A stretch of DNA of 64,000 nt from Bacteroidia bacterium (GTDB lineage: Bacteria > Bacteroidota > Bacteroidia > J057), in the NCBI GenBank assembly GCA_033391075.1, contig JAWPMV010000001.1, forward strand, positions 4,278,001-4,342,000. Reading direction: 5' to 3'. The position numbers and the translations under genes are program-made. Below are positions 1 to 64,000 of this stretch, piece after piece. The notes under the pieces are model-generated. The model was not told the DNA's origin and made no database searches. It saw only the letters and a program-made list of their open reading frames with translations. The stretch's first letter is position 1, and each line of letters starts with the position of its first letter.

Positions 1-224
1 TTCTGATAAGAATCTTTGGAAACAAGCGGGAAATAACGATGCGCCTGTCCAAATGACTCATGGTCTACAAAGCCTTTTTCCTCAAGAATTCGGATGGTTG
101 TTGATACTGTATTGTAGTGAAGCTTGGGTTCTGGCAGGTCTTCTATAATCTCTTTTACGAATGCCTTCCCCATTTTCCACAATACCTGCATCAACTGTAA
201 TTCACGTGCCGTTAGCTTTTTCAT
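1..224 (-). CDS. BlaI/MecI/CopY-family transcriptional repressor (partial, N-terminal part)
   Basis: The reverse strand from the ATG at 224 encodes about 74 residues that run off the left edge of the window. The start reads MKKLTARELQLMQVLWKMG, and later motifs are VKEIIEDLPEP, YNTVSTTIRILEEKGFV and RYFPLVSKD. This is the winged-helix DNA-binding domain of BlaI/MecI/CopY repressors, including the recognition-helix pattern (NTVSTTIRxLEEKGF). Family members bind as dimers to dyad operators and are usually inactivated by a neighbouring BlaR1/MecR1-type M56 membrane protease. Such a gene would lie beyond the left edge, so its presence is not known. The upstream region holds three alternating TTAGTT/AACTAA half-sites, a plausible self-regulatory operator. 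The C-terminal dimerisation domain is not visible. Confidence 0.85.
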   Translation of the reverse strand, partial: MKKLTARELQLMQVLWKMGKAFVKEIIEDLPEPKLHYNTVSTTIRILEEKGFVDHESFGQAHRYFPLVSKDSYQ

Positions 225-277
225 ATATCAGCTTTTCCTTAAACTACACAATAATTATGTTTACAGCAACTATTTTA

Positions 278-304
278 TTAGTTATATAAACTAAATAATT
301 AGTT
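278..304. promoter_or_regulatory. Operator-like array of three alternating half-sites between the BlaI-type repressor and the flavin protein
   Basis: TTAGTT (278-283) and AACTAA (289-294) form a perfect inverted repeat with a 5-base spacer. AACTAA then forms a second inverted repeat with TTAGTT (299-304) across 4 bases. The half-sites are thus 10-11 bases apart, on one face of the helix. The array lies in the divergent gap 225-388. Dyad operators next to the repressor gene are typical of BlaI/MecI/CopY systems; that this repressor binds here is inference. Confidence 0.5.
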
Positions 305-388
305 ATAAGCCTTTTTACTTCAAACTTTATTATACATTTTCAGGTTTTAACTCAAATAGCAGGGCCTTTCTATATAGCTTTGGTTTTT

Positions 389-985
389 ATGAACTCTACC
401 CAGAAAAATTCTTTATTTCTCAAGTCAGATAGCAAATCTGATGAACTCTGGCAAAACATGCAGCAGGAATTGGCCAGAGCTGTTCATGATAAAAAGCATC
501 CTTTTCGGCTGGCCGTTTTGGGAAGTCAAAAGCAGGAAGGCATCGGATTGAGATACATAGTACTCAGGGAACTGAGCAAAGCCGGGAGTATGCTGTTTTA
601 TACAGACGCACGCAGCCCAAAAGTCGCCGAGCTCCAGCAAAAGCCTGCTTCCAGCTTACTATTTTACCATCCACAGAAAGCTCTGCAAATAAGAGTCACG
701 GGTAAGATGTTGATTCATCAGAAGGATTCTCTCTGTAAAGAACATTGGAAGCGTATCCAGGGCATTGTACGCAGAGCCTATACCCCTCATATCCAACCGG
801 GAACAGTCATAGAAAATCCAGAGGCAGCTCATGTATGGCCAGAAGATATGACAGATGAATATTTTGCTATTCTTGAGTTTATTCCGGATTCTTTTGATCT
901 CCTTCAATTGAATCGACTTGAACACCTCAGGCTTGAGTTTAGGAAAAAGAAAGAGGATTGGGAAGTGAATTGGCTGGCTCCCTGA
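389..985 (+). CDS. Pyridoxamine 5'-phosphate oxidase-like FMN-binding split-barrel protein
   Basis: 198 residues from the ATG at 389; an in-frame TTG lies at 380, but ATG is preferred. The pattern FRLAVLGS.....GIGLRYIVLRE, then GSMLFYTDARSPKVAELQQKPASSLLFYHP and QIRVTGK, matches the FMN-binding split beta-barrel of the PNPOx-like family. The 'D.RS.K..EL' segment matches the flavin-phosphate contact region. The C-terminus (FEFRKKKEDWEVNWLAP) resembles the flavin-contacting tail of true oxidases only loosely. Substrate is unknown; the protein could be a flavin reductase or B6-vitamer oxidase-like enzyme. It converges with the DUF2237 gene with one base between the stops. Confidence 0.75.
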   Translation: MNSTQKNSLFLKSDSKSDELWQNMQQELARAVHDKKHPFRLAVLGSQKQEGIGLRYIVLRELSKAGSMLFYTDARSPKVAELQQKPASSLLFYHPQKALQIRVTGKMLIHQKDSLCKEHWKRIQGIVRRAYTPHIQPGTVIENPEAAHVWPEDMTDEYFAILEFIPDSFDLLQLNRLEHLRLEFRKKKEDWEVNWLAP

Positions 986-986
986 G

Positions 987-1352
987 TTAGGCAGTTTTAA
1001 ATGCAAACTTCACCAACTCCCCTAATTCTACATAGTCCAGGGTTTTTTCATCTGTTGCTTCCAGAACAAGTTGTGGGGCACAACCAGCTTCATAAGCTTC
1101 TGCCCACCTTGGAGCACACAGGCACCATTTATCGCCTGCTTTCAATCCGGCAAATCGATACTCAGGTCGGGGAGTAGAGAGGTCATTCCCTTTGCTTTTG
1201 CTAAATGCCAGAAATTCATCCGTCATAACCGCACAAACGGTATGGACACCACGATCTTCCGGACCTGTCTCACAGCAACCCGTTCTATAAAATCCAGTCA
1301 TAGGATTTGTACTACATGGGATCAATTCTTCGCCAAATACATTTTTTGCCAT
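987..1352 (-). CDS. DUF2237 family protein
   Basis: 121 residues with the full-length signature of the DUF2237 family: NVFGEELIPCSTNPMTGFYR, CCETGPEDRGVHTVCAVMT, LAFSKSKGNDLSTPRPEY, and GLKAGDKWCLCAPRWAEAYE followed by VLEATDE. The family is usually about 120 residues and is widespread in bacteria. No biochemical function is established. Several conserved Cys residues (positions about 13, 26, 27, 41, 77 and 79) and acidic residues are present, compatible with metal binding, but this is inference. Convergent with the upstream flavin protein. Confidence 0.88.
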   Translation of the reverse strand: MAKNVFGEELIPCSTNPMTGFYRTGCCETGPEDRGVHTVCAVMTDEFLAFSKSKGNDLSTPRPEYRFAGLKAGDKWCLCAPRWAEAYEAGCAPQLVLEATDEKTLDYVELGELVKFAFKTA

Positions 1353-1441
1353 TGGAGCTACTTTCTGAGGGGGAAAATATATATGTGAATTAAGAAAAAG
1401 AGAGGATAAAGAAATAGGATGGCGAATTGGGAACCAATGCT

Positions 1442-2131
1442 TTAAGCAGAAGCCGGAGTTTCTGCCTGATCGGCTTTATTTTCCTGTCTTTGTTGATCTC
1501 TACGTCGCCATTCTGAGTGCAGGTAAACGCGAATAAAGGCGTCTTCGCCTTTTTTGGTCAGGGAAGCACTTACAATACGATAGATCATTTGGAGATAGTA
1601 ATCTATCTTCTGATCCTCATCTCCTTTATAATAAATCTCGGCATCCATGATCCAGCTATTCAGGATTACCAGTACACTATGGGCGAGCATATCATAATGC
1701 CCTTCCCAGTCCTCTACTTTCAGGTAGCCTTCACGGATCAGGAAATCATAAATCTCTCTACATATCGCCAGACGAACCTGGTATTGCTTGCGGGCATGGC
1801 GACGGATGTGCTCTGATTTTCGTGCCAGGAGATTAAGATCAAGAAATACGAATTTGTATTTGTAAAGTACTTCAAGCATTCCCCGCAAACTCCGTATAAA
1901 AAAGTCAAAACTGAATATCTCCGCCCGCAATTTGGCGACCTCTGTATCCAGCTCCGTTTGCATACTCGCATAGAGTTGCATAATGATATCATCCTTTTTG
2001 GGAAAGTGGTAGCAGAGGTTCCCATAGCTAATGTTCATGGCATCGCTAATATTCCGACTGGATACTGTACTTACACCATCGTTGTTGAACAACTCTCTAG
2101 CGGTTTCCAGTATTTTGTCTCGGGTTTTCAT
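1442..2131 (-). CDS. TetR/AcrR family transcriptional regulator
   Basis: 229 residues. The N-terminus MKTRDKILETARELFNNDG, followed by VSSRNISDAMNISYGNLCYHF and PKKDDIIMQLY, is a textbook TetR helix-turn-helix (residues 1-60). The remaining all-helical part is the ligand/dimerisation domain, and a charged polar tail ends the protein (about 210-229). The C-terminal domain is rich in aromatic and long aliphatic residues, as in TetR members that sense hydrophobic ligands. No obvious target operon is adjacent; the upstream 110 bases carry the terminator of the preceding minus-strand lipoprotein gene. Ligand unknown. Confidence 0.88.
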   Translation of the reverse strand: MKTRDKILETARELFNNDGVSTVSSRNISDAMNISYGNLCYHFPKKDDIIMQLYASMQTELDTEVAKLRAEIFSFDFFIRSLRGMLEVLYKYKFVFLDLNLLARKSEHIRRHARKQYQVRLAICREIYDFLIREGYLKVEDWEGHYDMLAHSVLVILNSWIMDAEIYYKGDEDQKIDYYLQMIYRIVSASLTKKGEDAFIRVYLHSEWRRRDQQRQENKADQAETPASA

Positions 2132-2171
2132 ACGCTACGCTTTTCACTTTTAACGAATATACAAATATAAA

Positions 2172-2193
2172 GAAAACCCTCCATAAAGGAGGG
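2172..2193 (-). terminator. Intrinsic terminator downstream of the coiled-coil lipoprotein gene
   Basis: CCCTCC (2177-2182) pairs perfectly with GGAGGG (2188-2193) around a 5-base loop. On the minus strand the hairpin is followed by TTTTCTTT. It lies 48 bases past the stop of the 2242-3144 gene and before the TetR start. Confidence 0.75.
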
Positions 2194-2241
2194 CTTACAC
2201 TACAATCGTACTTACAAACCTAAAGAAGTGTCTTATATATC

Positions 2242-3144
2242 TTAGTTGGTAACTACAACCAGGTACTTGGAAGTCTTCCAGAATCTCTCAGGATTCGTAA
2301 TTTCAAGACTTGCAATCTCTTTTCCTTCTTCGTTCAGTACATAAGAGTCAGAAGGATGACTGGTCAATAGTTTCGCTTTTTTCGTATTCAAAGGAATAGT
2401 CTGGACTTCTGTGATGTCGATTTTGGTGAAAGCACCATCATCAAAGTTGCTATTCAGTCTCTTGCTATTCATTACCGCTTTGTCTTTCAACTCTTTGCTA
2501 CTTCCCATTACAAAGAAGGCAGTGTTAAGAGCGCTAGTCTGATCTTCAAGTTGCTCAAGTTGCTCACCGATCTGAGATTCCTGTTCTGCTATTCTGGCAG
2601 TCTGCAAATTGGTTTCCTCAGTAAGGGTGCGAGTTACCTGATTCAGGGTGTCAACTTTACCATTAAGGCTTTCTACTGTAAAGCTCATAGTGGCCAGTTC
2701 GTCTTTCAAGGTAGATACTTCCGTATCTCTTTCTTCCAATTGCTTCTTCAAACGAGAGATAGAAGCCAGGTATCTGCGGTTGTTACGCTCTGATTTTTCA
2801 ACTTTAGCAGTCAAATCATCAATCAAAGTACGGTTTCTGTCTAGCAGGTCATTGATCATCTGAATGTCTGATACAATTTGATCTTTAGAAGACTTTCTCA
2901 ATTCAGGATCTTCTGCACTCATTTCGATCATCTGCTCTTTCTCTTTGATCACTGCAAGGTTCTCTTCAAACTCATTAAAAGTTGAGATGAAATCATTCAT
3001 CAATGAGTCTTGCATTTGATTTTGATCTGCAAGCTCTTTATTCTCTTTTTCAAGTTGGTCAAGTTTTGCCTGATTACAAGAGAACAATAGAGTCCCCGCT
3101 ACTAACATTAAAATTACACGCTGTGTGATTTTCATAATTTTCAT
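2242..3144 (-). CDS. Coiled-coil lipoprotein of a conserved Bacteroidota family (Cbp1-like)
   Basis: 300 residues from the ATG at 3144 (MKIMKITQRV...). This start gives a clean lipoprotein signal with lipobox LFSC followed by NQAKLDQLEKEN. Residues about 25-200 are a long heptad-type coiled coil rich in Glu/Lys/Leu. A short globular C-terminus follows (ALNTAFFVMGSSKELKDK, AKLLTSHPSDSYVL, ITNPERFWKTSKYLVV). This C-terminal pattern recurs in Bacteroidota lipoproteins that automated annotation calls Cbp1-type collagen-binding adhesins; that name comes from family resemblance only. Likely membrane-anchored in the envelope. A longer in-frame reading from 3195 is possible, but it would bury the signal peptide. 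Confidence 0.75.
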   Translation of the reverse strand: MKIMKITQRVILMLVAGTLLFSCNQAKLDQLEKENKELADQNQMQDSLMNDFISTFNEFEENLAVIKEKEQMIEMSAEDPELRKSSKDQIVSDIQMINDLLDRNRTLIDDLTAKVEKSERNNRRYLASISRLKKQLEERDTEVSTLKDELATMSFTVESLNGKVDTLNQVTRTLTEETNLQTARIAEQESQIGEQLEQLEDQTSALNTAFFVMGSSKELKDKAVMNSKRLNSNFDDGAFTKIDITEVQTIPLNTKKAKLLTSHPSDSYVLNEEGKEIASLEITNPERFWKTSKYLVVVTN

Positions 3145-3268
3145 TTTTAGATAAATTTCTTTGTCTCTTTGTGTTGTTGTACCAATAGTTGGCAAGGGAC
3201 ATACCAGAAAATTAACTAATTGAAAACCAGACTTTTATCATTTTCACCCCCTCCTTATTTTTCTCATT

Positions 3269-3315
3269 TTGAGAAAGCCATTTTCATATTGAGAAAATGC
3301 TGGGACTTTTGAGAA
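3269..3315. promoter_or_regulatory. Three TTGAGAA direct repeats with 20-base period
   Basis: TTGAGAA occurs at 3269-3275, 3289-3295 and 3309-3315, exactly 20 bases apart, or about two helical turns. CATTTTC/GAAAATG around the middle copy also forms an imperfect hairpin. The array lies upstream of the lipoprotein gene start (3144) on the minus strand and about 450 bases upstream of the fibre gene. The spacing suggests a direct-repeat binding site; the regulator is unknown. Confidence 0.4.
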
Positions 3316-3556
3316 TAATATAGTTTCATATCCTGCTTTCTCTCCCTGCAGATAAGGTTCCGCTTTCTTTCTTAGCAGACTTTTTGGATAGCTGGGGTAA
3401 AAACTGGGTAAATTTTGCGCAAATGGTCCAAAGAGATAAATAAATAAGAGAAAAAGTAAAAAATTTATTGATAAATTTGAGTCCTCACCAAAGTCTCGTG
3501 AAGAATGCCTGCACAGAAGATCGTGCATTCCTTGCCTAAACATGATGGATATTGAT

Positions 3557-3579
3557 ACATCGGCGCAATTGACCGATGT
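3557..3579. promoter_or_regulatory. Perfect inverted repeat ACATCGG-N9-CCGATGT
   Basis: A 7-base perfect dyad lies about 180 bases upstream of the fibre gene start. It could be an operator or a small hairpin. It has no T-run, so it is not a classic terminator. Confidence 0.3.
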
Positions 3580-3758
3580 CTATCCTGTTCTTTGACATCT
3601 GGACTTTTTACACCTCATACATCTCTTACTACCCAGAGTAGCTAAGAATTTTCCACAATACCTGCATACAGCCACAGCGCCTGCACTCGCAACCCAATCC
3701 CAAACTCCCCCATGGCAATTCTTCTTCTAACTCATTCCATTACTTAATCGCAGGAAGT

Positions 3759-6700
3759 ATGAAAACATCAAACTTTATAGTCTTAATACTCCTTTTTGCT
3801 CTAATTATTCCGGAGTTAAAGGCACAAGTACCTCAAGGAATACCTTTTCAGGCAGTAGCCAGGAACAATCAAAGCCTCCTGAGCAATCAAAGCCTGGATA
3901 TAAGATTTACAATCCTGGAAGGCGGAAATGACGTCTACCAGGAAACTCATGGAGTCCAAACCAACCAATACGGACTCTTTACTGCTATCGTAGGAAGAGG
4001 TCAAAAAATCACCTCTCTCGATTTCGCTGACATTAATTGGGGAAATCAAGCGCATTTTTTAAAAGTTGAAATATTTTTCAATGGTGTCTGGGAAATTATA
4101 GGAACCAATCCGCTGGAAAGTGTTCCGTATAGCCTTTTCTCCGGTGAAGCACATACGCTTTCCGGTGGTCTGGATAATATCTCCGATGTTGTTGCACCCG
4201 CTCCTTTTGATGGAGATATTTTAAAATGGGACGCAGATCAATCCAAATGGGTCTCCCAAAGTGGCAGTGCCGGTTCTGCAAATGCAGGTAGCGGAATCCG
4301 AATCTCAGCGGATACCATCTATAATACCGGTGATACCCTGGCTGATGATGATATTTTAATCGGAAGCCCTGCTCAAGGAGATTTGGATGGTACCTATCCC
4401 AATCCGCAGGTTACCGGGCTATGGGGCAGAGATATTTCCTCTGATGCTCCCACTATTGGCTATGTACTCAAGTGGAACGGTAGCGAATGGGATCCGGCAC
4501 CCGATGATGGAGGAAGTGGAAGCGGGGTGAATATAACCCCTCGATTTAGTGGAGATGGAAGCGTAGGCAGCCCCTTAGAACTGGCAAAACAGGATGCAGC
4601 TATAGAACAAGTTCTGAAATGGGACGGCTTTGCATGGAGTCCTGCCAATGATTCCATCAATACCCAACAGTTATCTATTGCTGGAACTATCCTTAGCCTT
4701 TCCAATGGAGGGGGTTCGGTCAACTTACCTTTCGTCAGCTATATTCCCGGTGCAGGCATCCGCATTGTAGGTAGTATCATCGAAAACACGGGCGATACCA
4801 ATCCCAATGATGACATTACTACCCTGGATCAGGCGCAGGGCGATCTCAGTGGCTTTTTCCCCAATCTTACCGTTGTAAGATTGAATGGTGATCCTATTGA
4901 ACCCACTCGACCCAACAATTTTCAGATTCTAAAATACGATGGAGGGAGATGGAAACCGGCCGAAGATGAAATCAATGATGCGGATGCAGATCCGACCAAT
5001 GAAATCCAAACCCTTAGCCGCAATGGCAATGACCTCATTCTCTCTAATGGAGGAGGAACCTTAACCTTACAGGGATATTTAGCAGGCCCTGGCATCACCC
5101 TGGCAGCGACTGGAAATCCCAATGTAACAAGAATTGTAAATTCGGGAGATGACAATGCCCAGGATGATATTACCAATATCAGTCTGGCTCAGGGAGATAT
5201 TAGCGGAACCTTTTTCAATACACGCCTGAGCTTTTTGCAGGGGAATATCCTCTCTGCAGATTCACCCAATCCCGGAGATGTCTTGAAATTTACTGCAGGA
5301 GGATGGGTACCAGGAACCAATAATGACGCAGATGCCAATCCTTCCAATGAATTGCAGACCCTCAATATTGTCGGAAATCAATTGTTTCTCTCTCAAGGAG
5401 GAGGCACAGTTATTTTACCGGATCCTCCAATTTATACCGGTGGGCCGGGCATTAGCATACAAGGAAACATCATCACCAATACGGGAGATAGAAATGAATC
5501 AGATGATATAACCATTAATTCCGTTGCGAATGGGGATCTTTCGGGTTTTTATCCGGGACCCGTGGTAGAAAAAATACAGGGATATAAAGTCTCGGATTTA
5601 CCACCATCCCCTAACCAAATCCTCAAATGGACCGGAAATATTTGGGCGCCTAGCAGCAATTACGATGATGATCCCGGCAATGAATATCAAAGCCTCAGTC
5701 TAAGTGGAAATGACCTCAGTATAGGCCCTAGTGGAAATACGGTAAGCCTACCCGAATATACGGCCGGAAATGGGATAGATGTCATCAATAATGTCATCAT
5801 CAATACCGGAGATAGAAATGAAAACGATGATGTAAAAATAACTTCTTCTGCACAGGGAGATGTTAATGGCACCTTCAATAGCCTTATTGTTACAGGCATT
5901 CAAGGTTCACCCGTAACTAATTCGACCCCCAGTTTTGCAGGACAAATCCTGAAATGGGATCAGGCCCAAAGTCAATGGGTACTGGGCTTCGATGAAGGGG
6001 AAGTGTACTCCGCAGGTTCAGGCATCAACATTCTCAGTGGAAATATCATAGAAAATGACGGGGATACAAACCCCAATGATGATGTATTGAAATCTGATGT
6101 GGCTGGGGGAGACCTTTCTGGAAATTATAATAACCTCACAGTGGTTTCACTTAGAGGTTCTGAAGTTTCCAGCCAACCACCCACGACTCCGGGACAGGTA
6201 TTGAAGTGGACAGGACTCGCATGGGAAGCCGGTCAGGATCAAGGCACAATCTATACTGCTGGAAATGGAATCAATATTACGGGTGCCAATGTGCTGGTAA
6301 ATACCGGAGACACCAATCCCAATGATGACCTAAAGAAAACGGATATGGCCGTCGGGGATGTTTCAGGAACCTTCGACAATCTTTCAGTAACACATATACG
6401 AGGTTTTGAATTAGCCAATACAGCTCCGCTACCCGGAGAGGTATTGAAATGGAATGGTAGTCTTTGGGAAGCTTCTCCCGATTCTGCTCAGGATGCCGAC
6501 GGAGATCCTAATAATGAATTGCAAAATCTGAGCATCTCGGGTACGGATCTAAGTTTATCCAATGGAAATACAGTAGCTCTCCCCTATTTCGCTGGGAATG
6601 GAATCCAACTTTCCGGTGCACAGATCATCAATACTGGGGACCTCAATCCCAATGATGATGTAAACAATAATGACAATGCAGGAGGAGATGTAAATGGCAA

Positions 6701-8090
6701 TTTCAACAACCTTCAAGTAGTACAAATTCAGGGAAATGCGGTTTCAGCAGCCACTCCTGCACAAGATGGACTCGTATTGAAATGGGATGCAACTAATGCA
6801 GAATGGTCTCCGGCTCCGGATGACACCCTGGAACTCATTGCCAGTGCGGGTTTGGCCATTACCAATAATAACATCCGCCTTACCAATACAAGCGTTACTC
6901 CGGGTACCTACGGTTCCGCCAGTTCAGTTCCAGGATTGACCGTTGACAATAAAGGAAGAATCACAGGTGTAACAGAGATTCCTATCACGGATGAGAATAC
7001 GACCTATGCTGCCGGCAATGGCTTGGACCTTTTGGGAAGCACTTTTCAATTGAATAATACAGGAGTAAGTGCAGGCAATTATGGAAGCAGCACCCTCATT
7101 CCCAGTTTCACCGTGGATGCACAGGGCAGAATTAGCAATGTAAGTGAAGTCGCTTTCACCGATAATAATACAACCTATACGGCTGGAACCGGATTGGAGC
7201 TAAATGGAACTACCTTTGATATGAGCAGTACAGGCGTAAGCGCAGGAAGTTATGGTTCAGCTACGCAAGTACCAATCATCGATGTAGATGCCCAGGGTAG
7301 AATCAGTAGTATCTCTACCGTAGCTGTCTCAGGAGGAGGCGGTGGCCCGACCTATACTGCAGGAACAGGCATCAATATCAGTGCGGGAAATGTTATCAGC
7401 AATACAGGACTCCTCAACAGCTCTAATGCAGGAGGAGATGTCAGCGGCACCTTCTCTACTTTAAGCGTAGATAAGTTGAAAGGAGTTGATATTTCTACAG
7501 ATGCACCTATACAAGGGCAGAGTCTGCTTTTTGATGGAACGGAATGGAAGCCCGATACCCTGAGTTCTCTCAATATCAAAGTTGAAAGCGACATTCTCCC
7601 AAATACGGATGACACCTATAATCTCGGTAATGCAACTATGCGTTTCAATACCGTCTTTGCCACAGTAGGGACCATCAATACCTCTGACCTTCGAGAAAAG
7701 AAAGAGATTGAGGATTTATCCTACGGAATGGAAGAGATTATGCAATTAAGGCCCGTCTCTTTTGAGTGGAAAGATAAGCGCTATGGGGGAAGGAAATTGG
7801 GGTTGATTGCCCAGGAGGTGAATAAGGTAATCGATGAAGTCGTTGTTACCCACAAAACTTCCTTTGATCCGGAAACAGGAGAGATGATTCAGGAAGAACT
7901 GGATCGCTACGGAGTCTTTTATGCAGATCTACTTCCCGTCCTCATCAAGGGGATGCAGGAACAAGAAGTCAGAATAAAAGATCAGGAGGAATTGATCAGG
8001 GATCAGGAAAAGATGATAAAAGAGCAGGGGGATTTATTGGAATCCCTGGCTAAAAGACTGGAACAGCTCGAAAAAGCTGTAAAGAGATAA
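3759..8090 (+). CDS. Giant secreted fibre-like repeat protein with C-terminal S74 peptidase/chaperone domain
   Basis: 1443 residues. A Sec signal peptide (MKTSNFIVLILLFALIIPELKAQ) leads into a short globular domain (about 24-140, with FQAVARN and VYQETHGVQTNQYGLF). Next come nine long modules built on 'NTGDxNxNDD...A.GDxxGxxxNLxV...G....P..GqvLKWxGxxW'. Four carry an interposed 'DxDxDPxNE.Q.L' Asp-rich insert of calcium-loop type. Three 'GSYGSATQVPxxxVDAQGRIs' fibre repeats sit near 1120-1240. The C-terminus is a peptidase S74 (intramolecular chaperone of tail-fibre type) domain: SDLREK supplies the Ser1309/Lys1314 pair in the expected S-x4-K spacing, followed by PVSFEWK and GLIAQEV. A terminal coiled coil (about 1395-1443) follows. 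By family, the S74 domain trimerises the fibre and cuts itself off. Likely a cell-surface or released trimeric fibre; ligand unknown. No T9SS sorting tail is present. Confidence 0.85.
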   Translation: MKTSNFIVLILLFALIIPELKAQVPQGIPFQAVARNNQSLLSNQSLDIRFTILEGGNDVYQETHGVQTNQYGLFTAIVGRGQKITSLDFADINWGNQAHFLKVEIFFNGVWEIIGTNPLESVPYSLFSGEAHTLSGGLDNISDVVAPAPFDGDILKWDADQSKWVSQSGSAGSANAGSGIRISADTIYNTGDTLADDDILIGSPAQGDLDGTYPNPQVTGLWGRDISSDAPTIGYVLKWNGSEWDPAPDDGGSGSGVNITPRFSGDGSVGSPLELAKQDAAIEQVLKWDGFAWSPANDSINTQQLSIAGTILSLSNGGGSVNLPFVSYIPGAGIRIVGSIIENTGDTNPNDDITTLDQAQGDLSGFFPNLTVVRLNGDPIEPTRPNNFQILKYDGGRWKPAEDEINDADADPTNEIQTLSRNGNDLILSNGGGTLTLQGYLAGPGITLAATGNPNVTRIVNSGDDNAQDDITNISLAQGDISGTFFNTRLSFLQGNILSADSPNPGDVLKFTAGGWVPGTNNDADANPSNELQTLNIVGNQLFLSQGGGTVILPDPPIYTGGPGISIQGNIITNTGDRNESDDITINSVANGDLSGFYPGPVVEKIQGYKVSDLPPSPNQILKWTGNIWAPSSNYDDDPGNEYQSLSLSGNDLSIGPSGNTVSLPEYTAGNGIDVINNVIINTGDRNENDDVKITSSAQGDVNGTFNSLIVTGIQGSPVTNSTPSFAGQILKWDQAQSQWVLGFDEGEVYSAGSGINILSGNIIENDGDTNPNDDVLKSDVAGGDLSGNYNNLTVVSLRGSEVSSQPPTTPGQVLKWTGLAWEAGQDQGTIYTAGNGINITGANVLVNTGDTNPNDDLKKTDMAVGDVSGTFDNLSVTHIRGFELANTAPLPGEVLKWNGSLWEASPDSAQDADGDPNNELQNLSISGTDLSLSNGNTVALPYFAGNGIQLSGAQIINTGDLNPNDDVNNNDNAGGDVNGNFNNLQVVQIQGNAVSAATPAQDGLVLKWDATNAEWSPAPDDTLELIASAGLAITNNNIRLTNTSVTPGTYGSASSVPGLTVDNKGRITGVTEIPITDENTTYAAGNGLDLLGSTFQLNNTGVSAGNYGSSTLIPSFTVDAQGRISNVSEVAFTDNNTTYTAGTGLELNGTTFDMSSTGVSAGSYGSATQVPIIDVDAQGRISSISTVAVSGGGGGPTYTAGTGINISAGNVISNTGLLNSSNAGGDVSGTFSTLSVDKLKGVDISTDAPIQGQSLLFDGTEWKPDTLSSLNIKVESDILPNTDDTYNLGNATMRFNTVFATVGTINTSDLREKKEIEDLSYGMEEIMQLRPVSFEWKDKRYGGRKLGLIAQEVNKVIDEVVVTHKTSFDPETGEMIQEELDRYGVFYADLLPVLIKGMQEQEVRIKDQEELIRDQEKMIKEQGDLLESLAKRLEQLEKAVKR

Positions 8091-8121
8091 TTTCAAATTA
8101 CTTCCTGTGTAAAGTTTGAAT

Positions 8122-8166
8122 ACAGCCGGATAAAGCCAAAGTGCTTTGGTCCGGCTGTTTATTTTT
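8122..8166 (+). terminator. Strong intrinsic terminator of the fibre gene
   Basis: ACAGCCGGA (8122-8130) pairs with TCCGGCTGT (8150-8158). An inner stem CCAAAG/CTTTGG adds stability, and the hairpin is followed by TTTATTTTT. It lies between the fibre stop and the stop of the convergent zinc-finger gene. Confidence 0.85.
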
Positions 8167-8422
8167 AGCCTAAAATAGAAAAGCCTTTTCGTGGCGATTT
8201 CCGACGTCCAGGCGTTTTTTTAGGGGCTGCCTTTTTTCCTTTACCCGAGCCATAGCAGACATTACAGATCTTACTTTTGCGGCTCATAAAAATTCCGGCA
8301 CCTTTGCAATTGGAGCAGGTCTTCCCTCCTCTTTTTCCAGAGCCACTACATTTTTTGCAGATCTTGTTTTCGTGATAATGGATTTTCCCTTTACCCGCGC
8401 AAGTATGACATTTGCTGCTCAT
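8165..8422 (-). CDS. Small DnaJ-type zinc-finger protein without a J domain
   Basis: About 85 residues. Four CxxCxGxG motifs are visible: CHTCAGKG, CKKCSGSG, CSNCKGAG and CNVCYGSG. This is the complete set of the DnaJ/Hsp40 cysteine-rich zinc domain, which binds two zinc ions. There is no J domain and no C-terminal peptide-binding domain; the protein ends in a basic Lys/Arg/Pro tail. The start is taken as the second of two adjacent ATGs (8422); the first (8425) is equally possible. It may assist folding or bind nucleic acid through its basic tail, but neither is shown. It follows the WG-repeat gene on the same strand after about 20 bases, so the two may be co-transcribed. Confidence 0.8.
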   Translation of the reverse strand: MSSKCHTCAGKGKIHYHENKICKKCSGSGKRGGKTCSNCKGAGIFMSRKSKICNVCYGSGKGKKAAPKKTPGRRKSPRKGFSILG

Positions 8423-8441
8423 CATTTCTTTTCTTTAGATA

Positions 8442-8984
8442 TTAATAAAAGAGGTCAATCGTGGAGCGCTTCCCATTTTTCAAGGTACGAACCTTCCCGT
8501 CCAGAAATTCTATTGCATCATATTCATTGGGCAAAATCTCTTTTCCATTCAAATCAATCAGCCCCATCTTTCCATCAATGATTGTAACTCCTATGCCCGA
8601 CTCAAATTCAATTGCATCATACTTATTTTCTATAATGACTTTCCCATTGATATCTACCATCCCAATCTTTCCTCTTTTCATGGTCCAGGCCCTTTCTGAT
8701 TCAAATTCAATGGCTTCGTATTCATTATTCAGTAAAATATTCCCTCTGCCATCTATCATTCCCATTTTACCATTTTTCAGGGTAAAGCCACGTTCTCCGT
8801 CAAAACCAATAGATTCATAAACTGTAGGCAAAACTTCCTTCCCTGAGAGATCCACCAGACCGTATTTGCCATTTTCACTAAGCAGATAGAGGCCCTCATT
8901 AATTCGTACTTTTTGTGCCAAAAGAGATGGCATCAGGCTCATATTAACCACTATAAGCAGTAAGAGAAAAGCGAGTTTTTTCAT
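8442..8984 (-). CDS. Secreted WG-repeat protein
   Basis: 180 residues with a signal peptide (MKKLAFLLLLIVVNMSLMPSLLAQ). About six repeats of the pattern 'NGKxGLxDLxGKEILPxEYDaIEF' follow, including GKYGLVDLSGKEVLP, GKMGMIDGRGNILL, GKIGMVDINGKVII and GKMGLIDLNGKEIL. This is a WG-type beta-propeller-like repeat, although Trp is mostly replaced by Tyr, Met or Ile. Members are common secreted proteins in Bacteroidota with no defined function. The protein ends soon after the last repeat (STIDLFY), so the repeat array is the whole mature protein. Confidence 0.82.
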   Translation of the reverse strand: MKKLAFLLLLIVVNMSLMPSLLAQKVRINEGLYLLSENGKYGLVDLSGKEVLPTVYESIGFDGERGFTLKNGKMGMIDGRGNILLNNEYEAIEFESERAWTMKRGKIGMVDINGKVIIENKYDAIEFESGIGVTIIDGKMGLIDLNGKEILPNEYDAIEFLDGKVRTLKNGKRSTIDLFY

Positions 8985-9024
8985 TTTTGCATGTTTAGGT
9001 TTGTATGAATAGAAGGACTAAGTG

Positions 9025-9043
9025 CTCCTTTACTTTAAAGGAG
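9025..9043. repeat. Perfect hairpin CTCCTTTA-N3-TAAAGGAG
   Basis: An 8-base perfect inverted repeat with a 3-base loop lies between the TPR gene and the WG-repeat gene. It has no T-run on either strand. It may be a weak terminator or an RNA processing element of the minus-strand transcript. Confidence 0.4.
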
Positions 9044-9111
9044 ACCAACATAAAGAGGCTGAAAATCAGCGAAGGTTGGAATGCGAGGAAATGGATGCAA
9101 AAAAATTAACC

Positions 9112-9750
9112 TCATTTCTTCGGATTTCCCTGACAATGCTTTTTAAGAAAATAATTGGCATTGAAAGCACTGCGCTCAGCGGCAAGTTGAAAATCCTGGC
9201 AGGCCTGGTTTACTTTTCCCAGAGCCACCAGACACTCTCCTCTACTTCGATAATAATCCCCCACTCTGTTTTCCCGTTCGATGGCCTTATCAAAATCTTC
9301 GATGGCCCAGACATGATCGCCCAAAGCAGCTTTGCTAATCCCTCTATAGTAAAAATACTCTCCTGTATCATCTTTCAAGCGAATGGCATCTGTAAAATCA
9401 TCTATGGCATCTTCATGAAAATCCATAGAGGCATAACTCTTCCCTCTATTCCAATAATACAAATGATTGCCTGACTCAATCAGGATAGCATAGGAATAGG
9501 ATTGCACAGACTCTCCATATTCACCCAATTCAAAAAGGCAAATTCCTCGGTAGTAATGAAAGCGCGCATTATTGCGATTGATGCGAATGGCTTTGTCATA
9601 TTCCTCAACAGCTTCTGCATATTTTCCTTGCGTAGCCAGAGAGAAACCATTGGCCGCATGTTTGCCAGCGGTCTGGGCGCATAGGAAAAAGCCCAGTATC
9701 ATAAGACTTAAAAAAAGTATGGCTCTATTCATGGGAATATTTTTTTTCAT
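9112..9750 (-). CDS. Secreted tetratricopeptide-repeat protein
   Basis: 212 residues starting MKKNIPMNRAILFLSLMILGFFLCAQ; the second Met (9732) also gives a normal signal peptide. About four TPR units follow: GKYAEAVEEYDKAIRINRNNARFHYYRGICLFELGEY, then YSYAILIE..NHLYYWNRGKSYASM, DDFTDAIRLK..GEYFYYRGISKAALGD, and EDFDKAIER...DYYRSRGECLVALGKVNQACQDF. TPRs form helical scaffolds for protein-protein contacts, so this is a periplasmic or surface adaptor of unknown partner. It lies divergently from the DUF3179-like lipoprotein gene. Confidence 0.82.
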   Translation of the reverse strand: MKKNIPMNRAILFLSLMILGFFLCAQTAGKHAANGFSLATQGKYAEAVEEYDKAIRINRNNARFHYYRGICLFELGEYGESVQSYSYAILIESGNHLYYWNRGKSYASMDFHEDAIDDFTDAIRLKDDTGEYFYYRGISKAALGDHVWAIEDFDKAIERENRVGDYYRSRGECLVALGKVNQACQDFQLAAERSAFNANYFLKKHCQGNPKK

Positions 9751-9823
9751 GAATTCTTAGGATTAATTTAAAAAATTACGCTCAAATTTGTGCGTGTGAG
9801 AATTAGATGAAACAGGAACTGCT

Positions 9824-10681
9824 ATGAAAAAGCTATATATACTAGGCTTGCTTTGCTTTTTTGCCATGGGCTGCAAAATGGGCGATACCACTCAGGAGGG
9901 CACTAGCCAAACAGAAGACAATCAAAGTAAAAAAAGAAAATTCCCTATCGCTCTTGAGCATGGGAAGTTTATGGAAGAAGATGGCAGGAAGCTCTTATAT
10001 GGAGGAGAAAACCCTGCCTGGCATTTCGATATTACCGGAAGTGAGTTGAAGGATGAGCAATATCATTTTGGAATCGGCAGGGAACGCTTTCATGCCCTCA
10101 CTGATCCTGTATATTTTTCAGAGGCTGAAGCAGATGTTGTTTATGAAGACAGTGCGCGTTTCCTCTTGTTAAAAATGGGAGAGGAAGTAAAAGCTTATGG
10201 CATAGACCTGCTTACGCATCATGAGATAGTCAATGATGTGGTGAATGGGGAGCCCATACTGGCAGCCTACTGTATTTTGGCAGATTTAGGCGCTGTGTAT
10301 TCGAGGGAATATGGAGATACCAGCCTCACTTTTGCCCTGAGTGGATATACTTATTTTGATCCGGAAGTATGGGAAGGATTGGATGGCTTTGTCTGGTGGG
10401 ATAGAGAAACAGAAAGTACCTGGTGGCCCTTGATTGGAAAAGGAGTTTCTGGTGATATGCAGAATATGCCCCTGAAGGTTTTGGACGAAAGTATGTGGTC
10501 TCAGACTCAGTGGAAAGATATCAAAGGAAAATATGAAAATCTGGAGGTACTGAAACCAGATCAAAGCATGGAGCCCCCCCTTAGTTGGCCAGGATTTTCA
10601 AGTAAAAAATTAGCTGAGATAAGAGAAGCAGAAAAAGTGGATGCAAAAAGTCCACCCAGGTGGGGTGAGGTTAAGGAATAG
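9824..10681 (+). CDS. DUF3179-like lipoprotein with altered Cys motif
   Basis: 285 residues with a lipoprotein signal (MKKLYILGLLCFFAMGC, lipobox AMGC). Residues about 120-245 follow the DUF3179 layout: VKAYGIDLLTHHEIVNDVVNG, then AAYCILAD, LTFALSGYTYFDP, WWDRETESTWWPLIGKGVSG and a terminal TQWKDIKGKYENLEVL. In DUF3179 proteins the fingerprint 'YCPLC' normally carries two Cys. Here only the first survives (YCILAD). The family has no established activity. The gene end overlaps the convergent transglycosylase-like gene by 11 bases. Family assignment is from motif order and is moderately confident. Confidence 0.65.
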   Translation: MKKLYILGLLCFFAMGCKMGDTTQEGTSQTEDNQSKKRKFPIALEHGKFMEEDGRKLLYGGENPAWHFDITGSELKDEQYHFGIGRERFHALTDPVYFSEAEADVVYEDSARFLLLKMGEEVKAYGIDLLTHHEIVNDVVNGEPILAAYCILADLGAVYSREYGDTSLTFALSGYTYFDPEVWEGLDGFVWWDRETESTWWPLIGKGVSGDMQNMPLKVLDESMWSQTQWKDIKGKYENLEVLKPDQSMEPPLSWPGFSSKKLAEIREAEKVDAKSPPRWGEVKE

Positions 10682-11651
10682 CCAAATGTTCTTCAGGGCA
10701 AATGATTCCTTTTCTGCGGATCAGATCATCCATCTCCAGCAATGAGGCCAGGGTGATTTGTGAATAATTTTGGGAAGCATTGCCAAATCGACGGGCCTTG
10801 GTTTGCCAGATTTTCTGAATAAGTCCTATCCCTCCTTCTCTGGGCCTGATTTTACGAATAACCCTGCGGACATTTCTATTTCCGGCATGATAAACGTGCA
10901 TAACCAGTAGACGAAACCAAAGATCAGTTTCTGAATACTCAAGTCCATAGTCTTTGCAGAGTTCTCGGGTTTTGGGAAGACAAACACGGCGAATCAACCT
11001 CGCCGCTCCCTGTGCAGATTTGTAGAAGTCTTCTCTTTCGTCTAAACTATCATTGACCACTAAACCCACTTCACGCGCTACTCCTTCCATCAACTGAAAA
11101 GCGCCATAGGCTCCATCTGTCGAGAACTGCAAACGATCCGGGCTTTCTATCAGCAAAATACTTTGTGCATACCAGGGATCGGTTTCCTCTTTCATAAAAG
11201 CTCCCACTGCTTTATCGATATGCGTCATGAGGGCTTCATATTTGTAGAAGTGGTTTCGACCTGTTGTGAAATATATTTCATCTTTTTTCCGCAGACCATG
11301 AACCTTACGGACGGAATCTTCATAGGCTTTTTGTTCCTTCTCACTTCTGCTGCGCCAATCGGAAGTTTTCAAATGAGTGAGTATTTCCCGGCTTTTGGCA
11401 ATGTTTACAATCAGGGAGTCTGGACCCATTTTCATGGCCTTTCTCCAAAACTGAGGCTGCACCAATGTATCCCATCCCTCGGTATGCAAACTGGTATCAC
11501 GGATAATCTTCAGGCAAAAATCATCATAGGTTTCCGGCTGAAATACATGATTTCCTGCCTCCTGCTCAAGGTCAGGGGTATTGTATCGGGCTGGCCAAAC
11601 CAGGAGTAAGGCCAACAATATTCCAACCAGTACGATAAACAATTTGCGCAT
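10671..11651 (-). CDS. Lytic-transglycosylase-like (SLT-domain) envelope protein
   Basis: 326 residues with an N-terminal membrane anchor or uncleaved signal (about 4-20). The C-terminal half has the order of a soluble lytic transglycosylase fold. It contains 'YAQSILLIES' with the candidate catalytic Glu169, the 'GAYGAFQLMEGVAREVGL' glycine-rich strand, and 'LLVMHVYHAGNRNVRRVI', which corresponds to the usual 'AYNAG' motif. Such enzymes cut the MurNAc-GlcNAc bond of peptidoglycan. The N-terminal half (about 25-140) is not recognised. Divergence from standard SLT enzymes (AYNAG as VYHAG) lowers certainty about activity. The gene overlaps the end of the convergent DUF3179-like gene. Confidence 0.68.
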   Translation of the reverse strand: MRKLFIVLVGILLALLLVWPARYNTPDLEQEAGNHVFQPETYDDFCLKIIRDTSLHTEGWDTLVQPQFWRKAMKMGPDSLIVNIAKSREILTHLKTSDWRSRSEKEQKAYEDSVRKVHGLRKKDEIYFTTGRNHFYKYEALMTHIDKAVGAFMKEETDPWYAQSILLIESPDRLQFSTDGAYGAFQLMEGVAREVGLVVNDSLDEREDFYKSAQGAARLIRRVCLPKTRELCKDYGLEYSETDLWFRLLVMHVYHAGNRNVRRVIRKIRPREGGIGLIQKIWQTKARRFGNASQNYSQITLASLLEMDDLIRRKGIICPEEHLAIP

Positions 11652-11680
11652 CTCGTCTTTCCAGCCAATTCCCTGCCAGC

Positions 11681-12799
11681 TTAGTCCGGGAAATGGGAAT
11701 CATCAATATTGGGGATAACTTTTAAAGCATTCTTATAATAGATCTTTTTCAAGACTTCATCAGATAATCCCAGTCCATACATTTTCCAGAAAGCATGACG
11801 TTTTCTGTAGTAATCGAAGTATTCATCTTCGGTTTCCAATACCCGAAAGTATACATAGTATTCTTTGGGCCTCCAGCTATCTTTGCCGAACATGATGCGA
11901 TCCTGGTATTTTTCCAAAAAGGCTTTGGCTGCCCGGGGTTGACGACCGAGCTCCGCCAGGACTGCTCCGATTTCTGAATACATATTGGGCATTTCATCCA
12001 GCAATTCTCCAAATTTTTTCAGGTCATTTCCATACCAGCCCAGGTGAGCATTGATGAATTTAGTATTGGGATGCTTTTTAAACATGCGATGCTGCTCAGC
12101 GATTACTTCTTCCCAGGAAGGATACTGTTGGGGATCTCTGTATCTGCCCGGTCTTTGCTTGAGTTCCAGCCAGCGTTCGTTGTACTTATCTCTGGGTTTC
12201 CAAAAAGCTGCAGGCTCTCCGCTATGGATCAAAACCGGAATCCCCAATTCTCCACATTTTGCCCAAACCGGATCAATACGAGGATCATCTACAGCAATGC
12301 GATTCCCATTTTTATCCTTGGCAGTAAGGCCCAGGTTTTTGTAGATCTTGAGTCCATTAGCCCCTCTTTTTACATCATTTTCAACTTGCTTGGCGGTCAA
12401 TTCTCCCCAATTAGGATCATCTATGCCTTCAAAGCGAATATTGGTAAAAACGATAAACCGACCAGGCGCATTTTTATTGGCATTGTCCAGATTTCCTTCC
12501 AGGGTTTTAGGATCGCCAAAGCCTCTCCCACTCAGGTTTACCATAACGGCCATATTCAGCGCATCCATTTCAGCTGTCAGATCTGAAAGATCCATTTTAG
12601 CCATGCGGAATTGATGATTATGCACATCAATAAATGGGAATTTGGATCTTTGGGTAGGATGCTCTTCCACTACCAGGGTAGAATTGGGAGAATATTCCTC
12701 GAAACCCATCAGCGTATCTGCAGGATTGAGTGCCTGGGAGAAAGTGGATAGAAATAAAAGGCTTGTAAATAGAATAGATAGGAAAATAGACTTCATCAT
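11681..12799 (-). CDS. Secreted amidohydrolase-family (amidohydrolase_2) protein
   Basis: 372 residues with a signal peptide (about 1-22). Metal-dependent TIM-barrel hydrolase features are visible: IDVHNH (His60/His62), IPVLIHSGEP, FINAHLGWYGND and IMFGKDSW, which supply the usual His/His/His/Asp ligands. The lysine-containing 'GANGLKIYKNLGL' strand is also typical. The family includes decarboxylases and lactone or amide hydrolases; substrate cannot be told. Homologues are often periplasmic in Bacteroidota. Two adjacent ATGs (12799 and 12796) are possible starts. The neighbouring glycan genes on the same strand are about 110 bases upstream, so co-regulation is possible but unproven. Confidence 0.8.
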   Translation of the reverse strand: MMKSIFLSILFTSLLFLSTFSQALNPADTLMGFEEYSPNSTLVVEEHPTQRSKFPFIDVHNHQFRMAKMDLSDLTAEMDALNMAVMVNLSGRGFGDPKTLEGNLDNANKNAPGRFIVFTNIRFEGIDDPNWGELTAKQVENDVKRGANGLKIYKNLGLTAKDKNGNRIAVDDPRIDPVWAKCGELGIPVLIHSGEPAAFWKPRDKYNERWLELKQRPGRYRDPQQYPSWEEVIAEQHRMFKKHPNTKFINAHLGWYGNDLKKFGELLDEMPNMYSEIGAVLAELGRQPRAAKAFLEKYQDRIMFGKDSWRPKEYYVYFRVLETEDEYFDYYRKRHAFWKMYGLGLSDEVLKKIYYKNALKVIPNIDDSHFPD

Positions 12800-12910
12800 C
12801 GTTGCTTTTTTGTTGCAACAACGAATATAAGAGGAAAATGCTTGTGGATGTTAGTGGGATAAAATGCAAGGGAAGATTTATTCATCCAGCTCGCAGAATA
12901 TCGGCCCTAA

Positions 12911-14317
12911 TTAGTTGATGGTATTTTCTGTCACAAAGAATACCCGATCCGCAACAGCTACAGATTCAACCTGATCAAAGGCATAGACAAACAATCTATA
13001 AGCTCCCGGTTTTTCAGGTGGAGTAAAGCTGATGCTATTGCCTTCAACTTTTGATATCAGACCTTTCAACGGCTCAGGACGATACTCCATATCGCCTCCG
13101 GTAGAGAATTTGTAATCTCCTTCAGGCATGATTTCCCAAACGTATTTGAGCGTATCTCCTTCGTAATCATAGCCGCTAACACTAGCTTCATAGGTAGTTC
13201 CTATGTGGAGATAGGTATCATTTCGTTCTCCCAAATCCTGGTCAATCATCATAGAATCGAGTAGAGGCGCTCTGTTTTCTGGCCATTTACCTGTCCATTT
13301 ATGTTGCATCAGGTCAACCATTGGTGTCTTTTCGCCACTTTCCGTAAACATGCTGAACCAGAAATGAGTTCTCTCCTGTTTGTTTCCCCAATAGAAAACA
13401 CAGGAGCCCAGACAATATTCTTCATCCATGGCAATGGAAGAGTCATATAGATCGGACATTTTGGCCATCTTCATTTTGCTGTGCATATCGAGGGGGACAT
13501 TCCACTGAGTATAGCGAACTTCCCACCATCCAAGGGGCCCCCATTCGGAAATGATATAAGGACCATTCCATCCCCACCAGAATTGGCGCATTTTTTCCGG
13601 AAAGCCTTTTAATCCTCCAAATACATTGAAAGAAAGGACATCTATCTCTGGCGCCTCTTCAGCAATGGCACGTGTACGTGCAGCATCCGGCATGATCATC
13701 GTTGTCGTAGGATGATTGGGATCAACCTCATGGATCATTTTACAGACACTATTTACGGCCCGCCATATATATACATTATCTTCTGTAGCATCCAGCTCCA
13801 GTTCATTCCCTACGCCCCACATCAACAAAGCCGGATGATCCTTGTATCTAATTACATCTCTGCGCAACCTCTGTAGCTGAGTCTCAACGATATGCTGATC
13901 TTTATAGTCAAAGCCAAATCGGGCAGGAATCATATTGAGTCCTGCGATCACATAGAGTCCATTCTTATGGGCTTCATCCAGAATTGAATCCAGCTTGATC
14001 GTTGACCAGGTTCTTATGGTATTTCCTCCACTTCCTGACAGTTTATCCATAAATTGATCGCCTCCCGCACCTTTTACATAAAAAGGCTTTCCTTCTCTAA
14101 ATAGCTGAAATCCATTTTGGGTTTTCCGTAGCTCCACCGTTTTGGTAAAGGGTGCATTTTCATCTGGCAAGTGATCAAAGTTCTTCCAGGCCCAGGGGCG
14201 GAGGTACATAAAAACTGCCAGACAAGCGATAAGAGATGCAAGCATGCCCAGGAAAAGGAAGCGTTTCCAATTCCCCAACAAATATTTTATCAAAAAATTC
14301 TGCTTCTGATCAACCAT
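12911..14317 (-). CDS. Membrane-anchored GH2-type (TIM-barrel) glycoside hydrolase
   Basis: 468 residues from the ATG at 14317; a TTG at 14326 overlaps the upstream stop and is not preferred. A transmembrane anchor (about 18-38) leads to a sugar-binding start (GFQLFREGKPFYVKGAGG) and a GH2-like TIM barrel. The acid/base is in 'MWGVGNELE' (Glu172) and the nucleophile in 'YIISEWGPLGWW' (Glu258). Both are intact. A C-terminal Ig/PKD-like region (about 375-468) contains YKFSTGG and PGAYRLFVYAFDQ. It probably acts outside the inner membrane on a glycan. It lies immediately downstream of the GT2 multidomain gene and its split tail, so it is probably the editing or processing hydrolase of that polysaccharide. 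Exact linkage unknown. Confidence 0.8.
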   Translation of the reverse strand: MVDQKQNFLIKYLLGNWKRFLFLGMLASLIACLAVFMYLRPWAWKNFDHLPDENAPFTKTVELRKTQNGFQLFREGKPFYVKGAGGDQFMDKLSGSGGNTIRTWSTIKLDSILDEAHKNGLYVIAGLNMIPARFGFDYKDQHIVETQLQRLRRDVIRYKDHPALLMWGVGNELELDATEDNVYIWRAVNSVCKMIHEVDPNHPTTTMIMPDAARTRAIAEEAPEIDVLSFNVFGGLKGFPEKMRQFWWGWNGPYIISEWGPLGWWEVRYTQWNVPLDMHSKMKMAKMSDLYDSSIAMDEEYCLGSCVFYWGNKQERTHFWFSMFTESGEKTPMVDLMQHKWTGKWPENRAPLLDSMMIDQDLGERNDTYLHIGTTYEASVSGYDYEGDTLKYVWEIMPEGDYKFSTGGDMEYRPEPLKGLISKVEGNSISFTPPEKPGAYRLFVYAFDQVESVAVADRVFFVTENTIN

Positions 14318-14327
14318 TCTTTTCAAA

Positions 14328-14732
14328 TCAGTTGTTTAATTCCACTCCCTGAGAAGAGGTAACAACATTTCCATCTTCATCACTGATGTATAAGTATACC
14401 CGATAATCATAATAGTCATTGGGTATTTGAATTCTTACTTGTTTTCCTCCATCGACTACTGATATATCTCCTGAATCATCCAGGTATTTTTCGCGGAGCA
14501 GATACCATTCATATTTGAGGTTCTTATCTGTATGGTTATTCTCCGTAATCGCTTTGAAGGTATATATGCCTCCCCGATACATGCGAGCATCCGGAGGAGC
14601 GATATAGGCTTCGTATAAAGGAGCTTTCTCATCTTCTTTCACCCAGGCATTTTTCAAGGCATAATAAGAAGGTTTCAATCGTCCCTTAAAGTCCGTAATC
14701 CCAAACCAGGTCGCGGTTCCTTCCATTCTGTC
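14328..14732 (-). pseudogene. Detached C-terminal tail of the GT2/GH26/GH2 protein (after in-frame TAA)
   Basis: This reading frame is exactly continuous with the upstream 1193-codon gene, from which it is separated only by TAA at 14735-14733. After the stop the frame reads D-R-MEGTATWFGITDFKGRLKP and SYYALKNAW, the normal end of a GH2-like barrel, then a PKD/Ig-like domain (YEWYLL, VYLYISDEDGNVVTSS). Translation could restart at the ATG at 14726, giving 132 residues, but that fragment could not fold as a barrel on its own. The frame is otherwise free of damage, pointing to a recent nonsense mutation, a sequencing error, or unlikely readthrough. Confidence 0.75.
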
Positions 14733-17700
14733 TTACCAGCAGAAAGCAATTCCTCCTACATTATTTCCCCGCTTACTTTCAATATGATTTTTCCAGTTCT
14801 GGCTATAAAGTTTGGCCTTTTCATAACTGGAGTTTTCATGTGGAATAGATTGAGGGTCAAAATCCTGATTACTAGGATCCCAGTATTTCTGAGGTCCAAA
14901 TGCTGATAAGAAATAGGGTCTCTCCGGATCAAATTGCTGGAATACCGAATCCAGTTCTTCTATTCGTTCTCCGTAATAGCTATTCACCCCGATCATATCC
15001 AGAGAAGGGGCAAGGGTACGAAAATCCTGCAGCGTACCTGCCAGATTTTTTCCATGCTCCACAGCTGTCATTACAGGGCGATTGGGATCAATCTCATGGA
15101 TTTTCTTGGCCAAACGCTCAATCATCCGCACATAGGCCCATCTCGTTTTGGTCAGATAAGGCTGTTGGAAGCGAAACTCCTGAGAACTCCAGGTTTCATC
15201 TCCAAGTACCCAACCCAGAATAGCCGGAGAATCCTTGTATTTATAAACCAGTTCAAGGGTTTCCTGCTCATATTTTCTAACAGCGGCTGTATCAAAGTAA
15301 TAATCGATGGCCGGATCAAACCAGGCACCATACAATACCTTCAAGTCCTGCTCTTCAGCCAGTCTGAGGATATTCCAGTCATAAATGCCCGCCGCACCAA
15401 ATCTCCGGATGGTATTTGCCCCCATTTCCTTTACCCGTGAAAAATCCATTTCTAACTGCCTACGCGTCAAAGGAAGGAAACCATCTCTCCAACCATGAGT
15501 AGGATTATATGCAATTCCTTTTATATAAAAAGGCTCTTCATCTACCAACAATTGAAAGTCTGCACCTTCTCTTATCACTTGAATTTTCGTAGGCTCATCT
15601 TTTTTCAGGCCTCCATTTCTCACCTTCTGTATCGAAGCTGCCAGGGTGTTTCTGTCCTGACTTGATACATAGGCTTCCTCCCTGATCTCTTGGTTGAGTA
15701 AGTAAGGGGGTTTATCGATGAAAGGTTCTGATGAGGTAAGGTGTTTATGAATAACCAGCTTGGTTTTCTCTGTATAATCGAAAGCTGTTTTCTTTTTTCC
15801 ATCTCTAAAAAAGAGTACAGAACGGATTTCGGGATATTTACTGCCGATACTCAGGAAAGCATCGTTTAGCCAGATTTCCTGTTCGCCGGAATTGGTTTTA
15901 GCTTCCAGTCGAGAAATCATAATGGGCTTTTGAGAAAGGCCATATTCGCTTTGAAGTAAACTATGATAATCCTCATAAAGGTCATCAAAACTGTCCCAAC
16001 TGTCCTTATCCTTTGGATTCCCTTCATTCCTTACACAAATTCCTAACCACTGAACATAGTTATTGCCAGGATAGAAATTGGAGAAGGTTTCAGCAGAACC
16101 AGGTTCCCATAACCAAACGACATTGGATGCACCTTTCTCTACAAACCTTTGGACCATGTATTTCCAGGTATCCTTGTATACCTCAGCAGCAGCAGGGTGC
16201 TCAGAATACCAGGGATGATCTTCCCGATCCGGCTGACCGGCAAAAGACAAAAATACCGGTTGATTCAACTCTCTAAGCTGGACAGCAAAATCATGGATGT
16301 ATGCATCGAATTTACCTTCCAGAATATGGGTAAATACCGGATAGATATCTTCCTTGCTATTTTTAATGCCCATTTCTATAGGCTGAAAATTGATCATAGG
16401 AAGGTTTCCATTCCTCAATAAACTTTTCAGCTTATCTATTGGCAATTGTTTATTGCCATCCCAGGCAAATGGAAAGTTGACAATATCAAAGCTCACCTGT
16501 AGCTCATCCTCCATCCCATGAAGCATATTGAGATCCAGATCAGCTCTTTCATCACTTGCTCCTATTCCACTATAGAACCAACGCACTTGCTCAATCCCCT
16601 GTAAGGCACGATTGCGCATGAGTTCGGTTTGTTGCTTTTCATAAAAGGTATAACCCGTTAGTGCACCAATCAAAAGAATGGTAAGAATGAAAGACCCATT
16701 TCGGATCAATCTGTAAACAACATAATGTCTCAGGTTCCACCAAAAACTCCGAATCCCTGTGATGAAATCATCCATTCCAATCCAAGAATAGAGTTTAAGC
16801 ATAGCCTTTTGCTGTGCAATCCAGACTCCCGCACTCAGAATGACTACATTTATCCCGGCAAAAAATGCCATGGCAAAACTGTAAGGATTCCAGTCAATAG
16901 ATAGTCCATATACGATGGCTACTATGCTGAGCACAATCATCAGGAGGTTGGGAATGGATAATTTCCATGCATTCTGTGGCTCATCATCCTTGGGAGTCGG
17001 TATATAAGGTACTTTTATTTTAAAAATGGCATAAATGAAGCCTACCAGATGAATCCACCAGGTCGAGGCCAGCAATATTCCTCCCAGTACATGAAAGCCT
17101 CTTTCATGTTCTTCCAACATCCATCTTTGGGCGAATTGTCGGATCAGCATATTGAGTACCAGGAGAGGAATAACGATCTTCCCAAACAAGATCAAATCCA
17201 TATGCCAGGGCACACGTGCAAAAAAGAGAGAAAAGATAGGAACGAGAATATCAATAAGGCCTATCAATCCATGGAGGAAGAAAAGCGGAATGGTTGCATA
17301 ATGAAGTCTTTGCGGCCAACTCAGCTTTCTGAATAATTTGGGGTATACCCGGAAGAGGAGTTCAAAGGTTCCTCTGGACCATTTAAGTTGTTGTTTCCAG
17401 TAAGCACCAGCGGAAGCCGGTACCAGACCCCGTGTCAATTGCTCGGGCACGTAAATGGATTTCCATCCTTTTGCATGCAGTTGCATAGCGGTGTGCATAT
17501 CCTCCGATAATCCCGCTGCATGTCCCCCAATGGAATCAAGGGCAGATCTCCGGAAGGTACAATTGGCTCCAATTGCCTGCACGGTCCCATATGAGTTCAT
17601 AGACATCATCATAGGACCATAAAAATGGTAGGTCTGCTCGGCAGCTCCTTTGGCTACAAAACTCTCATTTTGATTGCCATATGCCTGTACACATTGTACA

Positions 17701-18314
17701 TAGCCTATTTCTTCATCTTCGAAATATGGAATTACCCGATCTAGAAAATCTTCTGTAGGTTCATGGTCAGGGTCCAAAACCACGACAATATCGCCATCAC
17801 AGTGGTTTCTGAGGCAATAATTCACATTCCCGGCTTTGGCGTGGGTTTTATCTTCTCCTCTATAAGAATGGATAACGCCCAGTTCTTCGCAGACCTGAAT
17901 CATATATGGATCATTCCCCTCATCGCACAAATAAGTTTTGTGCGGGTATTTCACGGCCTTCATGGCCTTGAGGGTATTGACAATCATGTCATAAGGTTCC
18001 CCCGGACAAAAGGTTGTGACCATATCGACGGTCCACTCTTTGTCTGTTTCCGGCATTTCAGGAACACTGATACTGCTGTAGTGATACCACTCATGCAGCA
18101 TTTTGATCAAACGGAATCCAAGGGCAAATGTGAGAAGTACGTATAGCGGAAAATATCCTATATGGTCAGGATCAATGAACCACACCAGAAAAACCGTCAT
18201 AGCTATTAGGCCCAGAACGATCATGAACCGTATTCCTAAAAGCTCGAACTCGGTAGGCGCAGTAATTTTCCTTCGCTGCAGGGCATGCTTACGTAGGCGG
18301 CCGAAGTTTATCAT
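14733..18314 (-). CDS. GT2 membrane glycosyltransferase fused to GH26-like and GH2-like modules (ends at an in-frame stop)
   Basis: 1193 residues. Two transmembrane helices (about 28-70) precede a cellulose-synthase-like GT2 domain. It contains LDPDHEP (Asp181/Asp183), LSEDMHT (catalytic SED, 270-272) and KQQLKWSRG (QxxKW at 308-312, a variant of QxxRW). More membrane helices follow (about 340-560). Residues about 575-860 resemble a GH26 barrel (KFDAYIHDFAVQLRELNQPVFL, VVWLWEPG, YVQWLGI), but both catalytic Glu positions are changed (Gln694 and Arg802). Residues about 910-1193 resemble GH2, with GDE (Glu1040) but Ala1138 at the nucleophile position. The protein would build a beta-glycan and move it across the membrane. 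The hydrolase-like modules are probably binding or guiding domains. The frame ends at TAA just before the last barrel strand is completed. Confidence 0.8.
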   Translation of the reverse strand: MINFGRLRKHALQRRKITAPTEFELLGIRFMIVLGLIAMTVFLVWFIDPDHIGYFPLYVLLTFALGFRLIKMLHEWYHYSSISVPEMPETDKEWTVDMVTTFCPGEPYDMIVNTLKAMKAVKYPHKTYLCDEGNDPYMIQVCEELGVIHSYRGEDKTHAKAGNVNYCLRNHCDGDIVVVLDPDHEPTEDFLDRVIPYFEDEEIGYVQCVQAYGNQNESFVAKGAAEQTYHFYGPMMMSMNSYGTVQAIGANCTFRRSALDSIGGHAAGLSEDMHTAMQLHAKGWKSIYVPEQLTRGLVPASAGAYWKQQLKWSRGTFELLFRVYPKLFRKLSWPQRLHYATIPLFFLHGLIGLIDILVPIFSLFFARVPWHMDLILFGKIVIPLLVLNMLIRQFAQRWMLEEHERGFHVLGGILLASTWWIHLVGFIYAIFKIKVPYIPTPKDDEPQNAWKLSIPNLLMIVLSIVAIVYGLSIDWNPYSFAMAFFAGINVVILSAGVWIAQQKAMLKLYSWIGMDDFITGIRSFWWNLRHYVVYRLIRNGSFILTILLIGALTGYTFYEKQQTELMRNRALQGIEQVRWFYSGIGASDERADLDLNMLHGMEDELQVSFDIVNFPFAWDGNKQLPIDKLKSLLRNGNLPMINFQPIEMGIKNSKEDIYPVFTHILEGKFDAYIHDFAVQLRELNQPVFLSFAGQPDREDHPWYSEHPAAAEVYKDTWKYMVQRFVEKGASNVVWLWEPGSAETFSNFYPGNNYVQWLGICVRNEGNPKDKDSWDSFDDLYEDYHSLLQSEYGLSQKPIMISRLEAKTNSGEQEIWLNDAFLSIGSKYPEIRSVLFFRDGKKKTAFDYTEKTKLVIHKHLTSSEPFIDKPPYLLNQEIREEAYVSSQDRNTLAASIQKVRNGGLKKDEPTKIQVIREGADFQLLVDEEPFYIKGIAYNPTHGWRDGFLPLTRRQLEMDFSRVKEMGANTIRRFGAAGIYDWNILRLAEEQDLKVLYGAWFDPAIDYYFDTAAVRKYEQETLELVYKYKDSPAILGWVLGDETWSSQEFRFQQPYLTKTRWAYVRMIERLAKKIHEIDPNRPVMTAVEHGKNLAGTLQDFRTLAPSLDMIGVNSYYGERIEELDSVFQQFDPERPYFLSAFGPQKYWDPSNQDFDPQSIPHENSSYEKAKLYSQNWKNHIESKRGNNVGGIAFCW

Positions 18315-18790
18315 TGATTAATTAAAACCTGTATTAGATTGTCGCTATTTTGTATCGATTTATACAAATGTTCAAAGAAAAAGTCTTCCAGCCCATCCGT
18401 TTGGGATAAACGGTTAGGAAATCTTCGCCAATGGGAAAATAAAGCTGCTATAAAATTTATTGGGCTCTTTAAGTATTAGGAATCCAAATATTTGTAAGTG
18501 GATTCATTAGAAAGAACTGAATGGTATGATAAAAGTATTTAGCGTAATCGTAAGTAGCTGTTGATATTTGATCGCTTACTTACAATGGAGAAAAGGGGTA
18601 GGAATTTGGAGATAAAAGAAGTTGGACAGCTCTTCCATTTGGACTCAGGAAAAAGACAGGGACAAATTGACTAAAATCGGGTACTTTCTGAAAAATCTAA
18701 ATATCCGGACCTAAGTATTCCAAAGTCCAAATATTCGATCTCTGAAATCCGCTTCAGACTCAGTATAGCCACTTTAAAAAATTTCGGAAA
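18315..18790. other. Intergenic region upstream of the glycosyltransferase operon
   Basis: About 475 bases without a gene. It contains the dyad at 18349-18368, a bulged hairpin GTAAGTAGC/GCTTACTTAC (18550-18583), and the palindrome CAAATATTTG (18485-18494). The word TCCAAATATT occurs at about 18483 and again near 18725. The ArsC-like gene also ends here on the same strand. No coding frame stands out. Confidence 0.55.
18349..18368. promoter_or_regulatory. Perfect dyad TTTGTAT-N6-ATACAAA upstream of the GT2 operon
   Basis: A 7-base perfect inverted repeat with 6-base spacer lies 35-54 bases before the glycosyltransferase start. The position suits an operator overlapping the promoter of the minus-strand operon. 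The binding protein is unknown. Confidence 0.45.
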
Positions 18791-19156
18791 CTAGACTCCT
18801 AAAAGTTGGGAGAGTTTTTCGCCTGCTGCAGCGACTGTCTTTTTGGTGTTACCGATAAAAATTTCGTCTTCAAAAATCATAACCGGTCTCTTGAGAAAAG
18901 TATACTCCTCCAGGATATATTTTCTATAATCTTCTTCATTCAGCTCCATTTCATGCAATCCCATGCTCCGATATTTCATGGCCCTTCTGCTAAAGAGACT
19001 TTCATAGGAGCCCGACATCTTTTTCATTTCATCAATTTGTTCAGCACTGATGGCTTCAGTCTTGATATCCTGCATGATGACCTCCGGTCCGGGTTGGAGT
19101 TCTTTGATGATTCTTTGACAGGTCGTACAGTTGGCCAGGTGATAGATTTTTAGCAT
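18791..19156 (-). CDS. ArsC/Spx-family thioredoxin-fold protein
   Basis: 121 residues from the ATG at 19156; an upstream TTG (19162) is less likely. It begins MLKIYHLANCTTCQRIIKEL, with a CxxC active-site-like motif. Later KRPVMIFEDEIFIGNTKKTV matches the 'RPi...d..ivg....' region of the ArsC/YffB/Spx family. ArsC reductases use the first Cys plus three Arg residues. The basic residues here are partly conserved, so arsenate reduction is not assured; such stand-alone family members are often of unknown function. No ars genes are nearby. Confidence 0.8.
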   Translation of the reverse strand: MLKIYHLANCTTCQRIIKELQPGPEVIMQDIKTEAISAEQIDEMKKMSGSYESLFSRRAMKYRSMGLHEMELNEEDYRKYILEEYTFLKRPVMIFEDEIFIGNTKKTVAAAGEKLSQLLGV

Positions 19157-19281
19157 GCCCAAAAGTACATCTTGTATCCTGATCTCACAATCTTCTTTAG
19201 GGGGAATATTTTTCCAAAATTAGGAAGTACTCCTGCCAATTATGTATATTTTGCCTCTTCTAAAGATTCGATTTCTAAATA

Positions 19282-19947
19282 ATGAACAAAGTATCTTTTC
19301 TACTGATCACAATTCTTACTTGCACTTTTTTCACTTCCTGCCTCACCATTGAAGAGTCCTATAAATTCAACAAAAATGGATCTGGATGGATGCAGTATAA
19401 AATTGAGACAGCTGATCTTGCTGAATTGATGGAGAAATTTGATACAGATGAAGATGCCTCCTCAGGCTTTGATGCTGAAAAATTGTCCATGCGTAATCTT
19501 GTTCCAGGACTGGAAAAAATTGAGGGTTTATCGGCAATTGACCTTGTAGATTCTCCGGATGACAATGAATATGGTGTCAGCTTTAAATTCAAAAACCTGG
19601 CTGCGCTTAACAAGGCTTTGAATCATATCATGATGGATGAAAACAGTCCTTCTTTCACCTATTTTCGTATGGATGGGAACATTATTACTCGTGAACATAA
19701 GATGAGTAAAAACAATGTAGGAGGAGAATTTCTGAACAAAGTGGATGATTCAGAAGCGGCTTCTGCATTCCTTCAGAAAATGGATTATAAAATTCGCTAC
19801 AGCTTTAAGCAATCTGTAAGAGTTGCCTATAGCATGTCCGAAACTTCTATCATAGGGAAAAAGAGCAAAGATCTTCAGGTCGAGACAGATCTACGGAGTC
19901 TCCTGAACGATAAAGATGCCCTCAATACCTCTATCGTATTGAAATAA
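19282..19947 (+). CDS. Lipoprotein of unknown function
   Basis: 221 residues with a lipoprotein signal (MNKVSFLLITILTCTFFTSC, lipobox FTSC). The mature part starts LTIEESYKFNKNGSGWMQYKI and has alternating strands and charged helices. The opening, an 'E.y.fn.dGsG.m.y.i' beta strand, recurs in Bacteroidota lipoproteins of unknown role. The C-terminal end (RVAYSMSETSIIGKKSKDLQVETDLRSLL) looks like a beta sheet. I cannot assign a family. It precedes the O-antigen ligase by 58 bases that hold two small palindromes. Confidence 0.7.
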   Translation: MNKVSFLLITILTCTFFTSCLTIEESYKFNKNGSGWMQYKIETADLAELMEKFDTDEDASSGFDAEKLSMRNLVPGLEKIEGLSAIDLVDSPDDNEYGVSFKFKNLAALNKALNHIMMDENSPSFTYFRMDGNIITREHKMSKNNVGGEFLNKVDDSEAASAFLQKMDYKIRYSFKQSVRVAYSMSETSIIGKKSKDLQVETDLRSLLNDKDALNTSIVLK

Positions 19948-19955
19948 AAACCCGC

Positions 19956-19993
19956 ATTCCCGGGAATTTATAGCTTCCGGAGGTGTAGCCTCC
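19956..19993. promoter_or_regulatory. Two adjacent small palindromes before the O-antigen ligase gene
   Basis: ATTCCCGGGAAT (19956-19967) is a perfect 12-base palindrome. GGAGG-TGTAG-CCTCC (19979-19993) can form a hairpin that ends 12 bases before the ATG at 20006. They could attenuate or terminate upstream transcription or control translation; there is no long T-run. Confidence 0.35.
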
Positions 19994-20005
19994 TTTGTAA
20001 ATGGC

Positions 20006-21256
20006 ATGAAAGACAAAGCCCTAAGCAAATACCTAAAACCTGAATCAGCCCTGGTTCTGGGTTTGCTATGTCTGGTTGTAGGGATGCCCCTATCAAAATT
20101 TCTCTTATCCATAAGTCCAGGAATTATCGGTGCCGCTGCTTTATGGCAGCTCATTCAACAAAAAGGAAAAAACAACCTCAGCGGACAGCCCTACGCCTGG
20201 CTTCTGGCTAGTCTGTTTTTCATTCTACTTTTATCAGGCCTTTATACAGAAAACCTGGATGTTTGGATCAAGGACCTAAAAGAAAAGGTCATATTAGGAG
20301 GTTTACCCTTAGCCATTGCTATTCTTCCCGCTTTGTCGAGAAAGCAATACTTGCTGGTTTATTATTGCTTTATCCTGGCGGTCAGTCTTACCGCTCTCCT
20401 GAGTCTCTATTTCTATATCCTTGATTACGAAACGATCACCCAATCAATCGAGAAAAACAAGACGGTGGACATCGTTGGGAGAATGCACCATTCCTATTTC
20501 GGTTTATTGCAAGCCTTTAGCATCATATTGGCCGTAGATTTGGGGAGGAGGAAAGAACAGATTTTCGCTAAGGTAGAAGTAAAGCTGCTATTCCTTTTCG
20601 CAGCTATAAATTTCCTCACAATTCATCTTTTTGCCAGTCGTACAGGACTCGCCTGTTTATACGCAGGGACATTCGCCTATCTCATTTTCAAGCTCTTTAC
20701 CTCTTCCAATAAAAAGCTGGCGGTTTTGATATTGTTGGGGATGCTGACACTACCAGTACTTAGCTACTATACAGTACCCTCTTTCAAAAATCGAGTGGAT
20801 GTAAGTCGTTGGGATCTTCAGCAATACTTCATTGAAGATCGGGATCTGAGTGAAAAGTCTTTTTCTCAAAGGCTCCTGGTTTGGAAATCAAGCTGGAACA
20901 TTTTTCAATCTTCCCCTATCATCGGAATTGGGCTTGCGGATGTGGAAGATGAACTTAAAAGGCGAGCTGAGGAGGATCAAAACCGAATAAATCAGGAATT
21001 TCTACTGAAATCTCCTCATAATCAGTATTTAGAATACCTCGCAGCATACGGATTGGTTGGATTTTTGCTATTATTGTGTAACTGCATCTTTCCCCTCCTG
21101 TATATCAGGCCGGGGATTGCTGTTTTTTATGCATTCATCAGTATGTGGATGACAGCAATGATGTTCGAATCGATACTTGAGCGAGTAGTAGGAATAAGTT
21201 TCGTATGTACCTTCCTGATTACTCTTCCATTATTTTATCAGACAAACAAAAGCTAA
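20006..21256 (+). CDS. O-antigen ligase/polymerase family membrane protein (Wzy_C type)
   Basis: 416 residues with about ten transmembrane helices. The large periplasmic loop (about 255-345) contains 'RLLVWKSSWNIFQSSPIIGIGLADVEDELKRR' and then 'SPHNQYLEYLAAYGLVGFLLLL'. The pattern R....W......i..sPi.G.G..d and HN.yLe.la.yG..G is diagnostic of the O-antigen ligase (WaaL) / Wzy_C family. Such proteins join polysaccharide chains to lipid A core or polymerise repeat units at the periplasmic face. No other O-antigen genes are adjacent, so the role (ligase versus polymerase) is open. Confidence 0.85.
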   Translation: MKDKALSKYLKPESALVLGLLCLVVGMPLSKFLLSISPGIIGAAALWQLIQQKGKNNLSGQPYAWLLASLFFILLLSGLYTENLDVWIKDLKEKVILGGLPLAIAILPALSRKQYLLVYYCFILAVSLTALLSLYFYILDYETITQSIEKNKTVDIVGRMHHSYFGLLQAFSIILAVDLGRRKEQIFAKVEVKLLFLFAAINFLTIHLFASRTGLACLYAGTFAYLIFKLFTSSNKKLAVLILLGMLTLPVLSYYTVPSFKNRVDVSRWDLQQYFIEDRDLSEKSFSQRLLVWKSSWNIFQSSPIIGIGLADVEDELKRRAEEDQNRINQEFLLKSPHNQYLEYLAAYGLVGFLLLLCNCIFPLLYIRPGIAVFYAFISMWMTAMMFESILERVVGISFVCTFLITLPLFYQTNKS

Positions 21257-21288
21257 ACTCATTAAGCTCACGACCACAAAATTTGCCT

Positions 21289-21301
21289 AACCTTTAAGGT
21301 T
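21289..21301. promoter_or_regulatory. Palindrome AACCTT-T-AAGGTT just before the LysM/RlpA gene
   Basis: A 13-base dyad ends 8 bases before the ATG at 21310. It could affect translation start or be a binding site. No promoter box is evident nearby. Confidence 0.25.
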
Positions 21302-21309
21302 GAAAAATT

Positions 21310-22596
21310 ATGTTACACAAAACGGCAATCCTAATCTTTACTTTTATCCTTGCATGTGCCTATGCACAAACCCCTGAAACCTACACAGTCAAAAGAGGAG
21401 ACAATCTCTTCCGCATTTCCCAAAAGTATGGAATGAGTGTGGAAGAATTGAAAAGACGTAACAATCTCCGTGGCAGCAATATTGTAGTTGGACAGAAATT
21501 GAACGTAAGTTCCACGATCGACAACCCAAGAATCAGTAGCAGAGGACTTGATGCTGGAGAAGATATTTCTGAAGGCCCACGTACGTATTACAGGGTCCGC
21601 AGAGGAGATGATATTTATTCCATTGCTTCTGAATTTGGCGTTTTGGTAGATGAAATTCGCGAATGGAACAGCATCTCGCAGGTGAGAACCGGACAAACCA
21701 TTATCGTTGGCAAAAATGATGTGGCTCGAGTCCCCGCATTTGGTATGGCTCCCAAGGAAGATCGATATGAGGACTCAGATTCCTACCGAAGAAGAGGGCC
21801 ATCTACTACCTTGGTTAGAAAAAATAGCCAGGACAGAAATGATAGCTACCGTACAAATCGCAATGATAGCTACAGGAGAAGCAATGAGAGCAATAGCAGT
21901 AGCAGTCGTAGCAGAATAAGCGATTATCGCGAAAGAGATGCCCGCGAGAATAATAGCCGTCGATCTAGTAGGGATACCTATGAGAAGAACTATGATGATA
22001 GAACAAACGACTATCGCAGGTATGATGACAATGATAGGAATTCAAGTAGTCGCCAAAGTTCATCTTCTTATGATGACCGCTACGAGGATGATCGTTATGA
22101 AAGCAGCAACGCAAGATTTAGTGAAGACAGAAACAAGAGATATAATGATGAGCGCTATGAGGATGATTATGACAACAGTCGGATGCCACGCGCAGCGGAC
22201 ATCAAATATGGAAGCAGAGTAGCAGCCATTTATGAACCTTATGAAGAGGTATCCAGCGGAAGAAGAGTAGCCAAAGACTTTGAAGAAGAAAAGACATCCT
22301 CTTATACTGAATCCTACAATAAAAGAAATCGGAATAAAGGAAGAATCACCGGTGATTTCACTGAACTTAAGTCAAATAAAGCTGGTAGAAACCGCTTTTA
22401 TGCATTTCATGATTCTTTACCTCTTGGCACGAGAATTAAAATGGAAATCCCTAATAATTCTGGCTTCATCGAAGTAGAAGTGATCGACCGTCTTCCAACT
22501 TACGAACGCGTCATGATCGGACTTTCTCCTGCTTGTGTAGCTGTGCTGGAAGGTGCAGGATCAACTTTGGATGAAGTAACGATCATTGCAGAATAA
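21310..22596 (+). CDS. Double-LysM, RlpA-like cell-wall protein with long disordered linker
   Basis: 428 residues. A signal peptide (1-20) is followed by LysM 1 (TYTVKRGDNLFRISQKYGMS to VVGQKLNV, about 23-66) and LysM 2 (YYRVRRGDDIYSIASEFGV to TGQTIIVG, about 92-137). Next is a linker of about 150 residues made almost only of Arg, Asp, Ser, Tyr, Asn and Glu (about 150-310). The C-terminus is a double-psi beta-barrel of RlpA type (NRFYAFHDSLPLGTRIKMEIP, then VEVIDRLPTYERVMIGLSPACVAVL). LysM binds peptidoglycan; RlpA-type barrels bind or cut glycan strands lacking stem peptides. The Asp in VIDRLP matches the RlpA catalytic Asp position. Secreted, wall-associated. Confidence 0.85.
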   Translation: MLHKTAILIFTFILACAYAQTPETYTVKRGDNLFRISQKYGMSVEELKRRNNLRGSNIVVGQKLNVSSTIDNPRISSRGLDAGEDISEGPRTYYRVRRGDDIYSIASEFGVLVDEIREWNSISQVRTGQTIIVGKNDVARVPAFGMAPKEDRYEDSDSYRRRGPSTTLVRKNSQDRNDSYRTNRNDSYRRSNESNSSSSRSRISDYRERDARENNSRRSSRDTYEKNYDDRTNDYRRYDDNDRNSSSRQSSSSYDDRYEDDRYESSNARFSEDRNKRYNDERYEDDYDNSRMPRAADIKYGSRVAAIYEPYEEVSSGRRVAKDFEEEKTSSYTESYNKRNRNKGRITGDFTELKSNKAGRNRFYAFHDSLPLGTRIKMEIPNNSGFIEVEVIDRLPTYERVMIGLSPACVAVLEGAGSTLDEVTIIAE

Positions 22597-22616
22597 ATTA
22601 TAAACCAGAGAAAATT

Positions 22617-22653
22617 CAGGAAGCGGGAAATTCGCCTAGCTTCCTGTTTTTTT
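22617..22653 (+). terminator. Intrinsic terminator after the LysM/RlpA gene
   Basis: CAGGAAGC (22617-22624) pairs perfectly with GCTTCCTG (22639-22646), followed by seven T. It starts 20 bases after the stop codon. Confidence 0.85.
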
Positions 22654-22755
22654 ACCCATTGATCTGCAGATGATTGGAATAGTTTCGCTGAATCTTTAGA
22701 TTTAAACCTTTGCGAAAACTCTGACTCCTTAAGCGGGACTTCCCTAACAGAAAAA

Positions 22756-23745
22756 ATGGTAGTATTTATAGAAACGGCTACTGGTAAGGCGATTGAAGCT
22801 TACAAATCCGCAGTCCGCGGCCGATTCTACCATAATTCCCATTTGGTACTCGTACTCCTTATTTACGAAATCCTTTTCTTTTTCTCTTCCGAAGGCCAGG
22901 TGGTCAAATACAATGGGATTGATGCCTGGTTTAAACTGGCTCAAAGTCATTTGCCAGGAGGGACCCTCCTGATTTCTCTGACTCTGATCGGATATTTAGG
23001 CTATTATGTATATCACGACTGGTTTGGACTCTGGACAAGCAAGGAGTACAAAAAAGCCCGTGATGATGCCAAGAATAAAAAGAAGAAACTTTCAGAATTC
23101 AGGAAAAAGCCCTTAAAGAATGGAATCATCAACTGGTACTATTGGTTTTTCATCATTCTGGAAGGATTTGTATATGGCTCCTTTATTCGGATGCTTCTTC
23201 CCTATTTCAACTATGCCCTCGTTTCTGTAGTTGATCCCCAGGTTCTGATTCCTGCTCAACTGGATGCTGTTAGATCTCTTAAATCTTTCCACACCAATGT
23301 ATTTCAGGACCTTTCTCTGACTTTTGGAGGTGGTTTTTATGATGAATGGATTTTCAGAGGTCTTTTACTGGCCTTCCTCTTCCGGGTATTTAACAAGGAA
23401 TTGGGTAGCTGGTCAATGGGAGATTTGAAGAAAGCGGAGGTTGGTAAATTCGTTAAAATTCCCAAAGGCAGTATTGGGAAATTCGATAACTATATCATGG
23501 ATATGCAGGGCTTCAAAAGACGAAAGAAGTCTTTTGCAGAACGTTTCCCCGTCGTTCTTATCGCCGCGATTATCTACTCCTTGTCCCATTTTACTTATTA
23601 TTATGGGGATGAATTCACCATTTACAATGCATTTTATCGAGTTTTCTTCGCGATAATTATGTATTTTGTATTTGCTAACCGAAGATTACCTGTGGCCGTG
23701 TGGACGCATGTTTTCTACAATTTTTGGTACTTCCTCTTCCTCTAG
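22756..23745 (+). CDS. CPBP-family intramembrane glutamic protease
   Basis: 329 residues with several transmembrane helices. The CPBP (Rce1/CAAX-protease-like) motifs are present. Motif 1 is 'GGFYDEWIFRGLLL' (Asp196-Glu197...Arg201; the usual first Glu is Asp). The second motif is 'YSLSHFTYYYGD' and the third is 'AVWTHVFYNFWYF' (HxxxN). A cytoplasmic basic loop (about 100-122, rich in Lys) follows the second helix. The family is membrane proteases that process peptides or prenylated substrates; in bacteria many are of unknown target. It stands alone between two terminator-like gaps. Confidence 0.82.
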   Translation: MVVFIETATGKAIEAYKSAVRGRFYHNSHLVLVLLIYEILFFFSSEGQVVKYNGIDAWFKLAQSHLPGGTLLISLTLIGYLGYYVYHDWFGLWTSKEYKKARDDAKNKKKKLSEFRKKPLKNGIINWYYWFFIILEGFVYGSFIRMLLPYFNYALVSVVDPQVLIPAQLDAVRSLKSFHTNVFQDLSLTFGGGFYDEWIFRGLLLAFLFRVFNKELGSWSMGDLKKAEVGKFVKIPKGSIGKFDNYIMDMQGFKRRKKSFAERFPVVLIAAIIYSLSHFTYYYGDEFTIYNAFYRVFFAIIMYFVFANRRLPVAVWTHVFYNFWYFLFL

Positions 23746-23752
23746 GATTTCC

Positions 23753-23760
23753 TATATTTG
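23753..23760 (+). promoter_or_regulatory. Bacteroidota -7 box (TATATTTG) before the cystathionine beta-synthase gene
   Basis: TATATTTG matches the TAnnTTTG -7 consensus exactly and lies 74 bases before the ATG at 23834. A TTTG box at the usual 19-base distance is not seen, so confidence is modest. Confidence 0.4.
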
Positions 23761-23833
23761 TAGCTGTTTTGTTTAAGGATGTGTATACACATCCCCATTT
23801 TGTGTTCGTAATAAAAAACCATTCTATATACGT

Positions 23834-25201
23834 ATGATCTATAACAATATCATCGAAACAATCGGAAATACTCCTCTTGTCAGGCTCAATTCAGTTACAG
23901 AAAATATCAAAGCTACAGTTCTGGTAAAGGTGGAATATTTCAATCCCGGTCACAGTATCAAAGACCGGATTGCAATACAGATGATAGAAGATGCCGAAAG
24001 AGATGGCAAAATAAAACCCGGAGGAACGATTATCGAAAGTACTTCCGGTAATACCGGAATGGGCCTCGCTCTGGCAGCTATTGTGAAAGGATACAGATGT
24101 ATTTTCACCATGGCTGATAAACAATCTCAGGAAAAAATCGATATTCTGAGAGCTGTGGGAGCCGAAGTAGTGGTATGCCCTACCAATGTTGAACCAGAAG
24201 ATCCCAGATCTTATTATTCAGTTGCTGGACGTTTGGACAAAGAGATCCCAAACTCTATTTGGATGAATCAATACGACAATCCAAGCAACAGAAAAGCACA
24301 TATCCTGAGTACTGGACCCGAGATTTGGGAGCAAACAGAAGGCAAAATCACACATTTTGCTGCGGGAATGGGGACTTGCGGAACGATCAGTGGGATTTCA
24401 GAATACCTTAAAGGCAAGAATCCGGATATCAAAACCATTGGCCTGGATACCTATGGTTCTATATTTAAAAAACTGCACGAAACGGGAGAAATAGATCCCA
24501 AAGAAATCTATCCCTATTTGACAGAGGGCATAGGAGAAGATATTCTCCCGGAGAACTGCAATATGGAGCTCGTTGATTCGATCATCAAGGTAAGTGATAA
24601 AGATGCTGCTCTCATGACACGAAAACTGGCAAAAATGGAAGGCCTATTTGTAGGTTGGTCCTGTGGTTCGGCTGTTTTTGGAGCCCTGGAGTATGCCAAA
24701 ACGCTCAAAAAAGACGACATGATGGTCATCATCCTACCGGATCATGGAACTCGCTATTTGGGCAAAGTATACAGCGATACCTGGATGTCTACCCATGATT
24801 TCATTGATGAAGGAAATATGTTGACAGCTGGGCAAATCCTGCAGGACAAAAGTAATGGACATGGACTTGTTACCTTGGGCTCAGAGAAGACGCTTGCAGA
24901 TGCCGTAAATATCATGCGTGAGCAAAACATTTCTCAGATTCCGGTGATGAAAGATACCGAGATCATCGGAAGCCTCAACGAGAATCGGGTTTTGAATACC
25001 ATCCTGGATGATCCCAGTCTCAAAAATGCCCCGGTTACCAAAGCCATGAGTGATCCGCTTCCTTTTGTGCTTTCTTCCACCCGTGTGGATGTAATCTCCA
25101 AACTTATCCATAAGGATAATCCTGCAGTGATCGTAAAAAGTCCTGAGGGTGAGCTAGATATACTCACAAAGTTTGACCTGATCAATGTACTTGCAAAATA
25201 A
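23834..25201 (+). CDS. Cystathionine beta-synthase (PLP enzyme with two CBS domains)
   Basis: 455 residues. The fold-type II PLP domain is clear: 'IETIGNTPLVRLN', the Schiff-base Lys43 in 'NPGHSIKDRIA', the substrate loop 'ESTSGNTGMGLALAA', the PLP-phosphate loop 'GMGTCGTISGISEYL', and 'VGWSCGSAV'. A tandem pair of CBS domains follows (about 330-455), including 'NIMREQNISQIPVM' and 'PAVIVKSPEGELDILTKFDLI'. This layout is that of cystathionine beta-synthase, which joins serine (or O-acetylserine) and homocysteine in transsulfuration. A CBS-bearing cysteine synthase cannot be excluded. The gene ends directly against a long inverted-repeat element. Confidence 0.9.
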   Translation: MIYNNIIETIGNTPLVRLNSVTENIKATVLVKVEYFNPGHSIKDRIAIQMIEDAERDGKIKPGGTIIESTSGNTGMGLALAAIVKGYRCIFTMADKQSQEKIDILRAVGAEVVVCPTNVEPEDPRSYYSVAGRLDKEIPNSIWMNQYDNPSNRKAHILSTGPEIWEQTEGKITHFAAGMGTCGTISGISEYLKGKNPDIKTIGLDTYGSIFKKLHETGEIDPKEIYPYLTEGIGEDILPENCNMELVDSIIKVSDKDAALMTRKLAKMEGLFVGWSCGSAVFGALEYAKTLKKDDMMVIILPDHGTRYLGKVYSDTWMSTHDFIDEGNMLTAGQILQDKSNGHGLVTLGSEKTLADAVNIMREQNISQIPVMKDTEIIGSLNENRVLNTILDDPSLKNAPVTKAMSDPLPFVLSSTRVDVISKLIHKDNPAVIVKSPEGELDILTKFDLINVLAK

Positions 25202-25280
25202 ACGTATTTGAGTTTTAGTGTGTTGGCGTGTTAGGGTTCAACTTAGATTTGACTCCAACACACCAGCACGCCAATACGTT
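25201..25280 (+). repeat. Long GTGTT-rich inverted repeat (element A), likely terminator region
   Basis: The arms 25201-25226 and 25255-25280 match at 21 of 26 positions around a 28-base loop. The left arm is G/T-rich and the right arm A/C-rich, with 'GTGTGTTGG' perfect in both. A TTTTT run follows. The element begins at the last base of the cystathionine beta-synthase stop codon. It resembles the element at 47842-47913 in composition and design. Confidence 0.6.
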
Positions 25281-25345
25281 TTTAAAAAATTCCCAAAAAG
25301 AATTTGAAATAAGCTTGGTAAATAGATAATCCTGACCTAATATTG

Positions 25346-25446
25346 CGGTGGGTAAGGCTGTACGACCAGATCCTTTTGAACTCCGCCAGGGCCGAAAGGC
25401 AGCAACGGTAGAAAGTTGATCGGTGCGATATAGTTCTTACCCTTTT
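25346..25446 (+). ncRNA. ffs: Signal recognition particle RNA (small bacterial type)
   Basis: The invariant SRP core is present: 'CCAGGGCCGAAAGGCAGCA' (25386-25404) is the Ffh-binding symmetric and asymmetric loop region with the GGAA-type tetraloop stem, here CCGAAAGG. The ends pair: GGGTAAG (25350-25356) with CTTACCC (25436-25442). Flanking segments ACGACCAGATCC and TTGATCGGTGCG complete the helix. A T-rich run (25443-25455) follows as terminator. The RNA joins Ffh to form the SRP for co-translational targeting of membrane proteins. Boundaries are set by the paired ends and are approximate to a few bases. A weak promoter-like TTTG lies at 25303-25306. Confidence 0.92.
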
Positions 25447-25497
25447 TCTTTTTTTAACAGTTGGGTTCAAATCTGAACTCTGAATTGCCCCTCCTTC

Positions 25498-26280
25498 TTA
25501 ATTCTCCTTACATTTTTCCAGATATCCATGAAATGCTTCTACTCTACTGAGGTAGCTTTTATGTTGATGGGCTAAAGCCTGATCTATCTCAGTAGACAAA
25601 TTAGCCATATAAGTAAGCAAAGAAGATTTATCCTGATAGTGTAGCTTATCAAATTCAATGCTTGCTGCTAATGATTCCGCCTGACCGATTCGATGTATAT
25701 TGGTTTGCAATTCAACATCTCGCGCCTTCATTCGGAGAACCAAATACTCTTTCAAAATTTCCAGAAGCAAGTGCAAGCCAATCAAGTTATCCTTCCGCAT
25801 AAATTTCTTAACACATTCAAACATCAAGAACCATATGCGATGAATCTCATTAGAGTTTTCTTCAATTGGATGGAAGCCAAAGCTTGTTTTTTCTTTTTTT
25901 TTATGGGCTAATTCTTCTCCATACAGAAGCAGGAAGGAATCTAATTCACGAAACTCCCTTTTCATCCAGGAGTCATAGCTCAGGATACTTAGGTCTAGCC
26001 GCTCTATACCCTCATCAAGCTGCAAAATCAACCTATAGGTCAGACTTTCATCTGAAATATGTTCCTCTTTAGCCAGAATCTGCCCTAATTGTGGAAGCAG
26101 TTGATCCCAGGCTGTTTTCAGCAGAAATTCACCCCTTTCCAAAACAATCACCAGATCTGTATCCGACCAAAAATCCAGGCTCTTCCCATCGACTTTGGAG
26201 CCTGTAAGGAAAATAGCCTTAGTCTTAGCTTCTTTATTTTTACTGAGGATGGATATATACGTATCCAGAAGTTGATCCAT
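25498..26280 (-). CDS. Nucleotidyltransferase-fold protein (aminoglycoside 6-adenylyltransferase-like)
   Basis: 260 residues. 'AIFLTGSKVDGKSLDFWSDTDLVIVL' (about 23-48) is the GS...SDxDL motif of Pol-beta-type nucleotidyltransferases, with the two metal-binding Asp residues. 'ERLDLSILSYDSW' supplies the third Asp. The C-terminal helical half (about 135-260) resembles the AadK/ANT(6) type: 'IHRIWFLMFECVKKFMRKDNLIGLHLLLEILKEYLVLRM'. Aminoglycoside adenylylation is possible, but many such chromosomal proteins have no tested substrate. It lies 60 bases downstream of the FabH-like gene on the same strand and may be co-transcribed. Confidence 0.75.
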   Translation of the reverse strand: MDQLLDTYISILSKNKEAKTKAIFLTGSKVDGKSLDFWSDTDLVIVLERGEFLLKTAWDQLLPQLGQILAKEEHISDESLTYRLILQLDEGIERLDLSILSYDSWMKREFRELDSFLLLYGEELAHKKKEKTSFGFHPIEENSNEIHRIWFLMFECVKKFMRKDNLIGLHLLLEILKEYLVLRMKARDVELQTNIHRIGQAESLAASIEFDKLHYQDKSSLLTYMANLSTEIDQALAHQHKSYLSRVEAFHGYLEKCKEN

Positions 26281-26340
26281 GGGTAAATACAGTTAGTCCC
26301 TTAGGTTTTACCAACAACTCAACCCACATTCTGAACTCTC

Positions 26341-27345
26341 TTACCAGCGAATCAAGGTAGATCCCCAGGTAAATCCACTCCCAAAGGCTGCCAGACACAG
26401 AAGATCTCCTTCTTTCAGCTTGCCTTGTTCCCAGGCTTCGGTCAGCGCAATAGGAATGGAAGCAGCTGTGGTATTGCCATAACGCATGATATTGTTGTAG
26501 ACCTTTTCTTCGGGTAGTCCAAGGCTTTTTCTTACGGCTTCAGCAATACGCAGGTTGGCCTGGTGTGGAATAAAGAGATCAATATCTTCCAATCCCAGAT
26601 TTGTAGCATCTAAAGCTTCATTTACTACTTCCGGAAACTTGGTTACTGCCAGTTTAAAGACAAAGCGACCTTCCATAACCGTATAGATATCTCCATTCTC
26701 AATCATTTCATTGCTGATGAAAGGAGCTTTTCGAGTAGTAGGTGCCAATACTGCCAATTTCTCAGCATAGGTCCCATCAGCATGTAGCTTAGTGGTCAGG
26801 ACCCCTTGTCCTTCTTTTTCTGTTGGTTGAATGACGGCAGCACCTGCTCCATCTCCAAAGAGAACTGTAACATGTCTACCTTCATCCGAATAATCAAAGA
26901 GAGGAGATTGAATCTCTGATCCTACCAGCAAAATATTTTTATAGGTTCCCGACTTGATGAATTGATCCGCAATAGAAATCCCATAGATAAAACCGGAACA
27001 TTGATTTCGGATATCAAGGGCAGGGATTTCCAGATGGGAAATTCCCAATTCCCGCTGAAGCAAAACACCACTACCCGGAAAGTAATAATCCGGACTCAAG
27101 GTTGCGAAGATGATGAAATCTATATCCTCTGGAGTAATTCCGGCTCTTTCAATAGCCATACGGGCGGCATTTGCTCCCATATTGGCAACCGTATCTTTTC
27201 CTTCTGTAAAATACCTCCTCTCAACAATCCCTGAGCGCTCCTGCACCCACTCATCATTGGTATTTACAATTTTGGATAACTCATGATTATCAACAACATT
27301 TTCCGGAACATAAAATCCCAGACCGGCTATTTTGGCGTTTGGCAT
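26341..27345 (-). CDS. 3-oxoacyl-ACP synthase III (KAS III) family protein
   Basis: 334 residues, the usual FabH length. The catalytic triad is complete: Cys116 in 'DIRNQCSGFIYG', His261 in 'IPHQANLRI', and Asn291 in 'RYGNTTAASIP'. The N-terminus 'GFYVPENVVDN' and 'NTNDEWVQERSGIVERR' is typical. KAS III condenses acetyl-CoA (or another acyl-CoA) with malonyl-ACP to start fatty acid synthesis. It stands away from other fab genes, so it may be a second, specialised KAS III (branched-chain or secondary-metabolite starter); this cannot be told from sequence. Probably heads a small minus-strand unit with the nucleotidyltransferase gene. Confidence 0.9.
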   Translation of the reverse strand: MPNAKIAGLGFYVPENVVDNHELSKIVNTNDEWVQERSGIVERRYFTEGKDTVANMGANAARMAIERAGITPEDIDFIIFATLSPDYYFPGSGVLLQRELGISHLEIPALDIRNQCSGFIYGISIADQFIKSGTYKNILLVGSEIQSPLFDYSDEGRHVTVLFGDGAGAAVIQPTEKEGQGVLTTKLHADGTYAEKLAVLAPTTRKAPFISNEMIENGDIYTVMEGRFVFKLAVTKFPEVVNEALDATNLGLEDIDLFIPHQANLRIAEAVRKSLGLPEEKVYNNIMRYGNTTAASIPIALTEAWEQGKLKEGDLLCLAAFGSGFTWGSTLIRW

Positions 27346-27485
27346 AGTATTGTACTTCTTTTATGATCTTTCAAATGTAAAGGGATGAAAGCTAAATCGG
27401 AAATGGATAGCTCAATTAAGAAATGAAAATCTTTGGGGGAAAACCGGCAATTTGTCGTAATTTCCCTTCTACCTAATTCCTATTT

Positions 27486-28862
27486 ATGGAGAAAACTACT
27501 ACTAGCCTGAAAGAGCCGCAGTTTAGTAAAGACTATCAAAACTACGTTCTCGCCCTACTTACCCTGGTTTATACCTTCAATTTTTTTGACCGACAAATCG
27601 TAACCATCCTCCAGGAACCCATCAAAGCGGACCTGGGACTTTTTGACTGGCAATTGGGATTACTTAGCGGACTCTCCTTCGCTTTGTTCTATACTTTTTT
27701 AGGAATTCCCATTGCACGCTATGCGGACAAAGCCAATAGAAGAAATATTGTCGCCATTTCCCTTACGCTTTGGAGTGGAATGACCGCACTTACCGGGTAC
27801 ACCCAGAATTTTATCCAGATACTCCTGGCAAGAATGGGTGTAGGGATAGGAGAAGCAGGTGGTAGTCCTCCGGCTCACTCCATGATCTCGGATTACTTCC
27901 CTCCCAAAAGAAGAGCTACTGCACTTTCCATCTATTCGATGGGCGTCTATTTTGGATTGATGATCGCCTTTGGTATGGGAGGTTGGTTGGCCAGTACATA
28001 TGGCTGGAGACAGGCTTTTTTGATCGTAGGTATTCCCGGGATTATTCTGGCCATTCTGATGAGACTTACCGTAAAAGAACCTATCAGAGGATTTTATGAT
28101 GATGCTGCCAGCAAAAAGGTGGAAACCCCTCCTTTCTTTGAAAGCATCAAATTCCTTTTTAGCAAAAAGACCTTTACTTATTTAGCATTTGCCACTGGAC
28201 TTCATGCCTTCGTAGGATATGCCAATACTTCATGGATGCCTTCTTTGATGCTCAGAATACATGGAGGTCTGGAATGGATCCCTCCTTTTGCATCTGAAGC
28301 TGTCACCATCAACCTTACCGTAGTTGGGCTTATGTTTGCCTTCTCCGTTGGAGTGGGCGGAGGATTGGGAACTTTTCTAGGAGGTTTCCTTTCGGACAGA
28401 CTTTCTAAAAGAGATAATCGATGGTATTGCTGGATTTCAGCCCTCAGTATCCTGATTTCTATTCCTTTTGGATATGCAGTGATTTTCACAGGAAACATGA
28501 CCCTTCTGGTTCTCATGTTTTTCATTTCCAATGTATTATTTGGTATGTATCTGGGGCCCTCAATTGCGGTTTCTCATAGCCTGGTCCCCCCTCACTTCCG
28601 CGCCATGGCAAGTGCCGTTTTATTTTTCGTCCTGAACCTTATCGGAATCGGCATGGGCCCATTGGTTACAGGTATATTCAGTGATTTACTTGCCCCTACA
28701 TTTGGAGATGAGTCAGTCCGATATGCCCTGGCAATCTCTGTAGTTGCAGACCTCGCCGCCATGTGGTTATTTTACAAGGCTGCAGGGAACTTAAATACGG
28801 ACCTTGAAAGTATAGAAAGTCCAACACTAGAAAATAAAATTGATGACATCGGAAATAACTGA
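27486..28862 (+). CDS. MFS transporter (spinster-like)
   Basis: 458 residues, about 12 transmembrane helices. The MFS signature loop between helices 2 and 3 is 'GIPIARYADKANRRNIVAISLTLWSG'. 'NFFDRQIVTILQEPIKADLGL' and 'ARMGVGIGEAGGSPPAHSMISDYFPPKRRATALSIYSMG' match the spinster/hexuronate-like branch. Such members move organic anions, sugar acids or lipids; substrate unknown. The tail is hydrophilic. The downstream ribD ATG lies inside this gene (overlap of 20 bases), so the two are translationally coupled. Confidence 0.88.
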   Translation: MEKTTTSLKEPQFSKDYQNYVLALLTLVYTFNFFDRQIVTILQEPIKADLGLFDWQLGLLSGLSFALFYTFLGIPIARYADKANRRNIVAISLTLWSGMTALTGYTQNFIQILLARMGVGIGEAGGSPPAHSMISDYFPPKRRATALSIYSMGVYFGLMIAFGMGGWLASTYGWRQAFLIVGIPGIILAILMRLTVKEPIRGFYDDAASKKVETPPFFESIKFLFSKKTFTYLAFATGLHAFVGYANTSWMPSLMLRIHGGLEWIPPFASEAVTINLTVVGLMFAFSVGVGGGLGTFLGGFLSDRLSKRDNRWYCWISALSILISIPFGYAVIFTGNMTLLVLMFFISNVLFGMYLGPSIAVSHSLVPPHFRAMASAVLFFVLNLIGIGMGPLVTGIFSDLLAPTFGDESVRYALAISVVADLAAMWLFYKAAGNLNTDLESIESPTLENKIDDIGNN

Positions 28863-29931
28863 TGCACTTTTTTTAAATCGTTGTAAAGAACTGGCAGAAA
28901 TGTCCGACTCCCGGGTTTATCCCAATCCGAGAGTTGGATCTGTCATTGTCCATGAAGGAAAGATCATTGGAGAAGGTTTCCATCGGATGCCCGGAAGCGC
29001 TCATGCGGAAGTGGCAGCCGTGGCTTCGGTAAAAGATAAATCTCTGCTTCCATCCTCCACCATCTACGTCAACCTCGAACCCTGCAATCATTTTGGAAAA
29101 ACCCCTCCCTGTACTCATCTCATTTTAGAACATAAGATACCGGAGGTGGTGATCGGTAGTCTGGATCCAAATCCTCAAGTCGCTGGTTCAGGGGTGCAGA
29201 GATTGAAAGAGCATGGACTAAAAGTGAGAGTAGCTGAAGATCCTGGCGAATTTCATGACCTCAATAAAGTCTTCTTCACCAATCAGCTAAAGAAGCGAGC
29301 CTTTATCCTACTTAAGTGGGCAGAATCATCTGATAATTTTATTGCGACTTTTAATGAGGAAGGGAAAGCGATTCCCACTCCCATTAGTGGTTCACAAAGT
29401 TTGCGCCTAGCACATAAACTCAGGGCCAAACATCATGCGATCATGATCGCCAAAAACACAGCTCTGATCGATAATCCTCGCCTGAATACCCGACTCTATC
29501 CCGGAAGAACTCCTATTCGGATCATCCTGGATCGAAACATGGAGCTTCCCAGAAGTCTTGGGATTTTTCAGGATGGATTGGAGACCCTTATTCTGAATGA
29601 AAAAGAAAACACCTCCGAAGGGGCCGTACGCTGGATAAAAACCGATAAGCTTGGAGACCTGAATAAACTTTCTGGTGAACTACTGGAAAGATTAGGCATT
29701 TGTAGTGTTTTAGTTGAAGGAGGAAGTAATCTTCTCCAGCAATATATCGACCAGGCGGCTTATGATGAGATTTGGCGAGTTGAAGCCGAAAAGACCTTAC
29801 TGCAAGGCATATCCGGTCCCAAAATACCTGCACAGATAAATTTTGAACAAGGAAGACTTGATCGAAAGGATCAGTTATTCTATTATAGAGCCTATCAGGA
29901 CATCTTTAGCCCAATAGCTCCAAACACATGA
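28843..29931 (+). CDS. ribD: Bifunctional riboflavin-biosynthesis deaminase/reductase RibD
   Basis: 362 residues from the ATG at 28843. The N-terminal zinc deaminase domain shows 'YPNPRVGSVIV', 'GSAHAEVAAVAS' (catalytic His-Ala-Glu) and 'LEPCNHFGKTPPCTH' (zinc Cys pair). The C-terminal reductase domain shows 'LLKWAESSDNFIA', 'DNPRLNTR' and 'SVLVEGGSNLLQQYI'. The enzyme deaminates 2,5-diamino-6-ribosylamino-pyrimidinone phosphate and reduces the ribosyl group, two steps to riboflavin. No other rib genes are nearby. Its start overlaps the MFS gene and its stop overlaps the next start (ATGA), so it is embedded in a three-gene operon. Confidence 0.93.
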   Translation: MTSEITDALFLNRCKELAEMSDSRVYPNPRVGSVIVHEGKIIGEGFHRMPGSAHAEVAAVASVKDKSLLPSSTIYVNLEPCNHFGKTPPCTHLILEHKIPEVVIGSLDPNPQVAGSGVQRLKEHGLKVRVAEDPGEFHDLNKVFFTNQLKKRAFILLKWAESSDNFIATFNEEGKAIPTPISGSQSLRLAHKLRAKHHAIMIAKNTALIDNPRLNTRLYPGRTPIRIILDRNMELPRSLGIFQDGLETLILNEKENTSEGAVRWIKTDKLGDLNKLSGELLERLGICSVLVEGGSNLLQQYIDQAAYDEIWRVEAEKTLLQGISGPKIPAQINFEQGRLDRKDQLFYYRAYQDIFSPIAPNT

Positions 29932-32201
29932 AAAAACTACTGCTATCCCTCAGTCTCTGCTTATTCCTCTTCCCAACACTTCAAGCCCAGGAAAGTGATC
30001 CGGCTTTATTGACCCTGGACCGCATTTTCCTTAATGGCGAATTCATCCAAAGCGGTATTGGACAAATCCAATGGTACAAAGGAGGAGAAGCCTACACACA
30101 AGTAGTGGCTTCAACCGAAATAAGAGGCGCGCAGGATATCATCAAATACAATACCCAAAGCGGTGATTCAGAAACCTGGATTTCAGCCAAAGACCTCATT
30201 CCCTCCGGGAGCGACCGTCCTTTGCAAATAGCCGCATATAAAGGACTGGCCAATGAGTCTCAGGTGATGATCTTCACCAACACCCGTAGAGTATGGCGAA
30301 CCAATACCCGGGGAGATTACTGGGTATTTAATAGAGAAAGTAAAGAACTCCGGAAGCTGGGAGGAGACTTGCCCGGCTCTTCGCTCATGTTCAGCAAATT
30401 TGCCCCGGATGGGAAAAGTGTGGCTTATGTAAGTGGCAATAACCTTTACCTCGAATCCTGGGAAAATAAAGAAGTCCAAGCCCTTACGGAAGATGGTTCG
30501 CGTAACATTATCAATGGGACTTTCGATTGGGTATATGAGGAAGAGTTTTTCTGCCAGGATGGATTTAGATGGAGCCCTGATTCGCGTAAAATAGCTTATT
30601 GGCAATTGGATGCAGCTGGAACGGGCATTTTCTATATGATCAACAATACCGATTCTGTTTACTCCAGACCGATTCCTATAGAATATCCGAAAGTAGGAGA
30701 TAAACCCTCTGGAGCACGTATAGGCATTCTGGATGTTCAAACGAAAAAGACACTTTGGCTAAATATACCCGGAGCAGAACGGGACAATTACTTACCCAGG
30801 CTTCAATGGATTGGGGATAAAGTTCTGGTTCAACAGCTAAACCGCAAACAAAATCACCTCAAACTATGGATTTGTGATGCCGAAAGTGGGGAGGCGAAAC
30901 TGGTATATGAAGAAAAGGACAAAGCATGGGTAGATATTTTCCATATGGATGCCAGCAGCCCCAGAGGCATGAGGGATTATCAGGTAGTAGATGAGGGAAA
31001 AGCCGTTTTACGGCTTGCAGATAAAGATAGCTGGAGACATCTCTATAAAATAGCTTTAGATGGCTCTGGAGCAAAGGACATGAGCCCTGCCGCTTATGAT
31101 TTGGCAAGAACCTATGATCTTTCGAGCGATGCATCTGCGATTTACACCATCGCATCTCCTGACAATCCCACCCAAAGGTATTTATACCAACTATCTCTGA
31201 AAGGAAAAGCTAAAAGCAAAAGACTGACCCCCGAGGAGTATTCCGGTATTAACCAATATAATATTTCCCCTAATGGAGCATACGCCATCCATACCCACTC
31301 CAATGCCAATACTCCCAATAGCTACCGCTTGATCAGCCTTCCTGACCATAAAAGTGTTCGCAGCTTACAGGACAATTCGGCATATAAAGAAAAATTGGCG
31401 GGCCTGGATCTTCCGACCTATGAATTCTTTACGGTAGAGACTGAAGATGGAGTGGTCATGGAAGGGAAAATGATGAAACCCAGCGTCTTTAATCCCCAAA
31501 AGAAATATCCCGTACTTTTCAATCTGTATGGAGAACCTGCCGGGCAAACGGCAGTGGACAGATGGGATGGCAATCTCTGGCATGCAATGCTGGCTCAACA
31601 AGGCTATATCGTCCTGACCCTAGACAATAGAGGCACTCCCAGTCTGAAAGGACGGGAATGGAGAAAAAGTATATACAGAAAGATCGGAATTCTAAATTCA
31701 CATGATCAGGCAATGGCTGCCAAAAAGATAGCAGAATGGCCCTTCGTCGATAAAGATCGCATGGCCGTATGGGGCTGGAGCGGAGGAGGCACCATGACCC
31801 TCAATCTACTTTTTCGTTATCCCGGACTCTTTAGTACCGGCATGTCGGTAGCTCCGGTTGCCAATCAGCTCCTTTATGACAATATCTACCAGGAACGCTA
31901 TATGGGACTGCCTCAGGAAAACATGGAAGATTTTGTTGAAGGCTCTCCTCTGACATATGCAAAAAATCTTGAAGATAATCTTTTGCTTGTTCATGGAACC
32001 GGTGATGACAATGTGCACTACCAGAATAGCGAGGTGCTAATCAATGAATTGATCAAGCACAATAAGCAATTTCAGGTTATGCCTTACCCCAATCGCTCAC
32101 ATGGCATTTACGAGGGCCCAAATACCCGTAGGCATTTATATACCTTATTGACCCAATACCTGCTTAGAAATTGTCCTCCAAATGCAGAAGAGGATCGATA
32201 A
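29928..32201 (+). CDS. Dipeptidyl-peptidase IV-type S9 serine peptidase
   Basis: 757 residues with a signal peptide (1-20). The N-terminal beta-propeller carries 'DWVYEEEFF', the double-Glu motif that anchors the substrate N-terminus in DPP-IV. The alpha/beta hydrolase domain has Ser618 in 'WGWSGGGTM', Asp693 in 'GTGDDNVHYQ' and His725 in 'RSHGIYEG', a full catalytic triad. It would release Xaa-Pro (or Xaa-Ala) dipeptides in the periplasm or at the surface. The usual GWSYGG is GWSGGG here. Its ATG overlaps the ribD stop by four bases. Confidence 0.92.
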   Translation: MKKLLLSLSLCLFLFPTLQAQESDPALLTLDRIFLNGEFIQSGIGQIQWYKGGEAYTQVVASTEIRGAQDIIKYNTQSGDSETWISAKDLIPSGSDRPLQIAAYKGLANESQVMIFTNTRRVWRTNTRGDYWVFNRESKELRKLGGDLPGSSLMFSKFAPDGKSVAYVSGNNLYLESWENKEVQALTEDGSRNIINGTFDWVYEEEFFCQDGFRWSPDSRKIAYWQLDAAGTGIFYMINNTDSVYSRPIPIEYPKVGDKPSGARIGILDVQTKKTLWLNIPGAERDNYLPRLQWIGDKVLVQQLNRKQNHLKLWICDAESGEAKLVYEEKDKAWVDIFHMDASSPRGMRDYQVVDEGKAVLRLADKDSWRHLYKIALDGSGAKDMSPAAYDLARTYDLSSDASAIYTIASPDNPTQRYLYQLSLKGKAKSKRLTPEEYSGINQYNISPNGAYAIHTHSNANTPNSYRLISLPDHKSVRSLQDNSAYKEKLAGLDLPTYEFFTVETEDGVVMEGKMMKPSVFNPQKKYPVLFNLYGEPAGQTAVDRWDGNLWHAMLAQQGYIVLTLDNRGTPSLKGREWRKSIYRKIGILNSHDQAMAAKKIAEWPFVDKDRMAVWGWSGGGTMTLNLLFRYPGLFSTGMSVAPVANQLLYDNIYQERYMGLPQENMEDFVEGSPLTYAKNLEDNLLLVHGTGDDNVHYQNSEVLINELIKHNKQFQVMPYPNRSHGIYEGPNTRRHLYTLLTQYLLRNCPPNAEEDR

Positions 32202-32272
32202 TTTTTATAATAAGAGGCAAGTAAGTGGATAATTCCCTTCATTTGCCCTCCACTACATAAATTTCTACGTTA

Positions 32273-32280
32273 TAGCTTTG
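32273..32280 (+). promoter_or_regulatory. Bacteroidota -7 box (TAGCTTTG) before the first TonB receptor
   Basis: TAGCTTTG matches TAnnTTTG exactly and lies 64 bases before the ATG at 32344. The nearest TTTG (32242-32245) is too far away (27 bases) for a standard -33 box. Confidence 0.4.
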
Positions 32281-32343
32281 AAGCAACATTTTCCCTTGTA
32301 TCACTCGTTTCCCTAAAAGAAACAGGAAGCACAACAAAAAGAA

Positions 32344-35091
32344 ATGCGCCGAAAACTACTATCAGTACTGCTAGTTATACTACTCAGTCCGCTACTCAGC
32401 CTGGCCCAACAATCAGGCTCACAACTACTGGATATGCCTATATCTGCCAGCTTTGCAAACCAAAGCCTGATGGATATTTTCACTGAATTGGAAAAGGAAT
32501 ACGAAGTCCGCTTTTTCTACAAAGAAGAATGGATTCCTCGTCAAGGCATTTCCATGATTATCAATAATCAAAGCCTTCGTCAGGTATTGAGACAATTGCT
32601 GGAAGCCAGAGGACTGGCTTTTTCTCAGTATGGAGAAAAAGCAGTGATCATTGGCAGGAGAACTGACCTTCAAATCCTGGAGGAATTTTCCTATGAGCAA
32701 TACCTGGATGATATCGATGGCAAAAAGAAGAAAGCGATCACTTCTGGTTTTGTGGAAATTCTGGGAGATTCTACCATACGCCCTTTGCCACAAACGGCCA
32801 GCATAGAAGGGGTGATATATGATGAGGAAACCGAAACTGTTTTAGCCGGAGCCCAAATTGCTTTTCCCCAATTGGAGATAGGGGCTATTTCTGATGAAAA
32901 GGGAGAATTTTCTATGGACATGCCTACCGGTAAATACGTAGCAGAAATTGAGGCTCCTGGTCATGAAAAACTCATTATAGATGTATGGGTGTATTCGGAT
33001 GGAGAATGGGAAATCCCGCTTTACTATACCGCATACCAATTGACAGAAGTACTCCTTGAAGCAGAATCTGTGGGGCAAAGCAAAGACAGCCCGGAAGCCG
33101 GAAAAGTAAATATATCGATCGTAGATATTCGTAAGCGACCCGCTTTATTAGGAGAAGTTGATATAGTAAATACGGTCTTGCTCTTGCCGGGCGTAAGTTC
33201 TGTTGGAGAAGCATCTACGGGTTTCAATGTAAGAGGAGGGAATGTAGACCAAAACCTCCTGATGCTTGGAGGAAATCCCATTTTTAACTCCTCTCACTTA
33301 TTTGGACTCTTCTCTGTCTTCAATCCCGATATCGTACAGAGCGCCACTTTGTATAAGGGCCATATTCCCGCACAATTTGGCGGTCGGATTTCTTCGGTGC
33401 TGGATGTAAAGGTGATGGAAGGAAGCTACCGGAAATTGAGAGGTCGGGGAAATGTTGGATTACTTTCCAGTAAACTCATGGTCAATGGCCCGATCAAGAA
33501 GGGAGAAAGCTCTTTTGTGCTGGGAGTACGGGGAGCCTATCCGGATTTATTTACGGGATATGTAGAGCAAATTCCGGATGTATTTCAAAGTAGTACTTAC
33601 TACTGGGATGTTTCGGGCAAGGCTACACAGAAATTCGGAGAAAATGGCAAACTTTCCCTTTTTGCTTATGGAAGTAAAGATGCTTTTTCATTTGCCGAAG
33701 GATTTGGATTTAGTTGGGACAATTTTGTATCCAGCCTGACCTGGAACCAGATATATAGTAGCCAGCTATCTTCAGAGGTTTCCGCTAAAACCAGCCACTA
33801 CCTCAGTCGCTTTAGCAATGAAAATGGAAAAGATGGTTCGATCAATAGTACCGGGATTGACAACCATAGCTTCAAGGCCAATCTCCAATACGTACCCAAC
33901 TACAGCCACAACTTCAATTTCGGGATGGAAATGAATTTCTATGACATCCTGGATAATAAACAGGAACCTTTAGGGCCAAACTCCATTTTGGAAGCCAATT
34001 CTTTCCCCAAAGATCAGGGCCTTGAATTCGCCCTCTATGCAAATGACAATTTTGACCTCAATGACTTTGTTCGTTTTTCCGCGGGTTTAAGATTTAGCCG
34101 ATATACCGCTTATGGGCCTTATGATGTAAATGTATATGCGGAAGGAAAAGATCGCACCATAGGCAATCGAACCGGGACGATCAGTTATGGCAAGGGAGAA
34201 GGCATACGCAGTTTCAATAATCTGGAGCCTCGTATTTCTCTTAGGGTCAGATTTGATGAGACGGCTTCTATTAAAGCCAGCTATAATCGGGTCAATCAGT
34301 ATTTACACCTGGTTTCCAATACAGCCTCTGCCACACCTATAGATATTTGGCAAACCAGCAATACCCATATACCTGCCCAAAGAGGGGATAATTATTCTCT
34401 GGGATTCTTCAAGGATTTCGGGGCAAAGGAGTGGGAAACCTCTCTGGAATTCTTTTATCGTGATATGAGCGGTTTGGTTGTAACCAAGAATTTCGGCCAA
34501 CTCCTCGGCAATCCCAATATTGAAACAGAAGTACTCAATGCCACCGGCTATGCATACGGAGGAGAATTTAGCATAAATAGAAGTTTCGGAGACCTGGATC
34601 TGGAATTTTCCTTCACCTATGCACGTACCCTCAGACGCACCGAAGACAATCCAGAAGGAATCGGAATCAACGATAATACATATTTCCCTGCGGATTTTGA
34701 TTCACCGATCAATATCAACCTGAATGCAAAGTGGCAACAAAGAAGTACACGTACCTTTGGGCTGAACTTCCTCTTCAGGACCGGACGTCCGGTGAGTGTT
34801 CCGGCTGGAGTAATCCCTGTTTTCCCGGGCATATTGCTTCCGGATTTCACAGAAAGAAACAGCTTCCGTATCCCGGATTATCATAGATTGGATCTCTCTT
34901 ATACCTTTGACGATGGATTGATCAATAAAAGTAAAGTCAAAAGTGATCTGACTTTTTCAGTCTATAATATTTATTCGCGAAGAAATCCCTTCTCTGTTTT
35001 TTTCCGAGAGCAAAACAACCGACTCCGAACCTTCACCCTTTCTGTCCTGGGTACCGCGATTCCTTTTGTTAGTTATAATGTGAGATTCTAA
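32344..35091 (+). CDS. TonB-dependent receptor with STN and carboxypeptidase-regulatory domains (copy 1)
   Basis: 915 residues. Signal peptide (1-21) is followed by an STN domain (about 30-105: ISASFANQSLMDIFTELEKEY, then VRFFYKEEW). A carboxypeptidase-regulatory-like beta sandwich spans about 155-245 (IEGVIYDEETETVLAGAQI). The plug domain is about 265-380 (VDIVNTVLLLPGVSSVGEA, GFNVRGGNVDQNLLML, LYKGHIPAQFGGRISSVLDV). A 22-strand-type barrel runs to the end (SYTFDDGL, FSVYNIYSRRNPFSVFFRE, FVSYNVRF). It imports a nutrient across the outer membrane using TonB energy; substrate unknown. It is followed 11 bases later by the MG2/plug-like gene and has a close paralogue at 37143. Confidence 0.92.
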   Translation: MRRKLLSVLLVILLSPLLSLAQQSGSQLLDMPISASFANQSLMDIFTELEKEYEVRFFYKEEWIPRQGISMIINNQSLRQVLRQLLEARGLAFSQYGEKAVIIGRRTDLQILEEFSYEQYLDDIDGKKKKAITSGFVEILGDSTIRPLPQTASIEGVIYDEETETVLAGAQIAFPQLEIGAISDEKGEFSMDMPTGKYVAEIEAPGHEKLIIDVWVYSDGEWEIPLYYTAYQLTEVLLEAESVGQSKDSPEAGKVNISIVDIRKRPALLGEVDIVNTVLLLPGVSSVGEASTGFNVRGGNVDQNLLMLGGNPIFNSSHLFGLFSVFNPDIVQSATLYKGHIPAQFGGRISSVLDVKVMEGSYRKLRGRGNVGLLSSKLMVNGPIKKGESSFVLGVRGAYPDLFTGYVEQIPDVFQSSTYYWDVSGKATQKFGENGKLSLFAYGSKDAFSFAEGFGFSWDNFVSSLTWNQIYSSQLSSEVSAKTSHYLSRFSNENGKDGSINSTGIDNHSFKANLQYVPNYSHNFNFGMEMNFYDILDNKQEPLGPNSILEANSFPKDQGLEFALYANDNFDLNDFVRFSAGLRFSRYTAYGPYDVNVYAEGKDRTIGNRTGTISYGKGEGIRSFNNLEPRISLRVRFDETASIKASYNRVNQYLHLVSNTASATPIDIWQTSNTHIPAQRGDNYSLGFFKDFGAKEWETSLEFFYRDMSGLVVTKNFGQLLGNPNIETEVLNATGYAYGGEFSINRSFGDLDLEFSFTYARTLRRTEDNPEGIGINDNTYFPADFDSPININLNAKWQQRSTRTFGLNFLFRTGRPVSVPAGVIPVFPGILLPDFTERNSFRIPDYHRLDLSYTFDDGLINKSKVKSDLTFSVYNIYSRRNPFSVFFREQNNRLRTFTLSVLGTAIPFVSYNVRF

Positions 35092-35102
35092 TTCAGCTTC
35101 TG

Positions 35103-36812
35103 ATGCAAAAGATATATTCCACTTTCCTTCTAACTCTCCTCTTTCTGCTGAAAGGGATCTTCCTTTCTGCCCAACTTCCTCAGGCAGAATACATGAAGAT
35201 TCACTTTGACAAGAGTTTCTATATCGCCGGAGAAGATGTTTGGTTCTCCCTTCATTTTCTTTCGCCCGAAAATCGCAAAAGTGAAGTCGTTTATGCGGAA
35301 TTGTTCTCTCCGGAAGGTGAGCAATTGATCCGCCATACCCTGAAAGTAGAAAACGAGCAAGTTTCAGGAGACTTCATTTTACCGGCAAATCTGGCAGAAG
35401 GATACTATACCATGAGGGCTTATACCCGCTGGAACCTCAACTACGATCCCCCGATCATGTTGGAGGCTCAAATTCCTGTGTACAATGCGGTCAGAGAAAT
35501 AAGTAGTTTACCGAAACTGGAAGAAGGAAATTATGCCCTGAATAGTTCAGATGAACTGAGCATCAATCTTGAGAAAAATATCTATAAGCCCCGGGAAGAG
35601 GTTAAACTGAATATCAGTGGGAAGCATGATAAACTGATTCATGTCTCTGTTTCTGTAACAGATTTGAGTTATGAAGAAGATTTGATCCATGAAGACCTGG
35701 CCAGCAACACCTCCGAAGGCAGATTTAAAACAGAGGAGGAAAAGCTGGAAGCAGAGTTCAAATTGAAAAAGGTATTTCGCCTACGCCATCCAGATACGCG
35801 AGAGCCGGTCAATTCCAATTTCATCATGGGATTTGTGAAACTCAATCACCAGAAATTGATACGTACGGCCGAAAATGGATATGTAGATTTTCCTCTGGAC
35901 AATTTTTACGATAGCACGGTTATCCAAATTTTTGATGCCAGCCCCTTTCAGGATACTTATATCCCCTTAATTGAGACGGTAAAGGATTCTTTTGAGCTTC
36001 CCCCTCCGAGTCTAAACCAAGATACCCCTCCCTTGACAGAGGCAGTCAAACATTATATCCTCAAATATCAGCATCGCTTCCAGGTGAGTAAGCTCTTTGG
36101 CAACATGGATTTGATCCGGGCACGTGCTCAACAAGTGGTCCCCTCTCAATTCAAGCCCACCAATGTTTATCGCACCAATGATTTCATTGATCTTGAGAGT
36201 ATGTCGGAATTTTTCAAGCAAGCCATTCCGCCCGTCACCTATAAAGCAGGGAAAGTAAAAGGAGACAAAATCATCAAAGCGCGTTTGAAGCTTTATGTTC
36301 CTCATAAAGAACCTATCTATAATAAACGGATCATCAAGAAGCCAGCTGTAATGCTGGTAAATGATTATTTCACCTATGATACAGAGGCCATTCTAAATAT
36401 TCCTCTTAGCAATGTTGAGCAGGTAGAGATATACAATACGGTCGTTGAACTACCTACTCAATTTGGGCCAATTGGAGATTTTGGAGCCATCGCTGTGATT
36501 ACCCGTGATGGAACTACGCCTCCTGAGATTGCAGAAACCGGCAACAACATCAAGATTTCAGGTTTCTATAGTCCTCGTCAATTAAAGACCATTGATTACG
36601 GAAGCATTGATCACAGGCTAAGCAAAATTCCGGATTTCCGACCTCTGATCTATTGGAATCCACAAGTCCCTCTTTCTCCCACTGAAAGCTCCAGCCTGAG
36701 TTTTCCTGCCGGAGATCAGCATGGTTCTTATCTGATTCGGGTGAAAGGAATTACCGCAAGTGGGGAGTTTGTGACAAGCGAGTCAGTGTTTAAGATTAGC
36801 TACCTTCCTTAG
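35103..36812 (+). CDS. MG2-domain protein with barrel-less TonB plug-like domain (copy 1)
   Basis: 569 residues with a signal peptide (about 1-24). Residues about 30-130 match a macroglobulin MG2-type domain ('FDKSFYIAGEDVWFSLHFL', then 'LAEGYYTMRAYTRWNLN'). The middle is a further beta-sandwich region (about 150-330). Residues about 400-475 look like a TonB-receptor plug ('VMLVNDYFTYDTEAILNIPL', 'NVEQVEIYNT', 'FGPIGDFGAIAVITRDG'), but no beta-barrel follows. It is the partner of the receptor just upstream and has a paralogue at 45468. The architecture suggests a secreted accessory that docks on or mimics receptor plugs; this is inference. Confidence 0.75.
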   Translation: MQKIYSTFLLTLLFLLKGIFLSAQLPQAEYMKIHFDKSFYIAGEDVWFSLHFLSPENRKSEVVYAELFSPEGEQLIRHTLKVENEQVSGDFILPANLAEGYYTMRAYTRWNLNYDPPIMLEAQIPVYNAVREISSLPKLEEGNYALNSSDELSINLEKNIYKPREEVKLNISGKHDKLIHVSVSVTDLSYEEDLIHEDLASNTSEGRFKTEEEKLEAEFKLKKVFRLRHPDTREPVNSNFIMGFVKLNHQKLIRTAENGYVDFPLDNFYDSTVIQIFDASPFQDTYIPLIETVKDSFELPPPSLNQDTPPLTEAVKHYILKYQHRFQVSKLFGNMDLIRARAQQVVPSQFKPTNVYRTNDFIDLESMSEFFKQAIPPVTYKAGKVKGDKIIKARLKLYVPHKEPIYNKRIIKKPAVMLVNDYFTYDTEAILNIPLSNVEQVEIYNTVVELPTQFGPIGDFGAIAVITRDGTTPPEIAETGNNIKISGFYSPRQLKTIDYGSIDHRLSKIPDFRPLIYWNPQVPLSPTESSSLSFPAGDQHGSYLIRVKGITASGEFVTSESVFKISYLP

Positions 36813-37064
36813 GGAGACAGAAAATTCTTATTGCTGCCCACCCTTGTGGATTTTATCCGTTATAGAGTTAGGGTAAACTAACGCTTACCTGTAAATGAAT
36901 GAGAAACCCCTGGATTCTGCCTAATGGAAGCTGCTATCACTACCTTTTCCTCTCTTTTTGTCAGTCTATACGCGCTCACATTTTTACCTCTGATGTCAAG
37001 GCTGGGAATGAATAGGGTTAAAACGCTGTCCAATAGCGAGTTTGCCAGATATACCTATGTAAAA

Positions 37065-37083
37065 AATTAGATATTTTCTAATT
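37065..37083. promoter_or_regulatory. Perfect dyad AATTAGA-N5-TCTAATT before the second TonB receptor
   Basis: A 7-base perfect inverted repeat with 5-base spacer lies 60-78 bases before the ATG at 37143, just upstream of a -7-like box. Its position suits a repressor or activator operator. The first receptor gene lacks an equivalent in its 5' gap. Confidence 0.45.
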
Positions 37084-37095
37084 GGGAGTTTTTTG

Positions 37096-37103
37096 TATTT
37101 TCG
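37096..37103 (+). promoter_or_regulatory. -7-like box (TATTTTCG) before the second TonB receptor
   Basis: TATTTTCG differs from TAnnTTTG at one position and lies 40 bases before the start codon. A -33 box is not clear. Confidence 0.3.
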
Positions 37104-37142
37104 CCAATTGGAATTACATCTGGTTATCAAATACCCTATCGA

Positions 37143-39896
37143 ATGCAACGAATACTTCTACTGTTATTCTTTTTTCTTACAGTTCTCTTTGCCACTCCTA
37201 TTTCGGCCCAAGGTCAGGACGAGGCCTTGCTGAATACCAAGATTACTGCCAGTTTTTCCGGACAAAATTTATTGCAGGTCTTTTATGACCTCGAGCAACG
37301 CTATCCGGTTCAATTTTTCTATAAGGAAGAATGGATCCCCAGAACAGGGATAAATTCCAATTTCAGTGCCGAGCCTTTAGGTTCTGTTTTGGCGAAACTT
37401 ATGGATGAGGCAGGTTTGGAATATGTTCAATTCGGACCCAATGCCCTTATAGTGGGTCGGATGTCTGATATTGCGACGCTTGAGTCCTTCTCTTATGCTG
37501 ATTATCTCACAGATGTAGATGCTGTAAATAATCAGGAGAAAAGCATCATTAACAAGCTGAGCATAGTTGGAGACTCTACCCTTCGTCCTTTACCTACCAG
37601 TGCCAAAATCTCCGGAACTATTTATGATGTAGAGAGTGAAGATGTTCTTCCTGGTGCGCAGATTATTTTTCCGGATTTAAAGAAACAGGCTTTTGCTGAT
37701 TCTGAAGGAAATTTTGAAATCGATATTCCTACAGGAAAGCATGAAGTAAGTATCGAAGCTCCGGGGCATGAGAAAGTAACCACTTTCCTACAGGCTTATT
37801 CGGATGCTGATTGGGACGTTCCCCTTTACTACACAGCTTATCAATTGAATGAAGTATTGCTTCAGGCCGAATCAGCTGGACAAAATAAAACCTCTGCAGA
37901 AGCAGGGCGGGTAAATATCTCTATTGTTGATATCAAAAAACGTCCCGCTCTCTTAGGTGAAGTCGACATTGTAAATACCGTACTCCTACTCCCTGGAGTT
38001 AGTACCGTAGGTGAGTCAGCCTCCGGTTTCAATGTGCGGGGAGGAAATGTAGACCAAAACCTGATCATGCAGGCGGGCAATATCATTTTCAACTCTTCTC
38101 ACCTTTTTGGATTCTTCTCGGTATTCAATCCGGATGTAGTACAAAATGTGAGTTTATATAAAGGACATATTCCTGCTCAGTTTGGAGGTCGTGTTTCCTC
38201 TGTACTGGATGTAGAAGTAAAAGACGGTAGTTTCCGTACTGTAAAAGGAACAGGAAGTGTTGGCCTTTTCTCGAGTAAATTCTCCCTCAACGGTCCAATA
38301 GTAAAAGAACAAAGTTCATTTGTGATCGCCCTTCGTGGTGCATACCCAAATGTTCTTACCGGTTATATAGATAATGTTCCTGAAGTTTCTCAAAGTAGTT
38401 CTTACTATGGAGACGCAACCATAAAACTCACCCAGAAATTGGGAGACAATGGTAAAATTGCCCTCTTTGGATATGGGAGTAAAGACTTCTTCCGTTTCTC
38501 TGAAGACTTTGGTTTTAGCTGGGAAAATTATGCATCAAGTTTGACCTGGACCCAGATTTACAACAGCCAGCTTTCTTCCAAAATAGAAGCCAAGGCCGGT
38601 AGATATTTCAGTAATTTCTTTAATGCCACTGGTGTAGAAGGAACGACCAATGATGCTGGAGTGAATAATTATGGTTTCCGCGCCAATGTTCAGTATGTTC
38701 CCAATCGCAAGCACAATTTCAACTTTGGAGTGGAAGGGAACTACTATGACATCCTGGACAATGAAACTCGTCCTTTTGGGGACAATTCAGTAGTTATCCC
38801 TCGTACCGCTCCGAAAGACCAGGGACTGGAATTGGGACTTTATGTAAATGACGATTTTGATCTCAACGATTTTATCCGCTTCTCTGCAGGTCTTCGCTTC
38901 TCCAGTTTTGCGAATGTAGGGCCTTACGATGTCAGTATCTACGAAGAAAACAGAATCAGAACGGATGATACGCGCATCAATACAATCAGTTATGGCAGTG
39001 GAGAGCAAATCGAAACCTTTGCCAACATAGAGCCTCGTATTTCTCTACGAATTCGTTTCGACGAAACCAGCTCCATGAAAGCAAGTTACAACCGCGTAAA
39101 TCAATATCTCCACCTGATATCCAATACTGCTTCTACCACGCCTATCGATATCTGGCAGGTAAGTAATAATTATTTCCCCGCCCAAAGAGCTGACAACTAC
39201 TCTCTGGGATTCTTTAAAGATTTCGGAGTAAAGACCTGGAAGACCTCTCTTGAATTCTTCTACAGAGATATGTCAGGCCTGGTAGTAACCAAGGACTTCG
39301 CCAGCTTGTTGGGTAATTCTTCTATAGAAACAGAAGTACTCAATGCAGTAGGATATGCTTACGGTAGTGAATTTAGCATAAACAGAAGCTTTGGAAACCT
39401 GGACCTGGAACTTTCTTTCACCTATGCAAGAACCTTTAGAAAGGCAGACGGCAATCCTGAAGGGGTAACGGTAAATAATGGAGAGTTCTTCCCCGCTGAC
39501 TTTGATAGTCCTATCAATATCAATTTCAGTGCAAAGTGGCAGCAGCGTTCTACTCGTACCTTCGGTATCAACTTCCTCTTCAGATCAGGAAGACCCGTAA
39601 GTGCACCTGAAGGAGTATTCCCACTCTATCCTTCATTGCTTGTGCCGACTTTCACCGAAAGAAATACCCTGAGAATTCCTGACTATCATCGTCTGGACTT
39701 CTCATATACCTTTGATGATGGGCTGGTAAACAAAAGGAAGTTCAAGACAGACCTGACATTCAGTGTTTATAATGCATATGGAAGAAAAAATCCTTTCTCT
39801 GTTTTCTTCAGGAGAGAAGGACTTGAGTATCGTGCATTTACACTATCAGTTCTGGGAACCATCCTTCCCTTTGTTAGTTACAATTTCCGATTTTAA
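37143..39896 (+). CDS. TonB-dependent receptor with STN and carboxypeptidase-regulatory domains (copy 2)
   Basis: 917 residues, collinear with copy 1 over its entire length. Signal peptide (1-22), STN domain (ITASFSGQNLLQVFYDLEQRY, VQFFYKEEWIPRTG), carboxypeptidase-regulatory domain (ISGTIYDVESEDVLPGAQI), plug (NTVLLLPGVSTVGESASGFN, LYKGHIPAQFGGRVSSVLDV), and barrel ending in FVSYNFRF. Differences from copy 1 are scattered. Its codons use more GGT, CGT and GTT than copy 1, which may reflect higher expression (qualitative reading). Five DUF4249 lipoprotein genes follow directly (gap 17 bases), then an MG2/plug protein. Substrate unknown. Confidence 0.92.
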   Translation: MQRILLLLFFFLTVLFATPISAQGQDEALLNTKITASFSGQNLLQVFYDLEQRYPVQFFYKEEWIPRTGINSNFSAEPLGSVLAKLMDEAGLEYVQFGPNALIVGRMSDIATLESFSYADYLTDVDAVNNQEKSIINKLSIVGDSTLRPLPTSAKISGTIYDVESEDVLPGAQIIFPDLKKQAFADSEGNFEIDIPTGKHEVSIEAPGHEKVTTFLQAYSDADWDVPLYYTAYQLNEVLLQAESAGQNKTSAEAGRVNISIVDIKKRPALLGEVDIVNTVLLLPGVSTVGESASGFNVRGGNVDQNLIMQAGNIIFNSSHLFGFFSVFNPDVVQNVSLYKGHIPAQFGGRVSSVLDVEVKDGSFRTVKGTGSVGLFSSKFSLNGPIVKEQSSFVIALRGAYPNVLTGYIDNVPEVSQSSSYYGDATIKLTQKLGDNGKIALFGYGSKDFFRFSEDFGFSWENYASSLTWTQIYNSQLSSKIEAKAGRYFSNFFNATGVEGTTNDAGVNNYGFRANVQYVPNRKHNFNFGVEGNYYDILDNETRPFGDNSVVIPRTAPKDQGLELGLYVNDDFDLNDFIRFSAGLRFSSFANVGPYDVSIYEENRIRTDDTRINTISYGSGEQIETFANIEPRISLRIRFDETSSMKASYNRVNQYLHLISNTASTTPIDIWQVSNNYFPAQRADNYSLGFFKDFGVKTWKTSLEFFYRDMSGLVVTKDFASLLGNSSIETEVLNAVGYAYGSEFSINRSFGNLDLELSFTYARTFRKADGNPEGVTVNNGEFFPADFDSPININFSAKWQQRSTRTFGINFLFRSGRPVSAPEGVFPLYPSLLVPTFTERNTLRIPDYHRLDFSYTFDDGLVNKRKFKTDLTFSVYNAYGRKNPFSVFFRREGLEYRAFTLSVLGTILPFVSYNFRF

Positions 39897-39913
39897 TCTA
39901 AGCGCTTTTTCCT

Positions 39914-41002
39914 ATGAAAAGGATAAGAATAATCGGCAAACTTTTACTGAGTCTCCTATTGGCTTTCCAGCTTTCTTGTGTTTCTCAGTTGGAAAATCCG
40001 CTGGAACTCGAGCCACAACTGGTTATCAGTGGACAGTTCAGTAACAGTCCGGGCGCTCGGGTGATTCGCGTACTTTCTGTAGAAGGCCTGGATGGTAAAG
40101 GTACCCAGCTTGAAGCCACAGGTTCCATCTATAAAGATGGACAAGTATTTGCCGATTTGGTGGTAAATGCAGAGGGTGATTTAGCACTTCCCACAAATTT
40201 TGTCGTGGAAGAAGGCTCAGAATATTTTGCAGAAGTAGTTACCAATGGCAATAATGTATACCGCTCAGCACCTCAGATTGTACAACCTAAATATGAGACC
40301 CAAAGTATTTCTTTTGAAGTTGAGGAAGACATTGAAAGTTCTCGCTTTCTGGGCCTCACGGTAAACAGATCTCGCATCGAATTTTTTGCCCATGTAGATC
40401 TTCCCGATCCACAAGTAGAGAAAAGATATTACAGATGGGTGGTTGATGAAGCCTGGAATTATATAGAATCTAATCAGGATGATACTTGCTATTTGGCGAA
40501 TACCATTTTTGATAATACTTCTTCTTTGGTAACCAATGCCAGCGGTCTGCTGCAGACCGGCGAAGCGCGTGTTTCCATTCTGGACAGAAGACTCGATAAT
40601 ACCTTCGCTCACACCCATTTCGTCAATGTTTACCTACATTCCCTCGATGCCCGGACCTTTGAGTTTTATGAGAAGTCAGCACGTCTGACCAGTGGGACAG
40701 GTACCATCTATGATGAAGTACCCGGGCCCTTCAGAGGAAATTTGGCAAATGTGGCTGATCCGGAAGAAGTCGTTCTGGGTTGGGTAGAATTTTTTCTGGC
40801 AGATACCCTTCGCTATCAATTGCGAAGAGATGGGATAAATAGTACAGTTCCTACACAATGTGATGATATACCTGGAGGTGGGCCTTGTCCCCCTCAGATA
40901 CCACCACCTGGCGGAGGTCTTCCTCCTCCTTGTCAATGCAATGCATGTGCAGCGGTTTTGGGTCAGGATGCATTAAGTCCTCCTGAATATTGGATAGATT
41001 AA
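39914..41002 (+). CDS. DUF4249 lipoprotein 1 of 5
   Basis: 362 residues. Lipoprotein signal ends LLAFQLSC, followed by VSQLENPLELEPQ. DUF4249 marks: 'LVISGQFSNSPGARVIRV', 'GSIYKDGQVFADL', 'KRYYRWVVDEAW', 'FVNVYLHSLDARTFEFYEK' and 'EVPGPFRGNLANV...VLGWVEFFLADTLR'. The C-terminus carries a Pro/Gly-rich linker and a Cys cluster (CPPQIPPPGGGLPPPCQCNAC) and ends PPEYWID at the stop. DUF4249 proteins sit next to TonB receptors in Bacteroidota, probably on the outer membrane surface; function unknown. Closest relative in the window is copy 4. Confidence 0.88.
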   Translation: MKRIRIIGKLLLSLLLAFQLSCVSQLENPLELEPQLVISGQFSNSPGARVIRVLSVEGLDGKGTQLEATGSIYKDGQVFADLVVNAEGDLALPTNFVVEEGSEYFAEVVTNGNNVYRSAPQIVQPKYETQSISFEVEEDIESSRFLGLTVNRSRIEFFAHVDLPDPQVEKRYYRWVVDEAWNYIESNQDDTCYLANTIFDNTSSLVTNASGLLQTGEARVSILDRRLDNTFAHTHFVNVYLHSLDARTFEFYEKSARLTSGTGTIYDEVPGPFRGNLANVADPEEVVLGWVEFFLADTLRYQLRRDGINSTVPTQCDDIPGGGPCPPQIPPPGGGLPPPCQCNACAAVLGQDALSPPEYWID

Positions 41003-41025
41003 CTCAGTTTTTAACGCTTTTATAG

Positions 41026-42105
41026 ATGTTCAACTTCCAGTCGATACACAGAGGAATATTTGCAGGCATTTGTGCGTGCCTCCTCATTCTATCTGCCTGT
41101 GTCCAGGAGTTGACAAATACCCAGGCTCTACAAGAAACCCTTGTAATAAGTGGACAATTAAGTAATAGCCCCAAATTCAGGGACATCAAAGTTCTCAGGG
41201 TAAATAACCGACTGGGTACCGGAGATTCTCTGGATGCAGTTGTGAGTTTGTATAAGGACGGACAATTTCTGACTGATTTAAATAAGGTTGCCCCCGGAAC
41301 TTATAGACTCCCATTAAATCTTGAGATAGAAGCCGGATTTAGCTATTACACAGAAATCCAACTTGAGGGAAATTTATATCGAAGTCTCGAGCAAAAAGTT
41401 ACTACTACCGCAGATACAGATAGTATTAGCTTTCGTATCCTGACCGAAGATGAGTATACCCAGGAAAGAGGATTCGCAGAACCTGTTGTCCTGAAGGGCA
41501 TAGAATTCTCCGCACATCTGGATCTTCCCGAACTTACAGATGGGGAGGTTTTTTATAGATGGGTAGTAAATGAAGTCTATAGCTTTGTAGAATCAAATAA
41601 AACAGATACTTGCTACATCCGGGAAGCGATTGAAGAAAATACCTTTAGTCTGGTATCCAATACAGACCCGGACATTAGCTTTGGGAAAGTTAAAGTTCCT
41701 ATCCATTTACAGGGACTGGACAAATCTTTTGCATACAAGCACTATATCAATGCCTACTTACACAGCATTGACAGGAGCACTTATGAATATTATTCAAAGG
41801 TAAAGGACCTGACGAGCATTGATGGAACCATTTATGACCAAATTCCTGGTCCTATCGATGGCAATATCAGGAACCAGGACAATCCAGATCTACATCCTGC
41901 GGGTTTTGTGGAGTTTTTTCTGGCCGATACCTTTTACTATGGACTAAACAGATCGAATATACCCTCTAATGTACCTGAACAATGCTGGGATATCCCGGGA
42001 GGAGGACCTTGTCCCCCAGACCCCACGGTTCCCTGTAAATGTCTGGCCTGTGAGGCAATATGTGGAGAAGAGGCATTGACTCCCCCGGATTACTGGGTGG
42101 ATTAA
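41026..42105 (+). CDS. DUF4249 lipoprotein 2 of 5
   Basis: 359 residues. Lipobox LSAC, then VQELTNTQALQ. Conserved DUF4249 segments include 'LVISGQLSNSPKFRDIKV', 'VSLYKDGQFLTDL', 'VFYRWVVNEVYSF', 'YINAYLHSIDRSTYEYYSK' and 'IPGPIDGNIRNQ...AGFVEFFLADTFYYGL'. The C-terminal Cys cluster is shorter than in copy 1 (CKCLACEAICGEEAL) and ends PPDYWVD. A 23-base gap from copy 1 shows tight operon packing. Divergent enough from copy 1 (much less than half identical by eye in the middle) that the duplication is old. Confidence 0.87.
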   Translation: MFNFQSIHRGIFAGICACLLILSACVQELTNTQALQETLVISGQLSNSPKFRDIKVLRVNNRLGTGDSLDAVVSLYKDGQFLTDLNKVAPGTYRLPLNLEIEAGFSYYTEIQLEGNLYRSLEQKVTTTADTDSISFRILTEDEYTQERGFAEPVVLKGIEFSAHLDLPELTDGEVFYRWVVNEVYSFVESNKTDTCYIREAIEENTFSLVSNTDPDISFGKVKVPIHLQGLDKSFAYKHYINAYLHSIDRSTYEYYSKVKDLTSIDGTIYDQIPGPIDGNIRNQDNPDLHPAGFVEFFLADTFYYGLNRSNIPSNVPEQCWDIPGGGPCPPDPTVPCKCLACEAICGEEALTPPDYWVD

Positions 42106-42133
42106 AGAGCACATACCTTGAATAACAATTGAT

Positions 42134-43186
42134 ATGAATAGGCTAACTCACATATCAAAGATTTTATTTTCCGCCCTGATCCTGCTTGGATTGGGACTGT
42201 TTTCCTGTATAGAAGAATTGGAAAACCAGGTCCCGGTTTCTGGCCAACTGGTGGTTAGTGGTCAGTTTAGCAATAGTGATTCTTTGCGGCAGATAAGCAT
42301 ACAAAGAATAAATAGCATTACAGGTAGTGGGGCAGCCCTTAGCGCAAGTGGTCGTATCTACCGGGACGGAACAGATCCTATCGAATTGGTCGAAGTTGAG
42401 ACGGGAATATTGCGAGCTCCACAGACCTATGTTTTCGAAGAAGGCAGAGAGTATTTCGTAGAAATTAATTTAGAGAATCAGGTTTATCGGTCCAAAGCTC
42501 AGCTTGTCCAACCGCTTCTCCATACAGATTCCATCAGTTTTGAGGTAAGGGAAGAAAGAAATGATGATAGGAGGCCTGGAGAACCCATCCTCTTCCGTAA
42601 AATCGAATTTTCGGCTTATGTAGACTTGCCTGATGTAAATGAAAGACAGGCATATTACAGATGGGTAGTTGATGAGGCCTGGTTATTTATTGGTCTGGGA
42701 GTTGGCAGTATTTGCTATGTTCAGGAAAATATTGCTAACAATCCGTATCAGGTCATCAGCAATACCGTTCCAGGAGCTAAAGTTGGTTTGGTCGGAGTGC
42801 CTGTACTGGACCATGATCTCGATTTTAGTTTTGAACATCAGCATTATATCAATGTTTATTTACATAGTGTAGATGCAGCAACTTTTGATTATTACGAAAA
42901 GAATCAACGTCTGATTGGTATAGATGGGACCATCTATGATGAGATACCAGGAGAAATCGAGAGTAATATCCTGAATGTCGACAGACCAGATGAAAAAGTC
43001 AGGGGCTGGGTGGAGTTCTTCCTCGCAGATACCTTGAGATTGAAAGTTTTGGGGAGTCAAATTCCTGCCCCGGTACCCCAGCAATGCAATGTACCACCTG
43101 GAGCTACGCCTCCAAATCGGTGCTTGAGTTGTCCAGGTACATATGGAATAACTTCAATAGAAAAACCTTTTTATTGGGAAGATTGA
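42134..43186 (+). CDS. DUF4249 lipoprotein 3 of 5
   Basis: 350 residues. Lipobox FSC, then IEELENQVPVS. DUF4249 segments: 'LVVSGQFSNSDSLRQISI', 'GRIYRDGTDPIEL', 'AYYRWVVDEAWLF', 'YINVYLHSVDAATFDYYEK' and 'IPGEIESNILNV...VRGWVEFFLADTLR'. The C-terminal Cys region is reduced (CNVPPGATPPNRCLSCPG) and the tail ends KPFYWED. It is the shortest member and lacks the long PPPGGG linker. Same operon. Confidence 0.87.
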   Translation: MNRLTHISKILFSALILLGLGLFSCIEELENQVPVSGQLVVSGQFSNSDSLRQISIQRINSITGSGAALSASGRIYRDGTDPIELVEVETGILRAPQTYVFEEGREYFVEINLENQVYRSKAQLVQPLLHTDSISFEVREERNDDRRPGEPILFRKIEFSAYVDLPDVNERQAYYRWVVDEAWLFIGLGVGSICYVQENIANNPYQVISNTVPGAKVGLVGVPVLDHDLDFSFEHQHYINVYLHSVDAATFDYYEKNQRLIGIDGTIYDEIPGEIESNILNVDRPDEKVRGWVEFFLADTLRLKVLGSQIPAPVPQQCNVPPGATPPNRCLSCPGTYGITSIEKPFYWED

Positions 43187-43196
43187 ATAAGAAAAT

Positions 43197-44300
43197 ATGA
43201 TAGATCGATATATGAACAGAGTTTTACTGATACTGGGAGTATCCCTCTTAGGATTGAGTGCATGTGTAACTCAATTGGATAATCCCCTTGAGCTGCAACC
43301 TCAGCTCGTGATCAATGGAGTATTCAACAATAGTGCCGGCCAAAGGCAGGTAAGTGTCCGTCTGGTTGATGACCTGGATGGTAATGGACAGATTCTGGAT
43401 GCTAGCGGTTCCATTTATAAAGATGGGCAGCTATCTGCAGACCTGATAAACAATCCGAATGGAGAGCTCGAACTTCCAGCAGGATATGTCATTGAAGCAG
43501 GGTCCGAATACTACATTGAATTGATTACAAATGGGAACAAAGTCTATCGTTCAATCCCTCAGGTAGTAGCTCCTAAATACGAAACGGAAACTATCAGTTG
43601 GGAAGTTGTCGAAGATGTAGACAGACCCTTTTTCAGAGGGGATCCGATTGTTAGATCTACCATCGAATTTTTTGCACATGTCGATTTGCCTGATGCAGAT
43701 GCAGACAAACGCTATTACAGATGGGTTGTAGATGAAAGTTGGGATTTTCACGAATCCCCCATTTCGGATACCATCTGTTATCTTACCAAATCCGTATCGG
43801 ATTATAGTGCCTCTCTCCTCACTAATGCCAGCAATTTGCTTCAGGTAGGTCAGGCCAGAAAATCAGTGGCCATACGCGATTTTGATAATTCTTTTGCAGA
43901 AACTCATTACTTTAATGTATACCTCCACTCGCTCGATGCCAGAACATATGAATTTTATGCAAAATCTGAGCGTCTGACAAGTGGAACAGGTACCATATAT
44001 GATGAAGTACCCGGACCATTTAGGGGAAATATCTCCAATGTAGATGATCCGGAAGAAGTTGTACTGGGATGGGTTGAGTTCTTCTTGGCGGATACACTCA
44101 GGGCTCGTCTTTCTGGAGACGACTTCAGGGCACAAAACTTCTTTGTATCCACGCAGTGTAACCAAACCGGAGCACCCGGCCCTTGTCCTCCGCAGATTAC
44201 CCCTCCCGGAGGAGGTCTTCCCCCTCCTTGTCAGTGTCTGGATTGCCAGAATGTATTGGGAGAGGATGCACTCAATCCTCCTTTTTATTGGGAAGATTAA
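43197..44300 (+). CDS. DUF4249 lipoprotein 4 of 5
   Basis: 367 residues from the ATG at 43197; an ATG at 43212 (MNRVLLI) is an equal candidate. Lipobox LSAC, then VTQLDNPLELQPQ. Segments 'LVINGVFNNSAGQRQVSV', 'GSIYKDGQLSADL', 'KRYYRWVVDESWDF', 'FNVYLHSLDARTYEFYAK' and 'EVPGPFRGNISNV...VLGWVEFFLADTLRA' are very close to copy 1, as is the C-terminal CPPQITPPGGGLPPPCQCLDC and the end PPFYWED. At the DNA level the 43975-44105 stretch is highly similar to 40675-40805. It most likely arose from copy 1 by a recent duplication or gene conversion. Confidence 0.88.
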   Translation: MIDRYMNRVLLILGVSLLGLSACVTQLDNPLELQPQLVINGVFNNSAGQRQVSVRLVDDLDGNGQILDASGSIYKDGQLSADLINNPNGELELPAGYVIEAGSEYYIELITNGNKVYRSIPQVVAPKYETETISWEVVEDVDRPFFRGDPIVRSTIEFFAHVDLPDADADKRYYRWVVDESWDFHESPISDTICYLTKSVSDYSASLLTNASNLLQVGQARKSVAIRDFDNSFAETHYFNVYLHSLDARTYEFYAKSERLTSGTGTIYDEVPGPFRGNISNVDDPEEVVLGWVEFFLADTLRARLSGDDFRAQNFFVSTQCNQTGAPGPCPPQITPPGGGLPPPCQCLDCQNVLGEDALNPPFYWED

Positions 44301-44350
44301 CAGTAAGTGATAATTGACTTTGGCTTTTTGCATATGAAAAAATAAGTCTG

Positions 44351-45448
44351 ATGACATCCTTTCGACTACATATCCTCAATTATCTCCTCATGGGCCTTTT
44401 ATTGGCAGCCTGTGTGGAACCGCTCGAATTCGAGCTAGATTCGGAGGTAGAATATGTTTTGATCGATGGAGTTGTCAGCAATAGTCCAGATGAGCGGACA
44501 ATCACAGTTTCCAGAGGTAGAGGATTTGACCAAAAGGAATTTCAGCCTATCAATGCGAGGGGGAATATTTATCGAGATGGTCAGTTATGGGATATCCTGG
44601 CAGTACAGGGGGTTGGTAAACTCTATGTTCCCTTTACCTTGAAACTGGAGGAAGGCAGAAGCTATGAAATAGAAATAACTACTTCAAATGGAGATGTCTT
44701 TCGTTCCCAGCCACAACTCGTACAGCCTAAACGGGAGATGGATTCTCTTTCTTTCGGGGTAGAAAGAAGATTGGCGGGTACAACTTTCAGTGGTTTACCC
44801 AGATTTGAGCAGTTTGTCGATGTCTTTGCACATGTAAGAACACCTGGCCCTTCTGAAGATCGTTATTATCGTTGGCAGGTAGATGGTACATTTTCTTTCG
44901 TAGAATCTGCCCAGCCACAAAATCCTAACAATATTCCAAGTACCTGCTACCTGAGTCATTTCATCTCGGAAAACCCCACAACTGTCCTGAGTTCTCAGGG
45001 CTTGGCAGAAGGGGATATAAAAAAACTTGTCAATAGCCGGATTGCTGACGAAAGTTTCCTGTTCAGGCATGTAGTGAATGTATATATGCATTCTATTGAC
45101 AAATCTACTTATGAGTACTATGATCGGGCCATCAGGCTTACGCAAAGTGCAGGTACACTTTTCGACGAAGTTCCTGCACCGGTCCAGGGCAATGTCAAGA
45201 AGACTGTCGGAGAACCAGAGATTGTGCTGGGACAGATCGACTTTTCCCTGGTAGATACCATGAGGATCAGCTTAAGCAAAGGCATCCTTAAAGTACCGGT
45301 CAGTAATGTATGTGATACACCTACCCCCTGCCCTACAAGGCCTCCTGCTCCGGGCGGGGTGATAGATCCTATATATTGTAAATGCTGGGATTGCGATCTC
45401 GCTTTACCCAATGCAAGTCTCTTCCCGCCTTTTTTCTGGGATGAGTAA
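44351..45448 (+). CDS. DUF4249 lipoprotein 5 of 5
   Basis: 365 residues. Lipobox LAAC, then VEPLEFELDSE. It is the most divergent copy: 'VLIDGVVSNSPDERTITV', 'GNIYRDGQLWDIL', 'RYYRWQVDGTFSF', 'VVNVYMHSIDKSTYEYYDR' and 'EVPAPVQGNVKK...VLGQIDFSLVDTMRI'. The C-terminal Cys cluster is present (CKCWDCDLALPNASL) and the tail ends PPFFWDE. It is followed after 19 bases by the MG2/plug gene, so the array and that gene form one operon. Confidence 0.87.
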   Translation: MTSFRLHILNYLLMGLLLAACVEPLEFELDSEVEYVLIDGVVSNSPDERTITVSRGRGFDQKEFQPINARGNIYRDGQLWDILAVQGVGKLYVPFTLKLEEGRSYEIEITTSNGDVFRSQPQLVQPKREMDSLSFGVERRLAGTTFSGLPRFEQFVDVFAHVRTPGPSEDRYYRWQVDGTFSFVESAQPQNPNNIPSTCYLSHFISENPTTVLSSQGLAEGDIKKLVNSRIADESFLFRHVVNVYMHSIDKSTYEYYDRAIRLTQSAGTLFDEVPAPVQGNVKKTVGEPEIVLGQIDFSLVDTMRISLSKGILKVPVSNVCDTPTPCPTRPPAPGGVIDPIYCKCWDCDLALPNASLFPPFFWDE

Positions 45449-45467
45449 GAAAAAGAAATAAAATCGA

Positions 45468-47201
45468 ATGAATACGAACATCTTAAGGTATTACCTACTA
45501 ACAATCGTTCTTCTGCTTGGCATTTCACTCCCGGCTCAGAACTACCTGAGTACACCGGAGTACCTCTATGCCCAGTTTGACAAAGAATTCTATGTTGCGG
45601 GAGAGGATATGTGGTTCTCAGTATACTTTGCCAATCCCGGTGCCCGTCAGAGCGAGATTGTCTATGCTGAACTTTATTCTCCTGATTCAAAAGAGATTTC
45701 CCGCCACATGCTAAAAGTAGAAGGGAATCGTGCCTATGGAGATTTTATTCTTCCGGCAAATGTTAAAACAGGTTATTATACTTTCCGGGCATATACCCGC
45801 TGGAACCTAAACTTTAGCCCTCAACAGGTATTTACCAAAGAAATTGCCATCTATAATGCAGAATCCAGTTCTGCCAAGATTGGGGATTTGTCTACACCAG
45901 ACTACAGTCCGGCAATTTCGGAGAACCTGCGGATAACTTTGGCAAAAAGCAGCGTAAAACCCAGAGAGAAGATCAGCATTAAACTCTCAGCGCTTGCGCA
46001 GGGTTCGGGCAATGCCTCTATTTCCATTACCGATCTTCGTTACCTGACTGATGAGAAAAAATCTGCCTTGAAGCAATATCTCGGGGAGATTAATTCCCAA
46101 ACTGCCCCCGCTCTCAGTAGTGGACAGCAGGTGATAGATCCTGAGAAGTCTCTGGAGAAAACCTTCATGCTGAGGCATCCTGATACAGAGGAATATGTGA
46201 ATTCCAACTTCGTGATGGGATTTGTGAAGCAGACTCAGCAAAAATTGATTCGGGTTGCGGAAAATGGAATTGTTGATTTTCCCCTGGATGCATTTTATGA
46301 CTCTACCGTAGTACAGATTTTTGATGCGAATCCCTTCCAGGCCAGTTATATCCCGCTCGTTGCACCGGTAAATAAGGAGCTTGCGATTACTCCTCCTCCT
46401 GCCAATAGCAAAACGCCTCCTATGACGGATGCAGTGAAATTCTATGTTCAGGAGTACCAAAAACGCTTTCAAATCGGCAAACTCTTTGGAAATCTGGATC
46501 TCATCAGAGCCAAACAAGTTGAACTGGCTGAGCGCCAATTTCGCCCAACTAATACTTATCTGGTAGATGATTTCATCAGCCTTCCCAATATGGAGGAATT
46601 TATCAGGCAGGCCGTACCTCCTGTAAATATCAAAGATTTTAAGATCAAGGGGACCAAAGTAAAGAAGCCTGGTTTTAGACTCTATATTCCTCACAAAGAA
46701 GTAAACACCAATAATAAGGTAGTTAAAAAGCGTCCTTTATTACTGGTAAATGATTACTTCACCTATGACTCAGATGCAGTCTTAGGTTTGGACTGGGCCA
46801 ATGTCGAGACCATAGAAGTATTCAATTCTGTTGATAATCTTCCTTTGCAGTTTGGGCCAATTGGTGAATTTGGTGTCATCGCCTTTAACACCCGCGATGG
46901 AAAAACCCCGGATAACATCACTGCTACAGGTAATAACCTGATGATCCCCGGATTTTATCGTCCTCGCCTGGTAAACAGCATGGATTATAGCAGTAGAACC
47001 TATCTAAATAGTAAGATTCCTGATTTCCGTCCTATGATTTATTGGAATCCTTTGGTATCTCTTGCGGGAGGCACTGAAACGGAATTACAATTCTCAGTAG
47101 GTGATCAAACAGGACTATACCTGATTCGGGTAGAAGGTTTTCTCGATAGTGGAGCCTATGTTTCAGGAGAAGCTATTTTGAACATCAGCCTTAACCGTTA
47201 A
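45468..47201 (+). CDS. MG2-domain protein with barrel-less TonB plug-like domain (copy 2)
   Basis: 577 residues, collinear with the copy at 35103. Signal peptide about 1-23, MG2-type domain (FDKEFYVAGEDMWFSVYFA, then VKTGYYTFRAYTRWNLN), conserved middle blocks ('RHPDTEEYVNSNFVMGFVKQ', 'DAFYDSTVVQIFDANPFQ'), and a plug-like segment ('LLLVNDYFTYDSDAVLGLDW', 'NVETIEVFNS', 'FGPIGEFGVIAFNTRDG'). No beta-barrel follows. Here it closes an operon after five DUF4249 genes, while its paralogue directly follows its receptor. The repeated pairing with a receptor implies a functional unit. Confidence 0.75.
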   Translation: MNTNILRYYLLTIVLLLGISLPAQNYLSTPEYLYAQFDKEFYVAGEDMWFSVYFANPGARQSEIVYAELYSPDSKEISRHMLKVEGNRAYGDFILPANVKTGYYTFRAYTRWNLNFSPQQVFTKEIAIYNAESSSAKIGDLSTPDYSPAISENLRITLAKSSVKPREKISIKLSALAQGSGNASISITDLRYLTDEKKSALKQYLGEINSQTAPALSSGQQVIDPEKSLEKTFMLRHPDTEEYVNSNFVMGFVKQTQQKLIRVAENGIVDFPLDAFYDSTVVQIFDANPFQASYIPLVAPVNKELAITPPPANSKTPPMTDAVKFYVQEYQKRFQIGKLFGNLDLIRAKQVELAERQFRPTNTYLVDDFISLPNMEEFIRQAVPPVNIKDFKIKGTKVKKPGFRLYIPHKEVNTNNKVVKKRPLLLVNDYFTYDSDAVLGLDWANVETIEVFNSVDNLPLQFGPIGEFGVIAFNTRDGKTPDNITATGNNLMIPGFYRPRLVNSMDYSSRTYLNSKIPDFRPMIYWNPLVSLAGGTETELQFSVGDQTGLYLIRVEGFLDSGAYVSGEAILNISLNR

Positions 47202-47211
47202 GGAGAGAGAT

Positions 47212-47248
47212 AAAAAAAGCCCCGACTTAGTAAGTCGGGGCTTTTTTT
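47212..47248. terminator. Bidirectional intrinsic terminator
   Basis: GCCCCGACTT (47219-47228) pairs perfectly with AAGTCGGGGC (47232-47241) around a 3-base loop, flanked by A7 on the left and T7 on the right. It serves both the receptor/DUF4249 operon and the convergent minus-strand gene. Confidence 0.95.
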
Positions 47249-47273
47249 ATGCTATTGATTTTCTGACTGTATA

Positions 47274-47795
47274 TTAAATTTTGATCTTGTCCCAAACACT
47301 CGTTCCACTCTTCTTTCTTTTGGAACGCTTACGCTTCTTATCCCAACGACGGAACACATCGTCTTTTAAAAGCACATATCTGACAGAAACTCCCGGATTC
47401 AGGATCAATCCCTGTCCATAGGTCCATTGAGGTTTGAAATCAGCTGATATATTGAGGCGTAAGCCGGTGAACTCTAATCCCAGTACGCCATCCAGTCCTG
47501 CTACTCCACTTCCCTCATTTTGCACCCCCATATGTACGCCTGCTCCTGCATAGACATTCAGCCTGCGGGAAACAATGGGTTTGTGTTGTTTGGCCAGGAG
47601 GTGAAAATAAGTGGTCTGTGTTTGAAAATGGTTTTGAAGTATCCCTTCTACAGTTGTTCTTTTCAGGACTCTTTGGTTGATTGACAAACCAAAAGAATTA
47701 CCGGTTCTTACTCCGAGAGCAGTCATGTAGGTCTGCCCGGAAAGGCTTTCGAGAAACAAGAGGGATACAACGCTAAGAATAATTAAGATACGCAT
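47274..47795 (-). CDS. Small outer-membrane-like protein of unknown function
   Basis: 173 residues from the ATG at 47795; an upstream TTG at 47810 is less likely. Signal peptide (MRILIILSVVSLLFLESLSGQ), then alternating strands typical of small outer-membrane barrels: 'TALGVRTGNSFGLSINQRVL', 'TTYFHLLAKQHKPIVSRRLNVYAGAGVHMG' and 'VLGLEFTGLRLNISADFKPQW'. The 'iyaGaG.h.g' and 'L.GLeftf..lnis.dfkP' pattern is common in Bacteroidota outer-membrane proteins related to lipid A deacylase-like barrels. A basic tail (RRWDKKRKRSKRKK) ends the protein. Function unknown. Confidence 0.72.
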   Translation of the reverse strand: MRILIILSVVSLLFLESLSGQTYMTALGVRTGNSFGLSINQRVLKRTTVEGILQNHFQTQTTYFHLLAKQHKPIVSRRLNVYAGAGVHMGVQNEGSGVAGLDGVLGLEFTGLRLNISADFKPQWTYGQGLILNPGVSVRYVLLKDDVFRRWDKKRKRSKRKKSGTSVWDKIKI

Positions 47796-47841
47796 ACCCT
47801 TTAGACTCAAGAATCGTGCTGAGGTTGCTTTTTTATGAATA

Positions 47842-47913
47842 GTGTTAAGGTGTTATCGTGTTTTAGTGCGGTAGTTTACCTTGAAATTATTTCAAACTAC
47901 AACACCTTAACAC
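47842..47913. repeat. GTGTT-rich inverted-repeat element with nested palindrome (element B)
   Basis: GTGTTAAGGTGTT (47842-47854) is the exact inverse of AACACCTTAACAC (47901-47913). Between them GTAGT (47871-47875)/ACTAC (47896-47900) and the palindrome TTGAAAT-T-ATTTCAA (47881-47895) are nested. It lies in the divergent gap between the outer-membrane-like gene and the SDR gene. It shares design and words (TTTTAGTG, GTGTT) with element A at 25201-25280. Confidence 0.6.
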
Positions 47914-47961
47914 AATAACACATCTTCCAAACATTTCCTCCACCCTATAGGTTGCTCTTGT

Positions 47962-48654
47962 ATGAAAAACTACCTCATCATTGGAGCCTCTTCTGGTATT
48001 GGGAAAGCCCTGGCGGAAACTTTAATTGCGGAGGGCGCTCAGGTCTTTGGGACTTATCATCAAACAAGTCCTGATAATAGCAGGGTTCACTTCATTTCCT
48101 TTAATGCACAGGAAGATGAATTGCCATTGGATGAATTGCCGGAGGTGCTGGATGGGATTGCTTATTGTCCCGGAAGTATCAACCTGAGGCCTTTTGCCCG
48201 AATAAAAGCAGAAGCATTTGTCTCTGATTACGAATTGCAGGTAGTGGGAGCAATCAAAGTATTGCAGACGGTTCTTCCTCTTCTAAAGAAAAGTGAGCAA
48301 GCCTCTGTGCTTCTATTCTCTACTGTAGCAGTACAAAGCGGTTTTCCTTTCCATAGTCAGGTTGCAGCTTCCAAAGGCGCCATAGAGGGTCTTACCCGCT
48401 CCCTGGCGGCTGAGTTGGCACCCAAGATACGTGTCAATGCTATAGCCCCTTCTTTAACCAATACCCCCTTAGCTGCCAAACTCCTTTCCTCAGATGAAAA
48501 AATCCAGGCCAATGCAGAACGCCATCCCTTGAAGAAGATCGGCGAGGCCCAGGATATTGCTCATATGGGAGCCTTCCTTCTTTCAGACAAATCTTCCTGG
48601 GTATCCGGACAGATTCTTTCCGTTGATGGAGGTATGTCAAGCATAAAAAACTAG
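47962..48654 (+). CDS. SDR-family oxidoreductase lacking the catalytic Tyr
   Basis: 230 residues. Rossmann motif 'IIGASSGIGKALAETL', then 'GIAYCPGSINLRPF' and the catalytic Ser120 in 'LLFSTVAVQ'. The YxxxK motif is 'VAASK' (Val134 in place of Tyr, Lys138 kept). The C-terminal 'RVNAIAPSLTNTPLA' and 'VSGQILSVDGGMS' match the SDR cofactor region. The same Val variation occurs, as I recall, in an SDR group that is found beside DUF2805 proteins and photolyase-type genes, and here a DUF2805 gene follows by 3 bases. Likely not a standard dehydrogenase; role unknown. Confidence 0.82.
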   Translation: MKNYLIIGASSGIGKALAETLIAEGAQVFGTYHQTSPDNSRVHFISFNAQEDELPLDELPEVLDGIAYCPGSINLRPFARIKAEAFVSDYELQVVGAIKVLQTVLPLLKKSEQASVLLFSTVAVQSGFPFHSQVAASKGAIEGLTRSLAAELAPKIRVNAIAPSLTNTPLAAKLLSSDEKIQANAERHPLKKIGEAQDIAHMGAFLLSDKSSWVSGQILSVDGGMSSIKN

Positions 48655-48657
48655 TAT

Positions 48658-48933
48658 ATGGAGTTGAATGAAAGAGATCGAGACAGGATCATAGAAATGG
48701 CATGGGAAGATCGAACGCCTTTTGAAGCCATAAAGTTCCAATTTGGGTTGACGGAGAAAGAGGTCATCCGATTGATGCGAAGAGAATTGAAGAGGAGCAG
48801 CTTCAATCTTTGGAGAAAGCGAGTTTCACAAGGCATAAGTCAAAAACACCTGAAGAAACGAAATCCGGAAATTGATCGATTTCGCTGTTCCAGACAAAGG
48901 AGTATTAGCAGGAATAAGATTTCAAAACGCTAA
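48658..48933 (+). CDS. DUF2805/TIGR03643 family protein
   Basis: 91 residues. The core 'RDRIIEMAWEDRTPFEAIKF', 'FGLTEKEVIRLMRRELK' and 'SSFNLWRKRVSQG' is the full TIGR03643 (DUF2805) signature, a small helix-turn-helix-like fold. The tail (about 60-91) is very basic and of low complexity. Family members are found in marine bacteria, often near photolyase and SDR genes; function unknown, DNA binding plausible. It is directly downstream of the SDR gene (3-base gap) and certainly co-transcribed. Confidence 0.88.
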   Translation: MELNERDRDRIIEMAWEDRTPFEAIKFQFGLTEKEVIRLMRRELKRSSFNLWRKRVSQGISQKHLKKRNPEIDRFRCSRQRSISRNKISKR

Positions 48934-48996
48934 GATCCGAGCGAAAGCTTTTTAGGATATTTCTGTATTTTGAAAGGAATCCTAAAAGAATCGCAC

Positions 48997-49938
48997 ATGA
49001 ATTTTCGTCTGTCCTTTATCCTTCTCATTGCCTTAAGCATATCTTTCAATTCCTGCCAGGAAGTCAAAGAAGAAAAGAAGCTCAGCCTATGGGAAGTCTA
49101 TGACCAATACCTTCAACAAGCCAAATACGTAGACCTCACCAACTCCTTTGCTCCAGACATACCCGTTTGGCCAGGTTTTGGGAATGCGGAATTCAAGCCT
49201 ACAGCAGCAGGAAAGGATATCGAAGGATACGTGAGCAAGGGAGATATCTTCACCTTGGACAAACATGGTTTCATTGCGACCTCCTATGTTCTCCCAACTG
49301 ATCAATATGGAACCCAGCTAGATCCTCCCGCGCATTGGAATCCCAAAGGAGCTACTATCTCAGACCTCCCCCCGACCTATGCCGTTCGGCCTCTGGTGGT
49401 TTTAGATATTCATGAAAAAGTAGCCAACAATCCCGGCTATCATGCGGGAGTAGCTGATATAGAGAGCTGGGAAAAAAAGTATGGGAAAATCCCCGTTGGA
49501 AGTGTCGTTATGGTACGCAGTGACTGGTATAAAAAATGGGAGCAGCCCGATCGCTATAATCAAAAGCCCTTTCCCGGAGTAAGCTTAGATGCTTTGAAAT
49601 TTTTGCATCAGGAACGGAACATCCTTTTCCACGGACACGAAGCCCTGGATACCGATACAACTGCAAATCTGGAAGGAGAATATTGGCTCCTACACAACAA
49701 TTTTTGCCAGGCAGAAGGGGTACGGGCCCTGGATAAAGTACCCGAATCTGGCGCTTTATTAATTATCGGTTTTGCAAAACCCGAAGGCGGAACGGGAGGT
49801 TTTGCCAGGTATATAGCGGTCTGTCCCCCAGATTGGGAGCATGGCAGTTCTGTCCTGGAAGATGTTGGGGCTCCACTTCCGACATATGCAAAAGATTTAC
49901 AAAGAGATGATCGCGGAGTATTAGTCGAAACTCCCTGA
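48997..49938 (+). CDS. Cyclase-family (kynurenine formamidase-like) lipoprotein
   Basis: 313 residues from the ATG at 48997; the upstream TTG (48970) is rejected. Lipoprotein signal (MNFRLSFILLIALSISFNSC). The cyclase-family order is clear: 'KYVDLTNSFAPDIPVWPGF', 'DQYGTQLDPPAHWNPKGATI', 'GSVVMVRSDWYKKW', 'PGVSLDALKFLHQERNILF' and 'HGHEALDTDT'. The usual metal motif HxGTHxDxPxH reads QYGTQLDPPAH, so two His ligands are Gln, while Asp and the last His remain. This variant is known in a subgroup of the family, as I recall. Probably a periplasmic or surface hydrolase; substrate unknown. Its TGA abuts the convergent stop with no gap. Confidence 0.82.
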   Translation: MNFRLSFILLIALSISFNSCQEVKEEKKLSLWEVYDQYLQQAKYVDLTNSFAPDIPVWPGFGNAEFKPTAAGKDIEGYVSKGDIFTLDKHGFIATSYVLPTDQYGTQLDPPAHWNPKGATISDLPPTYAVRPLVVLDIHEKVANNPGYHAGVADIESWEKKYGKIPVGSVVMVRSDWYKKWEQPDRYNQKPFPGVSLDALKFLHQERNILFHGHEALDTDTTANLEGEYWLLHNNFCQAEGVRALDKVPESGALLIIGFAKPEGGTGGFARYIAVCPPDWEHGSSVLEDVGAPLPTYAKDLQRDDRGVLVETP

Positions 49939-50340
49939 TTACTTCAGATTGATTGACTTCTCTTTACTAAACAGAATTTTCCGAAACTCTCCCGGCTTTT
50001 TATCATTCAAAAGTCTTAGGTCCCCTCGAGCTTCTATCAGTTCGGAGAAGTTGTCCTCCCTTTTTGCGAATTGCTCTTCATTGCCATAATTCGTGATGAG
50101 GATGATGTGGAAAGGGGCATCTTCCGTAGGATCAACTTCCAAAAACTGAAAGGAATGTATGTAGCCTTTCTTAATAGCTGTTTCCCTTAATACTCTCCAA
50201 TTGTTTTGGTAATAGTATAGTGCCTCAGCTTTATTGTCATTTTGCACCTGTACAAAATCAATACTCGTGATTTTGTCCTGAGCTGAAAGGGGAAATATCC
50301 ATAGGAAGGAAAGCGAAAGAAGAAATAATAATTTTCTCAT
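49939..50340 (-). CDS. Secreted protein of unknown function
   Basis: 133 residues with a signal peptide (MRKLLFLLSLSFLWIFPLSAQ). The body reads 'VQVQNDNKAEALYYYQNNWRVLRETAIKKGYIHSFQFLEVD' then 'PFHIILITNYGNEEQFAKREDNF'. This is the alternation of a ferredoxin-like alpha/beta barrel, as in dimeric stress or NIPSNAP-like proteins. That is a fold guess only. The gene converges with the cyclase gene, stops touching. Confidence 0.68.
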   Translation of the reverse strand: MRKLLFLLSLSFLWIFPLSAQDKITSIDFVQVQNDNKAEALYYYQNNWRVLRETAIKKGYIHSFQFLEVDPTEDAPFHIILITNYGNEEQFAKREDNFSELIEARGDLRLLNDKKPGEFRKILFSKEKSINLK

Positions 50341-50503
50341 GTAAGTGAAGTGTTTAGGTGTTCCCTTATTTTACGTCTTATCTAAAAAAGGCGTTTGGGG
50401 AATTTATCGGTTAAATTTTGTGGCTAGCAGATATTTATCTCTCAGTCAGAGATTCAGCCGGGGAAATGATCCTGCATTCGCCCACACACAAAAAAATCAA
50501 AAC

Positions 50504-51436
50504 ATGAAGACCTATTTACTTAGCTGCCTGCTTATTCTTAGCTATTCTATTTCTCTTGCTCAAATAGTTTCTGAAGAAGAATTTGCGGACGAAGCAGAAA
50601 GCATAGAATTTGAATCTGAGCTTGAAGAAAAAAAAAGCAGAGAACAGAAACTCACGAAAAAGCAGGTAAAAAAACTCAAGCTTTACCCCAAGGAAAGTGA
50701 ACTCAATACCTACACTACAGAAGTGGATGAAATACTGCGAGCCCAGTTTGTTGAACAGTTCAACTTCAGCATTGAGGCAATGTATTTAGGCAACAACCTC
50801 TATTACATTCCTTTAATCGTTCTGACTACGAAAAAGAAAGAAAGCATGGAAAGGCTTTATGAGATTCAACTTGAGCTCCATGAATTTCTACGCAAGCATA
50901 ATCGTAAAGAAACCAGCATCAAGAGCATCGTTTATTATAAAGAGCGTCCTTATGGAATGATGACTTCCAAGACGTCCAAAGACACTTGCTACGTCTATGA
51001 TTTGGAACCTATGCTCACACATTTAGAAGCTCAATTAGATACCCTCGAGGACGTAGCAATAGGTGAATTCTCATATATTCGAGCACACAAAATCAAAGAA
51101 GTTTACTGGCATGCAGCTCCCTATTTATTTAAACACAAAGCCCCTTTCACCCTGGCAATCATCAGTGAAGATGCTGCAGGCAAGACCCATTACAGCCGGA
51201 TGGACAAAGCCTTCGGTCGATGGAGAATTGACTATTTTGGACCTGCCCCCAAAAGAAATTACGGCTATGATTACATAACTTCCAGAGGTGCCTTAAAACG
51301 GCCACAGGCAGGAGTTCCTCTGACCACACAACATTATATTCACACCTATAGAGGCAATTTTATCTTTGCTGATGAGCAGTATTCCAAGCTAAACTTAAGA
51401 ACCTATTCGGACGTCTTCTACCTGAGAATTAAGTAG
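50504..51436 (+). CDS. Secreted protein of unknown function
   Basis: 310 residues from the ATG at 50504, chosen because it starts a signal peptide (MKTYLLSCLLILSYSISLAQ). A longer reading from 50345 is not credible. A charged segment follows (Glu/Lys-rich, about 22-60: EEEFADEAESIEFESELEEKKSRE split by basic KKQVKKLKLYP). The rest is mixed alpha/beta with 'YIPLIVLTTKKKESMERLYEIQLELHEFL' and 'DTCYVYDLEPMLTHLEAQLDTL'. No family recognised. It is divergent from the previous gene and is followed by another secreted protein. Confidence 0.65.
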   Translation: MKTYLLSCLLILSYSISLAQIVSEEEFADEAESIEFESELEEKKSREQKLTKKQVKKLKLYPKESELNTYTTEVDEILRAQFVEQFNFSIEAMYLGNNLYYIPLIVLTTKKKESMERLYEIQLELHEFLRKHNRKETSIKSIVYYKERPYGMMTSKTSKDTCYVYDLEPMLTHLEAQLDTLEDVAIGEFSYIRAHKIKEVYWHAAPYLFKHKAPFTLAIISEDAAGKTHYSRMDKAFGRWRIDYFGPAPKRNYGYDYITSRGALKRPQAGVPLTTQHYIHTYRGNFIFADEQYSKLNLRTYSDVFYLRIK

Positions 51437-51492
51437 GTAAACAATTACGAAAGGAAAGTGTAAATTAGCGGGAACACAGCAATACACAGACG

Positions 51493-52530
51493 ATGAAAAG
51501 GCTCATTCTCGCTTTCCTTCTATTTCCCCTTTTTCTTCCCGCTCAAATTGAAGTCAGGATTGATGACTTTTCAGACTCCTATTATGCGATTGTTCGGATC
51601 GCGGCGGGTTTTGAAGACGAAATCTTTAAGAAAGCCCAGGTTCATCTAATAGAAACTGAGACGAATAGAGAACTCATCAAAATTGAGGCTGAAGAAGTAG
51701 TTCTGAGTCTGGAAGAGTATCCAGGATCAAGGGTAAGCATTCCTTACGCCAAACAATCGATCATTATTTACGAAGATTTCAATTTTGATGGAATAAAAGA
51801 CCTGGCCCTACAGGATGGGCAGGAATCCTGCTATCATCAAAGTTCTTATGACATCTACCTGAATAAAGGGGATCGACTGCACTATAATGAAAGCCTGACA
51901 GAACTTGCCCATTATCATTGTGGGATGTTTCAAGTCGACAGGGAACGTTCCCGCCTGATCACCTATGCAAAAAGCGGATGCTGCTATCATGAAGTATCTG
52001 AGTATGTCTGGCTAAACGATCAGGCAGTACTCCGGCAGCAAAGCATAGAAGATGGTACGGCTTATCCTTTAAGCATTGAGAAAGAAAAGACCTGGGTAAA
52101 TGGTGAGTGGAAAGAGACCACAAGTAGTCGACTCATCAAAGATTCTGAAGAGCTGAGCATCATGTTGAGCTTTAAACTGAAGAAGAATGGAAAGGAAGTG
52201 CTTGTCTATAGCTATAATGATGCGATCCTTGCTTATGCATTGGAAAAGCCCAATAAAGAATTGGAATTCAACTTTCCGAATGAAAAAGATAAATGGAACG
52301 GAGAAAAACACTTTAGCTTTAGCGACTTCAAAGATGAAGCTTCCCTTAGCTTTTCAAATGCTTCGGCCAAGTACGAAATTTACCATTCAGGGCCCGATAA
52401 TAAGTTTGAAAAAATAGGGATCAAGGTTTGGGTAAGTGGAAAGGAATACCATTTGGAAGGGGATCCTGCTTCTGCTAAAGGAAGTTTGTTTCAATTGATT
52501 GACAAGCGTCAGGACAATGTAAACTACTAG
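51493..52530 (+). CDS. Secreted protein with FG-GAP-like/XAC2610-type strand motif, function unknown
   Basis: 345 residues with a signal peptide (about 1-17, ending LPAQ). 'SIIIYEDFNFDGIKDLALQDGQESCYHQSSYDIYL' (about 86-120) is an Asp-rich calcium-type loop followed by a beta strand, as in XAC2610-like periplasmic proteins. A second Cys-rich stretch is 'YHCGMFQVDRERSRLITYAKSGCCYHEVSEYVWL'. The C-terminal half (about 180-345) is beta-rich with 'KWNGEKHFSFSDFKDEASLSFSN'. Likely an inhibitor or adhesion-like periplasmic protein, but this is a guess. The next gene begins 6 bases after its stop. Confidence 0.62.
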   Translation: MKRLILAFLLFPLFLPAQIEVRIDDFSDSYYAIVRIAAGFEDEIFKKAQVHLIETETNRELIKIEAEEVVLSLEEYPGSRVSIPYAKQSIIIYEDFNFDGIKDLALQDGQESCYHQSSYDIYLNKGDRLHYNESLTELAHYHCGMFQVDRERSRLITYAKSGCCYHEVSEYVWLNDQAVLRQQSIEDGTAYPLSIEKEKTWVNGEWKETTSSRLIKDSEELSIMLSFKLKKNGKEVLVYSYNDAILAYALEKPNKELEFNFPNEKDKWNGEKHFSFSDFKDEASLSFSNASAKYEIYHSGPDNKFEKIGIKVWVSGKEYHLEGDPASAKGSLFQLIDKRQDNVNY

Positions 52531-52536
52531 ATTTTT

Positions 52537-53319
52537 ATGGCCTATAAACAACTCAAACTCTGGTTTGATGAAGAATTGGCAGCAATGCTCTCGGATAAGA
52601 TTCTGGAGATTAATCCAGCTTTCAATAAAGCCTCATTCATCCAAAGCATCTCTCAGCATATTCCAGAACTTGAACTTAAAGACCGCATAGAAGTATTCGC
52701 AGACGAATTCGAAAGGCAATTGGGCAAAGGCTATGAAGCAAATATCCGACTGCTTATTCAAATTCTGGGTCCGGAGAATGAAAAGGAAGTAGATATGTTC
52801 AAGCGCTTCTACTGGATCATGCCCATAGCCAAATATGTGGAGAAATACGGCCTGAATCATTTTGATATTTCCATGCAGGCCATATCTGAAATTACCCGGC
52901 GGAATACAGGGGAGTATTGCATCCGGCCTTATCTGGAAAAGTATCCGGCAAAGACCCTGGCCATCATGGAGAAATGGGCAGAAGCAGACAACTTTCATTT
53001 GCGAAGACTGGCCAGTGAAGGAGGTAGACCTAAATTGCCCTGGGCATCCAAACTCCAGCAATTTATCGACGATCCAGAACCTCTTTTCCCCATTCTCAAT
53101 AAACTCAAAGACGATCCTAAAAAATACGTTCAGAAATCCGTAGCCAATTGTCTCAATGATATTCTCAAAGACAATTATAGCCTCGGCAAAGAGCTGATAT
53201 CAGGATGGATGCCTGCTGAGTCAAAAGAAAGAAAATGGATCATCAAGCATGCGCTCAGGAACCTGAAAAAATCAAAGGATCCCTGGGCATTGGAGGTGTT
53301 GACGACTTTGGGGAGCTAA
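52537..53319 (+). CDS. DNA alkylation repair (HEAT-repeat glycosylase-like) protein
   Basis: 260 residues, all-helical. 'HLRRLASEGGRPKLPWASKL' (about 151-170) is a conserved segment of the AlkC/AlkD-type HEAT-repeat DNA glycosylase family, and 'KKYVQKSVANCLNDILKDNYSLGKELISGWM' matches its later repeat. The family removes alkylated purines from DNA without base flipping. The acidic residue and aromatic cleft of AlkD are not traced here. It sits immediately after the secreted protein gene, so it is probably co-transcribed with it, while the downstream kinase has its own promoter inside the end of this gene. Confidence 0.82.
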   Translation: MAYKQLKLWFDEELAAMLSDKILEINPAFNKASFIQSISQHIPELELKDRIEVFADEFERQLGKGYEANIRLLIQILGPENEKEVDMFKRFYWIMPIAKYVEKYGLNHFDISMQAISEITRRNTGEYCIRPYLEKYPAKTLAIMEKWAEADNFHLRRLASEGGRPKLPWASKLQQFIDDPEPLFPILNKLKDDPKKYVQKSVANCLNDILKDNYSLGKELISGWMPAESKERKWIIKHALRNLKKSKDPWALEVLTTLGS

Positions 53320-53337
53320 CAAATTTTCCTAGCTTTG
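53307..53337 (+). promoter_or_regulatory. Bacteroidota primary-sigma promoter for the TPR histidine kinase
   Basis: TTTG (53307-53310), a 19-base spacer, then TAGCTTTG (53330-53337). This matches the Bacteroidota consensus TTTG-N19-TAnnTTTG exactly. The -33 box overlaps the end of the alkylation-repair gene. The predicted transcription start is near 53344, giving a leader of about 28 bases to the ATG at 53373. Confidence 0.75.
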
Positions 53338-53372
53338 TGATATCGCCTATTGGAATTTCCAAGCCCTGTTTT

Positions 53373-55733
53373 ATGATCTATCGAACTACTGCCCTACTTA
53401 GCTTTCTGCTGATATTCCCCTTATTTCTATTATCGCAAAATCAGACTCTCGATAGTCTGAAAACGGAATTAGCGGCTACCAATTCTCATGAAGAAAAATT
53501 GGAACTCTATATCTCTCTGGCCCGAAATTTTGACAAGGTAAAGATTGATTCCTCGGAGAAATACATAGAGCTGGCTGAGGCAGAATTGCAAGAATCTGAT
53601 CCTGATCGCAAAAGATATGAAACCTATGATGTCCTTTCGCAAGTCAAATATAAACTGACCAAAAATCAGGAAATGCTGGAGGCGGCCCAAAAAGCTCAGC
53701 AAATCGCTTATCAAATTGGAGACTCTCTGCTCATCGCTGAGACCTACCGCACCATGGCCCTCAGTATCCCGGCCGTATCTCGTCAGCAAGCCAAAGACTT
53801 TATCCTCAAGGCCATTGAGATGATTGAGGATAGTACGGAAGAGCTGAAACGCTTCCATGCGCGGAATTACGAATATTATGCTTACCTGCTACAATACGAA
53901 AACCCTCGCCTGGCCCATAGCTATCGCAGCAAAGTTCTGGAACAGGCGATGGAGCTGAATGATAGCAGCCTTATGGCTTCCTGTTATAATGGAATTGCCC
54001 TCTACTACAGGAATTTCAAGGTAGATTCTGCCCTTTATTTTTTCAGGCAAGCTGTAAAGATCAATGAAGCCAGAAATCGGCGCGCCGTTCTAGCCGATAA
54101 TTATGTCAACATAGCCAATTGTTATCAGGTCAAGGATTTCAAAGACTCGGTTATTTATTATTCAGAGAATGCCTTGAAGCTGGGTCGAGAAACCAGTAAT
54201 ATCTCTCCCATCCGCCAAAGCCTTCGCCTCTTTCTTGCACATTATCGTGGGGCTGGGGAGTATGAGAAAGCGTTGGATCATGCGAAAGAAATGCTGGAAT
54301 TAGATAAAGAACATCCCAGTGGATACCGTTCTATGATTTGGCTGGACTTCGCTTCGATTTATAAGGAAATGGGGAAAACAGATACGGCTATCCTCTATTT
54401 GGAACGTGCCCGAGATCAGGGATTAGAAGATAAGTATCCACCTAGTGTTGCGACAGCTTATGCTTATTTGGGCGAAGTGGAAATGGAACTCAATAACCTG
54501 GATAATGCCAAGAATTATTTTCAGGAGGCCGATAAGATGTATGCGCGCATGAATATTGAAGCAGCTCGGGTTCGAAGTTTTCAGCGTTTGGGGGAAATTG
54601 ATTTGAGACAAGGGAACTTCCGTTCGGCAAGGGGCAATTTTGACCAGCTTCTGGAGATATCCCGTAAACTCGATGATATCTCTTCTCAGGCAGTTGCTTA
54701 TGAGGGTTTGGCAAAATGTGATTCTGCTGCAGGAAATTCAGCTGCGGCTTACCGAAACCTACTTAACTACTCCCAGCTTCAGGATTCTTTTAGCCGAAAA
54801 AACTTCAATGAAGAGGTTGCGGAAATGCAGACACGCTTCGAAGCAGAGAAAAGAGAGGCGGAAATTGAGAACCTTGCCCAGGCTAATCAGATCCAAAGCC
54901 TGGAACTGGACCAGACGAGCATACAGCGCAACTTTGCCATGCTGCTGGCACTATTTCTGGCTATGATCGCTTTAGGTATTGTATACTTCATGTTCAGGCT
55001 GAGGAGCAATAAAATCAAAATAGAAGCTCAGGCGAATGAACTGGAAGTTTTAAATCAGACCAAGGATCGTTTATTTGGAATTATTGCGCATGACCTTCGA
55101 GGCCCGGTTAGTGGATTTCAAAGCCTGGGAAAGATTTTCACCTACCATATCAAAAACGACAATACAGATAAATTGCTGGCATTGACCGAGCAACTAGAAA
55201 AGCAGGGCATACAGCTTAAAAATCTTTTGGATAATCTATTACAATGGTCCATACAGCAATTGGGTAATTACCGGCCTCAATGGGAGAGGGTTTACCTGAG
55301 ATCATTGGCTAAGGAAGTAATGGATTCCTATGAAGAGAGTAGTCGGGCAAAAGAAAATGAATTGGAAATTTCAATAGCCGATGACCTGGAAGCCAAAGTA
55401 GATAGGAATGGATTAGCTGTCGTGCTCAATAACCTTCTGGGAAATGCCATAAAGTTCACGGAGCAGGGCAAAATCAAAATGAGTGCTGAGAAAAGAGACA
55501 AGTATTTGTATTTGGAGGTAAGCGATACGGGAAAAGGAATGAGTCCCGAACAATTGGAAGAGTTTAGACAAAAAGGAAGCCTGAAAAGTGAAAAGGGTAC
55601 TTCCGGGGAGAAAGGAACCGGTCTCGGCCTCAATCTAATCCATCAGATCATCGAGCAATGGGGAGGAAAGATGCAGATCGAAAGTCAGCTTCAAAAGGGT
55701 ACTTCCGTAAAGATTGAATTTCCAATCGCCTGA
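53373..55733 (+). CDS. TPR-containing sensor histidine kinase
   Basis: 786 residues from the ATG at 53373, which starts a signal peptide (MIYRTTALLSFLLIFPLFLLSQ). The in-frame start at 53235 would lie inside the previous gene and is rejected. The periplasmic part (about 25-510) is a chain of TPR units ('ALYFFRQAVKINEARNRRAVLADNYVNIAN', 'AYLGEVEMELNNLDNAKNYFQEADKMYA'). A transmembrane helix is at about 525-545. The kinase core has His573 in 'IIAHDLRGPVSG', the N box 'NNLLGNAIKFTEQG', G1 'VSDTGKGMS' and G2 'GEKGTGLGLNLIHQI'. No response regulator gene is adjacent, so it is an orphan kinase. Its stop directly touches the convergent stop of the reductase gene. Confidence 0.93.
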   Translation: MIYRTTALLSFLLIFPLFLLSQNQTLDSLKTELAATNSHEEKLELYISLARNFDKVKIDSSEKYIELAEAELQESDPDRKRYETYDVLSQVKYKLTKNQEMLEAAQKAQQIAYQIGDSLLIAETYRTMALSIPAVSRQQAKDFILKAIEMIEDSTEELKRFHARNYEYYAYLLQYENPRLAHSYRSKVLEQAMELNDSSLMASCYNGIALYYRNFKVDSALYFFRQAVKINEARNRRAVLADNYVNIANCYQVKDFKDSVIYYSENALKLGRETSNISPIRQSLRLFLAHYRGAGEYEKALDHAKEMLELDKEHPSGYRSMIWLDFASIYKEMGKTDTAILYLERARDQGLEDKYPPSVATAYAYLGEVEMELNNLDNAKNYFQEADKMYARMNIEAARVRSFQRLGEIDLRQGNFRSARGNFDQLLEISRKLDDISSQAVAYEGLAKCDSAAGNSAAAYRNLLNYSQLQDSFSRKNFNEEVAEMQTRFEAEKREAEIENLAQANQIQSLELDQTSIQRNFAMLLALFLAMIALGIVYFMFRLRSNKIKIEAQANELEVLNQTKDRLFGIIAHDLRGPVSGFQSLGKIFTYHIKNDNTDKLLALTEQLEKQGIQLKNLLDNLLQWSIQQLGNYRPQWERVYLRSLAKEVMDSYEESSRAKENELEISIADDLEAKVDRNGLAVVLNNLLGNAIKFTEQGKIKMSAEKRDKYLYLEVSDTGKGMSPEQLEEFRQKGSLKSEKGTSGEKGTGLGLNLIHQIIEQWGGKMQIESQLQKGTSVKIEFPIA

Positions 55734-56804
55734 TTAGGGAATTTCTATTTTGAGTCTTTCTGAGGTAGCCAATGCCTGGCAGTTGAGGATATAGCCCTCT
55801 TCAATATCTTTGTCATCCAGGGCCATACAAGTTTTCATTTCAGCGCTTCCTTCCCGAAGCTTCGCTACACAGCTACCACAAACTCCACTCTCACAGGAAT
55901 AAGGTACCTCAATTCCATTTTCCTTGAGTCCCTGTAGAATCGTTTGCCCTTTCTTCATTTCGAAATGGAAGGAATTCTTCTGATAACTTAGCTCTATGTT
56001 AGCATGGTCTACTGAATCAATTTTTCGGATACCCTCATCCTGATTGGCGGAAAAATGCTCAATATGGATCAAGTCTGCAGGAATGCCCAATTCCATCAGA
56101 CTTTTTCTCACATCCAGATTCATAGAAGATGGACCACAGATAAAATATTCGGTTTGCTGAGCGATGGGGGGATGATGGTTAATAAAATCTTCTATTTCCC
56201 TGGAATTAATTCGTCCCTTTTTCCCCTTCCAACTTTCCCAACTTGACCAGAGACCGGGATTACTGAGGATATGAACGATTTCTAATCTTTGCTTGTATTC
56301 CGCTTGCAAACTTTTCAATTCTTCATTGAACAGGATGCTGTCCTGATTTTTATTCCCATAGAATAAATACACCTGACTATAAGGAGAAGCTACAAGTATA
56401 GATTTCAGGATCGAAAAAATGGGCGTGATCCCACTTCCGGCAGCGAAAAGATAATAGCTTTTATAGGCTTCAGCAGTTATTTGGGCAAAGAAGCGACCTT
56501 TGGGCTTCATAACCTTCAATGTATCTCCCTCCTTAAGCTGATCATTAGCAAAGTTGGAGACCTTTCCCGCTTTCACCCGCTTAATGCTTATTTGCAAGTC
56601 TTCTTCCAGGAAGGGGCAACTATTTAGCGAATAGGTCCTGCGATAGGATTCCCCTTCAATCTCAAACTCTATAAGTAGATGCTGACCCGGATGATAGGAG
56701 AATTCTTTGATTAAATGCTTTGGAAGGGTAAAGCTTATTCTCACCGCATCCTTAATGGGCTTTTCCAGCTTTGATACCGTGAGTTTATGAAATTGTTCAG
56801 ACAT
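55734..56804 (-). CDS. Ferredoxin reductase subunit of a Rieske oxygenase (FAD/NAD plus 2Fe-2S)
   Basis: 356 residues. FAD-binding 'RRTYSLNSCPF' (RxYS), NAD-binding 'AGSGITPIFSILKSIL', and a C-terminal plant-type 2Fe-2S domain with 'YSCESGVCGSCVAKL' plus a later Cys in 'KTCMAL' (about 300-345). This is the architecture of PaaE/GbcB-type reductases (FAD-NAD(P)H-ferredoxin in one chain). It passes electrons from NAD(P)H to the Rieske oxygenase encoded just upstream. The gene starts 10 bases after the oxygenase stop. Confidence 0.9.
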   Translation of the reverse strand: MSEQFHKLTVSKLEKPIKDAVRISFTLPKHLIKEFSYHPGQHLLIEFEIEGESYRRTYSLNSCPFLEEDLQISIKRVKAGKVSNFANDQLKEGDTLKVMKPKGRFFAQITAEAYKSYYLFAAGSGITPIFSILKSILVASPYSQVYLFYGNKNQDSILFNEELKSLQAEYKQRLEIVHILSNPGLWSSWESWKGKKGRINSREIEDFINHHPPIAQQTEYFICGPSSMNLDVRKSLMELGIPADLIHIEHFSANQDEGIRKIDSVDHANIELSYQKNSFHFEMKKGQTILQGLKENGIEVPYSCESGVCGSCVAKLREGSAEMKTCMALDDKDIEEGYILNCQALATSERLKIEIP

Positions 56805-56814
56805 GCCTGAGGGA

Positions 56815-57981
56815 TTAATTTTGTTCTGTTTTCATCCAGCCTGCTATGATCTGCTGAAAATTTCGGATGGGACTCTCTCCTTGTTTCGCAGATGCAGCTA
56901 TACTAAAAAGAGGATTAGTCAAAGACTTTTGTTGTTGCTCGCAGGCGAAAATGTCCTCTTCCATGAAATCCCCACTTGCCATAGGATCATTGGGATCCTC
57001 GCTCTTATATTTGGTATCAACTCCCATGATCTTTTTCCAGGCTTCACCGCTTTTCATTCCCAGCCTCATGTATTCCCAATCTGTCATGGGCTCAAGTTTG
57101 GACCTTAATACCACTTTGGTGAGATCAGGTGCAAGTGGAATAACATGGAAAGTGCTCCAGCTTGACTCTGTTTCCGAAAGGCCCAGACTTGGGAAAAGCC
57201 AGGGCACATAGGCACCTATATATTCATCTGTCATTTCAGCGATTCGCTTATAGGGAATCAACTGATCGAGATTGTCCTTATATTTTTTCACCAGAGGTTC
57301 CCAAAACATGTAGTGATCATTTACAAAGCCAAATTCGGCTTTGGCATGATCGTACATTTGAAGGGTATTGGAGTGTAAATGTGCGAGGTGGTAGACATCG
57401 ATGTAGTTTTCGACCACAATTTTCCAATTGGCCTTGATGAGTTTTTCGATTTTCGTATCTGGATACTCTATTAAGCGCATGGGGTCATGCGGTCCCAGAT
57501 GTTCAGCGATTCCGTCAAAATAATGAATGATAGAGGGCGCATCTGCTTTTGGATGAACCCAAATCATGCCTCTCCAGATATCCACGCTGGCTTTATGAAG
57601 ACAGATTTTATCGATTTCCAAATCTGGAAATTCCTTTTCTTTTTCCGGTACACTGATCAATTGCCCGCTTAAATCATAAGTCCAGTCATGATAAGGACAA
57701 GTCAGGGCTTTTTGCTTTTTACCTACGGCCCTAAGGAGTTGGGTGCCTCGATGCCTGCAAAGGTTATGAAAAGCCCGAATTCTTTGATCTCGCCCTTTGA
57801 CTAGCAGAATATTTTGAAACCCACACTGTACAGTCAGGTAGTCTCCCGGATCAGAGAGATCTTCCATAAATCCTGCGAATTGCCAGCTATTTCCAAAAAT
57901 GATCCGCTTTTCCCGGTCCAGCCACTCTTGAGAAGTATAGGCTTCGATAGGTAGAATTGGCATATTTTGATAAGTATTCAT
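56815..57981 (-). CDS. Rieske non-heme iron oxygenase alpha subunit
   Basis: 388 residues. The Rieske 2Fe-2S site is 'NLCRHRGTQLL' (Cys75, His77) and 'ALTCPYHDWTY' (Cys95, His98). The mononuclear iron site is 'NWKIVVENYIDVYHLAHLHS' (Asp195 bridging, His198, His203). Length and order fit ring-hydroxylating or N-demethylating Rieske oxygenases (GbcA/CntA-like among others). The bridging residue is Asp, as in most ring-hydroxylating members, not the Glu of carnitine oxygenase. There is no beta subunit gene. Substrate unknown; the pair with a one-chain reductase resembles the betaine and carnitine demethylase arrangement. Confidence 0.9.
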   Translation of the reverse strand: MNTYQNMPILPIEAYTSQEWLDREKRIIFGNSWQFAGFMEDLSDPGDYLTVQCGFQNILLVKGRDQRIRAFHNLCRHRGTQLLRAVGKKQKALTCPYHDWTYDLSGQLISVPEKEKEFPDLEIDKICLHKASVDIWRGMIWVHPKADAPSIIHYFDGIAEHLGPHDPMRLIEYPDTKIEKLIKANWKIVVENYIDVYHLAHLHSNTLQMYDHAKAEFGFVNDHYMFWEPLVKKYKDNLDQLIPYKRIAEMTDEYIGAYVPWLFPSLGLSETESSWSTFHVIPLAPDLTKVVLRSKLEPMTDWEYMRLGMKSGEAWKKIMGVDTKYKSEDPNDPMASGDFMEEDIFACEQQQKSLTNPLFSIAASAKQGESPIRNFQQIIAGWMKTEQN

Positions 57982-57985
57982 TGTA

Positions 57986-58237
57986 TTAAGCTAATGATGG
58001 GAAGAAAGGAATTAGAAGCATGTAGACAGCCATCCATACCCAGCTTAACATGATTAGCCAGTACAGAACAGGATGTTCGTTTTTAGAAATAGGCTCCAGG
58101 AAATAGGTAATTCCACTAAATAAATCCGGAATTACCCACAGAAGAAAGAGGATGCCCCATACCCAGCTCAGGTTCATCAGAACTGCGATATACAGCAGGA
58201 TCAATCCTGCAATTGTTCTCCATTTACGTTCTTTCAT
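57986..58237 (-). CDS. Small membrane protein of the Rieske oxygenase module
   Basis: 83 residues from the ATG at 58237 (MKERKWRTIAGL); an upstream ATG (58246) is possible. Two or three transmembrane helices: 'IAGLILLYIAVLMNLSWVWGILFLLWVIP' and 'YWLIMLSWVWMAVYMLLIPFF'. It starts the minus-strand unit and its stop lies 4 bases before the oxygenase start, so the three genes are an operon. It may tether the oxygenase to the membrane or transport its substrate. No family recognised. Confidence 0.72.
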   Translation of the reverse strand: MKERKWRTIAGLILLYIAVLMNLSWVWGILFLLWVIPDLFSGITYFLEPISKNEHPVLYWLIMLSWVWMAVYMLLIPFFPSLA

Positions 58238-58338
58238 AAGATTCAAATTCCTTTATGGTACAAAGCTAAAGGGGAAAAAGAAAAGCATTTTTGACATAGA
58301 TCAAAAAAGTCTCCAAAGCTTCCCAATAGTTTTGGAGC

Positions 58339-59463
58339 ATGAAAAATTTACTGATTATATACCTATTGCTTTTGGGCATGTTGAGTTATGCATGCAGCAA
58401 AGCAGTTAATCCATCTCCCAGCCCCGCTCCGGAAGCAGCTGAAGAAATCCACCCCATTGATATAAATCAAAAAGGATTTGAACTCCTCGAAAGTATGCAG
58501 GGTCATTGGCAAGGCAAGAACAAAGTCCTGGCCTGGGACTGGGATTGGTTTGCTTTTGATTATCGCCCTATTTCTTCCTCGCATGTATTTGGCATCCACG
58601 AAGGAGGATCTATGGGCAATTTGCTGACCTCTTTTTTTGTAAGTGATTATAAAGGCACCCGAACGATTATGGCGAGAAATGGAGGAGTATTGAGTGGAAT
58701 TTATCGCATCAGCTATTTTGTCTTGGATAGTGTGCGAAATGATCCGGGAGGAGATTATTACAGATTGGTGGATGCGATAGGTGGAGCCAAAGTGATGTAT
58801 ATGGAATTGGAGTTTAGCGGGGATAGTTTGAACTGGAGTGCCTACACCAGTCGATTGGGGGAAAATATGGTCCCAACTCGCCACATGGCCTTTCAGGGAG
58901 TTAATACAGATCGAAGCCTCGCCCAAACAGCCGCAGATCAAGTAGGATTTCCAAAAAATGAGCCAGGGCTTGATTTGAGTAATGGCTTCAATATGGACTA
59001 TTTGTATATAGCTGAAGGTGAGCAAGCGCCATTGTCCGCTTCTTTTCTGGCTCAGGGGAATGAAAATGATGTATTTACTTTGGGGCAGGAATCTGGCGAC
59101 CCATTTCCTATCACTGATCATCCTCATTTAGCCTTATTGGAAATTGAGTTCGAAAAAAGTAGCCAGATCAACGATGATCGCTTGATGGTTTACTTATCAG
59201 AGAAACCTCTTACTGACGAAAATGGATTCATTTCCGCTGAAGCTTTCAACAGCATCCTTCATTTTCCAGAACTGGAGGCTGATGCTGAGCAATTCCAATT
59301 CACTTATCTGCATCCGGGTAGCTATTATCTGACAGTCATTGCGGATCACAATGGAGATCAATTGCCTGGCTCGGGAGATATCAGCTCTAAAAGTCAGAAG
59401 ATAACTGTTCTTCCCGAAGGTGATCATACCCTCAATCTTTCCACCATAAACATCCAGCTCTAA
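58339..59463 (+). CDS. Lipoprotein of unknown function
   Basis: 374 residues. Lipoprotein signal MKNLLIIYLLLLGMLSYAC, then SKAVNPSPSPAPEAAEEIHP (a Pro-rich linker). The first domain (about 45-200) has 'GFELLESMQGHWQGKNKVLAWDWDWFAFDYRPI' and 'GVLSGIYRISYFVLD', beta strands with many aromatics. The second (about 215-374) ends with 'SYYLTVIADHNGDQLPGSGDISSKSQKITV', resembling a beta-sandwich domain of Bacteroidota secreted proteins with an Asp-rich 'DHNGD' loop. The following cytochrome gene begins 3 bases after its stop. Confidence 0.7.
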   Translation: MKNLLIIYLLLLGMLSYACSKAVNPSPSPAPEAAEEIHPIDINQKGFELLESMQGHWQGKNKVLAWDWDWFAFDYRPISSSHVFGIHEGGSMGNLLTSFFVSDYKGTRTIMARNGGVLSGIYRISYFVLDSVRNDPGGDYYRLVDAIGGAKVMYMELEFSGDSLNWSAYTSRLGENMVPTRHMAFQGVNTDRSLAQTAADQVGFPKNEPGLDLSNGFNMDYLYIAEGEQAPLSASFLAQGNENDVFTLGQESGDPFPITDHPHLALLEIEFEKSSQINDDRLMVYLSEKPLTDENGFISAEAFNSILHFPELEADAEQFQFTYLHPGSYYLTVIADHNGDQLPGSGDISSKSQKITVLPEGDHTLNLSTINIQL

Positions 59464-59466
59464 GAC

Positions 59467-59787
59467 ATGTATCGAATCATTCTTGTGGTGAGTTTCTTGC
59501 TCATCCTGACTGCCTGTTCCCGGGAAGTGATCAATCCGGAAGTTGTGGCCTATGAACCTCAGATTTCCAGGCTCATGAACAATTATTGCATCACTTGCCA
59601 TGGAGGGAGTGCCCCCAGTGCCGGACTTTTACTCAATGCTTATGAAGGAGTAAAAGAAGCCGGAGAATCAGGGAAACTTTGGGATCGAATCAATGATGCC
59701 CAAAATCCCATGCCCCCCAGTGGGCCTTTATCCGAAGACAAACGAACACAAATAAAAAACTGGATCGATGGAGGCTTTAAAAGATAG
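59467..59787 (+). CDS. Small c-type cytochrome lipoprotein
   Basis: 106 residues. Lipobox LTAC (MYRIILVVSFLLILTAC), then a single heme motif 'NYCITCHGGSAPSAGLLLNAYEGVK' (CxxCH, Cys-Ile-Thr-Cys-His) and a likely distal Met in 'NPMPPSGPLSEDKRTQIKNWIDGGF'. This is the small planctomycete-type cytochrome c domain used to carry electrons in the envelope. It is coupled to the preceding lipoprotein gene. The redox partner is not known; the adjacent Crp-type regulator and Rieske module are on the other strand. Confidence 0.82.
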   Translation: MYRIILVVSFLLILTACSREVINPEVVAYEPQISRLMNNYCITCHGGSAPSAGLLLNAYEGVKEAGESGKLWDRINDAQNPMPPSGPLSEDKRTQIKNWIDGGFKR

Positions 59788-59788
59788 A

Positions 59789-60352
59789 TTAGCGTTTAAG
59801 CCTAATGCGACTTAAAGTCTCTTGAGAGATCCCGAGATAAGATGCGATCTGCCCCAATTTCACCCGTAACTCTATATCGGGGAAGAAAGAAAGGAGCAGA
59901 TCGTATTTTTCTTTGGCTGAAAGGAATAAATATCCCCTTGACATATAATCGATGAAGGAAAGCTGCTCTTCTGCGATCAGGCGTCCAAATTTTTCCATTT
60001 CCGGGAAGTCTCGGAACAAAGCCTGATACCTATGTAAAGTAATCGCATATAAGTGGCAATCTTCAATACACTGAAGGTTCTCAACACTTTTTTCTTCTCT
60101 TAGAAAGCTGTACCAGGAAGTACAAAGATAGCCCTCCGCATAAAACCAGTTCGAAACTTCTTTTCCATCTCCGTGATAGAATGCCCTGATTATCCCTTTT
60201 TCAATGAAATATAATTTCTGGGCATAGTGTCCTTCCTGGAGAATCAAATGCTCCGATTCATGTTTTTCTTCAACAAAAGCTTTCCTGATAGCAAGTTCAA
60301 GTTCTTGCGAAACCGAGATTCTCTGGCTTATATATCTGATCAAACTATCCAT
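59789..60352 (-). CDS. Crp/Fnr-family transcriptional regulator
   Basis: 187 residues from the ATG at 60352 (MDSLIRYISQ); a longer frame from 60472 lacks family support. The N-terminal cyclic-nucleotide-binding-like beta roll is 'LILQEGHYAQKLYFIEKGIIRAFY', 'KEVSNWFYAEGYLCTSWYSFL' (about 30-110). The C-terminal HTH is 'VKLGQIASYLGISQETLSRIRLK' (about 163-187), which ends the protein early relative to Crp. The effector-binding residues for cAMP are not conserved, so the signal is unknown. It converges with the cytochrome gene, one base between stops. Confidence 0.83.
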   Translation of the reverse strand: MDSLIRYISQRISVSQELELAIRKAFVEEKHESEHLILQEGHYAQKLYFIEKGIIRAFYHGDGKEVSNWFYAEGYLCTSWYSFLREEKSVENLQCIEDCHLYAITLHRYQALFRDFPEMEKFGRLIAEEQLSFIDYMSRGYLFLSAKEKYDLLLSFFPDIELRVKLGQIASYLGISQETLSRIRLKR

Positions 60353-60558
60353 TGGGCTTAAGATAAAAGCTTCCCGGCAAAGGATAAAAAGAATTGTCCC
60401 CAATCTATCGATTCTTCCGAAAGCCGACAAAATACTTCCTTTCCCTTCTCTTATCCTGCCCATTCCTGACAAAGTACGTTTCCCTGACTTTATTTTAAGC
60501 TACTTGACTGCCATTAGCCCCTCATCTATTAGCCTTTTTTCATTCTAAATCTTGACAC

Positions 60559-61605
60559 ATGAAAAACGCTTTTTTACACCCAATTTGGGGCTTATTTCTG
60601 GTATTCTCATTCCAGGGACTTTCCGCCCAAACTACCTTGACTTCTGCCTCCAATCCGCAAATCGGTCAAAGTTGGGATGCAGTTCTTTCTGATCCTACGG
60701 GATTTGATCCTGGGCCGGGAGGAGCAAATCAAAGCTGGAATTTCGCAAACCTGGATACAGCTGAGGCTCCTGCTCTATTTAGCTTTGAAGTTCTGGCACC
60801 TACGGGAAATCCGCTGGCTTCCGACTTTCCATCTGCGACGCATATTATCTATTGGGAAATTTTTGGCTTTGAATTGTATCAATACGAATTTGCAGATCAG
60901 TCCGAGCGAGTAACTCTGGGCGGAGTTAGCTGGGATCCCTCTGATTCCAGTCTGCTAAACAAAACCCTATATACAGACAATGATGATGCCCTTAAGTATC
61001 CTCTGACTTATCAGGACAGCTATACTTTTTCTTCCCGGCAAGAGGTAAGTGGCTTTGGCTTTACCGCTGTGTATGGGATTGAAGGAGAAGTAACGGCAGA
61101 TGGCTATGGGAGCCTTACTACTCCTGCCGGGACCTTTACGGATGTACTGCGATTTAGAGTACAACGGATTAGAATTGATTCCAGCTTTTTTGTCGGGCAA
61201 AAGGATACTGCCGTTCAGTATATCTGGATGCAGGAAGGAAATGCGACGGCATTACTTGTCTATGAAACGACCACCAATGAAGATGAAGAACCCTCCCTCA
61301 ACTGGACAAGCCCCAATAATGCCAATGGAATCTTTGGTCCCTTAGCCAAAAAGGAAAAAGAAATCAATATTTTTCCAAATCCCGGCAGCTCTAATTTCCA
61401 ATTGGAGTTGAGTGACTTCTCCCTACATGAAGACATACAAATCGAAGTTCTGGACCTGCAGGGGAAATTGCTTTATGAAAAAGAAATGCGAAATAATGGA
61501 AATATAATCCCACTATCTCTTGTGGACTTTAGCCCTGGAATCTACCTGATTAGTTTACGGGATACAGAGGGGAATTGGGCAAGAAAAAAGTTGATAAAAA
61601 ATTAG
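60559..61605 (+). CDS. Secreted protein with type IX secretion C-terminal sorting domain
   Basis: 348 residues with a signal peptide (MKNAFLHPIWGLFLVFSFQGLSAQ). The body (about 25-270) is beta-rich with Thr/Ser/Gly repeats and no known enzyme motif. The C-terminal domain (about 275-348) has the T9SS type A pattern 'INIFPNPGSSNFQLEL', 'IEVLDLQGKLLYEKEM' and a final 'GIYLISLRDTEGNWARKKLIKN'. This marks it for export and surface attachment by T9SS. Function of the body unknown, perhaps an adhesin or structural protein. Confidence 0.85.
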   Translation: MKNAFLHPIWGLFLVFSFQGLSAQTTLTSASNPQIGQSWDAVLSDPTGFDPGPGGANQSWNFANLDTAEAPALFSFEVLAPTGNPLASDFPSATHIIYWEIFGFELYQYEFADQSERVTLGGVSWDPSDSSLLNKTLYTDNDDALKYPLTYQDSYTFSSRQEVSGFGFTAVYGIEGEVTADGYGSLTTPAGTFTDVLRFRVQRIRIDSSFFVGQKDTAVQYIWMQEGNATALLVYETTTNEDEEPSLNWTSPNNANGIFGPLAKKEKEINIFPNPGSSNFQLELSDFSLHEDIQIEVLDLQGKLLYEKEMRNNGNIIPLSLVDFSPGIYLISLRDTEGNWARKKLIKN

Positions 61606-61645
61606 GGAAATAATAAGAGTAAAGGATTATAATCATGTTTTTCGC

Positions 61646-61676
61646 AGGAAGGTCTTAGGGCCTTCCTTTCTTTTTA
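61646..61676 (+). terminator. Intrinsic terminator after the first T9SS cargo gene
   Basis: AGGAAGGTC (61646-61654) pairs with GGCCTTCCT (61659-61667), with one G-U pair, around TTAG, followed by TTCTTTTT. It lies 41 bases past the stop. Confidence 0.8.
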
Positions 61677-61686
61677 TAGAGTATAA

Positions 61687-61713
61687 AGGGATTCGGATAA
61701 ATTCCGAATCCCT
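61687..61713 (-). terminator. Terminator hairpin of the second T9SS cargo gene
   Basis: An 11-base perfect stem (AGGGATTCGGA at 61687-61697, TCCGAATCCCT at 61703-61713) with 5-base loop lies 10 bases past the minus-strand stop. It is followed on that strand by TTTATAC. With the hairpin at 61646 it forms a back-to-back pair for convergent genes. Confidence 0.8.
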
Positions 61714-61722
61714 CCCACTTCC

Positions 61723-62994
61723 TTATTGAAGGAATAATCTTTTCACAAATTGATGATCTGCCCCCTGGAGCTTGACGAAATACAATCCTTTCGGATATTT
61801 CTCCAAGTCCAGTTTCACACTCATCCTCCTTGCCAGAGATTCATGATGAAGCAGTTGTCCCTGCGCATTAAACACAAATACCTCAAGTTCCTGTTCTCTC
61901 ATATCTGGCAAAAGTTGAAGTATCGTAATTCCATTCGTCGGATTGGGGAACAATTCAAAGGCATTACTTAGCTCTAAAGGTACTTCCCTCAAAGGGCGTG
62001 AGCCTAGGGAGAGATCAAAGAGAATGTGGGTTTTCCTGAAGGGAAAGCTTTGTCCATCTTCATATTCAAGGGCATACAAATTCAATGGCCCTTTTGCAGT
62101 CAACCACAAAAGTCTTAAGAAATCTCTGGGGGGATATAAATAATTCCCCTTTAGATCTCCAAACAGGGAAAAGGGAGCCTCATCATCAATGCTTTCAATT
62201 TTAAAGCCTTGCCGACTTATTCCCAATTTCACTCGATCTGCTTTTTGACTGGCATTGTATCTGAAATTGATCAAAGCTGTCCCAATCGCCATCAGGTCAA
62301 TATAGGCAGCATTCGCAATAGGGTCATACTCCGCTATGGGCAAGTTAGACTGAGCATTTATCAGGCTAAAACTTCCTATCTCAGCTTCAGGCGCAGGTAC
62401 ATCCAGAGCTTCTACTTTTAGCTGATGAATTCTCAATTGTTCTGTGCCGGCATTGTTCTTAAAACAGATCTTAATGATCAGGGAATTGCCCTGAAGCTTT
62501 TCCACCACTTCTATTTCCCCAAAGTCTTCATCATCCGGCTTATCTCCTGTCAGGGTATGTAAAGCAGAACCCAGATTTTGATAATTTTGAATTAGCCTTT
62601 CCTCTCCATCTACCCATAAAATCAGATCGAAAAAATCCGAACTTTCCAAATCACCCAACTCAGATAAAGAAGCACTTAGCTTTACGGAATCATAGCTCGA
62701 TATATCTATGGGATCAGATTCAAAACAAATGACTGCATCCGTATCCTGCGCCTCCAGAAAACTTTCACCCCCATCTGTCATCGTCATCACATAATCAGAA
62801 CTTGCTGTTAAGCCCGAAAAATCACCAGTCAAAGACCAGGCTCCACTCGGAATTTGAATCGTGGGGGGTTGTGGACCCATAATTCCCTCTCCGGGAATGT
62901 TGAAATTTTCTTCATACAGCACCTGGGCATCAGAAAGCTGGAAAAGGCCCAGCAAAAATAGAAAGCTTAGCAATTGTATTGTGTTTTTGCTCAT
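61723..62994 (-). CDS. Secreted protein with type IX secretion C-terminal sorting domain
   Basis: 423 residues from the ATG at 62994 (MSKNTIQLLSFLFLLGLFQLSDAQ); an open frame from 63045 is not used. The mature protein begins 'VLYEENFNIPGEGIMGPQPP', a pattern of carbohydrate-binding or MAM-like beta-sandwich domains in Bacteroidota (about 25-200). The T9SS type A tail is 'FELFPNPTNGITILQLL', 'LEVFVFNAQGQLLHHESLAR' and 'GLYFVKLQGADHQFVKRLFLQ'. No catalytic motif recognised; likely a surface-bound binding or adhesion protein. Confidence 0.83.
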   Translation of the reverse strand: MSKNTIQLLSFLFLLGLFQLSDAQVLYEENFNIPGEGIMGPQPPTIQIPSGAWSLTGDFSGLTASSDYVMTMTDGGESFLEAQDTDAVICFESDPIDISSYDSVKLSASLSELGDLESSDFFDLILWVDGEERLIQNYQNLGSALHTLTGDKPDDEDFGEIEVVEKLQGNSLIIKICFKNNAGTEQLRIHQLKVEALDVPAPEAEIGSFSLINAQSNLPIAEYDPIANAAYIDLMAIGTALINFRYNASQKADRVKLGISRQGFKIESIDDEAPFSLFGDLKGNYLYPPRDFLRLLWLTAKGPLNLYALEYEDGQSFPFRKTHILFDLSLGSRPLREVPLELSNAFELFPNPTNGITILQLLPDMREQELEVFVFNAQGQLLHHESLARRMSVKLDLEKYPKGLYFVKLQGADHQFVKRLFLQ

Positions 62995-63065
62995 GGTAAA
63001 AAAATTTAAGTATTGCGTTTTAGATGTTAGACCCCAGGATGTCAACTCATATCAACATCAGGCAT

Positions 63066-63101
63066 AAAAAAAACAGGAGCCACTCGTGGTTGGCTCCTGT
63101 T
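63066..63101 (-). terminator. Intrinsic terminator of the last outer-membrane receptor gene
   Basis: AACAGGAGCCA (63072-63082) pairs perfectly with TGGCTCCTGTT (63091-63101). On the minus strand a run of T (63066-63073) follows the hairpin. It lies 24 bases past the stop of the receptor gene. Confidence 0.9.
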
Positions 63102-63124
63102 AGCGTGTATCAATAGAATAATTC

Positions 63125-64000
63125 TTAGTTCATCATGTCGCTTCCATTCGTATTGAAGTTGGTATTCTTACGTTTGAAGAGAGAAATATCTGGCTTACCA
63201 AAGCGGTAGGAGAAGTTCACTCTTACAACTTGTGGGTTTCTGATTCTCCAACTGTCCTGGATGAAGAATTCAGATTCGGTATAGGTTCCAGTTCTGCGAC
63301 TTCTGAATATATCTCTTATACTAACGGTCAGACTAGCTTTACGCTTGAAAAGGTCTTTACGTAAAGCAGCATCTACAAACCAGAATTCTTTTCTGAAACC
63401 CTGAGCGGTATTACTTACGCCTCTCCACTGAAATCTCCGTCCACCACTACTTGGGATAAAGGCAGCAGGACTCTGGTATTCACCCGTAATTTGCAAGCGA
63501 AACTGAGCAGGTAATTTAATCACCAAATTCTCTTTGATAAACCAGGTAAACTGCTCGTTTATCAAACCCTCTTCCACATTACTCGCATCTACCTTTGATT
63601 GATATAGGTTGACATTCGAAGTCAATTCTATTTGCGGGCTAAAGGTATTTCGCATGGTGAATTCCGTACCATATGCCTCACTATTATTTGAGTTGGCATA
63701 GCTGGTCATGATCACCTCTCTGTCTCCGATGGTTTCCAAAAACTGATAATTGGTGATCAGGTTATTGGCCTGCTTGTAATAAATCGAAAGGAGGAAATCA
63801 TGTCCTTTCGTGATGATATTTTGATAGGTAAGTTCCAAAGAGTTGGTAAACTCAGGTAACAAATCCGGATTTCCTCTTCTCAGGTTGAGAGAGTCGGAAA
63901 AATCTGTAAACGGAAGCAATCTAAAAAAGCTGGGACGGTTGATTCGACGGCTATAAGAAAGCTGGATATTGTCCTGCTTGTTGATCTCTTTGGTCAGGAA
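63125..64000 (-). CDS. Outer-membrane beta-barrel receptor (TonB-receptor-like), C-terminal part
   Basis: 292 residues, open at the right edge. Strand patterns of an outer-membrane barrel are clear: 'NIQLSYSRRINRPSFFRLLP', 'SLNLRRGNPDLLPEFTNSLEL', 'GHDFLLSIYYKQANNLI', 'FRLQITGEYQSPAAFIPSSGGR' and 'VNFSYRFGK'. 'Y.RRI.RP....L.PF.......l..GNP.L.PE.....EL.y' is the signature of the Bacteroidota outer-membrane beta-barrel family (TonB-receptor-like with N-terminal carboxypeptidase-regulatory domain). The N-terminal domains are outside the window. Unlike the classic receptor end, the tail (KRKNTNFNTNGSDMMN) is polar and does not finish with Phe. Confidence 0.88.
   Translation of the reverse strand, partial: FLTKEINKQDNIQLSYSRRINRPSFFRLLPFTDFSDSLNLRRGNPDLLPEFTNSLELTYQNIITKGHDFLLSIYYKQANNLITNYQFLETIGDREVIMTSYANSNNSEAYGTEFTMRNTFSPQIELTSNVNLYQSKVDASNVEEGLINEQFTWFIKENLVIKLPAQFRLQITGEYQSPAAFIPSSGGRRFQWRGVSNTAQGFRKEFWFVDAALRKDLFKRKASLTVSIRDIFRSRRTGTYTESEFFIQDSWRIRNPQVVRVNFSYRFGKPDISLFKRKNTNFNTNGSDMMN

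Follow-up and report, generated by a model that had tools for sequence, protein, structure and literature searches.

The locus described here is a real and conserved uptake cassette of Bacteroidota in an extreme form, in which five tandem genes for DUF4249 lipoproteins stand between the gene of a TonB receptor and that of an unexplored partner protein, designated MG2/plug. We denote the TonB receptor, the DUF4249 protein and the MG2/plug protein T, D and M, respectively, and U is an exported protein of about 245 amino acids seen in related cassettes. Units with zero, one, two, three, four, and five D genes beside the same kind of receptor constitute a natural experiment on whether the number of lipoproteins sets the ligand range, and part of it, zero and five, is found side by side in a single genome. 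DUF4249 itself is widespread in the phylum (98 of 148 sampled genomes) and has no assigned function.

Organization of the Locus

The window, i.e., the whole analysed stretch of 64,000 nucleotides, comes from a genome of 9.49 Mb. All nine ORFs of the locus were found on the plus strand, in the order proposed by the first-pass annotation, and Pfam matches and pairwise identities bear out their assignment. Unit A comprises receptor A (positions 32344–35091, 915 aa; by Pfam, an STN/FecR_C-like N-terminal domain, CarboxypepD_reg, plug, and TonB barrel) and, directly 3′ of it after 11 bp, MG2/plug A (35103–36812, 569 aa; Pfam); no DUF4249 gene follows receptor A, and no remnant of one was detected by tblastn. 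Unit B starts with receptor B (37143–39896, 917 aa; Pfam), a paralogue of receptor A by alignment, and after 17 bp continues immediately with the DUF4249 genes, namely, D1 (39914–41002, 362 aa, with a lipobox at Cys22 and a Cys-rich C-terminal tail ending in PPEYWID), D2 (41026–42105, 359 aa), D3 (42134–43186, 350 aa), D4 (43197–44300, 367 aa, 63% identical to D1), and D5 (44351–45448, 365 aa, most similar to the copies found in related genomes). It is completed by MG2/plug B (45468–47201, 577 aa; Pfam), with a macroglobulin-like fold in the AlphaFold model and a carboxypeptidase-like/plug-like module. The TonB barrel was matched by Pfam, and the five DUF4249 matches (PF14054, E 5e-14 to 3e-21) are all over the cut-off; the matches to MG2 lie slightly under the curated one.

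The strong terminator claimed at 47212 is indeed present as an intrinsic terminator with a 19-pair stem on the plus strand (47210–47250). The gaps, all of which had been described as small, are so within each unit (10–50 bp), but not between units A and B, where 330 bp (36813–37142) contain neither a gene nor a terminator and probably hold the promoter of unit B.

A dipeptidyl peptidase IV gene (29928–32201) lies 142 bp upstream of receptor A on the same strand, a possible hint at peptides. We dropped it as an indication of the cargo, as in the related genome G001 (L132) the ORFs that precede the receptor gene do not resemble it in size and start.

Conservation of the Gene Order and Number of Lipoproteins

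The alignment of five receptors run against the named genomes yielded 80 receptor loci, and in almost every one of them, L090 being an exception, D stands behind T, while M follows in many of these loci from other genomes. Rearrangements also occur: M is placed ahead of D in L057 (T-M-D-D) and L099 (T-M-D-D-D), and the order is T-D-M-D in L066 and in the first unit of L102. The DUF4249 search of the host genome gave 16 places, five of them inside the window, and the genome has twelve further T-D pairs (11 recovered via the DUF4249 list and one via the profile), all containing just one D. The order is T-D-M in three of these (L035, L036, and L037), whose genes overlap or almost touch. The trees of T and of M pair many loci in the same way. 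The T-D(n)-M order is old and conserved across Bacteroidota, with occasional rearrangement, and normally n = 1. The first-pass annotation had inferred a modular machine and considered that an order not kept in relatives would make the unit accidental; the module is conserved, its order having turned up in numerous other genomes and at three further places in the host genome. It is extremely improbable that the genes are accidental neighbours, given the order conserved across families and within the host genome, and this explanation was rejected by synteny. In one of the three T-D-M units of the host genome, the receptor has a gene with FG-GAP repeats as its immediate neighbour (L035:2422–3984).

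Counting n in relatives, as suggested in the annotation, gives mostly one and up to four. Among the STN-type loci with M from the receptor scan and the host genome, the window left out, n = 1 in 30, n = 2 in three, and n = 3 in two. Further loci, picked by searching 148 Bacteroidota genomes for DUF4249, contain four D genes in L145 and two in L146 and L148; in the related genome G004, n = 2 (L131). The five D genes of unit B are the largest number seen, and zero among M-bearing loci is seen only in unit A. As the copies within the D arrays are mostly mutual best matches, their similarity indicates that amplification is local and repeated, i.e., that the increase to two, three, and four copies elsewhere is independent and took place beside a single receptor. 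An exception is D5, which matches a copy from G004 best; it is therefore probably ancestral, with D1–D4 arising later. Separately, G153, which also has a four-copy array, contains two DUF4249 genes in tandem (L147:5720–8174) that lack a receptor within the 14 kb examined.

History of Units A and B

The receptors of the two units are 65% identical over 897 aa, and the MG2/plug proteins, 51% over 567 aa. On the tree of the receptors, A groups with B as its sister (support 100/100), and the T-D-D-M unit of G004 (L131) and the T-D-M unit of G001 (L132), whose branching order relative to each other is weakly supported, are placed just outside. Both outside units carry D, hence the ancestor most likely had it too, and by parsimony unit A most likely lost its lipoproteins or was copied without them. 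Of the two possibilities left open by the first-pass annotation, i.e., that one copy lost or never had the lipoproteins, loss in copy A is thus the most likely one.

Relative-rate tests show M of unit A evolving faster than that of unit B when either of the two closer outgroups is used (p 0.0008 and 0.006) and not with the third one, and receptor A evolving faster than receptor B with one of three outgroups. Since the difference is significant with some outgroups only, asymmetric evolution of copy A is suggested. The identity between the copies is 47% for the STN part of the receptors, 77% for the plug, and 68% for the barrel, and 51% for M, with 30% in its MG3-like part. The greater divergence of the STN part and M compared with the plug and barrel would be consistent with coupled change of STN and M.

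DUF4249 Lipoproteins

The lipobox cysteine is invariant in 83 aligned D proteins, including all five of the window, and in 72 of the 83 the next four residues include an acidic one, compared with 45% of the four-residue windows taken from the remainder of these proteins. Acidic residues after the lipobox cysteine are a mark of surface export in Bacteroidota, and the D proteins, having them as expected for such export, are likely exposed at the cell surface. The claim of an outer-membrane machine with surface lipoproteins agrees with this feature as far as D is concerned; for M, as discussed below, a role as a partner in the periplasm is likelier than a place at the surface.

The AlphaFold model of D5 (pLDDT 92) consists nearly entirely of beta strands, forming two beta-sandwich domains of the Ig/FnIII-like type. 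The fold search with DUF4249 produced generic Ig/FnIII matches only, with the best Z 7.6, and we refrained from naming the function of D on this ground; the sequence search of solved structures with DUF4249 found none. The C-terminal tail of D is rich in cysteines and has the form C-x2-C … P-x-[YF]-W. A strict pattern detects it in 31 of the 42 D proteins encoded at loci with STN and M, versus six of the 54 that accompany short receptors.

While D1 and D4 are 63% identical, the other D pairs of the window are 31–45% identical. This divergence (31–63% overall), together with the recurrent and local amplification, might be taken to mean that the five proteins vary for escape or dosage, being decoys for phages or other attackers or a simple rise in copy number, rather than ligand-specific proteins. 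However, all five retain common core and tail residues that a decoy would not need, and divergence this wide is more than simple dosage would suggest; we regard this explanation as quite unlikely. A role of the D proteins in ligand capture, including the combinatorial capture suggested by the first-pass annotation, may be proposed by analogy, their fold being generic.

MG2/Plug Protein and the STN Domain

The M protein has a signal of the SPI type and no lipobox, as read directly from the sequence. The MG2 domain of Pfam scores 32.6 bits in M of unit B and 28.8 bits in M of unit A against the curated cut-off of 32.8, and it is matched by 45 of 49 members of the M family at E 0.1 (the best, 2.5e-14), whereas the Pfam plug is matched by eight of the 49 (the best, 9e-10). 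In profile comparison, M can be aligned with the receptors at a probability of 89.6% and E 1.9e-6, the match covering the plug and carboxypeptidase-like regions. In the AlphaFold model of M of unit B (pLDDT 88.6), the only helix is that of the N-terminal signal peptide, and there is no transmembrane segment. The model matches the fold of alpha2-macroglobulins from animals and bacteria as well as that of complement C5/C3 (Z 17–18), for instance C5 (3cu7_B; 220 residues, 2.7 Å, Z 18.1) and oocyte alpha2-macroglobulin (7s62; 214 residues, 2.7 Å, Z 17.9); the clean alignments span about 208–220 residues at 2.6–2.8 Å and leave the rest of the 577 residues uncovered. The translation of M of unit B contains no cysteine, and thus the protein has no thioester. 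According to the model, M is a short macroglobulin-fold protein with a receptor-like module and no barrel. The description of M as a barrel-less plug protein is therefore correct as regards the plug-like and carboxypeptidase-like parts and the absence of a barrel, and too narrow as regards the macroglobulin fold. The sequence search of solved structures with M and the receptor returned nothing useful, and weak Tet4 matches to M look like chance.

If MG2/plug proteins occurred mostly without such receptors, the first-pass annotation would have the unit accidental; what we see is that a single branch of the tree sets the M proteins linked to receptors apart from the unlinked ones (one change versus the shuffled mean of 12.1, 0 of 500; support 77 on a quick tree), a split that may be sharpened by linked and unlinked members having come partly from different searches. 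The unlinked proteins of the separate branch include larger ones of 800–1100 aa (L047:7357–9861, L048:4158–7532, L138, and L141).

The receptors have two forms, a long one with the N-terminal STN-like domain and a short one without it. In receptor A of the locus, FecR_C (STN-like) exceeds the Pfam cut-off, with STN itself below it (E 8e-5), and in receptor B, where STN by itself is below the Pfam cut-off, the domain is assigned via the alignment with A (47% over residues 34–105). In the full set, with the position of the plug motif used as a proxy for length and loci cut by contig ends left out, M accompanies 35 of 42 long receptors and none of 50 short ones. When STN was scored on the alignment and near-duplicates were thinned, 43 loci had both STN and M, seven had STN only, and 29 had neither; the single apparent STN-less receptor with M (L079) begins at base 1 of its contig and so is cut. 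For this association, Fisher p is about 1e-15 when L079 is omitted from that cell and relatives are counted as if independent; independent pairs (two or three concordant, none discordant) show the right direction, but the association is then not significant, the events being too few. Two short lineages nested among receptors with STN and M, L038/L058 and L039/L056, have neither STN nor M, consistent with their joint loss.

Seven STN receptors have no M, and four of them (L044, L046, L049, and L050, all in the host genome) have a FecR gene directly upstream, mostly with sigma genes too; FecR adjoins none of the examined receptors with STN and M, and FecR/sigma profiles had no match among the ORFs of the window. 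Given this complementary distribution, M could replace FecR as a signalling partner, reporting the receptor occupancy from STN to a regulator, so that transport would require the receptor and lipoprotein only. Yet M has no transmembrane segment to pass the signal, and the cassettes contain no recurring regulator gene, and hence we find this role rather unlikely. Instead, from its co-occurrence with STN, we infer that M is a partner of this domain in the periplasm; the periplasmic position is more likely than the surface one because of the SPI-type signal without a lipobox and the co-occurrence with STN, which is periplasmic. What appears new here, as judged from gene content, is that M is found only with STN-bearing receptors and that the FecR/sigma genes which accompany other STN receptors are never next to it. 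This link offers a testable role both for STN, otherwise known from signalling, and for a nameless macroglobulin-fold protein.

Exported Protein Encoded Upstream of the Receptor

The U protein, which has no meaningful Pfam match, is encoded directly upstream of the receptor, often with an overlap, in 23 of 35 loci with STN and M, among others in L061, L065, L066, L068, L076, and L145. It is absent from the window, and one clear copy is present in the host genome beside the receptor of L037 (L037:3631–4368). In L144 (11244–14612), U and a receptor seemingly without STN are fused in one frame of 1122 aa, which suggests that U and the receptor act together.

This fusion, the receptor-type plug-like and carboxypeptidase-like parts of M, and the many surface parts to be assembled from one operon would also be expected if M, and U elsewhere, were assembly factors, with M serving as a stand-in plug or a chaperone in folding and export of the receptor and surface lipoproteins. 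However, receptor–DUF4249 pairs of the same kind are common without M or U, and thus neither is generally needed for assembly, and copy A retains M despite having no lipoproteins. We consider assembly an unlikely function.

Proposed Mechanism

Taking all this into account, the best overall explanation, to which we give about an even chance, is that unit B is an outer-membrane uptake operon with interchangeable D proteins, one receptor, and a periplasmic partner M. The five surface-anchored Ig/FnIII-like lipoproteins would be interchangeable capture or lid proteins for one receptor, each, by analogy, with its own ligand variant. Receptor B would move the ligand across the outer membrane, energised by TonB. 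The soluble periplasmic M protein with the alpha2-macroglobulin fold would dock on the STN domain of the receptor, where FecR sits in signalling receptors, and receive or gate the cargo. Unit A would be a tandem duplicate minus the lipoproteins, working without them or borrowing those of unit B.

More tentatively, and with less than an even chance, the cassette could be a trans-envelope machine not yet described, built of surface D proteins in variable number, an STN-bearing receptor, and a periplasmic M that has the macroglobulin fold and its own plug-like domain and would bind STN and take over the cargo (a peptide or protein), with U encoded upstream of the receptor in most lineages.

Comparison With Known Systems

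Alpha2-macroglobulins (those of Escherichia coli and Salmonella, and complement C3/C5) share the fold with M (Z 17–18), whose MG2 match in the locus lies slightly under the curated cut-off. They exceed 1,200 aa, compared with 577 aa in M of unit B, which has no cysteine and hence no thioester, is far too short for a thioester domain and bait region, and carries the carboxypeptidase-like/plug-like module.

The FecA-type STN receptors with FecR/ECF sigma have the N-terminal STN-like domain in common with the receptors described here, but FecR/sigma genes adjoin no receptor in the examined cassettes with MG2/plug. The SusCD systems, in turn, resemble unit B in combining a TonB-dependent receptor and a surface lipoprotein in a single operon. 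SusD is helical, in contrast to the DUF4249 model with its predominant beta strands. We rejected membership in this family, as the NCBIfam matches (E 0.01) include no SusC/RagA family and the partner is a beta-sandwich DUF4249 protein.

The pairing of a receptor with DUF4249 is already known: in Bacteroides thetaiotaomicron, according to the available part of the source, BT2172–BT2173 form a conserved operon of a TonB-dependent transporter and a DUF4249 protein, mutants of either being similar (PMC11003636). Unit B is likened to it by the gene arrangement, the receptor followed by DUF4249. As far as that part goes, it describes a single DUF4249 gene and does not mention an MG2/plug gene, whereas here n = 5 (unit B) or n = 0 (unit A), with MG2/plug added (PMC11003636). 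Among the open-access papers searched, we found none on the MG2/plug partner, on a macroglobulin domain combined with a TonB plug, or on arrays of multiple DUF4249 genes.

By analogy, a model for how unit B may work is provided by the XusAB system of xenosiderophore uptake, where, in the portion of the source available, the surface lipoprotein XusB binds the ligand and hands it over to the TonB-dependent transporter XusA (PMC13142918). That portion describes one lipoprotein per transporter and mentions no MG2/plug partner (PMC13142918), and XusB is likened to the D proteins by role.
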